Shown here in pieces: positions 1 to 36,267 of a DNA stretch of 36,267 nucleotides. The number at the start of each line of letters is the position of its first letter. Positions within the stretch are counted from its first letter, which is position 1. The notes under the pieces were generated by a model that worked only from the letters and a program-made list of their open reading frames with translations, did no database searches and had not been told where the DNA came from. The stretch covers positions 59,273-95,539 of the forward strand of contig QPGA01000011.1 of NCBI GenBank assembly GCA_003332265.1, given 5' to 3'. A program made the translations under genes and the position numbers. The stretch comes from Candidatus Accumulibacter meliphilus (lineage in GTDB: Bacteria; Pseudomonadota; Gammaproteobacteria; Burkholderiales; Rhodocyclaceae).

Positions 1-1
1 T

Positions 2-307
2 TACATCAGCTCTCGCGAATTGACCGCCGAACAACTTGCCGTCGCCGTGCGCGGCCATTGGGCCATCGAAAATCGACTTCACTGGGTGCTCGACGTCAGC
101 TTCGGTGAGGATGCCAGCACCGTACGTAAAGACAACGCCCCACAGAATCTTTCCCTCTTGAAGAAGATCGTTCTCAATCTGATTCGGCTGGATACCACCG
201 ACCAGAAGAAAACCAGCTTGCGCCTAAAGCGCAAGGCAGCCGCTTGGGATGACGACCTCCGGGCGAAGATCATGGGTCTCGTCAGACTATGCCATTCGAG
301 TGCCTAG
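2..307 (+). CDS. ISAs1-family transposase, C-terminal part (cut by window edge)
   Basis: This is the 3' end of a DDE transposase. The frame is open from base 2, so the gene begins outside the window; the first in-frame start-like codon (TTG, base 20) is internal. The segments RGHWAIENRLHW and DVSFGED, then RKDNAP and LNLIR, are typical of the C-terminal part of ISAs1-family transposases, which cut and paste their own insertion sequence. The stop is at 305-307. Directly after it, GGCCCTG (307-313) reads CAGGGCC on the other strand, which would suit the outer end of an ISAs1-type terminal repeat, so the element probably ends near 313. Whether the element is complete cannot be judged. Family assignment is fairly secure; the IS boundary is inference. 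Confidence 0.85.
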   Translation, partial: YISSRELTAEQLAVAVRGHWAIENRLHWVLDVSFGEDASTVRKDNAPQNLSLLKKIVLNLIRLDTTDQKKTSLRLKRKAAAWDDDLRAKIMGLVRLCHSSA

Positions 308-402
308 GCCCTGACCCCAACCCCAACCCAGAAAAAGCCCTTCACATCCCGCAGCGCACAATGCCAGCGTGTTGGTGACGCCCAATGCTGACGATGCTGA
401 CA

Positions 403-443
403 ATTATCGTAGCCGCAAAAGTATTTCGTTTGATGTGCGTCAA
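403..443 (-). promoter_or_regulatory. FNR/ANR-type box with -10 element, leftward class II promoter without a gene
   Basis: TTGAT-GTGC-GTCAA at 430-443 differs from the FNR/ANR consensus (TTGAT-N4-ATCAA) at one position. On the minus strand a -10-like GATAAT occupies 408-403. Its centre lies 31 bases from the centre of the box, so a start near 396 would put the box at about -41, the usual site for activation by FNR. The promoter would read leftward, but only the oppositely oriented transposase end is found there. The rest of 308-475 holds no gene. Confidence 0.5.
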
Positions 444-475
444 TAGTGCTGGCGGTCGGTCGTCCGGGATTTCGC

Positions 476-682
476 TCAGCTTGGCCGGCGCCGGTCTTCG
501 CCCGGCGCCGGGTCGGTGCCCTTCTCCAGTGGACTTGCGACCCGGTCGTCGTCCATCAAAATGCGGTAGGCCGGGCCCTCGAGGTCGTCGAACTGGCCGT
601 TGCGCAGCGACCACCAGAAGGCGATGCCGATCAGGAAGACCAGGACAATCGATATCGGAATCAGCAGGTATAGCGTTTCCAT
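476..682 (-). CDS. ccoS: cbb3-type cytochrome oxidase assembly protein CcoS
   Basis: CcoS is a small inner-membrane protein needed to insert cofactors, including copper, into the cbb3 terminal oxidase used in microaerobic respiration. The 68-residue product begins METLYLLIPISIVLVFLIG, a single N-terminal membrane helix. The family motif follows: a short FWWSLRNGQFDDLEGPAYRI-type stretch (residues 22-41), then an acidic DDD segment and a short polar tail. The length matches the family. It lies 6 bases downstream of ccoI on the same strand, the usual ccoI-ccoS order. The structural genes ccoNOQP are not in the window. Confidence 0.93.
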   Translation of the reverse strand: METLYLLIPISIVLVFLIGIAFWWSLRNGQFDDLEGPAYRILMDDDRVASPLEKGTDPAPGEDRRRPS

Positions 683-688
683 CAGCCC

Positions 689-3049
689 TCATCTCCCGCC
701 GACTTGCTGCAAGCGCATGGAATTGAGCACCACCAGCAGCGAACTTCCCGACATGCCGATACCGGCCATCCACGGAGTGACGTAACCACCCATCGCCAGT
801 GGCAGGGCGACCACGTTGTAAGCGAAAGACCATAACAGATTCTGCCGGATCACCGCCAGCGAGCGGCGCGCGACGAAGACGCCACGCCGCAGGTGATCCA
901 GATTTTCGGAGAGCAGGACCAGGTCGGCCTGCGTGCGCGCCAACTGCGCCCCGCCACCCATGGCCACCGAAACCTGTGCCTGGGCCAGCACCGGCGCATC
1001 GTTGACGCCGTCGCCGACCATGGCCACCACCGCTCCACTGTCCTGCAACCGGCGAACAAAATCCTGCTTCGTCTGCGGTGACGCAGCCGCCACCACCTCA
1101 TTGATGGCCAGGGCCTGCGCCACGCGCTGCACCGCCGGAGCCGCGTCGCCGCTCAGCAGAATGACCTGCCGCCCCTGCGCCTGCAAGGCCGCGACCAGCG
1201 CCGCGGCTTCCGGCCGCGGCTCGTCGCCGACACGAAACAGCGCCAGCCAGCCGTTCTCGTCGCCGAGAGCGACGACTGTATCACCGCTGGCCAGCACGGC
1301 CGCGGCCGACGGCGGCAGCGGCTCGCCGTGCAAAGCGAGAACATAGGCGGGTTGGCCGAGACGTACGCGGCGGCCAGCGTGCCGGGCCGTAATCCCCTGC
1401 CCCGGCTCGTTGCTCGGCGTGTCGACCGGCGGCAGAACCTGGCCGCTGCTTGCGGCGCGCAAGGCGGCCGCGATCGGGTGTTCGGACCCCTGCTCCAGCG
1501 CCGCCGCCAGAGCCAGGCAATGCGCCGGCGCCACCTCCTCCGTCAAGGGCAAGACTTCAAGCAAGCGCATGCGCCCACTGGTCAGCGTCCCGGTTTTGTC
1601 GAACACGAAATGGCTGGCCCGCGCCAGGGTTTCGACGGCGTGGCTACGCGTCACCAGCAGGCCCGCCCGGGCCATCGCCCCGCTGGCCACGCTCAGGGCC
1701 ACCGGCGTCGCCAGCGACAAGGCGCAGGGACAGGTAACCACCAGCACCGACACCGTGATCCACAGCGCCTGTGCAGGATCGATGGTCCACCAGACGACGG
1801 CGACCGCGGCCGCCAGGGCGAGCAAGCTGATGATGAAGCGAGCGGCAATCCGATCGGCCAGTTCGACGATGCGCGGTTTCTCGGCCGCCGCCCGCTCCAT
1901 CAGCCGGATGATCGCCGATAGGCGCGTCGCCTCGCCTACGTGCACCACCTCGACGAGCAACGGGCTTTCGATATTGAGCGCGCCACCGGTTACCGCCAGC
2001 CCCGGCTCTTTTCTCACCGGCGCGCTTTCGCCGGTGAGCAGTGCCTCGTCGCTACTGCTCGCCCCTTCGAGCACCCGCCCGTCGGCCGGAATCGTCTCGC
2101 CGGGCCGGACCAGCACGACATCGCCGGGCTGCAGGTCGGCGACCATCACCTGCTCGACCTCGCGGCTCTGCGGATAAGCGGCCAGGCGGCCGGCCACGGC
2201 CGGCATCAACCTGGCCAGCGCCTCGGTGACGCTGACCGCGCGTTGCCGTGCGCTCATCTCCAGGAAACGCCCGGTCAGCAAAAAGAAGACGAACATCGTC
2301 ACCGAGTCGAAGTACACCTCGCCGCTCGCCGTCAGGGTGGCCCAGACGCTGGCCGCAAAAGCTGCGCCGACGCCGAGGGCAACCGGTACATCCATGCCGA
2401 CCCGGCGCAGGCGCAGATCACGCCAGGAATTACGAAAAAACGGTGCCGCCGAATAGAAGACCACCGGCGTGGTCAGCAGCAGGCTCGCCCAGCGCAGCAG
2501 CAGCTCGATGTCCGGCGTCATTTCGCCATCGCCGGCCAGGTACAGTGGCACGGCGTACATCATCACCTGCATCATGCCGAAACCGGCAACGAACAGCCGC
2601 CACAGCGCACGCCGCCGCTCTTTTCCAGCCAGCTCCTCACTCTTCGCCGGATCGTAGGGATGGGCGTGATAGCCGATGGCGGCGATCGCCGCCAGAATGT
2701 CGGAGAGCCTGATGCGCTGCTCGTCCCAGCGAATTCGGGCACGCCGCGTGGCGTAGTTGATGTCCACCGCGGTGACCCCGGCGAGCCGCGAAAGATGCTG
2801 CTCGTTGAGCCAGATGCACGCCGAGCAGGTGATCCCTTCGAGGATCAGCGACGCTTCCCGTTCGCTGCCGCCGGCGGCGCCTTCGCGGCCAGCTTCGCCA
2901 GCGGCCGGAAGAACGCGCACGAAGCTCTTCTGGAAATCCGGGTGATCGTAGACCTGCAGGCCGGCGACCAGCGCCGGCAGCACCTCGCGCGGCGCATTCG
3001 GCAGCTGGTCCCGGTTATGGTAATAGTCGGCCAGGCCAACTATTACCAT
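689..3049 (-). CDS. ccoI: Cu-type P1B ATPase CcoI, main part; 5' end separated by a frameshifting duplication
   Basis: CcoI (FixI) is a copper-transporting P-type ATPase required to build cbb3 cytochrome oxidase. In this 786-codon frame I see an HMA metal-binding CSAC (about residues 75-78), TGES in the actuator domain, the membrane CPC motif (about 438-440), the phosphorylation motif DKTG (Asp about 484), SEHP in the nucleotide domain and GDGVND (about 677-682). The apparent start MVIV is not native: it lies in the reversed copy of a 50-bp duplication. The true N-terminus, with further cysteines, is encoded just upstream in another frame (3043-3222). Removing the 50 bases would give about 827 residues, a normal length. 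As read, the gene is broken, or a truncated protein starts at the chance ATG at 3049. Confidence 0.9.
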   Translation of the reverse strand: MVIVGLADYYHNRDQLPNAPREVLPALVAGLQVYDHPDFQKSFVRVLPAAGEAGREGAAGGSEREASLILEGITCSACIWLNEQHLSRLAGVTAVDINYATRRARIRWDEQRIRLSDILAAIAAIGYHAHPYDPAKSEELAGKERRRALWRLFVAGFGMMQVMMYAVPLYLAGDGEMTPDIELLLRWASLLLTTPVVFYSAAPFFRNSWRDLRLRRVGMDVPVALGVGAAFAASVWATLTASGEVYFDSVTMFVFFLLTGRFLEMSARQRAVSVTEALARLMPAVAGRLAAYPQSREVEQVMVADLQPGDVVLVRPGETIPADGRVLEGASSSDEALLTGESAPVRKEPGLAVTGGALNIESPLLVEVVHVGEATRLSAIIRLMERAAAEKPRIVELADRIAARFIISLLALAAAVAVVWWTIDPAQALWITVSVLVVTCPCALSLATPVALSVASGAMARAGLLVTRSHAVETLARASHFVFDKTGTLTSGRMRLLEVLPLTEEVAPAHCLALAAALEQGSEHPIAAALRAASSGQVLPPVDTPSNEPGQGITARHAGRRVRLGQPAYVLALHGEPLPPSAAAVLASGDTVVALGDENGWLALFRVGDEPRPEAAALVAALQAQGRQVILLSGDAAPAVQRVAQALAINEVVAAASPQTKQDFVRRLQDSGAVVAMVGDGVNDAPVLAQAQVSVAMGGGAQLARTQADLVLLSENLDHLRRGVFVARRSLAVIRQNLLWSFAYNVVALPLAMGGYVTPWMAGIGMSGSSLLVVLNSMRLQQVGGR

Positions 3050-3088
3050 AACCGGGACTCCCGGTTATGGTAATAGTCGGCCAGGCCA
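3009..3088. repeat. Forward-reverse-forward palindromic duplication inside ccoI
   Basis: A 30-base segment occurs at 3009-3038 and again, identical, at 3059-3088 (period 50). Between them, 3039-3057 is the exact reverse complement of 3009-3027 (19 bases, 11-base spacer) and also of 3059-3077 (1-base spacer). The net gain over a normal ccoI is 50 bases, which is not a multiple of three. The pattern fits a template-switch event at a hairpin, or an assembly or amplification artefact. Confidence 0.95.
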
Positions 3089-3222
3089 TTGGCGACGATC
3101 GCCTGCGCCACCGCCTGGCAGCCGCCACAGCACATGGCACGCGGCTGACCGTCGATGCCGACTTCAAGATCGACACCAGCCGGCACGGGCTGACCGCAAT
3201 GGTAGCAATTGCTGTTGTTCAT
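3043..3222 (-). pseudogene. ccoI: ccoI 5' fragment (N-terminal Cys-rich metal-binding region)
   Basis: This 59-residue frame carries the native CcoI start. MNNSNCYHCGQPVP and MCCGGCQAV form the Cys-rich segment found before the HMA domain in FixI/CcoI ATPases. It runs into GLADYYHNR, which is repeated at the start of the main part, and then ends at a stop inside the duplication (3043-3045). ATG at 3222 is chosen because the family begins in this way. It faces ribF across a divergent 248-bp gap in which no FNR box was found. Confidence 0.82.
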
Positions 3223-3434
3223 CACTGCCAGGGAAAAGAAGAAACGGGAAAGAGCAGCGCCCGGAACCCGCATGCAGCACCGGCTGGCGGCGCCGCTGAG
3301 CCCTTGCGCGGAGCGCACGCAGCCGCGAAGCTGCCGGCATCTTACTGCCAATCGCGCCGCAACACGGGCAACAGCCGGCCCGCGGAAGACGGTCGAGCGC
3401 TGTTCGAAGATCGGAAGAGGTGCACGAAACTGGT

Positions 3435-3440
3435 TATAAT
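3435..3440 (+). promoter_or_regulatory. Probable -10 element of the ribF-ispH operon
   Basis: A perfect TATAAT lies 30 bases before the ribF ATG, inside ACTGGTTATAATCGC. The TGG before it resembles an extended -10. No good -35 is visible at the expected distance. It is the only sigma-70-like signal seen in the divergent ccoI/ribF gap. Confidence 0.5.
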
Positions 3441-3470
3441 CGCACGTTTTTTCGCCCTCACCTGCCCCCG

Positions 3471-4433
3471 ATGCTCGTCTATCGAGGTTATTCCCGGCAA
3501 GCACACAGCGCCACTGTACTGACCATCGGCAACTTCGATGGCGTACACCTGGGTCATCGTGCGCTGCTCGCCCGCCTCACGGCGACCGCGGCGAACGCCG
3601 GCCTGCCGGCTGCCGTGCTCACTTTCGAGCCGCACCCGCGCGAGTTCTTCGCGCCGCAAGCGGCGCCCTCGCGCCTGTCCACGTTGCGCGAAAAACTCGA
3701 ACTGCTCGCTGACGACGGCGTCGACCTGAGCTATGTCTGCCACTTCAACGCCGCCTTCGCCGCTTTGACGGCGGAAGCATTCATCGCGCAGGTGCTGGTC
3801 GACGCGCTGCGCGTCCGCCACCTGATCGTCGGCGACGACTTCCGTTTTGGTGCCCGACGCAGTGGCGATTTCGCCTTGCTGCGCGCGACCGGCGCCCGCC
3901 TCGGTTTTCAGGTCGAAGCCATGCACAGCGTCACTCTCGAAGGCGAACGCGCGTCCAGTTCGGCGGTTCGCGATGCGCTCCAGGACGGGCGCCTGGAGCA
4001 CGCCGCGCGCCTGCTCGGCCGCCCCTATGCGATCGATGGACGCGTGGTGCGGGGCGAACAACTCGGCCGGCAGTTGGGCTTCGCCACCGCCAACATCCGC
4101 ATCAAGCACCAGAGACCGCCGCTGCAAGGCGTCTTCGCCGTCGAGGTCACGGGACTGCCCGGCGGCCCGCAGCGTGGCGCCGCCAACCTTGGCTACCGCC
4201 CGAGCGCCAACCAGGTGACGCGACCGCTGCTCGAAGTACACCTTTTCGACTTCTGCGCTGACATCTACGGCGCGCACCTGAGCGTGCGTTTCCTGCACAA
4301 GCTGCGCGACGAAATGAAATTCCCCGACTTCAACGCCCTTAAAGCGCAAATTGCCGCCGACGTCGAAGCCGCGAAAGCCTATTTCCAGTTCCGAGACCCG
4401 CCATGGCTGACTACAAGAAAACCCTCAACCTGA
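3471..4433 (+). CDS. ribF: Bifunctional riboflavin kinase / FAD synthetase RibF
   Basis: RibF phosphorylates riboflavin to FMN and adenylates FMN to FAD in the cytoplasm. The N-terminal FAD synthetase domain shows [12 protein letters not shown] (about residues 18-29), the HIGH-like nucleotidyltransferase motif, then EPHPREFF and GDDFRFG; the C-terminal kinase domain shows [11 protein letters not shown] and ANLGYRP. ATG 3471 is preferred over an in-frame start at 3420 because it gives 320 residues, the family's usual size, and leaves TATAAT (3435-3440) as the promoter. It is the first gene of ribF-ileS-lspA-fkpB-ispH, an order also known from E. coli, and overlaps ileS by 31 bases. Confidence 0.95.
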
Positions 4434-7261
4434 CCGACACGCCGTTTCCGATGCGTGGCAATCTCCCCAGCCGCGAGCCACAGTGGGTCGCCGCCTGGCA
4501 GGAGGGCAAGCTCTACGAGCGCATCCGCGCGGCCGCGAAGGGACGGCCACGTTTCATCCTGCACGATGGCCCGCCCTACGCCAACGGCGACATTCACATC
4601 GGCCATGCGGTCAACAAGATCCTCAAGGACATCATCGTCCGCGCCAAGACCCTGGCCGGTTTCGACGCCCCCTACGTTCCCGGCTGGGATTGCCACGGCC
4701 TGCCGATCGAGCATCAGATCGAATTGCTGCACGGCAAACACGTGCCGGCCGACCAGGTGCGTGCGCTTTGCCGCGCTTTTGCCGCCGAGCAGATCGCGCG
4801 TCAGAAGAAGGACTTCATCCGCCTCGGCATTCTCGGCGAGTGGGACAATCCCTACCTGACGATGGACTTCAAGACCGAGGCCGACGAAATCCGCGCGCTC
4901 GGCGCGATTCTTGAAAAAGGCTACCTCTACCAGGGCCTCAAGCCGGTCAACTGGTGTCTCGACTGTGGCTCGGCACTGGCCGAAGCGGAAGTCGAATACG
5001 AAGACAAAAGCTCGGCGGCGATCGATGTTGCTTTCGAAGTGCATGCCAATCACGCCGACAAAGTGGCCAGGGCCTTCGGCCTGAGCCACCTGCGTGGCCC
5101 CGCTTTCGCCGTCATCTGGACGACCACCCCGTGGACCCTGCCGGCCAACGAGGCGGTCAGCGCCCACCCGGACTTCGAGTACCAGCTGATCGACACTCCG
5201 AAAGGCGCGCTGATCCTGGTTCGCGAACTCGCCGACGCCTGCCTGCAGCGCTATGCCCTGACCGGCAAGCTGCTTGGTTCCGCCAGGGGCGCGGCACTCG
5301 AGCAAGTCCTCCTCCGCCACCCCTTCCAGCCGCGCGACGTGGCCATCATCTGCGGCCGCCACGTGACCGTCGACGCCGGCACCGGCCTGGTGCACACCGC
5401 ACCGGCGCACGGCACCGACGACTACCTGATCGGCAAGATCTATGGCCTGCCGGTGAACAACCCGGTCGGCGACGACGGCCGCTTCGTGGCCAGCACGCCG
5501 CCGCTGACAGTCGGCGAACTGGTCGGAAAAAGCGTCTGGGAAGCCAACCCGCTGGTCCTCCAGCAGCTCGCCGCCAGCGGCCACCTGCTCTGTTCGGAGA
5601 AAATCCAGCACAGTTACCCGCACTGCTGGCGCCACAAGACGCCGATCATTTTCCGCGCCACGACGCAGTGGTTCGTCGGTATGGAACAGCGAGCGCGGAC
5701 GGCAGGCGACGACTCGCCGGCGGCGGGCCAGCCACCGCTCGCCCACAACGACGAAGAAGCGAGCCTGCGTTGGTGCGCCGAACGCGCCGTCGACGAAACG
5801 CAGTTCTTCCCGAGTTGGGGTCGTGCCCGCCTCGAAGCAATGATCAAGACGCGCCCCGACTGGTGTGTTTCACGACAGCGCAACTGGGGCGTTCCGATCC
5901 CCTTCTTCCTGCATCGCGAGACCGGCGCACCGCATCCGCGCACCGCCGAACTGGTCGAAGCCGTCGCCCAGCGCGTCGAAGAAGCCGGCATCGAAGCCTG
6001 GTTCGCGCTCGAGGCGCAGGAACTGCTCGGCGCCGAAAGCGAGCAGTATCGCAAGATGAGCGACACCCTCGACGTTTGGTTCGACTCCGGCGCCACCCAC
6101 TCGAGCGTCCTGCGCGGCTCCCATCGCGCCCAGCTGAGCTACCCCGCCGACCTCTATCTCGAAGGCTCCGATCAGCATCGTGGCTGGTTCCAGAGTTCGC
6201 TGCTCATCGGCTGCGCCATGGACGGCCGCGCGCCCTACAATGCCTTGTTGACGCACGGCTTCGTGGTCGACGGCAAGGGCCTGAAAATGTCCAAGTCGAA
6301 AGGCAACGTGATTGCCCCGCAGAAAATCGCCGACACTCTGGGCACCGAGATTCTCCGCCTGTGGGTCGCCGCCACCGACTACTCGGGCGAACTGTCGATC
6401 TCCGACGAGATTCTCAAGCGCGTCGTCGAATCCTACCGGCGCATCCGCAACACCCTGCGCTTCCTGCTCGCCAACACCGCCGACTTCAACCCCAGGCGCG
6501 ACCTGCTGGAGGTCGAGCAGTGCCTGGAAATCGACCGCTACGCGCTGGCCCTGACGCGCGAAATGCAGGCGCAATGCGAAGCCGACTACGCGCGCTTCGA
6601 GTTCCATCACGTCGTCCAGTCGCTGCAGACTTTCTGCTCCGAAGATCTCGGCGGCTTCTACCTCGACATCCTCAAGGACCGTCTCTACACTACGGCCGCC
6701 GGATCGCCTGCGCGGCGCTCGGCGCAAAGCGCCCTGTGGCACATCCTGCAAAGCTTCGTCAAATTGATGGCCCCGATTCTCTCCTTCACCGCCGAAGAGA
6801 TCTGGCAGCTGCAGACCGGCGACACGGAGCAGTCGGTGATGCTGCACACCTGGCAAGCGCTACCGGAACCGGCAGACGAGGCCGAATTGCTCGGCAAGTG
6901 GCGCAAAATCCGCACCTATCGCGCCGAGGTCATGCGCGCTCTCGAAGAACTGCGCATCGCCGGCAAAATCGGCTCCTCACTGCAGGCCGAGGTGCGCCTG
7001 CACTGCGCTGGCGAAAAGCACGCCATCCTCGCTTCGCTCGGCGACGACCTGCGCTTCGTATTGATCTGTTCGCAGGCGACGGTGATCGAGGTGCTCGACA
7101 GCGCTGCCGAGCAGTTGCTCTGCGCGCCCCTGGCGGCGGCCAAGTGCGAGCGCTGCTGGCACGTCCGCGACGACGTCGGCAGCCAGGCGACTCGGCCCGG
7201 CCTCTGCGGTCGTTGCGTCAGCAACCTCGACGGTGAGGGTGAAAGCCGTGCCTTCGCGTAA
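4403..7261 (+). CDS. ileS: Isoleucine--tRNA ligase
   Basis: This class I synthetase charges tRNA-Ile and edits mis-activated valine. The 952-residue product has the HIGH motif (HIGH, residues 65-68, in [13 protein letters not shown]), the editing-domain segment [12 protein letters not shown], and KMSKS (about 628-632). A C-terminal zinc site is formed by Cys915, Cys918, Cys935 and Cys938 (CERCW and CGRC). The length is close to E. coli IleS. The start [10 protein letters not shown] is typical for proteobacterial members and lies inside the ribF 3' end; the 3' end overlaps lspA by 29 bases, so both junctions suggest translational coupling. Confidence 0.98.
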
Positions 7262-7772
7262 TATCGAGCGCTGGCTGTGGTTCGCCGGGGTCATCGTCCT
7301 CCTCGATCAGATCAGCAAGTGGCTGGTCCTGGCCTGGCTACAACCCGGCGATTCGATCTACGTCGCCCCTTTCTTCAACTGGGTGCTGACTTTCAACCCT
7401 GGCGCCGCGTTCAGCTTCCTCTCCGATGCCGGCGGCTGGCAGCGCTGGTTCTTCACCGCGCTGGCGCTGGCCATCTCGGCCTGGATCGTCAGCCTCCTGC
7501 CGCGCCATAGCGGTGAATTCACGATCTCGCTGGCGCTTACCCTGATCCTCGGCGGTGCCCTCGGCAACGTCATCGATCGCCTGCGCTTCGGCGCGGTGGT
7601 CGACTTCATTCAATGGCACGCCGCCGGTTTCTACTGGCCGGCTTTCAACATCGCCGACGCGGCAATCAGCGTCGGCGCGGTGTTGATGATCATCGACCAG
7701 TTGTTCGGCACGCACAACAGCGACGACAATCATCGCCACGCCGCACGCTCGCGCCACGGCGAACGCAATTGA
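7233..7772 (+). CDS. lspA: Lipoprotein signal peptidase (signal peptidase II)
   Basis: LspA is an inner-membrane aspartyl protease that removes signal peptides from diacylated prolipoproteins. Four hydrophobic segments are visible (about residues 13-34, 70-90, 97-115, 138-157). The catalytic aspartates fall in VVDF (Asp124) and NIADAAI (Asp142), with the conserved FNPGAAF and GNVIDR segments. The start is one of several GTG codons (7233, 7239, 7248) near the end of ileS, and which is used is uncertain. The C-terminal tail is polar and rich in His and Arg. It is the third gene of the operon. Confidence 0.95.
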
Positions 7773-7818
7773 GCCACGACCCTGACCGCGGCGCCGCCGC
7801 CAGCAAGCGAGGAAGCGC

Positions 7819-8325
7819 ATGAAGCCCACTCCAAGCACTCCAAGCACTCCAACCACGCCAAGCACTCCCGGCTCCCCCGCCGCTCCGGAAAGCGCTCCGA
7901 CCGTCGGCCGCGACAGCTACCTGACGCTGCACTACAGTCTTTCCGACGTGGACAACACCGACTACGTGAGCACTTTCGATCTCTCGCCCGCGACCCTGCA
8001 GATGGGCAGCGGCCAGCTCGCCGAGACGCTCGAGGCTTGCCTGATCGGCATGGCCGCTGGCGAACGCCGGGTCTTCGAACTGGCCGCGGAAGACGCTTTC
8101 GGCCCCCACAATCCACGCCTGATCGAACGTATCGCACGCAGTGCGCTGCCGGCGGAGGTCGAACTCAAAGTCAACTCGCTGATCGAATTCAGCTCGCCCG
8201 ACGGCGCCGGCGATTTTGCCGGCTTCCTGCGCGAATTGACCGAGAGCAGCGCGACTTTCGACTTCAACCATCCGCTGGCCGGCAAGCCGGTGCGCTTCGA
8301 AGTCCACATCATCGCCATCATGTGA
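7819..8325 (+). CDS. fkpB: FKBP-type peptidyl-prolyl cis-trans isomerase, SlpA/FkpB type
   Basis: This is a cytoplasmic prolyl isomerase/chaperone of the SlyD/SlpA group, judged by the fold and by its place between lspA and ispH as in E. coli. After YLTLHYSLS (about residue 34) come the FKBP strand pattern, [19 protein letters not shown] and a C-terminal [12 protein letters not shown], all family hallmarks. The first 30 residues are unusual: a Pro/Thr/Ser tail made of five 9-base DNA repeats, absent from typical members of about 140-150 residues. GAGGAAG before ATG 7819 is a good ribosome-binding site. Catalytic activity may be weak, as in other SlpA proteins. Confidence 0.9.
7828..7872 (+). 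repeat. Five 9-bp tandem units coding a TPS-rich tail in fkpB
   Basis: Units of ACTCCAAGC (7828, 7837), then variants starting at 7846, 7855 and 7864, encode TPS/TPT/TPG triplets. The unit length keeps the frame whatever the copy number, so the tail could vary in length without harming the isomerase. Confidence 0.9.
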
Positions 8326-8333
8326 GGCCCAGC

Positions 8334-9257
8334 ATGCAGATCATTCTCGCCAATCCCCGCGGCTTCTGCGCCGGCGTAGACCGCGCCATCGCCATCGTCG
8401 AACGGGCGCTCGAAAAGTTCGGGGCGCCGATCTATGTTCGCCATGAAGTGGTCCATAACAAGTTCGTCTGCGACGATCTACGCAGCAAAGGCGCCGTTTT
8501 CATCGACGAGCTGGCCGACGTACCCAGCGGCGGCACGGTGATTTTCAGCGCTCATGGCGTCTCCAAAGCCGTTCGCGAGGAGGCGGCAGGGCGTGGCCTG
8601 AAAGTTTTCGACGCCACCTGTCCGCTGGTCACCAAGGTGCACCTGGAAGTTGCCCGGATGCGCAATGAAGGCCGCGAGATCATCATGATCGGCCACAGGG
8701 GACATCCCGAAGTCGAAGGCACGATGGGACAAAGCGGTGACGGCATGTACCTCGTCGAAACCGTCGCCGACGCCCGCCAACTGCAAGTGAAAACCCCTGC
8801 CCTGCTGGCCTACGTGACGCAGACCACGCTCTCGATCGACGACGCCGCACAGGTCATCGCCGCCCTCCGGGAGCGCTTCCCGGCGATCATCGGCCCGAAG
8901 AAGGACGACATCTGCTATGCCACGCAAAACCGCCAGGACGCCGTCAAGCAACTGGCCCGGGAAAGCGACGTGGTGCTCGTCGTCGGTAGTGAGTCGAGCT
9001 CCAACTCCAACCGCCTGCGCGAAGTGGCGGAACTGATCGGCAGCCGCGCCTACCTGGTAGACCAGGCCGATCAGATCGACCCCGCCTGGCTCAGCGGCGC
9101 CAGCCGCGTCGGCGTCACCGCCGGCGCCTCGGCACCCGAAGTGCTGGTGCAAAACGTCGTCGATCGACTCGCCGCGGGTGATCGCAGCAAGCTCGAACAA
9201 CTCGACGGTGCCGAAGAAAACGTCACTTTTGCGCTGCCGCGCGAGTTGCAGGGCTGA
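8334..9257 (+). CDS. ispH: 4-hydroxy-3-methylbut-2-enyl diphosphate reductase
   Basis: IspH carries out the last step of the MEP isoprenoid pathway, reducing HMBPP to IPP and DMAPP with a 4Fe-4S cluster. The three cluster cysteines are Cys12 (GFCAGVDRA), Cys96 ([11 protein letters not shown]) and Cys194 ([10 protein letters not shown]); active-site His124 and Glu126 lie in HRGHPEVEG, and SSNSNRL is also conserved. ATG 8334 gives 307 residues, normal for the family; in-frame starts further upstream lie inside fkpB and are rejected. GAGG sits before the start. The 3' end overlaps the convergent tonB-like gene by 35 bases. Confidence 0.97.
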
Positions 9258-10083
9258 GCCCATGGCGATCGCTGGCGTGACTGCTGCCAGGATCGCCAGC
9301 GTCGAAGCCGACCTCGAAACGGCTTTCGCTGCTTACCGCGACCCCCTGTATTTCACCGGGGCGAAAGCGCACGCGGGAAAAGGCGGCGACCGCCGCTTCG
9401 TCGTACGCGGGTGGCAGACTGCTGCTTGCCACTTCGACGCGGTCGACCGCGCCATCCGCCGCCAGGAAGACGCGTAGCACCACCTTGCCGCCGGGCAGCG
9501 CATGGCCTGTGCTGTCATCGGGTGGCTCGATCGCGGGCTCGTCCAGCGGCACGGCCGCGACGGTCAGTTCGGAGCGACGAAAATACCGCGGGCCCGCTGA
9601 CAGCTCTGCTGGCAACGGCTGCACCGGGTAGGACGGCGCCGACGCGGCCAACAGGCGCTGCCCGCGCGCCGCGAGCCCATCGGCTGACACGCGCGGCGGC
9701 GACGGCGCCTTGCTCGCGCCGGCATTCGCTCCCGAGTCTCTGCCTACGCTGCGTGCGCTGCCTGCGCTGATTGCCTCACTTCCAGCCGCTGCGCCGGCTG
9801 TATGGACCTCCTCTGCTGCCCTGCTCGCAGGCGCCGCGCTTGCCGGCTGCGGTCCTTCCCGTCCCGGCTCTTGCAGTGGAGCACGAAGGACGGCGCTGAT
9901 CGCCGTCGCTGCACGCCCCGCCGCCGGCAACGATGCCACGTCAGCCGCCGCGCCGAATACGCAGCGCAGGGCGGCCAGCCCGCCCAGATGCAAGGCCAGG
10001 GATAGGCCCAGCGCCAGGCCCAGCTGCTGCCATTTTGGCCACCCCGCCAGACTGCCTGAGAAGACCGAGATCAAAAAATCCAC
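9223..10083 (-). CDS. TonB-like energy transducer protein
   Basis: The 286-residue product has one N-terminal membrane helix (about residues 21-45, [16 protein letters not shown]), then a long Ala/Pro/Ser-rich segment without clear fold that would span the periplasm. The C-terminal domain of about 80 residues has the TonB pattern: [20 protein letters not shown], then [20 protein letters not shown]. TonB proteins pass proton-motive energy from ExbB/ExbD to outer-membrane transporters. No exbB/exbD or receptor gene is adjacent, so the substrate is unknown. The longest frame starts at GTG 10083 with no strong ribosome-binding site; a start a few codons further in is possible. Confidence 0.8.
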
Positions 10084-10188
10084 CGTCCGAAAGAGAATGC
10101 CGAAACTGGCAGCAGCCGGATTCTAGGCGCCCGAGGCAATACCCGCCCTGCCACTCGTCCGCCACCAGGCACCGTATATCACCCCGGA

Positions 10189-10217
10189 TTGGCGCCTCAG
10201 CCAGCCTCGACTATCAT
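10189..10217 (+). promoter_or_regulatory. Possible sigma-70 promoter of the pilin operon
   Basis: TTGGCG (10189-10194) and TATCAT (10212-10217) are separated by 17 bases, 63 bases before the first pilin start. No GG-N10-GC sigma-54 site of the kind known for pilA genes was found in 10084-10279. Confidence 0.35.
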
Positions 10218-10279
10218 GGCAGCTGTTGCCTATGCGCCGTGCCCGCCCAAGCTGGCCGCCCTTGAAGAAAGAAAACGCT

Positions 10280-10726
10280 GTGAAAAGACACGCTGGCTTC
10301 ACCCTGATCGAGATCATGATAGTGGTGGTCATCATCGGCATCCTGGCGGCGATCGCCATTCCCAGTTACAGCGATTACCTGACCCGCTCCCGCATCACCC
10401 AGGCCACCTCCGGGCTTGCGGAGAAACGGGTACGCATGGAGCAGTTCTTTCAGGACAATCACCTCTACTTTCAGGCGGATCCGGCGATCAGTGCACCCGC
10501 CTGCGCCACCGACAACACCGCCAGTCAATACTTCAATTTCACCTGCCCGACCCTTACCGCCACCACCTACACCCTGACCGCCACTGGCAAGAGTTCGATG
10601 AGCGGCTTCACTTACACCCTCGACCAGGCCAACGTCAGAAGCAGCACCATTGCCAGCCCGGCACCATCCGGCTGGGTACATGCACTGGCTGCCTGCTGGA
10701 TCACCAACAAGGGGGGTGGCTGTTGA
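10280..10726 (+). CDS. Type IV pilin, PilE-like
   Basis: This is a 148-residue prepilin. GTG 10280 gives the leader MKRHAG followed by [20 protein letters not shown]: cleavage after Gly and methylation of Phe by prepilin peptidase are expected, and Glu5 is present. The globular part has two cysteine pairs (CATDN/FTCP and one near the C-terminus, ACW/GGC), the latter like the pilin D-loop disulfide. It heads a minor-pilin cluster and could be the PilE minor pilin or a major-type subunit; the DNA does not decide. In-frame codons upstream to 10226 would give an atypical leader and are rejected. Its stop overlaps the next start. Confidence 0.88.
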
Positions 10727-11310
10727 ACGGCATGCGTGGCTTCAGCCTGATCGAACTGATCGTCGCCATGGCCATCCTCGGCATCCTGATGAGCCTCGGC
10801 ATTCCGGCGTTCAGCGACTGGATGCGCAACGCCAGAGTGCGCACGATGGCCGAATCGGTACTGAACGGCCTCCAGTTGGCCCGAGCCGAAGCCGTGCGAC
10901 GCAACACCACGGTAGGCTTCTACCTGGTGGACACCACCACCAGCGCTTGCGCGCTGAGCACTGCGGGCCCCAGCTGGATCGTCAGTGTCGACTCACCTGT
11001 CGGCCAGTGCGACGTGGCCGCGTCCGACACGGTCGCACCACGTATCATTCAGTCGCGTGCCGGTAATGAAAGCGGCGGCGCGGCGACAACCGTGGCGGCC
11101 GGTCAATCTTCGGTAGTTTTCAATGGGCTTGGTCGACCCACGCCACTGCCGGGCGGCAACATCGCCATCAATTTCACCGACGCCGCCGGCGCGGCCTGTG
11201 TGGCCGCTAGCGGACCGGTACGCTGTCTGCGCGCCGAGATCTCGGTCGGCGGCCAGATACGCATGTGCGATCCGGCATTGCCCGCCGGCGACGCACAGGG
11301 GTGCATATGA
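10723..11310 (+). CDS. fimT: Type IV pilus minor pilin FimT/GspH-like
   Basis: A 195-residue prepilin with leader MNGMRG if the TTG at 10723 is used, or a very short MRG if ATG 10732 is used. The mature end [20 protein letters not shown] has Glu5. [29 protein letters not shown] is the region that marks FimT/GspH proteins (given here only by its ends, WMRNA and AVRRN, about residues 31-60). The C-terminal half holds several Cys residues and ends in a GspH-type beta domain. FimT/GspH minor pilins help start pilus assembly and some bind DNA. It overlaps both neighbours by 4 bases. Confidence 0.87.
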
Positions 11311-11810
11311 ACGAGCGCTCCAAACTCGCCCAGGGGCAAGCAGGCGTCATGCTGCTGGAAGCCCTGATCGCGATCCTGATCTTCTCGCTGGGCATCCTTT
11401 CGCTGGTCGCCCTGCAGGCCACCGCGATCCAGCTCACCGGCGACGCAAAATACCGTACCGACGCCACGCTGCTGGCCAACCGATTGATCGGGCAAATGTG
11501 GGTCAGCGGTCTGAACCCGGTCACCGACACCGACGCTTTCCGCGCGGAGTTTGCCACCGCGGGTGGCATCGAATACGACGCATGGTTGGCCGACGTATCC
11601 GGCCCTGAAGGACTTCCAGGCGTAGTCGCAGCATCGGATGGCGTCGACTCCACCTTGCCAATAGTGACCGTACGTAATGCCGGAGAGATCGAGATCACCC
11701 TCCGCTGGCGTACCCCAGAAATGCCTACTACCGGAGAAGACACGGACACTTCCTGCCGTCGTTCGCGGCACTGCCACATCATCGTCTCGCAAATCGCCAG
11801 AAATCCATGA
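11307..11810 (+). CDS. pilV: Type IV pilus minor pilin PilV
   Basis: A 167-residue prepilin starting at ATG 11307, which shares ATGA with the fimT stop. After a 13-residue leader ending in GQAG comes VMLLEALIAILIFSLGILSL (Glu5 present), followed by ATAIQLTGDAKYRTDATLLA, the PilV-type helix continuation. The C-terminal segment has a TLRWRTPE strand and a Cys pair (TSCRRSRHCH). PilV is part of the PilVWX/FimU-type priming complex at the pilus tip that carries PilY1. Its position between fimT and pilW is the conserved order. Confidence 0.88.
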   Translation: MNERSKLAQGQAGVMLLEALIAILIFSLGILSLVALQATAIQLTGDAKYRTDATLLANRLIGQMWVSGLNPVTDTDAFRAEFATAGGIEYDAWLADVSGPEGLPGVVAASDGVDSTLPIVTVRNAGEIEITLRWRTPEMPTTGEDTDTSCRRSRHCHIIVSQIARNP

Positions 11811-12898
11811 ACGCCATGAAATCACTTTCAACACGACCACCAACAACGCCAGTTCTTCACCGCGGCTTCACTCTGGTTGAGGTGATGGTCGCCATGGTCA
11901 TCGGCATGCTCGGCTTGATCATCATGATGCAGGTCTTCTCCGCCGCCGAGGGCCAGCGGCGAGCCACGACCGGCAGCGGCGACGCGCAAAGCAATGGCGC
12001 CATGGCGCTCTATGCGCTGCAGCGCGATATCCGTCAGGGCGGTTACGGCTTCAACGCCGTCAACACCTTCGGCTGCCCCCTCGCCCTCCCGGCGCCGGCC
12101 AGTCGTACCTTGGCACAACTGGCGCCGGTGATCATCAATCCGCCGACCGCAGACGTTCCGGCCGGCGATGCCAACACGGACACTTTGCTGATCGCCTATG
12201 GCAACAACGAAGGCCCGCCTGAGGGCGATGTGATCACAGCGGTGAACGGCCTGCAGCTTGCGGTCCAGGCGGCGACAAATTACCGCCAGAATGACCGCGT
12301 GGTCGCTGCACCGTCGGCCCCCACCGCAGGCTGCGCCCTCACTTTGACAGACGTTAGCGCGCCACCTACGCCACCCAATGTGCCGGTCCGCGACGCGACC
12401 GGAGCAGTCGATGGCGGCACGCTGTTCAACCTCGGCGCCAACCCGCGATTCCTGGCCTACGCCATTCGTGGCGGCAACCTGACGGTCTGTGACTATCTCG
12501 CTTTCGACTGCAGCTCAGCCGCCAACTACATCGCCATTGCCAACAACATCGTCAGCCTGCGCGCGCAGTATGGACACGCCTCGACGGACGTCAGCGGGGT
12601 CGATGTCTGGGATCAACAAACGCCACCACTTACCACTGACCCTCCCATCGCAGCTCCAACCACTGCAACAGAGTTTGCCTGTCTCTGGGCGAGAACCTCG
12701 GCGCTACGGATCGCCATCGTCGCTCGCAACAGCCAGCTGGAACGTGACCAGATCACCGCCGTTGCACCGCTCTGGGCGGGTAGCGCGGGCGCAGCGCTCA
12801 CTCTGAGCGGGCGCGCAAATTGGCAGAACTACCGCTACAAAGTCTTCGAAACCATCATCCCGATTCGCAACCTGCCCTGGATGGGAACATGTACCTAA
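11807..12898 (+). CDS. pilW: Type IV pilus minor pilin PilW
   Basis: A 363-residue prepilin, the expected larger size for PilW. The start shares ATGA with pilV. The leader is long (about 20 residues, ending in LHRG), then FTLVEVMVAMVIGMLGLIIM with Glu5. QRDIRQGGYG, soon after the helix, is a strong PilW marker. The long C-terminal domain has several cysteines and ends in FETIIPIRNLPW, the IPxRN motif often seen at the PilW C-terminus. PilW joins PilV and PilX in the tip complex. The 3' end overlaps pilX by 10 bases. Confidence 0.9.
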   Translation: MNAMKSLSTRPPTTPVLHRGFTLVEVMVAMVIGMLGLIIMMQVFSAAEGQRRATTGSGDAQSNGAMALYALQRDIRQGGYGFNAVNTFGCPLALPAPASRTLAQLAPVIINPPTADVPAGDANTDTLLIAYGNNEGPPEGDVITAVNGLQLAVQAATNYRQNDRVVAAPSAPTAGCALTLTDVSAPPTPPNVPVRDATGAVDGGTLFNLGANPRFLAYAIRGGNLTVCDYLAFDCSSAANYIAIANNIVSLRAQYGHASTDVSGVDVWDQQTPPLTTDPPIAAPTTATEFACLWARTSALRIAIVARNSQLERDQITAVAPLWAGSAGAALTLSGRANWQNYRYKVFETIIPIRNLPWMGTCT

Positions 12899-13530
12899 GG
12901 CAAGCTCTCCACCGCCGCCAAGCCCTCGCCGCTCACCCGCGCAGCAACCAGCGCGGTGTCGTTCTGCTCGTGGCGCTGATCATCCTGGTCGCGCTGACCC
13001 TGTCCGGAGTGGCACTCATTCGCTCGGTCGATACTGCCAACCTGATTGCCGGCAACCAGTCTTTTCATCAGTCGGCAGTCCATGCCGGCGAGAGAAGCAC
13101 GGAAAGCGCACTCACCAACTGGCTTGAAGCAAATAACGCGCTCGGTGACAAAGACCTTTTCGACAACGCCCCCGCCGACGGCACCACCGGCTACCTTGCC
13201 GCTCGCGATGACCGCGCCGTTGACGCTGACCCTCCGGAAACCTGGCAGGACTTCTGGAACAGGACAGTGGCTGTCACCCCAGCCGTGACCCTGGCTCCGG
13301 ATGCCGCCGGCAACACCGTTTCCTATGTCATTCACCGGCTATGCCAGACGACGGGTGCGCCACACCTCGCCAACTGCGCCAAGCAACCCGCCTCGATCAG
13401 CAGCGGCGGCAGCTTCGGCGCTGGCGGTGTCCAGCCGCTGACCAACAATCAGGTGTATTACCGGATCACCACGCGCATCGCCGGACCACGCAATACCGTC
13501 GCCTACATCCAGACGATCGTTGCGCTATAG
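12889..13530 (+). CDS. pilX: Type IV pilus minor pilin PilX
   Basis: A 213-residue product with an N-terminal basic stretch ending in SNQRG, then the hydrophobic helix VVLLVALIILVALTLSGVAL. Glu5 is missing (Val instead), as is usual for PilX/GspK-like subunits that sit on top of the tip complex. SVDTANLIAGNQSFHQSA is the PilX signature after the helix, and the C-terminus YYRITTRIAGPRNTVAYIQT also fits. ATG 12889 lies within the pilW 3' end; the longer frame from 12820 would place the helix too far in. pilY1 follows after 30 bases. Confidence 0.9.
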   Translation: MYLRQALHRRQALAAHPRSNQRGVVLLVALIILVALTLSGVALIRSVDTANLIAGNQSFHQSAVHAGERSTESALTNWLEANNALGDKDLFDNAPADGTTGYLAARDDRAVDADPPETWQDFWNRTVAVTPAVTLAPDAAGNTVSYVIHRLCQTTGAPHLANCAKQPASISSGGSFGAGGVQPLTNNQVYYRITTRIAGPRNTVAYIQTIVAL

Positions 13531-13560
13531 GTCCACAGAGGATTTGACCAGGAGTTCGCC

Positions 13561-16500
13561 ATGGAAACCATCAAACACATGACCCGATCGAGCGCGTTGT
13601 TCGCCTCGCTCCTTGTCGCTACCAGCGTCCACGCTGGCATCACCCAACTCGCCACCCTGCCGCTTTCCGGAGCCTCGTCGGTCGAAATATTGCCGAATAT
13701 CCTGTTCGTCCTCGATGACTCGAAGAGCATGGAGTTGGACTACCTGCCCGACTGGGCAGGCGGGACCAGTCAATTCCAGGGCAGGAACCCGGCGTTCAAC
13801 GGCATCGCCTACAACCCGGCGATCAGCTACACGCCACCCAAATATTTCGGCGACGACGGCTTGCCCGACAGCACCACCTACCCCAGCCAGACGAGCACCG
13901 TCACCAGCGACTGGACGGTCGTCAAGAACGACGGCTACGGCGTGCAGGACGTCGATTCCAGCAATCTGATTGGCAACGCCTATTACTTCACCACTGTCCC
14001 CGGCGAATACTGTAGCAACCAGAGTCTGAAGAACTGCATCGAAGCCATCGAGCCTAGCGCCGACTATCCGTACCCCGCCTACCTGCGCTGGTGCAAATCG
14101 ACTGCCACTGCCACCGCTGCCACCAATGAACTTACAGCCGGCGACTGCCAGGCGACCGAGATCGACCCCAGCCCACCGCCACCGGCCGAGCCTGCCAACA
14201 TCCCCTTCGACGTCCCGCGCATGCCGGCGCCGCGTGCCAGCACACTGACGATCAGCGGTGCGGGTGCGACTTCGGTCAGCAACATCACGGTGGACGGCAA
14301 GGAGATCCTGTCAACGGCCATCGATGCGAGCAGCGATAGCGGCCAACTGGCGAGCGACATCGCCAAAAGCATCCGTGCCTGCAACTTCAGGCTGGCTGGC
14401 AGCTGCACAGTTGTAGGCTACAGCGCCGTCGCCGCGGGCAACGCCGTTGTGATCAGCGCGCCCGGCAGCACCGAGTTGTCACCGGATATTGCCAAGAGCG
14501 AGGGGATGTCGATTACGGCCACTGCTTTCGCGCGTCCGTCGACGAACCTGGCGCCGGGCGAAAATCTGCTGACCGTGATCACTCCCTCGACATTGACCTA
14601 CGCCAAGGGGGCTGGTCGCACCGACTGCAAGGCCGACCTTTGTACCTATGAAGAGGAAATGACCAACTACGCGAACTGGTGGGCCTATTACCGCACGCGC
14701 ATGCAGGCCATGAAGACGGCAACCAGCCTCGCCTTCGAGCCAATCACCAGCAGCTACCGCGTCGGCTACATGAGCATCAACAACAACACGGGTACCGATT
14801 TCCAGAATATCGATCCGTTCGCCAGCGCACACAAGAAGCTCTGGTACAGGAAGCTCTTCGACGCACGTCCTAGCAACAACACCCCCTTGCGCGTCGCCTT
14901 GGCCAACGCCGGCCGCCTGTACGCGGGCCAGCTGAACGACCTGACCTTCAACGGCGTCAAGGTCATCGACCCGGTACAGCATTACTGCCAGCAGAACGTC
15001 ACCATCTTATCAACCGACGGTTACTGGAACGAGGGCGCCGGTTTCAAGTGGGACGGCATCACTGCCGTCGGCGACCAGGACGGCCCGAGTTACGAGGGTT
15101 TCGAGGGCGAAGTCCGGCCGCAGCTTGACGGCGGCGGTCCGCAAAACCAGGTATCGACGCTGCAGATCATCGAAAAGCGCAAGCCAACGCGGCCGGAAAA
15201 GCAGAAGAAAGAGGAGCAACTGCAGCAACAGACCGCGGTGGTGGAAACCAGCATCACGCAGCAGCAGAAGCTCACGGCGCAGTTGCAGTACAAGGACGCG
15301 ATATGGGAAACGAGAAGCCAACCGCTTCAGACCAGGACATACACGCAGAGCCAGGTCAGTACAAAGACGCTCTGGCAGGAACAGACCTCGCAACTGCAAA
15401 AGCTCACCGGCGTTCAGAAACAACAGACCAAGACGCTACAAACCAAGGTAAAGACCTGGCAGTACCAACTCCGCAAGCTACAAAGCAATACGGCCAACGT
15501 TACCAGCAGGACCTACACGCTGCTAGCGCGTGTAAAGCAGGTCTGGGAACAAACCTCGAGCAATAATGGCACCGACTGGACCGACCCGAGAGCCGTCGAC
15601 TCGTGCTCGCCGGTAAAAAGTGGCACCAACCGCGTGTCGTGCGATACCAAGCAAGCTGTCTCGGACTGGAAAGAGTCTCCTGAGGGCTGCAAGGAGGCCG
15701 ACGGTGTTACGAGGGTGACCAATGAAGGGACTGACCTCGAAGCAACAACCTATTACACGAAGCGAGAATGCATGTACTCGGACCCCGTCACGGTGACGAA
15801 GTCAGGCGAAGCTTGCACGGTCGCGAAGAAATCAGAAAAACCTGCCAATTCAACAGATTCTTTCCATTACACCGTGGGAACGGCTGTGGAATGCGATGCG
15901 CCGGTATTTCCGGGCTGGGTCGACGTGCCGTCGAACGGTTCCTGCACGACTTCGTCCGTCCAGAGCTGCCGGTACCAAAATAACGGCGGTTTGACCGCGT
16001 GGACAGATACCGAGAAATCTTGCGAAGCCATCGCTGAGGACTACAAGAACGTTTCGGCCAGAACATGCAGCTTCAGTTGGCCAACTAACTGGAGCAACGT
16101 TGAAAAAGCAGTGGGAAGCTGCAACCCTGGCGACCCGAGTGTGCGGTGCCGGTACACTCCTGACTGGCTGAGCAGCGATGTCGCCGAATGTGAGACTCCC
16201 GTGGCAGCGCCAGCACTCGCAGACGACTTCAGCGTCTGGAAGCCAACGCTGCAATGCGAGGTCGCCTGGAACACGGACAGCAACAAAAATGAGGCCTGGA
16301 CTAACGTAACGAGCGGCAACTGTACAGTAACGAACACCGGAACGAATCAGACAAAGTGCCGTTACACGGACTTTCCCCCGCCCGACCAGTGGACAACCCT
16401 CGCCGTAGGCGCGTCATGTACGGAAGTGGCCCAGGATACGGCTTCCCCCTACAACATATACGTGGCAAGGAAATGCCAGAAGATTTTTGGACAGCCCGTC

Positions 16501-19500
16501 AATGGTGCGTGCACAGAACCCAACCCCCCGGATCCCGACGCCCCGAAATGCTCGACGACCTGGACCGCTTGGAAAGCGAAGGCTTCTTGCACACCGACGC
16601 CGAACGCCGACCCTAACAACGCCATAAAGAACGACATCCAATGTCGCTATCAACCGTACCCGACGACCAAACCTTTCGGTTGGGCTCCGGCCACCAGTTC
16701 CTGCAGTGCTCTTCAGTGGAAGGGCGAGGGCAATCCCTATATTCCCAAGCAAGTCGAGTGCCGGCAGGAAACGTTTCTCCCCGAACCCACCGGCTGGTCA
16801 AACGTTGGAACAGGAGGAACGTGCACGACGTCGCCGACCCGTCGTTGCCAGTACACGGCTTGGGCTAAGCCCGCCGGGCCCGACCAGCTGTGTAGCGACA
16901 GCGACCCCACGCCGTTGCCGTATTTCAAGGTGGACACGAACGGCATTAATTCTGCCGAGCTTGACGAAATCGTGGCCTGTGAGACCACTTGGACCGAATT
17001 TTCTGCCGCCGTCCCCTGTGTACCCGGCAAACCGGATACCGAACAGCAATGCCGGATCACTTGGCCAAACGACTTCGCAGATGCCGCAAAGTGTAACGAA
17101 ATAGATCCATTGACCAAGGTTAAAGATCCATTGATCAACTGCCAGACGATTACCAAGGACTGGACAAAAGACGACGGTGTGCCTGCGGATGACGCTTCGC
17201 ACGTCGGATTGACAACCACGTATCGGGACTTTCTGGCGGAACCGACCATCATGCCGGTCGCGAAATGCGCAGTGGGTCCCGATGATGAGCAACCCGATGC
17301 TAACGGCGTGGTCACCACCTGCACAGAGGAAAGGACCGACCCGACCGACGCCACCTCGTGCAGCCCGGCTGCCGCCACCCTGAGCAACCTCTACGTCGAG
17401 ACGATTTGCACCACACGGCAAAGCGGTCCGACCCCGGACACTCTGGCCGACGTCGCCGAGTACTACTGGAAGACCGACTTGCGCGACCCCTTGCACAATC
17501 CGGCACGCTGCACCGGTGGGCCGATCATCACCAACGGCGGTACCGACAAGCAGGATGTATGCACCAACACGCCGCTTTATCCGAAGCAGTACATGACCAC
17601 CTATACGCTGGGGCTGGGTGCGTCCGGCCTGATGCAATACGACAATGACTACCTGAAGGAAGGCAGCGCCGATTTCCTGAGCATCAAGACCGAAACGATC
17701 GCCGACCCGAATACCGGCACCTGCTCGTGGCAGCCGAACGGCATCTGCAACTGGCCGAAACCGGTGAGCGACACGCAGAGCAACATCGACGACCTCTGGC
17801 ACGCCGCGGTCAACGGCCGTGGCATCTACTTCAGCGCCTCGGACCCGTCCGCGGTGGCGACGAGTATCAGCGATGCCCTCACCGACGTTGGCGTCAAGGC
17901 CGGCGCTCTGGCAGCGGTTACCGTGACCAGCACGAATCTGGTGGCCGGCGGCAACAACAGCATCTTCGAGGTTTCGTTCAAGGCGGGAGAATGGTCGGGA
18001 GACGTCGTCAAACGGAGCATCGACGCAACGACCGGCGAGCTGTCGGCGCCGGTCTGGGCGGCACAGGCACTGCTCGACGCCAAGGTCGCGAACGGCACGC
18101 ACAAGGCGCGCACGATCTACACCTACGATACGGAGCTCACCTCGACGGACAAGATCAAGCCTTTCCTGTATGACGAGCTGAGCGAGGCCGAGAAGGAATA
18201 CTTCGCGCTGCAGGCGATCCAGGGGCTGTCGCAGATCTGCGAGGTCGGCACGACCTGTCTGGCGGCCAAAACGCAGGTAAGCGCCAGCGGTGAGCCGCTG
18301 CTCAACTTCATTCGCGGCGACTCAACGAACGAAGGTTCGCCAATCGACCGGGCCACATTCTACCGCCAGCGGGCGCATCTGCTCGGCGACATCGCCAGCT
18401 CGGAAGCGGTCTATGTCCAGGCCTCGCCCTGGAACTATGCCGACTTGCAATACGGCGCCTTCAAGACCGCCAATGCAGACAGAGCCGGCCAGGTCTACGT
18501 CGGCGCCAATGACGGCATGCTGCACGCCTTCGACGCGGCGACCGGGGAGGAAGCCTGGGCGTATGTGCCAAGGATAGTGATGCCCAGTCTCTACAAGCTG
18601 GCTGACAAGAACTACGCCGCCCCTGACCGGCACCAGTTCCTGGTCGATGCCACGCCCGTCGCTGGCGACATCTACGACAACCACAGCCAAGTAAAAGCCT
18701 GGAAGACCATCCTGGTCGGTGGCCTGAACCATGGCGGACGCGGCTACTACGCGCTGGACATCACCGATCCGGCTGCCCCCAAAGCCCTCTGGGAGTTCAC
18801 TGACGACAATCTGGGCTACACCTACGGCAACCCGGTGATCACCAAGCTCAAGGATGGCACCTGGGTGGTGATTGTCGCATCGGGATATAACAACGTCTCG
18901 CCCGGTGACGGGCAAGGGTGGCTGTTCATCCTCGACGCCGTTTCCGGAGCCGTCATTCGTACGATCGGTACCGGCGTCGGTAATGTCGGGACACCGAGCG
19001 GCCTGGCGCGGATTGCCGGCTGGGCAAATTTCCCGGACAACAACAACACCACGCAGCGCGTCTACGGCGGCGACCTGCTCGGCAACCTGTGGCGTTTCGA
19101 CATCAACGGCGACATTCCCGTCACCGTCGATCCGCCGGTCTACGACGCGCAGCGGCTGGCGAAGCTGGTCGATGCCGAAGGTGTCGCGCAACCGATCACC
19201 AGCAAACCCGAACTTGGCAAGATTGGCAGCCATCCGGTGGTCTTTGTCGGCACCGGCCAACTGCTCGGTTCGGATGACCTGGTGACCGATCAGCAGCAAT
19301 CGCTCTATGCGATCAAGGACCGCCTCACCAACGACGACTATGGTAACCCCAGGGATCCGGCGCAACTCGACCCGGTCCCCGGCAGCTTCGTCGCACAAAC
19401 GCTGAGCACCGGCGTCTGCCCCGCCAACAATGACTACTGTATCAAGGGCGAGGCAATCGTCAAAATCAGCGATCCGAAACCCGTTGATTTCAATACCAAC

Positions 19501-19866
19501 GACGGCTGGTACATCGACTTCCCGGTAGCCGGCGAAAGGGTCAACACCGATCTACGCCTGCAGCTCAGTACCCTGGCGTTCAACACCAATACGCCAACCC
19601 TCGGCGCCTGCGTTCCGGTCGGCGTCAGCTTCGCCTACTTCCTCGACTACCAAACCGGCGGCGCTGTGGAAGGAGCGGACGGGCTGGTCGGAAGGAAACT
19701 GGGCGATTACCTGAGTACCTCGCCAAGCGTCATCCGCCTCGAGAACGGCAGGATCAGGGAATTGATCCGGACCGACACCCCCGATACGATCAGTACGCCG
19801 GTTCCGACCGCACCGACGCCGCTCGCTACACGCCGCGTTTCCTGGCGGGAACTGATTACCGAGTAG
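13561..19866 (+). CDS. pilY1: Type IV pilus tip adhesin/biogenesis factor PilY1, enlarged
   Basis: PilY1 is the secreted pilus-tip protein needed for pilus extension, adhesion and surface sensing. A signal peptide (residues 1-25, cleavage after VHA) is followed by a von Willebrand A-like domain with the MIDAS-type DDSKS (52-56). The C-terminal beta-propeller domain starts near residue 1640 with VYVGANDGMLHAFD and GGLNHGGRGYYALDI and includes GGDLLGNLWRFD. At 2101 residues it is nearly twice the size of P. aeruginosa PilY1. The excess lies between TILSTDGYWN and DTLADVAEYYWKTDL, two segments normally close together: a Gln/Lys-rich probable coiled coil (about 535-665), then a Cys-rich repeat region (about 680-1285). 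AGGAG precedes ATG 13561. A strong terminator follows the gene. Confidence 0.93.
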   Translation: METIKHMTRSSALFASLLVATSVHAGITQLATLPLSGASSVEILPNILFVLDDSKSMELDYLPDWAGGTSQFQGRNPAFNGIAYNPAISYTPPKYFGDDGLPDSTTYPSQTSTVTSDWTVVKNDGYGVQDVDSSNLIGNAYYFTTVPGEYCSNQSLKNCIEAIEPSADYPYPAYLRWCKSTATATAATNELTAGDCQATEIDPSPPPPAEPANIPFDVPRMPAPRASTLTISGAGATSVSNITVDGKEILSTAIDASSDSGQLASDIAKSIRACNFRLAGSCTVVGYSAVAAGNAVVISAPGSTELSPDIAKSEGMSITATAFARPSTNLAPGENLLTVITPSTLTYAKGAGRTDCKADLCTYEEEMTNYANWWAYYRTRMQAMKTATSLAFEPITSSYRVGYMSINNNTGTDFQNIDPFASAHKKLWYRKLFDARPSNNTPLRVALANAGRLYAGQLNDLTFNGVKVIDPVQHYCQQNVTILSTDGYWNEGAGFKWDGITAVGDQDGPSYEGFEGEVRPQLDGGGPQNQVSTLQIIEKRKPTRPEKQKKEEQLQQQTAVVETSITQQQKLTAQLQYKDAIWETRSQPLQTRTYTQSQVSTKTLWQEQTSQLQKLTGVQKQQTKTLQTKVKTWQYQLRKLQSNTANVTSRTYTLLARVKQVWEQTSSNNGTDWTDPRAVDSCSPVKSGTNRVSCDTKQAVSDWKESPEGCKEADGVTRVTNEGTDLEATTYYTKRECMYSDPVTVTKSGEACTVAKKSEKPANSTDSFHYTVGTAVECDAPVFPGWVDVPSNGSCTTSSVQSCRYQNNGGLTAWTDTEKSCEAIAEDYKNVSARTCSFSWPTNWSNVEKAVGSCNPGDPSVRCRYTPDWLSSDVAECETPVAAPALADDFSVWKPTLQCEVAWNTDSNKNEAWTNVTSGNCTVTNTGTNQTKCRYTDFPPPDQWTTLAVGASCTEVAQDTASPYNIYVARKCQKIFGQPVNGACTEPNPPDPDAPKCSTTWTAWKAKASCTPTPNADPNNAIKNDIQCRYQPYPTTKPFGWAPATSSCSALQWKGEGNPYIPKQVECRQETFLPEPTGWSNVGTGGTCTTSPTRRCQYTAWAKPAGPDQLCSDSDPTPLPYFKVDTNGINSAELDEIVACETTWTEFSAAVPCVPGKPDTEQQCRITWPNDFADAAKCNEIDPLTKVKDPLINCQTITKDWTKDDGVPADDASHVGLTTTYRDFLAEPTIMPVAKCAVGPDDEQPDANGVVTTCTEERTDPTDATSCSPAAATLSNLYVETICTTRQSGPTPDTLADVAEYYWKTDLRDPLHNPARCTGGPIITNGGTDKQDVCTNTPLYPKQYMTTYTLGLGASGLMQYDNDYLKEGSADFLSIKTETIADPNTGTCSWQPNGICNWPKPVSDTQSNIDDLWHAAVNGRGIYFSASDPSAVATSISDALTDVGVKAGALAAVTVTSTNLVAGGNNSIFEVSFKAGEWSGDVVKRSIDATTGELSAPVWAAQALLDAKVANGTHKARTIYTYDTELTSTDKIKPFLYDELSEAEKEYFALQAIQGLSQICEVGTTCLAAKTQVSASGEPLLNFIRGDSTNEGSPIDRATFYRQRAHLLGDIASSEAVYVQASPWNYADLQYGAFKTANADRAGQVYVGANDGMLHAFDAATGEEAWAYVPRIVMPSLYKLADKNYAAPDRHQFLVDATPVAGDIYDNHSQVKAWKTILVGGLNHGGRGYYALDITDPAAPKALWEFTDDNLGYTYGNPVITKLKDGTWVVIVASGYNNVSPGDGQGWLFILDAVSGAVIRTIGTGVGNVGTPSGLARIAGWANFPDNNNTTQRVYGGDLLGNLWRFDINGDIPVTVDPPVYDAQRLAKLVDAEGVAQPITSKPELGKIGSHPVVFVGTGQLLGSDDLVTDQQQSLYAIKDRLTNDDYGNPRDPAQLDPVPGSFVAQTLSTGVCPANNDYCIKGEAIVKISDPKPVDFNTNDGWYIDFPVAGERVNTDLRLQLSTLAFNTNTPTLGACVPVGVSFAYFLDYQTGGAVEGADGLVGRKLGDYLSTSPSVIRLENGRIRELIRTDTPDTISTPVPTAPTPLATRRVSWRELITE

Positions 19867-19882
19867 CCAGCCCGCGCAGCAC

Positions 19883-19908
19883 CAGAAGGCCGCGAAAGCG
19901 GCCTTCTG
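19883..19908 (+). terminator. Rho-independent-type terminator after pilY1
   Basis: An 11-bp perfect stem (CAGAAGGCCGC, 19883-19893, with 19898-19908) closes a GAAA loop, and a T-rich stretch (CTTGATTTT) follows. It lies 17 bases after the pilY1 stop and would end the pilin operon. Confidence 0.85.
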
Positions 19909-20273
19909 CTTGATTTTAAACGCCAGCCCTAGCAGCCCGCCGAGCTGGGTATCGCGCCCTATAGAAGACCGCGCCGTGCGCCGATTCGCCTGCGCGTTCA
20001 CTGTAAACTCCGCGGCACGCTTCCGGCCTGCCGTCAATGGACCGCCCCACGAAACGCCGACACCGAGGCCTGTCATTCGCTACAATCGCCGATTGTCAGA
20101 ACGCACCCGTGGTGCTCAGCCGCATCACGCCGCGGCCTGGCCGTCTGACGCTGCTTCGCCAGGCGGACTCGACGGCGCTGCGATCGCTACCGCCGTCGCC
20201 CGCCACCCGCCGCTACCCGTTTCCCGGCCCGAACCATACGGGCCCGATTAAACGACGACCAAGGACTCTTGCC
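19909..20273. other. Intergenic stretch with a 15-bp palindrome
   Basis: No gene is supported here. ACAATCG-C-CGATTGT (20082-20096) is a perfect inverted repeat, and TACAAT (20081-20086) overlaps it as a possible -10 (CCGACA 18 bases upstream). If real, the promoter would leave a leader of more than 150 bases before the hemerythrin gene. An open frame runs through 20037-20273 into that gene, but its translation is Pro/Arg-rich and unlike any family I know. Confidence 0.35.
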
Positions 20274-20672
20274 ATGAAACGCCACCAGACGCTCCAGGAC
20301 CTCTCGCGCGAGCACCATAGCGCGCTCAAGCTGGCGCTCGGCGCCCGCCGTGCGGCCACTTCGGGCGATGCCGGGAAAATCGCCGCGGCAATCGCGAGTT
20401 GCGCCGAAGTTTTTGCCGCGGAGCTCGAGCCGCATTTCATGATTGAAGAATCCAGCCTCCTGCCGGCCATGGCCCAGGCCGGTGAAGCGGCCCTGGTGGC
20501 GCGCACGCTGCGCGAGCATGCCGAGCTGCGTGCCCTCCTCGGCCGCGTGCTGGATCCCGATGCCGATGCCACCACCCTGCTCAGTTTCGCCGACCTGCTG
20601 TCGGCACACGTACGCTTCGAGGAGCGAGAACTGTTCGAAATCGCCCAGCAGCGTCTTGCGCCGCAAGCTTGA
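20274..20672 (+). CDS. Hemerythrin/HHE-domain protein
   Basis: A 132-residue all-helical product with metal-ligand spacing of the HHE cation-binding family: REHHSALKLAL (His14/His15), EPHFMIEESSLLP, LREHAELRALL and SAHVRFEERELFE. Such domains bind a di-iron centre and sense or carry oxygen or NO, or take part in iron-sulfur repair. ATG 20274 has AAGGA 8 bases upstream and starts directly with the first helix, so the longer frame from 20037 is rejected. The HD-GYP regulator begins 126 bases downstream on the same strand; a functional link is possible but unproven. Confidence 0.85.
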   Translation: MKRHQTLQDLSREHHSALKLALGARRAATSGDAGKIAAAIASCAEVFAAELEPHFMIEESSLLPAMAQAGEAALVARTLREHAELRALLGRVLDPDADATTLLSFADLLSAHVRFEERELFEIAQQRLAPQA

Positions 20673-20798
20673 CCCTGCGCCGACGGCCCAGGTTTTCGCC
20701 AAGCATCCGTTCCTCGCCGCGACTTTCTTCGCGGCCCAGCTTTGGCAAGACAGCCAGCATTCATTTTGGCTGCTTGCAACTTCCCCGGCAGGATCCTC

Positions 20799-21947
20799 AT
20801 GGCCACAGTTCTGATCGTCGACGACACCCCCGCAAGCCTGTCGCTGCTGAGCGACCTGCTCAGCCCGCTGCATCGGGTGCGCACCGTCGACTCGGGGCCG
20901 CGCGCCTTGCAGGCCGTAGTCAGCCAGCCGCGGCCCGATCTGATCCTGCTCGACCTCGTGATGCCGGAGATGGACGGCTACCAGGTACTCAGCCACTTGT
21001 TGTCCGACCCGGCCAGCGCCGACATCCCGGTGATCTTCGTCAGCGCGCTCGATTGTAGCGATGACGAGGAGCGCGGCCTGGCACTGGGTGCGGCCGACTG
21101 CATCAGCAAACCGTTCCGGCCGGCGATCGTCCTGGCGCGGGTCAAAGCGCAGCTCGAACTGAAAGCAGCCCGTGACCTGCTGGTGCGCGATCACCGCCGC
21201 AAGCTGCAGCGTGAGATCGACCGGCGGATGGCGGAAAATCGCCAGATCCAGGATGTCAGCATCCGCGCACTGGGGCGACTGGCGGAAATTCGCGACCCTG
21301 AGACAGGGAATCATTTGCGCCGCACGCAAGCCTACGTTCATACGCTGGCCATGGAGCTGCGTTCGCACCCGCGCTTCGCCGCTTTCCTGACGGCGCACAA
21401 CATCGAGGTGCTGGTCAAGTCGGCGCCGCTGCACGACATCGGCAAAGTCGGCATTGCGGACCACATCCTGCGCAAGCCCGGCAAGCTGACCGCGGAGGAA
21501 TGGGTAGAAATGAAAAAGCATAGCCTCCTTGGCGCGCAGGCCATCGAACAGGCCGACAAGGACGCCGAACGACCTCTCGAATTCCTCAGCATGGCCAGGG
21601 AAATCGCCCACTATCACCACGAAAAATGGGATGGCTCGGGCTACCCGGAAGGCCTCGCTGGCGAGGCGATTCCGATTTCGGCACGGCTGATGGCCCTCGC
21701 CGACGTCTTTGATGCCTTGCTTGCGCAACGCGTCTACAAGGCAGGGCTACCGGTCGAAGAAGCGCTGCGGATCATTCGCGAAGGGCGCGGTAGCCACTTC
21801 GACCCGGATGTCGTCGACGCTTTTTTTTCCCGCCAGGACGAGTTCCTCGCCATCGCCGCCCGGCACGCCGACGGCGACACCCGCCGCACCGGTGCGCAAA
21901 TGCCTTCGCCACTACAGACGGAAAGACCTGCAGAAAACAACAGCTGA
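20799..21947 (+). CDS. Response regulator with HD-GYP c-di-GMP phosphodiesterase domain
   Basis: A 382-residue two-domain protein. The receiver domain (about 1-120) has Asp8/Asp9, phospho-acceptor Asp52 (LILLDLVMPEMDG) and Lys104 (SKPF). After a helical linker, the HD-GYP domain (about 155-345) shows HDIGK (His212-Asp213) and HHEKWDGSGYPEG with GYP at 281-283. HD-GYP proteins hydrolyse c-di-GMP or cGAMP, so this one probably lowers a second messenger when phosphorylated. No histidine kinase is adjacent. ATG 20799 follows AGGAT and starts MATVLIVDD, the normal beginning of a receiver domain; the longer frame from 20742 is rejected. Confidence 0.93.
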   Translation: MATVLIVDDTPASLSLLSDLLSPLHRVRTVDSGPRALQAVVSQPRPDLILLDLVMPEMDGYQVLSHLLSDPASADIPVIFVSALDCSDDEERGLALGAADCISKPFRPAIVLARVKAQLELKAARDLLVRDHRRKLQREIDRRMAENRQIQDVSIRALGRLAEIRDPETGNHLRRTQAYVHTLAMELRSHPRFAAFLTAHNIEVLVKSAPLHDIGKVGIADHILRKPGKLTAEEWVEMKKHSLLGAQAIEQADKDAERPLEFLSMAREIAHYHHEKWDGSGYPEGLAGEAIPISARLMALADVFDALLAQRVYKAGLPVEEALRIIREGRGSHFDPDVVDAFFSRQDEFLAIAARHADGDTRRTGAQMPSPLQTERPAENNS

Positions 21948-22003
21948 CCCTTCCCTAGAGGTCGCAAAGCACTATCCGTGCCGTGTATCTTCCCGGTTTC
22001 CAT

Positions 22004-22009
22004 TAGAAT
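22004..22009 (+). promoter_or_regulatory. Possible -10 element of aroG
   Basis: TAGAAT lies 41 bases before the aroG start in a short gap after the HD-GYP gene. No convincing -35 is visible, so this is a weak call. Confidence 0.35.
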
Positions 22010-22050
22010 CGAGCCTTTGCCGACTCAGGTCGCCCTCCGGAGAATGCCGC

Positions 22051-23130
22051 ATGACCTTGCAGAGCAAGCCCAACACCGACGACGTTCGCATCCGGGAAAT
22101 CAAGGAGCTGGTCCCGCCAGCGCACGTTTTTCGCGAATTTCCGGTCGGCGTTCGCGCTGCAACGACTACCTATGAAGCGCGCCAGAACATCCATCGCATC
22201 CTGCACGGCGCCGACAATCGCCTGCTGGTCGTGATCGGCCCCTGTTCGATTCACGATGTCGATTCGGCCATCGAATACGCCACGCGACTGCAGAAGGAAG
22301 CGCCGCGTTTCGAGGACGATCTGCTGATCATGATGCGCGTCTATTTCGAAAAGCCGCGCACGACCGTCGGCTGGAAAGGCTTGATCAACGATCCGCGCCT
22401 CGACAACAGCTTCCGGATCAACGAAGGCCTCCGCCTGGCACGCGGCTTGTTGTTGCAGATCAACGACATAGGCCTGCCCTGCGCGACCGAATTCCTGGAT
22501 ACCATCACCCCGCAATACACCGCCGACCTGATTGCCTGGGGAGCGATCGGGGCGCGCACCACCGAATCACAGGTGCATCGTGAACTGGCCTCCGGCTTGT
22601 CCTGTCCGGTCGGCTTCAAGAACGGCACTGACGGCAATATCCGCATCGCCATCGACGCCATTCGCGCCGCGCAGTCGCCGCACCACTTCCTCTCGGTGAC
22701 CAAGGCCGGCCATTCGGCGATCGTATCGACCTCCGGCAACGAGGACTGTCACGTCATCCTGCGCGGCGGCAAGGAACCGAACCACGATGCCGCACACGTC
22801 GACGCCGCGTGCAGGGAAATTGCCGCCGCCGGACTCGCCGCGCGGCTGATGATCGACGCCTCGCACGCCAACAGCAAGAAGCGCTTCAAGCAACAGATCG
22901 AGGTCGCCAGGGATACCGCCAGGCAGGTGACGGCCGGCGACGAACGGATCATCGGCGTGATGATCGAATCACACCTGGTGGAAGGACGCCAGGATCTGGT
23001 GCCCGGCCAGCAGCTCGAATACGGCAAGAGCGTGACCGACGCCTGCCTGGGCTGGGAAGACTCGCTGTTGGTGCTGGAGTTTCTCGCCAAGAGCGTCCGT
23101 GAGCGCCGCCTGGTCGAAGCCGCCGCGTAA
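22051..23130 (+). CDS. aroG: 3-deoxy-7-phosphoheptulonate synthase, class I (AroG type)
   Basis: DAHP synthase condenses phosphoenolpyruvate with erythrose 4-phosphate, the first step of the shikimate pathway. The 359-residue product shows the class I motifs: VVIGPCSIHD (metal-ligand Cys), MMRVYFEKPRTTVGWKGLI-type substrate loop, GARTTESQVHRELASGLS, VGFKNGTDG and IDASHANSKK. The length matches the feedback-regulated AroF/AroG/AroH enzymes; which aromatic amino acid inhibits it cannot be read with certainty. ATG 22051 has GGAG at good spacing; the frame opens much further upstream (21709) inside the previous gene, which is rejected. A very GC-rich hairpin follows. Confidence 0.95.
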   Translation: MTLQSKPNTDDVRIREIKELVPPAHVFREFPVGVRAATTTYEARQNIHRILHGADNRLLVVIGPCSIHDVDSAIEYATRLQKEAPRFEDDLLIMMRVYFEKPRTTVGWKGLINDPRLDNSFRINEGLRLARGLLLQINDIGLPCATEFLDTITPQYTADLIAWGAIGARTTESQVHRELASGLSCPVGFKNGTDGNIRIAIDAIRAAQSPHHFLSVTKAGHSAIVSTSGNEDCHVILRGGKEPNHDAAHVDAACREIAAAGLAARLMIDASHANSKKRFKQQIEVARDTARQVTAGDERIIGVMIESHLVEGRQDLVPGQQLEYGKSVTDACLGWEDSLLVLEFLAKSVRERRLVEAAA

Positions 23131-23171
23131 GGGCTGGCATTATCCGCAAGGCGGCAAGGCTGAACGACAAA

Positions 23172-23205
23172 CGGCGGGGCGGCCGCTTTCGCGGCCGCCC
23201 CGCCG
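23172..23205. terminator. GC-rich hairpin between convergent aroG and rpmG
   Basis: A 15-bp perfect stem (23172-23186 with 23191-23205) closes a TTTC loop. It lies 41 bases after the aroG stop and 46 bases after the rpmG end on the opposite strand. No long T-run follows on either side, so it may act as a bidirectional terminator or mainly protect mRNA ends. Confidence 0.65.
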
Positions 23206-23251
23206 GTGGGAACAGCTTTCCGTGAGCAGCGCACGAGCGCGCGCGCGTCGC

Positions 23252-23407
23252 TCAGCGGAGCTTGATTTCCTTGTAGATCACGTGCTTGCGGACCTTGGGA
23301 TCGTACTTCTTGATCTCCATCTTGCCCGGCATGGTGCGCTTGTTCTTGGTCGTGGTGTAGAAGTGGCCGGTTCCGGCGGTCGACTCGAGCTTGATCTTGT
23401 CACGCAT
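23252..23407 (-). CDS. rpmG: Large ribosomal subunit protein bL33
   Basis: A 51-residue basic protein read from ATG 23407: [20 protein letters not shown], then [19 protein letters not shown] and a C-terminal [11 protein letters not shown]. This is the bL33 sequence pattern, and the length is that of proteobacterial bL33. It lacks the four zinc cysteines of the C+ form, so it is a zinc-independent type. It lies 14 bases after rpmB on the same strand, the conserved rpmB-rpmG pair, with GGAGAGCAG before the start. Confidence 0.96.
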
Positions 23408-23421
23408 AGCTGCTCTCCTGG

Positions 23422-23655
23422 TCAGATCTCGCCGCGCGCACGCAGGTCTGCGAGCACAACGTCGATACCGTTCTTGTCAATGGTGCGCAAACCGGCGTTC
23501 GATAAGCGCAAGCGCAGCCAACGGCTTTCGCTCTCGATCCAGAAGCGGCGATACTGCAAATTCGGAAGGAAGCGGCGCTTCGTTCTATTGTTGGCATGGG
23601 AAACATTGTTCCCCACCATCGGGCCTTTGCCCGTGACCTGGCAAACACGCGCCAT
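23422..23655 (-). CDS. rpmB: Large ribosomal subunit protein bL28
   Basis: A 77-residue basic protein of the large ribosomal subunit. [20 protein letters not shown] and the later [13 protein letters not shown] are diagnostic for bL28; [18 protein letters not shown] completes the domain. The length is normal. A good promoter lies 39-67 bases upstream on the minus strand, so rpmB-rpmG is a separate operon from radC despite the same direction. Confidence 0.97.
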
Positions 23656-23693
23656 GATTGTCGCTCCAATTGTCTGAGGGAAGAAAACCCGCG

Positions 23694-23722
23694 ATTCTAG
23701 CGCAGGCCAAGGTCTACTTCAA
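23694..23722 (-). promoter_or_regulatory. Sigma-70-type promoter of rpmB-rpmG
   Basis: Read on the minus strand, TTGAAG (23722-23717) and TAGAAT (23699-23694) are 17 bases apart, close to consensus at both boxes. The downstream leader of about 35 bases to the rpmB ATG contains a GGAG ribosome-binding site. Confidence 0.65.
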
Positions 23723-23828
23723 GCGTTTTGGCCCAATCGTCCAGGCTGTCGTCGCCGCAAACTAACGGTCATGACCTGTCGAGACACCCCTGATGATGAA
23801 AGCCATGACCGTCCCCCTCTTCCCCTGG

Positions 23829-23853
23829 CCCTTCTCCCGCGAGGGGAGAAGGG
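23829..23853. repeat. REP-like hairpin CCCTTCTCCC/GGGAGAAGGG
   Basis: A 10-bp perfect inverted repeat with a 5-base loop sits between radC and the rpmB promoter. Polypyrimidine-polypurine hairpins of this style are commonly dispersed in many copies between genes of beta- and gammaproteobacteria. It lies just after the radC stop (31 bases), so it might also act as a 3'-end hairpin of that mRNA. Confidence 0.5.
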
Positions 23854-23884
23854 AGTTTCGTGAGTCGCTTGCGCGACTTTCACA

Positions 23885-24565
23885 TTACAACAAGCCGCGC
23901 TCGGCAAACGAGAGTGGCGGCGACTGCCCGGCAACGATGAAATGATCGAGCACCCGCACCTCGATCAGCGCCAACACCTGCTTCAGCTCGCTGGTCAGCA
24001 GTTCGTCAGCGCGCGAGGGTTCGGCCACCCCCGAGGGATGATTGTGCGCCAGCACCACCGCCGCCGCGTTATGCCGCAACGCGTGCTTGAGCACCTCGCG
24101 CGGATAGACGCTGGTTTGCGTCAGAGTGCCGCGAAATAGTTCTTCGGTGGCAATCAGGCGATTCTGGGCGTCCAGCCACAGGGCCAGAAAGACCTCATGC
24201 TGCAAGCTGGCCAGGTGCAGCCGCAGATAGTCGCGCACACCGCCGGGAGAAGCGAAAGTCAGCCCCTCCTCTTTCAGCTCTTCGCCGAGCGCCCGCCGCG
24301 CCATTTCCAGCACCGCCTGCAACTGCGCATACTTCGCCGGCCCCATCCCCGGCACCGCAGAAAAATCGGCCAGGCTGGTCGCAAACATGCGGTTCAGCCC
24401 GCCAAAACCGCCAATCAACTCGCGCGCCAGATCCACCGCGCTTTTTCCCTTGCTACCGACGCGCAAGAAAATCGCCAGCAATTCAGCATCCGATAGGGAA
24501 GCGGCACCGCGCGCCAGCAGGCGCTCACGTGGTCGCTCGTCTTCAGGCCAGTCGCGAATTGCCAT
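23885..24565 (-). CDS. radC: RadC-family JAB/MPN domain protein
   Basis: A 226-residue protein with an N-terminal helix-hairpin-helix region (about 63-90, [16 protein letters not shown]) and a C-terminal JAB/MPN metalloprotease-like domain. The JAMM zinc motif is complete: His174, His176, Ser178 and Asp187 in [15 protein letters not shown]. RadC was named for DNA repair, but a direct repair role is doubtful; its substrate is unknown. [17 protein letters not shown] matches the usual betaproteobacterial start, so ATG 24565 is preferred to the in-frame one at 24571. The radC-rpmB-rpmG neighbourhood is conserved, so this is core genome marking the left edge of the accessory island. Confidence 0.93.
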
Positions 24566-24571
24566 GTCCAC

Positions 24572-24959
24572 ACCTCAAGGAAAAGCCTCAGTAAGGCAAA
24601 TTACCCATGCCGCTCCAACTGGTACACCCGACGGCGCTGCCAGTGCATCGCCATGACATGCGCGGCGCATTAATCGCGGGGCAACAGCCAGACTGCAGCG
24701 CAGCGACGCGGCCACCGGGCAGCGTGGCTCGAAGTGATGAGACGTCAATTCTGAAGTCCGCTGCGCGCGATAAGGGGGACGCCAGCGCGATCAGAGCAAA
24801 TGGCTGTTCGTCAGCCATTGCTGCCGGTGGCGATACCTTAGGCGACTTCTGTCAAACAACATACCATCTTGCTTGTCTTTTCGCCCGTCTTCTGTGTTGC
24901 CACAACAGTTCGGCCCTCAGATTCTGAACACAGCTTTCCTCAACCTTATTGGCCGGGCC
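24572..24959. other. Gene-free left flank of the accessory island
   Basis: Short open frames occur on both strands (for example 24607-24927 plus and 24588-24818 minus), but none has a convincing ribosome-binding site or a product I recognise. I see no tRNA, terminal repeat or insertion-sequence end. Composition shifts from GC-rich to clearly more AT-rich by about 24840. Confidence 0.4.
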
Positions 24960-24987
24960 TTCGACATACTGTAAAATGCATTACATT
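24960..24987 (+). promoter_or_regulatory. Promoter with overlapping operator-like palindrome before the RHH gene
   Basis: TTCGAC (24960-24965) and TACATT (24982-24987) are 16 bases apart. The inverted repeat TGTAA-N6-TTACA (24970-24974, 24981-24985) lies in the spacer and runs into the -10. A repressor bound here would block RNA polymerase. The ribbon-helix-helix gene starts 22 bases downstream, so autoregulation is a natural reading, by analogy with antitoxin-type RHH proteins. Confidence 0.45.
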
Positions 24988-25009
24988 TGCAGTTGCTTCT
25001 GGAGAGGGT

Positions 25010-25207
25010 ATGGCAAACAGCAAAACGGCCACGCTGACCTTTCGGATCGATCCGAGCCTGAAGGAAGCCTTGCGCATCGCAGCTCATGCGGAACACCGGT
25101 CCATCGCCAACATGATCGAGGTTTTGATCCGCGACTTTTGCGCGCAGCGAGACATTGCGATCCCGGCCTCCACGCCAACCGAGAACCGCAGTGGCGAGCG
25201 CTCATGA
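25010..25207 (+). CDS. Small ribbon-helix-helix DNA-binding protein
   Basis: A 65-residue protein with an Arc/CopG-type fold. KTATLTFRIDPSLKEALRIA gives the beta strand and first helix, and EHRSIANMIEVLIRDFC the second helix. RHH dimers bind short palindromes through the strand; such proteins serve as antitoxins, plasmid regulators or local repressors. GGAGAGGG lies 3-4 bases before ATG 25010, and the palindrome at 24970-24985 is a likely target. The stop overlaps the next small ORF (ATGA). It is the first gene of the island operon and probably its regulator. The frame extends upstream to 24869 without a better start. Confidence 0.8.
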   Translation: MANSKTATLTFRIDPSLKEALRIAAHAEHRSIANMIEVLIRDFCAQRDIAIPASTPTENRSGERS

Positions 25208-25404
25208 ACAGGACGCTCAATGGGGCGTTCGGATTCAATCCCGTCATTCAAGAATTCCGGATGAGTCAGGGACCTACAAACCTGACCGCTCTCGTCAATA
25301 GCGCAGGTGATGACCGCAAGTTTCTTTCGCGCGCCTCCTCACCCACAGCATGGAGCAGCGTTTCGCTGAAGGTCAAGAAGAAGCTGCGGCTTGGGGCCAG
25401 ATGA
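25204..25404 (+). CDS. Unrecognised 66-residue ORF overlapping the RHH gene
   Basis: The start ATG shares ATGA with the RHH stop, and the next gene begins 4 bases after this frame's stop, so it fits the operon pattern. The product (MNRTLNGAFGFNPV...KKKLRLGAR) is polar, with a very basic C-terminus, and matches no family I know. It could be a genuine small partner, a toxin remnant, or simply an open frame in the gap. Nothing in it points to a membrane segment or active site. Confidence 0.4.
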   Translation: MNRTLNGAFGFNPVIQEFRMSQGPTNLTALVNSAGDDRKFLSRASSPTAWSSVSLKVKKKLRLGAR

Positions 25405-25408
25405 GATC

Positions 25409-25831
25409 ATGACGATGACTGCCGATTTTCACGATGCTCACCAACGTCACTGGGACGATGCAGAGTTGCTGTACGAGAAGCAACGTTGGGCGAATGCCGA
25501 TCACTTGTACGGCATGGCGGCCGAGTGTGGGTTGAAGCAACTGATGCTTGCCTTCGGCATGTCTTTCGATGCGGGGAAAAACATGCCTGTTGAGCCAAAG
25601 GACTCGGTTCATGCAAATGGCGTGTGGGCGCGTTACGAAAGCTACCGCGGCGGACATCGTCGCGGCGCAGCCTATGCCTTGACCGCCTCCAACCCGTTTG
25701 ATGATTGGCACGTGGCCCAGCGGTACGCGCAGCAGACCCTGTTCGACTCCAACCGTGCCACCAAACATCGAGACGGCGCGGAGAATGTGCGTCAACTGGT
25801 AAGAAAAGCCGCTTTTGAGGGGTTGATATGA
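25409..25831 (+). CDS. HEPN-like all-helical protein of the island operon
   Basis: A protein of about 140 residues, predicted all-helical. HQRHWDDAELLYEKQRWANA, then DHLYGMAAECGLKQLM (about residues 8-45) and, near the C-terminus, AQRYAQQTLF and a later HRDGAENV, look like the HEPN-type hypothetical proteins common next to ATPases in bacterial islands. The canonical HEPN RNase motif R-x4-6-H is not clear: the closest is RATKH with three residues between. RNase activity is therefore uncertain. The start may be ATG 25409, ATG 25415 or TTG 25391. The stop overlaps the ATPase start (ATGA), so the two should be made together. Confidence 0.6.
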   Translation: MTMTADFHDAHQRHWDDAELLYEKQRWANADHLYGMAAECGLKQLMLAFGMSFDAGKNMPVEPKDSVHANGVWARYESYRGGHRRGAAYALTASNPFDDWHVAQRYAQQTLFDSNRATKHRDGAENVRQLVRKAAFEGLI

Positions 25832-27180
25832 CCACCTTCGACAAAATTCTTCCATGCGTGACCGAGCTGCTGCATGCCCATCGGGGAACGGTAGATTTGC
25901 TGGACTGGCTGCTCATCAACCGAGACCTCAATGGCCGGGTAAGGCTGATTGTGCCAGAGGCCATCGAGACAGAAGAGGCCATTCGGAGCCAGATGGGTGT
26001 CTTCGCCGAGAGCTTGGCCGAGCAACTCGGAGCCCACAGCCACCCGGCAAAAGCGGCCATTCTGTACGAGGCAAGCCGGGAGCTGGCTAGCCAGGGGGCA
26101 ACAAGCCATTCGCTGGAAGGTTTTGGCCACGTATGGCTGGCCGACCGCCTGGCGACCGAAGGTAACTGGGCGCAGATCGCACCCGAAACCGAGGGGCGGC
26201 GACGCGTCGTGTTCTTTTCCATCAAGGGCGGTGTTGGGCGCTCCACCGCGCTGGCTGCGACAGCATGGACTTTGGCGCAAGCGGGAAAACGCGTCCTCGT
26301 GCTGGACCTTGATCTGGAGTCTCCCGGTCTGTCTTCCAGCCTACTCCCGCCTGAGCGGCAACCTGCTTTTGGTATTACCGATTGGCTGGTGGAGGACTTG
26401 GTAGACAACGCCGACGAGGTGTTTGAAAGCATGATCGCCACCAGTGACCTTTCCCATGATGGCGAAATCTACGTGGCTCCCGCTCATGGTGCCGACCCGG
26501 GTGAGTATGTCTCGAAGCTCGGTCGAGTATGGATGCCGAAAGCCGAAGCCAACGGTTCTCTTGAAAGCTGGTCTGCGCGATTACAGCGCCTGCTCACAAA
26601 GCTGGAAGCACGCGTCCAGCCCGACGTGGTGCTGATCGACTCGCGTGCTGGTATCGATGAGGTGGCTTCCACGTGCGTGACCGACTTGGGCGCGAACTTG
26701 GTGTTGTTATTTGCTCTGGAAGGCAGCCAGACCTGGAATGGTTACCAAGTCTTGTTTGAACACTGGCGACGCGCGCGCGTCGCCGAAGCCATGCGCGAGC
26801 GGTTGAAGGTCGTCGCCGCTTTAGTGCCTGAAATCGATCGGGTTGCCTACCTTGAAGGCCTCCGCGAACATGCTTATGAGATTTTCGTCGAGTCACTTTA
26901 CGATGAAATCGCACCGCCATCAACCGATGCCATCGGGCCAGCGCCCAACGACAATCGAAGGTGGCAAGTCAGGCAAATCGTAGAAGGTTGGAATTTTGAT
27001 GAAGCCGATGAGGGGGCGCCTCACAGCCCTTGGTCAGTCCACTGGCACCGAAGCTTTGCCGGACTTCGCTCCTTACAAGGCCGACTTGCCGTCATTGACG
27101 CACAAGAGGTGAAGGCCATTTTCGGCCCATTGATCGAGGGGATCAGCGGAATCCTTGACTCGGAGAATGTCGATGTCTGA
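25828..27180 (+). CDS. ParA/MinD-type (SIMIBI) ATPase with KGGVGRS Walker A
   Basis: A 450-residue protein. An N-terminal helical region (about 1-120) with no recognised domain precedes a ParA/MinD-like ATPase: SIKGGVGRST (131-140), Walker A' RVLVLDLDLESPG (Asp160/Asp162) and Walker B DVVLIDSRAG. The signature Lys133 of the deviant P-loop is kept, but the usual second Lys (KGGxGK) is Arg138. This KGGVGR form marks a subgroup of ParA-like NTPases that occur with effector or conflict genes rather than plasmid partition. No ParB-like gene or centromere repeats are present here. It overlaps the HEPN-like gene by 4 bases and the next NTPase by 8. Function is inferred only. Confidence 0.82.
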   Translation: MTTFDKILPCVTELLHAHRGTVDLLDWLLINRDLNGRVRLIVPEAIETEEAIRSQMGVFAESLAEQLGAHSHPAKAAILYEASRELASQGATSHSLEGFGHVWLADRLATEGNWAQIAPETEGRRRVVFFSIKGGVGRSTALAATAWTLAQAGKRVLVLDLDLESPGLSSSLLPPERQPAFGITDWLVEDLVDNADEVFESMIATSDLSHDGEIYVAPAHGADPGEYVSKLGRVWMPKAEANGSLESWSARLQRLLTKLEARVQPDVVLIDSRAGIDEVASTCVTDLGANLVLLFALEGSQTWNGYQVLFEHWRRARVAEAMRERLKVVAALVPEIDRVAYLEGLREHAYEIFVESLYDEIAPPSTDAIGPAPNDNRRWQVRQIVEGWNFDEADEGAPHSPWSVHWHRSFAGLRSLQGRLAVIDAQEVKAIFGPLIEGISGILDSENVDV

Positions 27181-28567
27181 TGTACGGGCAATGCGCGAAG
27201 CCATCCTGGCTGCGCCTCTGGAAACCAGTAACTTTGGCGAGGAGCCTCAGCCGGGGACGCTTTACATTCCCTTATCCCACCTGAAGGCACTGCGGCTGGA
27301 CGCACACGTGGTCGTGGGCGGGCGAGGGGTAGGAAAATCCTTCTGGACGGCTGCGCTCCAGTCCGATGCACTACGTAGCCTGCTCGGTTCATCCTCTCCC
27401 GAACTAGCGGGGGTCGAGGTTCGGGTGGGCTTCGCCAGCACAGAGCGGATTGACTGTTATCCGAATGCCGATGTGTTTGCTGCTTTCATCGATAAGGGTG
27501 GTGAACCCTACGACCTCTGGCGTGCCGTGGTTTTGCGCTGGGTCGCCGAGCGCGCACAAAAAAAAATACCCGTCGCCAGTTGGCCTGAAACCGTTGCCTG
27601 GCTGAAGTCTGAATCTGAAGCAGCGGCGCGCCTGATGCAGCAGCAACGTGACTGGCGTGGCCTCATCCTGTTCGATGCGCTAGACCGAACCAGCAACGAC
27701 TGGCAGCGAATGGATAGCATTGTGCGCGGCCTTTTACGCACGGTGCTTTGGCTCAAGAGCATTCCCGGCCTCTACGCCAAGGTTTTTCTGCGAGAAGACC
27801 AGGCGGAGCGCACCGTTTTCAACTTTCCTGATGCCTCTAAGCTCACGGCCACGAAAGCCGAGTTGACTTGGGCTAGACACGATCTGCATGGCTTACTGTG
27901 GCAACGACTGATCAACGCGCCGCTTGCGCATGGAAAATGCTTACGGGTGATTCTTCAAGCCCACGAACATTCCGGCATCTGGCTGTTGCCAGATGAAATG
28001 AAACGGGAAACCGAAGTACAGCGCAGGTCATTTGAGCGGCTTGCCGGCCCGTGGATGGGCCGCGACAGGCGGCGCGGAGTTCCCTATACTTGGTCCGTTA
28101 GCCATCTGGCGGACGGGCGCGGCCAGACCTCGCCACGCTCATTTCTCGCCGCGATACGTCAGGCGGCAGAAGACACGAGCGAGCGCTACCCTCAGCACGA
28201 GGTCGCGCTGCATTATGAGAGTATCAAGCGCGGCATTCAGAAGGCGTCGGAGATTCGGGTGCAGGAGGTGGCCGAGGACTACCCTTGGGTGCCGGATGTT
28301 CTCTCGGAACTGAAGGGCATGAACGTGCCGTGCGACTACACGGAGGTGCAATCGCGCTGGCTGGCGCGGTTCCCCGAAGGACCACGGAGCATTTCTTCGG
28401 ACCGGCTTCCGGCTCAGCACGTAGAGCGCGGTTGGGACGGCCTGCGTGACGACTTGCAGCGCTTGGGCCTTGTTGAAACCAAGAAGGACGGTCGTATCGA
28501 CATGCCAGACCTCTACCGCGTCGGCTTTGGTCTAGGGCGTAAGGGTGGCGTCAGGCCGAGTAACTGA
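27173..28567 (+). CDS. P-loop NTPase of the island operon
   Basis: A 464-residue protein with a classical Walker A GGRGVGKS (49-56) and a Walker B-like GLILFDALDR (about 163-172). KVFLRED (204-210) and ELTWARHDLHGLLWQRL (about 231-247) follow, an arrangement like KAP, STAND or Sll1717-type ATPases. The C-terminal 170 residues look helical, with a possible winged-helix end (DDLQRLGLVETKKDGRI). No nuclease or membrane domain is evident. ATG 27173 is chosen because CGGAG lies 7 bases upstream, whereas the in-frame ATG 27167 would be too close to it. It is the last gene of the operon. Confidence 0.72.
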   Translation: MSDVRAMREAILAAPLETSNFGEEPQPGTLYIPLSHLKALRLDAHVVVGGRGVGKSFWTAALQSDALRSLLGSSSPELAGVEVRVGFASTERIDCYPNADVFAAFIDKGGEPYDLWRAVVLRWVAERAQKKIPVASWPETVAWLKSESEAAARLMQQQRDWRGLILFDALDRTSNDWQRMDSIVRGLLRTVLWLKSIPGLYAKVFLREDQAERTVFNFPDASKLTATKAELTWARHDLHGLLWQRLINAPLAHGKCLRVILQAHEHSGIWLLPDEMKRETEVQRRSFERLAGPWMGRDRRRGVPYTWSVSHLADGRGQTSPRSFLAAIRQAAEDTSERYPQHEVALHYESIKRGIQKASEIRVQEVAEDYPWVPDVLSELKGMNVPCDYTEVQSRWLARFPEGPRSISSDRLPAQHVERGWDGLRDDLQRLGLVETKKDGRIDMPDLYRVGFGLGRKGGVRPSN

Positions 28568-28931
28568 CCCCAGTGACGATCTACCACGTCCCCACCGTTG
28601 TTGCGCTTGAACTCCCCACTTGCTTACGATCTGCCGCAGCTGCAGCGATGAGACATGGGTCAGACCGGCTCAACTCGACATCGCCCGATGAATCGTGCTC
28701 TACAGCGGTAGCGGCGTCTGCTGCATGGCGCGTGCCGTGCTTGCGGTGCGCTCGATTCATCGGCTGATCGCACGAAACAGGGACCGCAGGGACAAAACGC
28801 GGGGACCTCGCTGACGCCAAGATCTCCGCGCTGTTTGCCCATGCTCGTTCCGTACAAGAAGCGAGTCCTGACGCCAGCAGCGGTTTCAGGTCCCGTTCGA
28901 CCCCTGGCGCTTGACTGCCCCCCTCCCTGCT
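28568..28931. other. Gene-free right flank of the island with an 11-bp inverted repeat
   Basis: No frame here has a recognisable product. CCGATGAATCG (28685-28695) and its exact reverse complement (28753-28763) are 57 bases apart, too far for an ordinary terminator. The stretch may hold remnants of a mobile element, but I cannot name one. No tRNA or attachment-site duplication was found. Confidence 0.35.
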
Positions 28932-29570
28932 TCAACCGGGCGGCATCACGGCGCGCACGCTGCTGCGCTCGTTCATGCGCCCCAACCAGCCCTCGATACT
29001 CGGTGCCGCGGCGAGCAGGGTCAGGCCTTCCGGGGTCGCGCGCAGATAGGTCACTACCGGCAGGACGTGCAAATCGGCGAGGCTCACGGTCGCGCCACCG
29101 AAGTAGTTTGCCTCGCCGAGCAGGCGCGCGATCTCTTTGAGGAACAACGCCGCCCGAGGCTTGGCTGCTTCGATTTCAGCTTCGTCGGTCTGCCCACCGA
29201 GTGCCGGCACGAGGACGCGGGGAATGAAAATATGAGTGATCGACGCCGGGTAGCCGTAGCTTTCAACGATGCCCATCACCTGATTGACCCGGCTGCGGTC
29301 AACGGGCGTCGCGGGCATCAGGGCCGGTCCCGGAAACACCTCGTCGATATAGCGCATGATCGCCGCTGCCTCGTAGATCGCATGGCCGTCGTGCTCGAAG
29401 GCGGGCATTTTTCCCCAGGGATGACGGGCCAGATGCGCCTCTTCCAGATGCTGACCCTTGACCAGATCCACGGCCACCAGCGTGTGCGCTACGCCCTTTT
29501 CCGCCAGGGCCAGGCGAACGGAACGAACGTAGGTGCTGATGGCATCACCGTAAACGAGAGCTTGGCTCAT
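28932..29570 (-). CDS. Glutathione S-transferase family protein
   Basis: A 212-residue cytosolic protein. The N-terminal thioredoxin-like domain has a Ser/Tyr-containing start (VYGDAISTYVRSVRLAL), the cis-Pro loop GKMPAFEHDG (about residues 53-62) and the glutathione-binding YEAAAIMRYIDE (about 69-80). The C-terminal helical domain has the N-capping-type FGGATVSLADLHVLP. GSTs conjugate or reduce electrophiles with glutathione; the substrate cannot be told. ATG 29570 has GGAGA 6 bases upstream; the frame opens to 29774 but lacks a better start. It is transcribed away from the cyclase-HDOD gene. Confidence 0.92.
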   Translation of the reverse strand: MSQALVYGDAISTYVRSVRLALAEKGVAHTLVAVDLVKGQHLEEAHLARHPWGKMPAFEHDGHAIYEAAAIMRYIDEVFPGPALMPATPVDRSRVNQVMGIVESYGYPASITHIFIPRVLVPALGGQTDEAEIEAAKPRAALFLKEIARLLGEANYFGGATVSLADLHVLPVVTYLRATPEGLTLLAAAPSIEGWLGRMNERSSVRAVMPPG

Positions 29571-29906
29571 GATTTGTCTCCTTTGGGTTGTCCAGCGGGT
29601 TCGTACAGGACGGACCTCGGCTGAGGTCCGCCGTACGCGCACTATTCTGCCCGCTGATCGTCGTTTTTGCACTCGGGAAATAGCGCTGTGATCGGCGCCC
29701 ATGCGCTGTGGTCGGCGGTCGGGATGAGCACAGCACCCCGCAGAAAGCCCGGCAAGTCCCTGCCAGGCCGCCACGGCGATTGACTGCGGTGCCCGGAAGC
29801 CGGGATACTCGTGTTGATGGTGTCAAATTCCGTGTTCTTCAGCGGCCGCCCGTCCGCCCGACAGCCACGGCAGAAAATCTCCGACAACACACGAGCGAGG
29901 CGGTGA
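29571..29906. other. Divergent intergenic region with a hairpin
   Basis: This region between the divergent GST and cyclase genes contains CGGACCTC-GGCT-GAGGTCCG (29611-29630), an 8-bp stem with a 4-base loop, flanked by GTAC on both sides. Its position near the GST start suggests a regulatory site rather than a terminator. No clear promoter was identified. Confidence 0.4.
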
Positions 29907-31346
29907 ATGGGACCGGCAGAACTTACCTTGGGCGATGCTTCGCTGATCACGGCCACTTTCCTGTTTACCGACATCGAAGGCTCGACCAACCTCTGGGAAA
30001 CCGAATCGCAGGCCATGCGCATCGCCCTTCAGCGCCACAACGCGCTCCTGTCGGCGGCGGTCGAGCGCCACCACGGCTACGTCTTCAAGACCGTTGGCGA
30101 CGCTTTCTGCGTCACTTTCGACGATGCCAGCGAGGCGCTGCACGCCGCCTGCCAGATCCAGGCCAGCCTCGCCGCCGCGCGCTGGCCGACGAAGTCACCG
30201 CTGCGCGTACGTGTTGCGCTGCACACCGGCCCGGCGTACCTGAGCGGCGGCGACTACTTCGGGACGACGGTCAATCGCTGCGCGCGCGTGCTGGCGGTCA
30301 CGCTTGGCGGACAGACGCTGCTCACTTCGCCGACCGAAGCCCTGGTGCGCAAATCCTTGCCGGCGGACACCAGCCTGCGCGATACCGGCATGCTGCGCCT
30401 GCGCGACCTGCCGCACCCGATACACGTTTTCCAGCTGATTCATCCCGGGCTGTCGCCGAGTTTGTGCGAACTGGGCGGCAGCGCGGGCGGACACAAGCTG
30501 ACCACGGAACCGATGGCCCGTTTCCGCCCCGTCGACCTCTACGAAGTCCCGACGCTGCCGGCGATCATCGTGCAGGCACTGAAAGTTCTGCAGAATCCGA
30601 ACAGCGATGCCCGCGCCGTCGAGCGGGTGATCGTCAATGATCCGGCGATCTCGACCAAGATCCTGCGCGTCGCCAACTCCGCGTTCTTCGGTTTCTCGCG
30701 GCGGATCAGCACCATTTCCGAAGCGGTGCGGGTGCTCGGTTTCACCAACGTTCAGGGAATGATCTTCTCGGTCGGCGCCTTCGACGCCTTTCGCACCGAG
30801 CGCCTGAACCTGACCGACTTCTGGAAGCATTCGATCGCCACCGCCACCGCCGCACGCTTCCTGTCCCCGCACGTCCAGTGCTCGGCCGATGAAGCGTTCA
30901 TGGCCGGCATCCTGCACGACATCGGCAAACTGATTTTCGCCATCCAGGCCGAACCTGCCTACCATCAAGTACTCGAGTTGCGGCGCGGCGCGGCGCCGAT
31001 GAGCAGTCTCGAAGCCGAGCGCACGCTGTTCGAATTCACTCATCCCGAGGTCGGTGAGATGGTCGCCGAGCGCTGGGATCTGCCAGCGCGCTACGTCGCC
31101 GCCATCGCCCACCATCACGACCCGCAAGCGGCTGGCGAAGAGCGCGCGTTCTGCGCCCTGATCGGACTCGCCGACCAGGCCGCCTACGCCGCTCTGGGTG
31201 GCCAAACGCCGCCAGCGGAAAATGACGGCGAGCGGGCCGCCCTGCTCGCGATGCTGGCCTTGCGCCCGCAGCATTGGGACGAGTGCCTGCAACACCTGCA
31301 CGACGCGCACACCGACATCAACGGCTTTGTCGGTGCGATCCGCTGA
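29907..31346 (+). CDS. Class III nucleotidyl cyclase fused to an HDOD domain
   Basis: A 479-residue fusion. The N-terminal class III cyclase (about 14-135) has both metal aspartates, Asp22 (FTDIEGST) and Asp65 (VGDAF), the adenine-contacting Lys61, and the transition-state pair Asn123/Arg127 (VNRCAR), so it should be an active adenylate cyclase. The second part (about 190-400) is an HDOD domain: LPAIIVQALKVLQ, VNDPAISTKILRVAN, and an HD-like AGILHDIGKLIF with IAHHHDP. HDOD domains are HD-related signalling modules, usually taken as non-catalytic, yet here HD and later His residues survive. There is no membrane segment, so it is cytoplasmic. ATG 29907 follows GAGG. Confidence 0.9.
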   Translation: MGPAELTLGDASLITATFLFTDIEGSTNLWETESQAMRIALQRHNALLSAAVERHHGYVFKTVGDAFCVTFDDASEALHAACQIQASLAAARWPTKSPLRVRVALHTGPAYLSGGDYFGTTVNRCARVLAVTLGGQTLLTSPTEALVRKSLPADTSLRDTGMLRLRDLPHPIHVFQLIHPGLSPSLCELGGSAGGHKLTTEPMARFRPVDLYEVPTLPAIIVQALKVLQNPNSDARAVERVIVNDPAISTKILRVANSAFFGFSRRISTISEAVRVLGFTNVQGMIFSVGAFDAFRTERLNLTDFWKHSIATATAARFLSPHVQCSADEAFMAGILHDIGKLIFAIQAEPAYHQVLELRRGAAPMSSLEAERTLFEFTHPEVGEMVAERWDLPARYVAAIAHHHDPQAAGEERAFCALIGLADQAAYAALGGQTPPAENDGERAALLAMLALRPQHWDECLQHLHDAHTDINGFVGAIR

Positions 31347-31419
31347 TTTGACGAAAGGCAGCGAAATCTAGCGAAATCGAGCGAAAACATGTGCGCTGCT
31401 GCGAGCCGTTCTTTTCCCC

Positions 31420-31447
31420 TTGCTTGCCCGCCAAATTCCGCTATAAT
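31420..31447 (+). promoter_or_regulatory. Promoter of tRNA-Asp
   Basis: A perfect TATAAT (31442-31447) with TTGCTT (31420-31425) 16 bases upstream, 75 bases before the tRNA. GCGC after the -10 resembles a stringent-control discriminator. Confidence 0.65.
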
Positions 31448-31521
31448 GCGCAGCTTCCCGCTTGCAAGGGCCTCGCCAGGCAGCCGCAGAGAGGCAGCGA
31501 CAGGGAGCAGCAGGGCAACAA

Positions 31522-31598
31522 GGAGTGGTAGTTCAGTTGGTTAGAATACCGGCCTGTCACGCCGGGGGTCGCGGGTTCGAGTCCCGTCCACTCCGCCA
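31522..31598 (+). tRNA. tRNA-Asp (anticodon GTC)
   Basis: This 77-base gene folds as a cloverleaf. The acceptor GGAGTGG pairs with CCACTCC, the anticodon stem CCGGC/GCCGG encloses the loop CTGTCAC with GTC at 31556-31558, the T arm has GGTTCGAGTCC, and CCA is encoded (31596-31598). It stands alone with its own promoter and terminator. Confidence 0.97.
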
Positions 31599-31610
31599 GC
31601 ACAAAAGAGC

Positions 31611-31637
31611 AAAAAGCCCAGCCAGCCTGGGCTTTTT
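31611..31637 (+). terminator. Rho-independent terminator after tRNA-Asp
   Basis: AAAAAGCCCAG (31611-31621) pairs with CTGGGCTTTTT (31627-31637) across a 5-base loop, giving a GC-rich core and a T-run, 13 bases after the tRNA. Confidence 0.93.
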
Positions 31638-31769
31638 CATTTTCAGGCTCAGCGCCTGAGAGCCGCCAAGAGCGCGCTCCCTTTCCGGGTGCCAGCAGCC
31701 CGCCCGTCGGCGCGGCGCGAGCGCATCTCTGCGCCGCAAATGATCACTACAGCAGCAAGATGGCTGTTC

Positions 31770-31775
31770 TATAAT
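31770..31775 (+). promoter_or_regulatory. Possible -10 element of mltD
   Basis: A perfect TATAAT lies 114 bases before the mltD start. The -35 region is poor. The rest of 31638-31889 shows no gene. Confidence 0.45.
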
Positions 31776-31889
31776 TACAAGCTTGTCGGGCAGAATTCCA
31801 CCAGGTGAACCGGCTCAGGTGAACCGCACAGCTAAACCGATTTCGTCGGGACAACTGGCACCGCCCGAGAACGAAGACAGGACCACCGG

Positions 31890-33662
31890 ATGACGCCACG
31901 AATCGCTTTCGCATTTGTTACCGCTTTTGCCTGCGCTACCGCCTGGTCGAACGAAGCGGGTGTAAACCCTCAGTCAGATATGCCAGCGCTGACCACCCCG
32001 GCACGCAGCGAGGCCGCTGCGAGCGCAATCCCGGCAGGAAGCGATGGCCCCTTGCCGGTGGTTGAAGTGGCCGCGCCGGCGCGACTCCCCGAGACCATCG
32101 ACCTGACCTACGAGTCCGCGGAGATCTTCCAGCACCTGCGTCGCGGCTTCTCAATGCCGAACATCAACAGCGAGCTGGTTCTGCACCATCAGCAGTGGTA
32201 TCTGAACCGCCCGGACTACTTGCGGCGGATGATCACGCGTAGCAGCCGTTACCTGCATTTCATCATCGTCGAACTCGACAAGCGCGGCATGCCGCTGGAA
32301 ATTGCCCTGCTGCCGATGGTCGAGAGCGCCTACAACCCGACCGCCTACTCGCGCAGCCATGCGTCCGGCCTGTGGCAGTTCGTGCCGGCGACCGGCAAGC
32401 AATACAATCTGGAACAGAACTGGTGGGTCGACGAACGGCGCGATATCGTCCAGTCGACCGGCGCGGCGCTCGACTACCTGCAGTACATCTACGAACTGCA
32501 CGGCGACTGGCACCTGGCGCTGGCCTCCTACAACTGGGGCGAAGGCGCGGTCGGTCGGGCGATCAAGAAAAACGCCGCGCAGGGTCTGCCGACCGATTAC
32601 CTGAGCCTCAAGATGCCTGAGGAAACGCGTAACTACGTCCCCAAGCTGCAGGCCTTGAAGAACATTTTCAACAATCCCAATATCCTCGCCGACCTCGACA
32701 TGCTCGGCGTCCCGATGCGTCCCTACTTCGCGACAGTTACCAACTCCGGCAATATCGACGTCAAGCTGGCAGCAAAACTGGCTGAAATGCCGGTCCAGGA
32801 GTTCGTTGCGCTGAACCCTTCGCACAATCGCGCGGTGATCAGATCCGAAACGCCCATGGTCATCCCGGCCGACAAGCTGGAAACCTTCGCCCACAACCTC
32901 GAAGCGCACGAGGAAAGCGACAAACCTCTCTCTTCCTGGCAAGCCTATACCCTGCGCCCGGGCGAGAAACTCGAAGAGGTCGCACCGCGCTTCGGCATGA
33001 CGGTGGCCGGCCTCAAGGCCCTCAACGGCCTCCAGGGCCGCATGCGGGTTGCTTCGGGAGCGACACTGCTCGTCGCAGGAGAAGGAAACGAAGCGGAAGA
33101 CATGGGCCTGAAGGCGTTGCCAGAGGAGCAGCCGCTGGTCTTTGCAGCCCCGGCCCTGCGAACGGAACAACCGGCTGCGGAAAAACCGGCTGCGGAGAAA
33201 CCGGCTGCGGAAAAACCGGCACCAGGCGTGGGCACGCGAACCAGCACGCACGAGGTACGCAAGGGCGAGACGCTGAGCGCCATCGCCCGGCGCTACGGAA
33301 TGAGCCTTGCCGAGCTGAAAAGCCTCAACAAGCTACGCTCCAATACCGCGAAATACGGCACTCGGCTAACGGTGACCAGCAGCACCCAGGCCAGCGCTCC
33401 CACCCGCGTCAAGACCGAGATTGCCAGCAAGGAAACGCCAGCGAAGAGCAAGGAAACTTCAGCAAAGAGCAAGCCAACGCGAGCGGCGAGCGGGCCCACG
33501 ACGGCTGCCGCGGCCGCTCCGCGCACGCACACCGTGCGCCGGGGAGAAACCCTGTCCAGCATCGCCCAACGCTACGACATGAGCGTAGGCGAACTCAAAA
33601 AGCTCAACAAGCTGCGTTCGGATCAGGTGAACTCGGGCACGAAGTTGCGTGTTCAGTCCTGA
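31890..33662 (+). CDS. mltD: Membrane-bound lytic murein transglycosylase D with three LysM repeats
   Basis: MltD cleaves peptidoglycan glycan strands in the periplasm, forming 1,6-anhydro-muropeptides. A signal peptide (about 1-20) has no proper lipobox (AFAC), so lipid anchoring as in E. coli MltD is doubtful. The SLT domain has catalytic Glu145 in PMVESAYNP, then SGLWQFVPATGKQY and SYNWGEGAVGRA. LysM modules that bind glycan start near residues 352 (degenerate), 453 (HEVRKGETLSAIARRYGM) and 547 (HTVRRGETLSSIAQRYDM). The linkers are low-complexity: three AEKPA units coded by 15-bp DNA repeats and a Lys/Thr/Ser-rich stretch. ATG 31890 gives a clean signal peptide. The gene is monocistronic. 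Confidence 0.94.
   Translation: MTPRIAFAFVTAFACATAWSNEAGVNPQSDMPALTTPARSEAAASAIPAGSDGPLPVVEVAAPARLPETIDLTYESAEIFQHLRRGFSMPNINSELVLHHQQWYLNRPDYLRRMITRSSRYLHFIIVELDKRGMPLEIALLPMVESAYNPTAYSRSHASGLWQFVPATGKQYNLEQNWWVDERRDIVQSTGAALDYLQYIYELHGDWHLALASYNWGEGAVGRAIKKNAAQGLPTDYLSLKMPEETRNYVPKLQALKNIFNNPNILADLDMLGVPMRPYFATVTNSGNIDVKLAAKLAEMPVQEFVALNPSHNRAVIRSETPMVIPADKLETFAHNLEAHEESDKPLSSWQAYTLRPGEKLEEVAPRFGMTVAGLKALNGLQGRMRVASGATLLVAGEGNEAEDMGLKALPEEQPLVFAAPALRTEQPAAEKPAAEKPAAEKPAPGVGTRTSTHEVRKGETLSAIARRYGMSLAELKSLNKLRSNTAKYGTRLTVTSSTQASAPTRVKTEIASKETPAKSKETSAKSKPTRAASGPTTAAAAAPRTHTVRRGETLSSIAQRYDMSVGELKKLNKLRSDQVNSGTKLRVQS
33171..33215 (+). repeat. Three 15-bp tandem units in mltD
   Basis: CCGGCTGCGGAAAAA occurs at 33171, 33186 (one mismatch) and 33201, with a partial unit after. 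It codes PAAEK units in the linker before the second LysM module. The period keeps the frame, so copy-number change would only alter linker length. Confidence 0.92.
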
Positions 33663-33672
33663 TCCTGAAGTA

Positions 33673-33716
33673 GCCGGCAAAGTCTCGTCAGCGAAGCGTC
33701 AACCAGACTTGCCGGC
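33673..33716. terminator. Imperfect hairpin between convergent mltD and the ABC operon
   Basis: GCCGGCAAAGTCT (33673-33685) pairs with AGACTTGCCGGC (33705-33716) with one bulged A and a 19-base loop, 10 bases after the mltD stop and 50 bases from the end of the opposite gene. No T-run follows, so termination is only suggested. Confidence 0.4.
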
Positions 33717-33766
33717 GTGGGCTTGCCGACGCCGCGCGCTGCCATGGCAAGAGCAGTGACTGGCAC

Positions 33767-35797
33767 CTACCCATGTAGATGGCAACGCACCGTGTGCGTG
33801 CTCGACAGCGTCGTCGTTTCTGGATAGCGCTCACGGCAGGCGGCCGTGGCCTGCCGGCAGCGCGGATGGAAATGGCAGCCGCTCGGCGGATTGGCCGGTG
33901 ACGGCGTTTCCCCGGGCAGCCGGATGAAGGCCGGCTGCGCGTCGAGGCGAGTACTGGGCACTGCCGACAACAAGGCGCGCGTATAGGGGTGCTGCGGCGA
34001 ACGCAGAACTTCATCGACCGTCCCGCGTTCGACGATGCGGCCAAGGTACATCACCGCCACCTCGTGGGCGAGATGGTCGACTACGGCGAAGTTGTGGGTG
34101 ATGAACAGATAGGCCAAGCCGAGATCGGCCTGCAGCGTCGCCAGCAGATTCAGGATCTGCGCCTGTACCGAGACGTCGAGCGCCGAAGTCGGCTCGTCGC
34201 AAATCACCAGATCCGGCTGCACGGCCAGCGCACGTGCAATGGCGATGCGCTGCCGCTGGCCGCCCGAGAATTCATGCGGATAGCGACTGGCGGCCGCCGC
34301 TTCGAGGCCGACCTGCTCGAGTACGGCAGCAATCGCCGCGCCCCGGCCCTGGCGCTGCATATCGATACGCAAAGCGCTCATGCCCTCGCCAATGATTTCG
34401 CCGACCGCCATGCGCGGGTTGAGCGAAGCGAAGGGATCCTGGAAGATCATCTGCATACGCCGCCGCAGCGGACGCCGTCCCTTGCGCGTCAGGCTGCCCA
34501 GTTCCTGCCCGAGCAGGTGCACGCTGCCGCCACTGGCGGCGATCAACTGCAGGATGGCCTTGCCGACCGTCGTCTTGCCGCAGCCCGACTCGCCGACCAG
34601 CGCCAGCGTCCTGCCGCGCGCCAGCTCCAGCGAGACGCCATCGACCGCCCGCACCTGCCCGACCGTGCGCTGCAGGATGCCGCGCCGGATCGCGAAGTGA
34701 ACCCGTAGATCCTTGACGCTGAGCAGTGCCGGCGCCGCCAGCTGGTCGACGCCGCTGCGCAGCGCTGCGCTGCCAGCACCCACCGCGCTGATACCGGCCG
34801 CAGCCTCAGGCAAGACATCCAGATGGCAGCGCAGGCGATGGCCAGGCGCCACCTGCCGCCATTCCGGCGCCTGCTGCCGGCAGAGTTCCCAGGCGTACTG
34901 GCAACGGCTCGCGAAGCGGCAGCCGGCGGGCATTGCGGAGAGCGGCGGAACCTGACCGGGGATCGTCTCGAGCCGACCTCCGCGCCGTTCCAGATCGGGC
35001 AAGGCGGCGAACAGCTTCTGCGTGTAGGGATGGCGCGCTGCCGAAAAGAAGAGCGCGTGTGGCGCCTCTTCGACGATCTGGCCGGCGTACATCACCGCCA
35101 CCCGCGTCGCCATCTGGGCAACGACGCCGAGGTCGTGGGTGATCAGCAGCATGCCCATCGCGCGCTCGGCCTGCAGGCGGCGCAGCAATTCGAGAATCTG
35201 CGCCTGAATGGTCACGTCCAGCGCCGTGGTCGGCTCGTCGGCGATGAGCAGGCGCGGATTGCCGGCCAGCGCGACGGCGATCATCACCCGCTGCTTCATG
35301 CCGCCGGAAAGCTGGAAGGGGTACTCGCCGAGACGACGTGGCGCATCGGCGATGCCGACCGCACTGAGCAGTTCGAGCGAACGTTCGCGCGCCGGCTGGC
35401 CAGACAGGCCAAGGTGACGTTCGAGTACTTCGCCGAGCTGATGACCGACGGTGAGCACCGGATTGAGGCTGGTTGCCGGCTCCTGAAAAATCATCGCCAT
35501 GCCGCCGCCACGCACACCGCGCATTTCGGCCTCGGGCAAGGCGAGCAGATCGCGGCCTTCGAAACGCACCGCACCGCCGGGAATCCGCCCGGCAGCGGGC
35601 AGCAGGCGCAGCAGGCCGAGCGCCGTCGCCGACTTGCCACAACCCGATTCGCCAAGCAGGGCCAGGGTTTCGCCGGCGGCGACCTGGAAGTCGACGCCGT
35701 CGACGGCCGCCAGCAGGGACCGGCCGCTGACAAAAGCGATGCGCAGATCCGCCACTTCGAGCAGCCTTTGCTCGCTCAAGCTCGTTTCCTCGCTCAT
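33767..35797 (-). CDS. Peptide-type ABC importer, fused double ATP-binding protein (YejF/DppDF-like)
   Basis: A 676-residue fusion of two ABC ATPases that would power uptake of peptides or similar small molecules. First half: Walker A GESGCGKS (49-56), signature LSGGMKQR (163-170), Walker B with DEPT (187-190). Second half: Walker [10 protein letters not shown] (402-410), SGGQRQR (511-517), DEPTS (534-538). Each half ends in an oligopeptide-transporter C-terminal domain with four cysteines (293, 299, 306 and 324 in the first; CHFHPRC, AAC and RCH in the second), a pattern known to hold an iron-sulfur cluster in Dpp/Opp ATPases. The start shares ATGA with the upstream permease stop. Gene fusion as in YejF or GsiA; the substrate is unknown. 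Confidence 0.93.
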
Positions 35798-36267
35798 GCC
35801 GACCCCGCCATGCGCGGATCAAAAGCGTCGCGCACGGCGTCGGCGAGCAGGTTCGCCGCCAGTACCAGCGCAAACATGAACACAAAAGCGGCAGCCAGCG
35901 ACCACCACACCATCGGTTCGCGCGCCAACTCCATGCGCGCGTTGTTGATCATCGTGCCGAAACTGATCATCGTCGGATCGACGCCGATACCGACGTAGGA
36001 CAGCACCGCCTCGGCGAGCACCAGACTCGAGAAGTCCATCACCAGCGCGATGATCACGATGTGCATCAGGTTGGGCAGGATATGGCGGCCGATGATGCGC
36101 AGATCGGCCACTCCGAAAGCCTGGGCGGCCTGGATATACTCCAGTTCGCGCAGCTTCAGGGTCTCGCCGCGCAGCAAGCGGCAGAGGCCGGTCCAGCTGG
36201 TCACCCCGAGGATGAAGCACAGCGCCAGCAGGCGCAGGTCGGCACGTTCGGCGGCGGTGGTGAACCA
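35794..36267 (-). CDS. ABC importer permease, DppC/OppC/YejE type (cut by window edge)
   Basis: The C-terminal 157 residues of an inner-membrane permease; the frame stays open to the window end, so the true start lies beyond it. The EAA loop that docks on the ATPase is visible as EYIQAAQAFGVADLRIIGRH, followed by ILPNLMHIVIIAL, LAEAVLSYVGIG and a last membrane helix (SLAAAFVFMFALVLAANLLAD). This is the DppC/OppC branch. It is directly upstream of, and overlaps by 4 bases, the double ATPase gene, so the two belong to one operon, with the other permease and binding protein expected further upstream. Confidence 0.92.
   Translation of the reverse strand, partial: WFTTAAERADLRLLALCFILGVTSWTGLCRLLRGETLKLRELEYIQAAQAFGVADLRIIGRHILPNLMHIVIIALVMDFSSLVLAEAVLSYVGIGVDPTMISFGTMINNARMELAREPMVWWSLAAAFVFMFALVLAANLLADAVRDAFDPRMAGSA

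Follow-up and report, generated by a model that had tools for sequence, protein, structure and literature searches.

A trio of genes in a bacterial genomic island matches, gene by gene, the uncharacterised defence-candidate family PDC-M28, and is probably a portable, self-sufficient second-line module that sits repeatedly behind a host methyltransferase (MTase) gene and is able to outlive its hosts. The window, by which we mean the whole 36,267-nucleotide stretch of Candidatus Accumulibacter meliphilus DNA that was analysed, carries five co-directed overlapping frames (24960–28567). The last three, here termed A, B and C, give near full-length matches to PDC-M28A, PDC-M28B and PDC-M28C of PADLOC-DB 2.0 (E values in Table 1). 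They are adjacent and co-directed in the order A-B-C, which is kept wherever all three occur. On this sequence evidence the segment 25409–28567 is assigned to PDC-M28. The two frames ahead of it are no part of the trio but the 5′ end of a lost Type-2 BREX-Related (BR-2) operon, and the window copy is a deletion derivative that lost its host operon.

The island and its lost BR-2 host

In the sibling genome G015, which lacks the island, 102 bp separate the radC-side block from the GST-side block, and window positions 23886–24641 and 28892–30200 align with positions 6152–6907 and 7010–8372 of L125 (reverse complement). G+C content is 57.2, 59.1 and 58.0% in the three kilobases from 25001 to 28000, against 60.4–65.9% in the three kilobases on each side. 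The frames are closely joined. The RHH frame (25010–25207) and the small ORF (ATG at 25204) overlap in an ATGA, as do the HEPN-like frame (ending at 25831) and the ParA-like frame (ATG at 25828); four bases separate the end of the small ORF (25404) from the ATG of the HEPN-like frame (25409), and the ParA-like frame ends at 27180, eight bases inside the last frame (ATG at 27173). These results agree with the first-pass annotation, which had described an island of lower GC content than its neighbours with five co-directed frames overlapping in this way. No Rfam RNA reached its gathering score within 23000–30000.

The same annotation had taken the five frames for a single system and the second frame for a gene of its own, and neither claim survived. 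We rejected the five-gene system because its first two frames derive from the lost BR-2 host, the trio being a separate module. Orthologues of the RHH gene, which matches Pfam RHH models below the curated cut-off as well as Arc-like PHROG families, lie directly upstream of a DUF499 gene (PADLOC, E = 0, residues 2–1040) in the related loci L003 and L011. What the small ORF preserves is the beginning of this deleted gene: 21 of its first 44 residues are identical to those of L003, followed by 1 of 22 where the frame is lost. The DUF499 frame is thus held for about 43 codons, and DNA similarity runs to about 25366–25372. A longer DUF499 match, of 128 residues, begins where the reference ORF extends further upstream and overlaps the RHH gene in a different frame.

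Relatives with the full operon have the order RHH–DUF499–DUF3780–(macro)–DUF1156–A-B-C–HKD helicase, and about 8.3 kb of this is missing from the window. The DUF3780, DUF1156-type N6-MTase and HKD-helicase genes, found in L003, L004, L006, L011 and L152, gave no tblastn match in the window at E ≤ 1e-4, and the DUF499 ATPase is present as a gene start with its body absent. Set against Type-2 BR (BR-2; Rakesh and Krishnan 2026, PMC12839542), as the available part of that source describes it, the window shares the RHH gene, the promoter and the DUF499 start, whereas the DUF499 body, DUF3780, MTase and helicase are missing.

The earlier claim of one promoter with an operator-like palindrome stood as far as the palindrome is concerned: a TGTA-N8-TACA inverted repeat at 24970–24985 lies over a −10-like TAAAAT and is kept in L003, L011 and L008. 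The promoter scan gave two sigma-70-like sites in 4.3 kb against 1.1 in shuffles, so that the site at 24949–24977 is weak on its own. Conservation of the inverted repeat supports the putative operator better than the sigma-70 scan does. Sigma-70 and terminator scans, being near shuffle level, were rejected as evidence, as was a stable DNA fold of the putative operator (z = −0.55).

Table 1. Features of the island, with positions in the window and the basis of each assignment.
Feature	Position	Strand	Basis
Island	24642–28891		102 bp in its place between aligned blocks of sibling genome G015
Promoter/operator region of lost BR-2 host (putative)	24966–25009	+	Conserved with L003, L011 and L008; sigma-70-like match at 24949–24977
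RHH (CopG/Arc-like) regulator of lost BR-2 host	25010–25207	+	Pfam RHH and PHROG Arc-like matches; orthologues
Small ORF, start of DUF499 ATPase gene	25204–25404	+	Comparison with L003 and L011
Deletion junction	25366–25377		Homology to L003 ends at L003 1296 on the left and resumes at L003 9553 on the right
A, HEPN-fold protein, PDC-M28A	25409–25831	+	PADLOC 1.5e-54; AF2; VIA-align; conserved residues
B, ParA-like ATPase with KGGVGR P-loop, PDC-M28B	25828–27180	+	PADLOC 2.3e-182; NCBIfam NF047398
C, STAND/ORC-Cdc6-type P-loop NTPase, PDC-M28C	27173–28567	+	PADLOC 3.2e-207; AF2; structure matches

Predicted proteins of the trio

Protein A is predicted to adopt the HEPN four-helix fold (AF2 pLDDT 95.5), and HEPN structures head its VIA-align list. 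E39, H68 and R105 occur in all 45 aligned sequences, and the predicted structure has helices at 27–48 and 69–81. The Rx4-6H motif is absent, in that the invariant R105 has no conserved histidine four to six residues further on in the 45 sequences. The available part of one survey (PMC3710099) describes an alternative site in AbiV and AF0298, with a conserved histidine in the insert between helix 2 and helix 3 and an arginine ahead of the last helix. A appears to carry a site of this type, made up of the insert histidine, the arginine and an acidic residue of helix 2. It scored 14.3 bits with the Pfam AbiV model, below the cut-off of 27.1; neither A nor its alignment matched a MAE_18760-type HEPN family in Pfam scans, and a sequence search for solved structures gave nothing useful. 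A may be an RNase. AbiV, an antiphage HEPN RNase, has in common with A the HEPN fold, the insert histidine and the arginine before the last helix, but the title of its structure record (PDB 9bj6) makes it a two-component system, whereas the trio has two ATPases.

Protein B scored 203.3 bits with the KGGVGR-variant ATPase model NF047398 (cut-off 90), and arginine replaces the P-loop lysine in all 50 aligned rows. Searched by sequence against solved structures, it gave only P-loop matches to ArsA-, ParA- and MinD-like chains. The AF2 model of C (pLDDT 93.7) matches Orc1/Cdc6 and BrxC, and also archaeal ATPases and CED-4; G49, G52, G54, K55 and D168 are invariant, and the STAND/ORC-Cdc6 fold is found together with Walker A and B motifs. 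The score of C with NF047389 (P-loop ATPase, Sll1717 family) was 56.7 bits, below the cut-off of 75. Because this model was matched at E ≤ 0.001 by all 38 C rows, the window copy included, we regard it as a kin family of C. Solved structures searched by sequence gave nothing useful for C, and two of the five fused C parts were scanned for domains. Profile searches and predicted structures thus uphold the HEPN, KGGVGR and P-loop NTPase assignments made earlier.

Hosts and distribution

A and B are also present in 39 of the 46 loci fetched via C, and the trio lies inside BREX-1, BREX-2 and BR-2 operons. A neighbourhood survey had been proposed to see whether the homologues stay together in distant genomes and near defence genes, and they do; the conflict-system look of the parts was likewise borne out. 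Of 12 recognisable hosts (BREX-1, BREX-2, BR-2), 10 have the trio immediately after the MTase gene, joined by a short gap or an overlap. The hosts are called recognisable rather than intact because a transposase gene lies within the MTase gene of the Thauera phenylacetica locus L004, three hosts have a split pglX, and the operons of L004, L053, L084 and L152 are cut off by the ends of the stretches. L154, taken to be the L006 record, stands outside the host counts and the tree, which was built without the near-copies L139 and L130.

Trio copies are also free-standing, many of them with no recognisable host in the fetched flanks. The tblastn search for host genes used BR-2, BREX-1, BREX-2 and metallophosphoesterase-NACHT references, and a locus is classed as alone with respect to these hosts; twenty proteins (ten plus ten) were scanned with PADLOC, among them a few neighbours of loci so classed. 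The regions fetched wide (29) were those of the stronger matches. Integrase genes lie near four plasmid copies of the trio; 17 of 21 plasmid records with C were examined. Trio DNA gave no match in E. coli genomes with the Enterobacter copy as query, and C gave none in phage records.

At least three times, separately, a BR-2 host has decayed and left the trio in place. In the window and in L008, the Pseudothauera rhizosphaerae locus, the host is erased, with the promoter and RHH gene left ahead of the trio, and in L005 and L010 the host has decayed and the trio is kept together with a macro-domain (DarG-like) gene. Compared with L002 the trio has low dN/dS, and its three frames are open across 3.1 kb.

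PDCs were reportedly introduced in a 2024 preprint by Payne et al. No paper naming PDC-M28, describing its function or testing its anti-phage activity was found in the literature searched, nor any on KGGVGR or joining 'ParA-like ATPase' with HEPN and anti-phage. Other PDCs are termed uncharacterised or mostly untested in the available parts of the sources. The first-pass annotation could not match the set to a named system. This still holds for function, none having been found described, but the trio is listed as PDC-M28A/B/C, as a candidate rather than a described system, which leaves the claim of an undescribed system half refuted. The window trio shares all three proteins and their order with that family; the window copy, now alone, has lost its host operon.

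Proposed mechanism and alternative readings

In the mechanism we propose, C, a STAND/ORC-Cdc6-type switch of the broad class of BrxC, would sense an infection-linked signal and change state with ATP. B, the KGGVGR ParA-like ATPase, would act as a clamp on A, holding it or letting it go according to nucleotide state, and A, through its AbiV/AF0298-type HEPN site, would then cut RNA and stop phage growth or the cell. The deletion in the window has brought the former host's promoter and RHH gene to lie in front of the trio, and that the trio apparently outlived this host suggests independent working. More tentatively, the trio could be a self-sufficient immune module with a novel architecture, an AbiV-type HEPN RNase gated jointly by a STAND/ORC-type NTPase and a KGGVGR ParA-like ATPase, which spreads by plugging in behind the MTase gene in three or more kinds of host operon and outlives its hosts, more than once (window, L008) with promoter and RHH gene left. 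PARIS and PrrC, in the available parts of the sources, likewise place an ATPase-gated effector inside BREX or restriction operons, but PARIS (OLD-ABC with TOPRIM) and PrrC (ABC-HEPN) are unrelated to the trio in build.

Many defence candidates have come to notice solely through their place within a larger system. This trio occurs in standing hosts, in decayed hosts and on its own, and comparing the three situations would allow a direct test of whether an embedded module is autonomous or needs its host. In the window copy a natural deletion has removed the host and spared the promoter, so that it is a ready test piece, and A is a test case for the alternative HEPN active site.

The place directly behind the MTase gene, with its short joint, would also fit a rather unlikely reading in which the host MTase complex holds the NTPases inactive and the HEPN protein is freed once a phage blocks the host system. 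The predicted fold of C resembles BrxC, and the available parts of two sources offer precedents in PrrC with a restriction system (PMC3710099) and PARIS with anti-restriction proteins (PMC12839542). However, the fetched flanks of many trios contain no host of this sort, and a strict guard of this kind would fire or be lost, so that the persistence of trios past separate host decays counts against it. At the window such guarding could act in trans, the same genome having a second, distant BR-2 without a trio. Retention as hosts decay, together with the macro-domain gene in L005 and L010 and the integrase genes near plasmid copies, would suit a TA-like addiction module as well, with A as a HEPN toxin held by B (and C) and kept since its loss is harmful; we consider this unlikely. 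For a TA pair, a set of three genes, two of them encoding ATPases, would be unusual. In the available part of PMC3710099 a HEPN (MAE_18760)–ParA/Soj dyad is proposed as a TA system and, like the trio, sets a HEPN protein beside a ParA-like ATPase, but its HEPN protein has the standard motif that A lacks, and the trio has a third gene, for an NTPase. The main text of the BR-2 paper (PMC12839542), as available, contains 'ParA' and 'MinD' as whole words zero times and describes HEPN genes as standalone or fused with other domains.

The portable-module reading must also be weighed against the absence of any function. The window copy is a deletion derivative, and its frames could have stayed intact by chance after a recent event; we think this improbable in view of the low dN/dS, the presence of the conserved A residues, the length over which the three frames are open, and the trios kept in several decayed hosts. 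A plasmid or chromosome partition module, to which the ParA-like P-loop of B might point, is very improbable and was rejected. As the first-pass annotation had stated, there is no ParB-like frame among the five by profile searches and no centromere-like repeat array in 24400–29300; moreover, the P-loop of B is altered from lysine to arginine throughout its alignment, and the trio is nested in BREX and BR operons.

Identity of the trio

The first-pass annotation had described an operon of five frames, RHH gene, small ORF, HEPN-like gene, KGGVGR-ATPase gene and P-loop NTPase gene, as a candidate undescribed conflict system. All five frames were confirmed, as was their arrangement. The last three, encoding a HEPN-fold protein (A), a KGGVGR ParA-like ATPase (B) and a STAND/ORC-Cdc6-type NTPase (C), are indeed uncharacterised, but they are already catalogued in PADLOC as the phage-defence candidate PDC-M28, all three profiles of which are matched over nearly their full length. 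B also scores 203 bits against the NCBIfam KGGVGR-variant ATPase (cut-off 90), while C is kin to the Sll1717 P-loop family yet stays under its cut-off (56.7 of 75 bits). PDC-M28 is catalogued without description in the literature searched, where no paper named either PDC-M28 or KGGVGR. PDCs stem from a ‘guilt-by-embedding’ survey and the majority are untested; nesting of the trio in larger systems is therefore likely to be implicit in that survey already. New here are a host range that includes BREX-1, the trio's repeated persistence once hosts decay, the origin of the RHH gene and small ORF, the island-free site in a sibling, and the recognition of an AbiV-type site in A.

Remains of a BR-2 operon in the window

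The RHH gene and small ORF do not belong with the trio in one five-gene system. In L003 (a Tepidimonas MAG) and L011 (a Rhodanobacteraceae MAG), an RHH gene and an ORF matching the small ORF are located ∼8.5 kb upstream of the trio. The small ORF is the counterpart of the 5′ start of a 1,041-residue DUF499 gene (PADLOC E 0, residues 2-1040) in these loci; 21 of the first 44 residues are identical to L003, then 1 of 22, and the frame is gone after ∼43 codons. In L003, DUF499 precedes genes for DUF3780 (PADLOC 2.4e-93), a protein with a macro domain, a methyltransferase of the DUF1156 type (PADLOC E 0), the trio in the order A, B, C, and lastly a PLD/HKD-helicase (PADLOC E 0). This set is the Type-2 BREX-Related (BR-2) operon of Rakesh and Krishnan 2026 (PMC12839542).

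DNA alignment with L003 yields two blocks, separated by 10 bases in the window versus 8,256 in L003, and L011 gives the same picture. When host proteins were used in tblastn, the DUF499 start was the sole match in the window, and DUF3780, DUF1156 and the helicase gave none. The HKD-helicase found 3′ of C in fuller relatives is also missing, with DNA similarity ending at most 13 bases from the C stop codon. Judged by these alignments, the window is a deletion derivative of a BR-2 operon with the trio. The conserved left end includes TGTA-N8-TACA, indicating that the promoter and RHH gene of the host itself now stand in front of the trio.

A sibling genome of the same genus, G015, does not have the island: its radC-side and GST-side blocks are 102 bases apart, versus 4,250 in the window; gain in the window or loss in G015 would fit. 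A ∼121-bp repeat beside the radC-side block, with ends TAACGGTCATGAC and CACATTA, resembles a small mobile element of the MITE type. Sixteen other copies were aligned from the window's own genome and many more occur in siblings, while G015 lacks the repeat exactly here (blocks join at 23764/23886 with a 2-base overlap).

Features of the window and their matches
Feature	Window position	Match
PilW-like gene	11807-12898	
2,101-residue frame	13561-19866	PilY1 domain near C-terminal end, 7.9e-45
∼121-bp repeat	23763-23887	
radC-side block	23886-24641	G015, 95.6%
Left block (conserved left end begins 24966)	24966-25366	L003 894-1296; L011 826-1233
RHH gene	25010-25207	
Small ORF	25204-25404	
Right block	25377-28557	L003 9553-12733; L011 9591-12676
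A	25409-25831	PDC-M28A, 1.5e-54
B	25828-27180	PDC-M28B, 2.3e-182
C	27173-28567	PDC-M28C, 3.2e-207
GST-side block	28892-30200	G015, 87%

Recognisable and decayed hosts

We compared 57 loci: the window, 10 fetched by B, 29 by C, and 17 plasmid stretches likewise by C. All of them hold C, and A and B occur together in the same 50. The neighbourhood survey proposed with the first-pass annotation bears out this association, since 39 of the 46 loci fetched via C also hold A and B; both are missing from seven loci, five of them on Streptomyces plasmids and the others L063 and L078. Eight extra stretches contain A-B-C in six cases (one, L154, repeats L006) and, in another, A and B within a single partial frame, and the last is cut by a contig end.

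Recognisable hosts are BREX-2 (L051, L052, L053, L082, L084 and L129), BR-2 (L003, L004, L006, L011 and L152) and, once, BREX-1 (L055, brxA-brxB-brxC-pglX-A-B-C-pglZ-brxL); stretches of L004, L053, L084 and L152 cover the operon only partly. The methyltransferase gene of L004 (Thauera phenylacetica) is interrupted by a transposase gene, and L052, L053 and L129 each have pglX divided in two. The trio directly follows the methyltransferase gene in 10 of the 12 hosts; it is placed after pglW in L084, and in L129 it is separated from that gene by an RHH gene of Arc type and a small ORF. Diverged DUF499- and helicase-like genes lie on the opposite strand in L085 (Calothrix), and none of these host genes is present in the fetched flanks of many further loci, whether chromosomal or on plasmids, some of which are conjugative. 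In a class-level sample (E ≤ 1e-100), the BR-2 methyltransferase and C are each present in 8 of 369 genomes and both in 3, versus 0.17 expected. They are neighbours in two of these, and not in the third, the window's own genome, which was included by design.

The trio outlives its host. Broken BR-2 operons retain it with a macro gene and DUF1156 and helicase scraps (L005), with RHH, a DUF499 start and a helicase scrap (L008, Pseudothauera rhizosphaerae), or with RHH, DUF499 and DUF1156 scraps, a macro gene, Ppl and another defence-like gene (L010). The junction of DUF499 start and A differs in position between L008 and the window. L009 probably derives from the same deletion as L008, as they have ∼64 bases upstream of A in common (75.7% over 70 bases, 1.4e-8). 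A quick IQ-TREE tree of B+C (55 rows, SH-aLRT support only) unites BR-2-type trios in one clade of 13 (support 100), comprising five rows with recognisable hosts, four decayed and four without clear trace. The four decayed rows require four changes, although the safe count is at least three separate decays because L005 and L008 are neighbours in the tree. The closest relative, L002, is on a 3.8-kb contig and its sole upstream match is 46 bp, to the L006 helicase end; neither this comparison nor dN/dS between window and L002 (A 0.18, B 0.10, C 0.11) dates the host loss.

Several further arrangements were observed. Between the macro gene and trio of L010 (5025-9105) are Ppl (PADLOC 4.3e-118) and a second gene that weakly matches argonaute systems (2e-19), so that several defence genes are stacked within one BR-2 remnant. 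The BREX-2 pglX of L052 (750-5024), L053 and L129 consists of two frames, divided at residues ∼790/794 and lying a few hundred bases apart; the gap in L052 is occupied by a PIN-domain gene at 3408-3824 (Pfam 8.8e-15), and the trio there is followed by a SoFic-like gene. The window's own genome carries a second BR-2 operon without the trio (L171, contig C1 384500-402500, at 5386-15056), DUF499-DUF3780-DUF1156 MTase-HKD helicase, with all four genes open and just 28-37% like the L011 type.

Possible action of the trio

In the scheme we infer, C would sense, B would relay or clamp, and A would cleave RNA. Precedents are HEPN effectors that are set free by an ATPase partner or once a restriction system is disabled (PMC3710099), and embedded ATPase-gated modules such as PARIS (PMC12839542). 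The main rival holds that the trio guards the host methyltransferase complex, as its position behind the methyltransferase gene would suggest; however, free-standing and host-less copies weaken this reading, and we favour a self-sufficient module.

C also occurs in other settings. In L075-L079 it has a long C-terminal fusion, and four of these five loci encode A and B immediately upstream; in the two fusions scanned for domains (L075 and L077), a NACHT domain accompanies a calcineurin-like phosphoesterase. Streptomyces plasmids L132, L134, L136, L137 and L138 encode C relatives without A or B, and L136 and L137 have the same gene context (replication-relaxation and ATP-binding proteins), suggesting that C may work with other partners. 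Elsewhere in the window, the PilW-like gene lies upstream of the PilY1-domain frame, and together they probably form a minor-pilin cluster of a type IV pilus.
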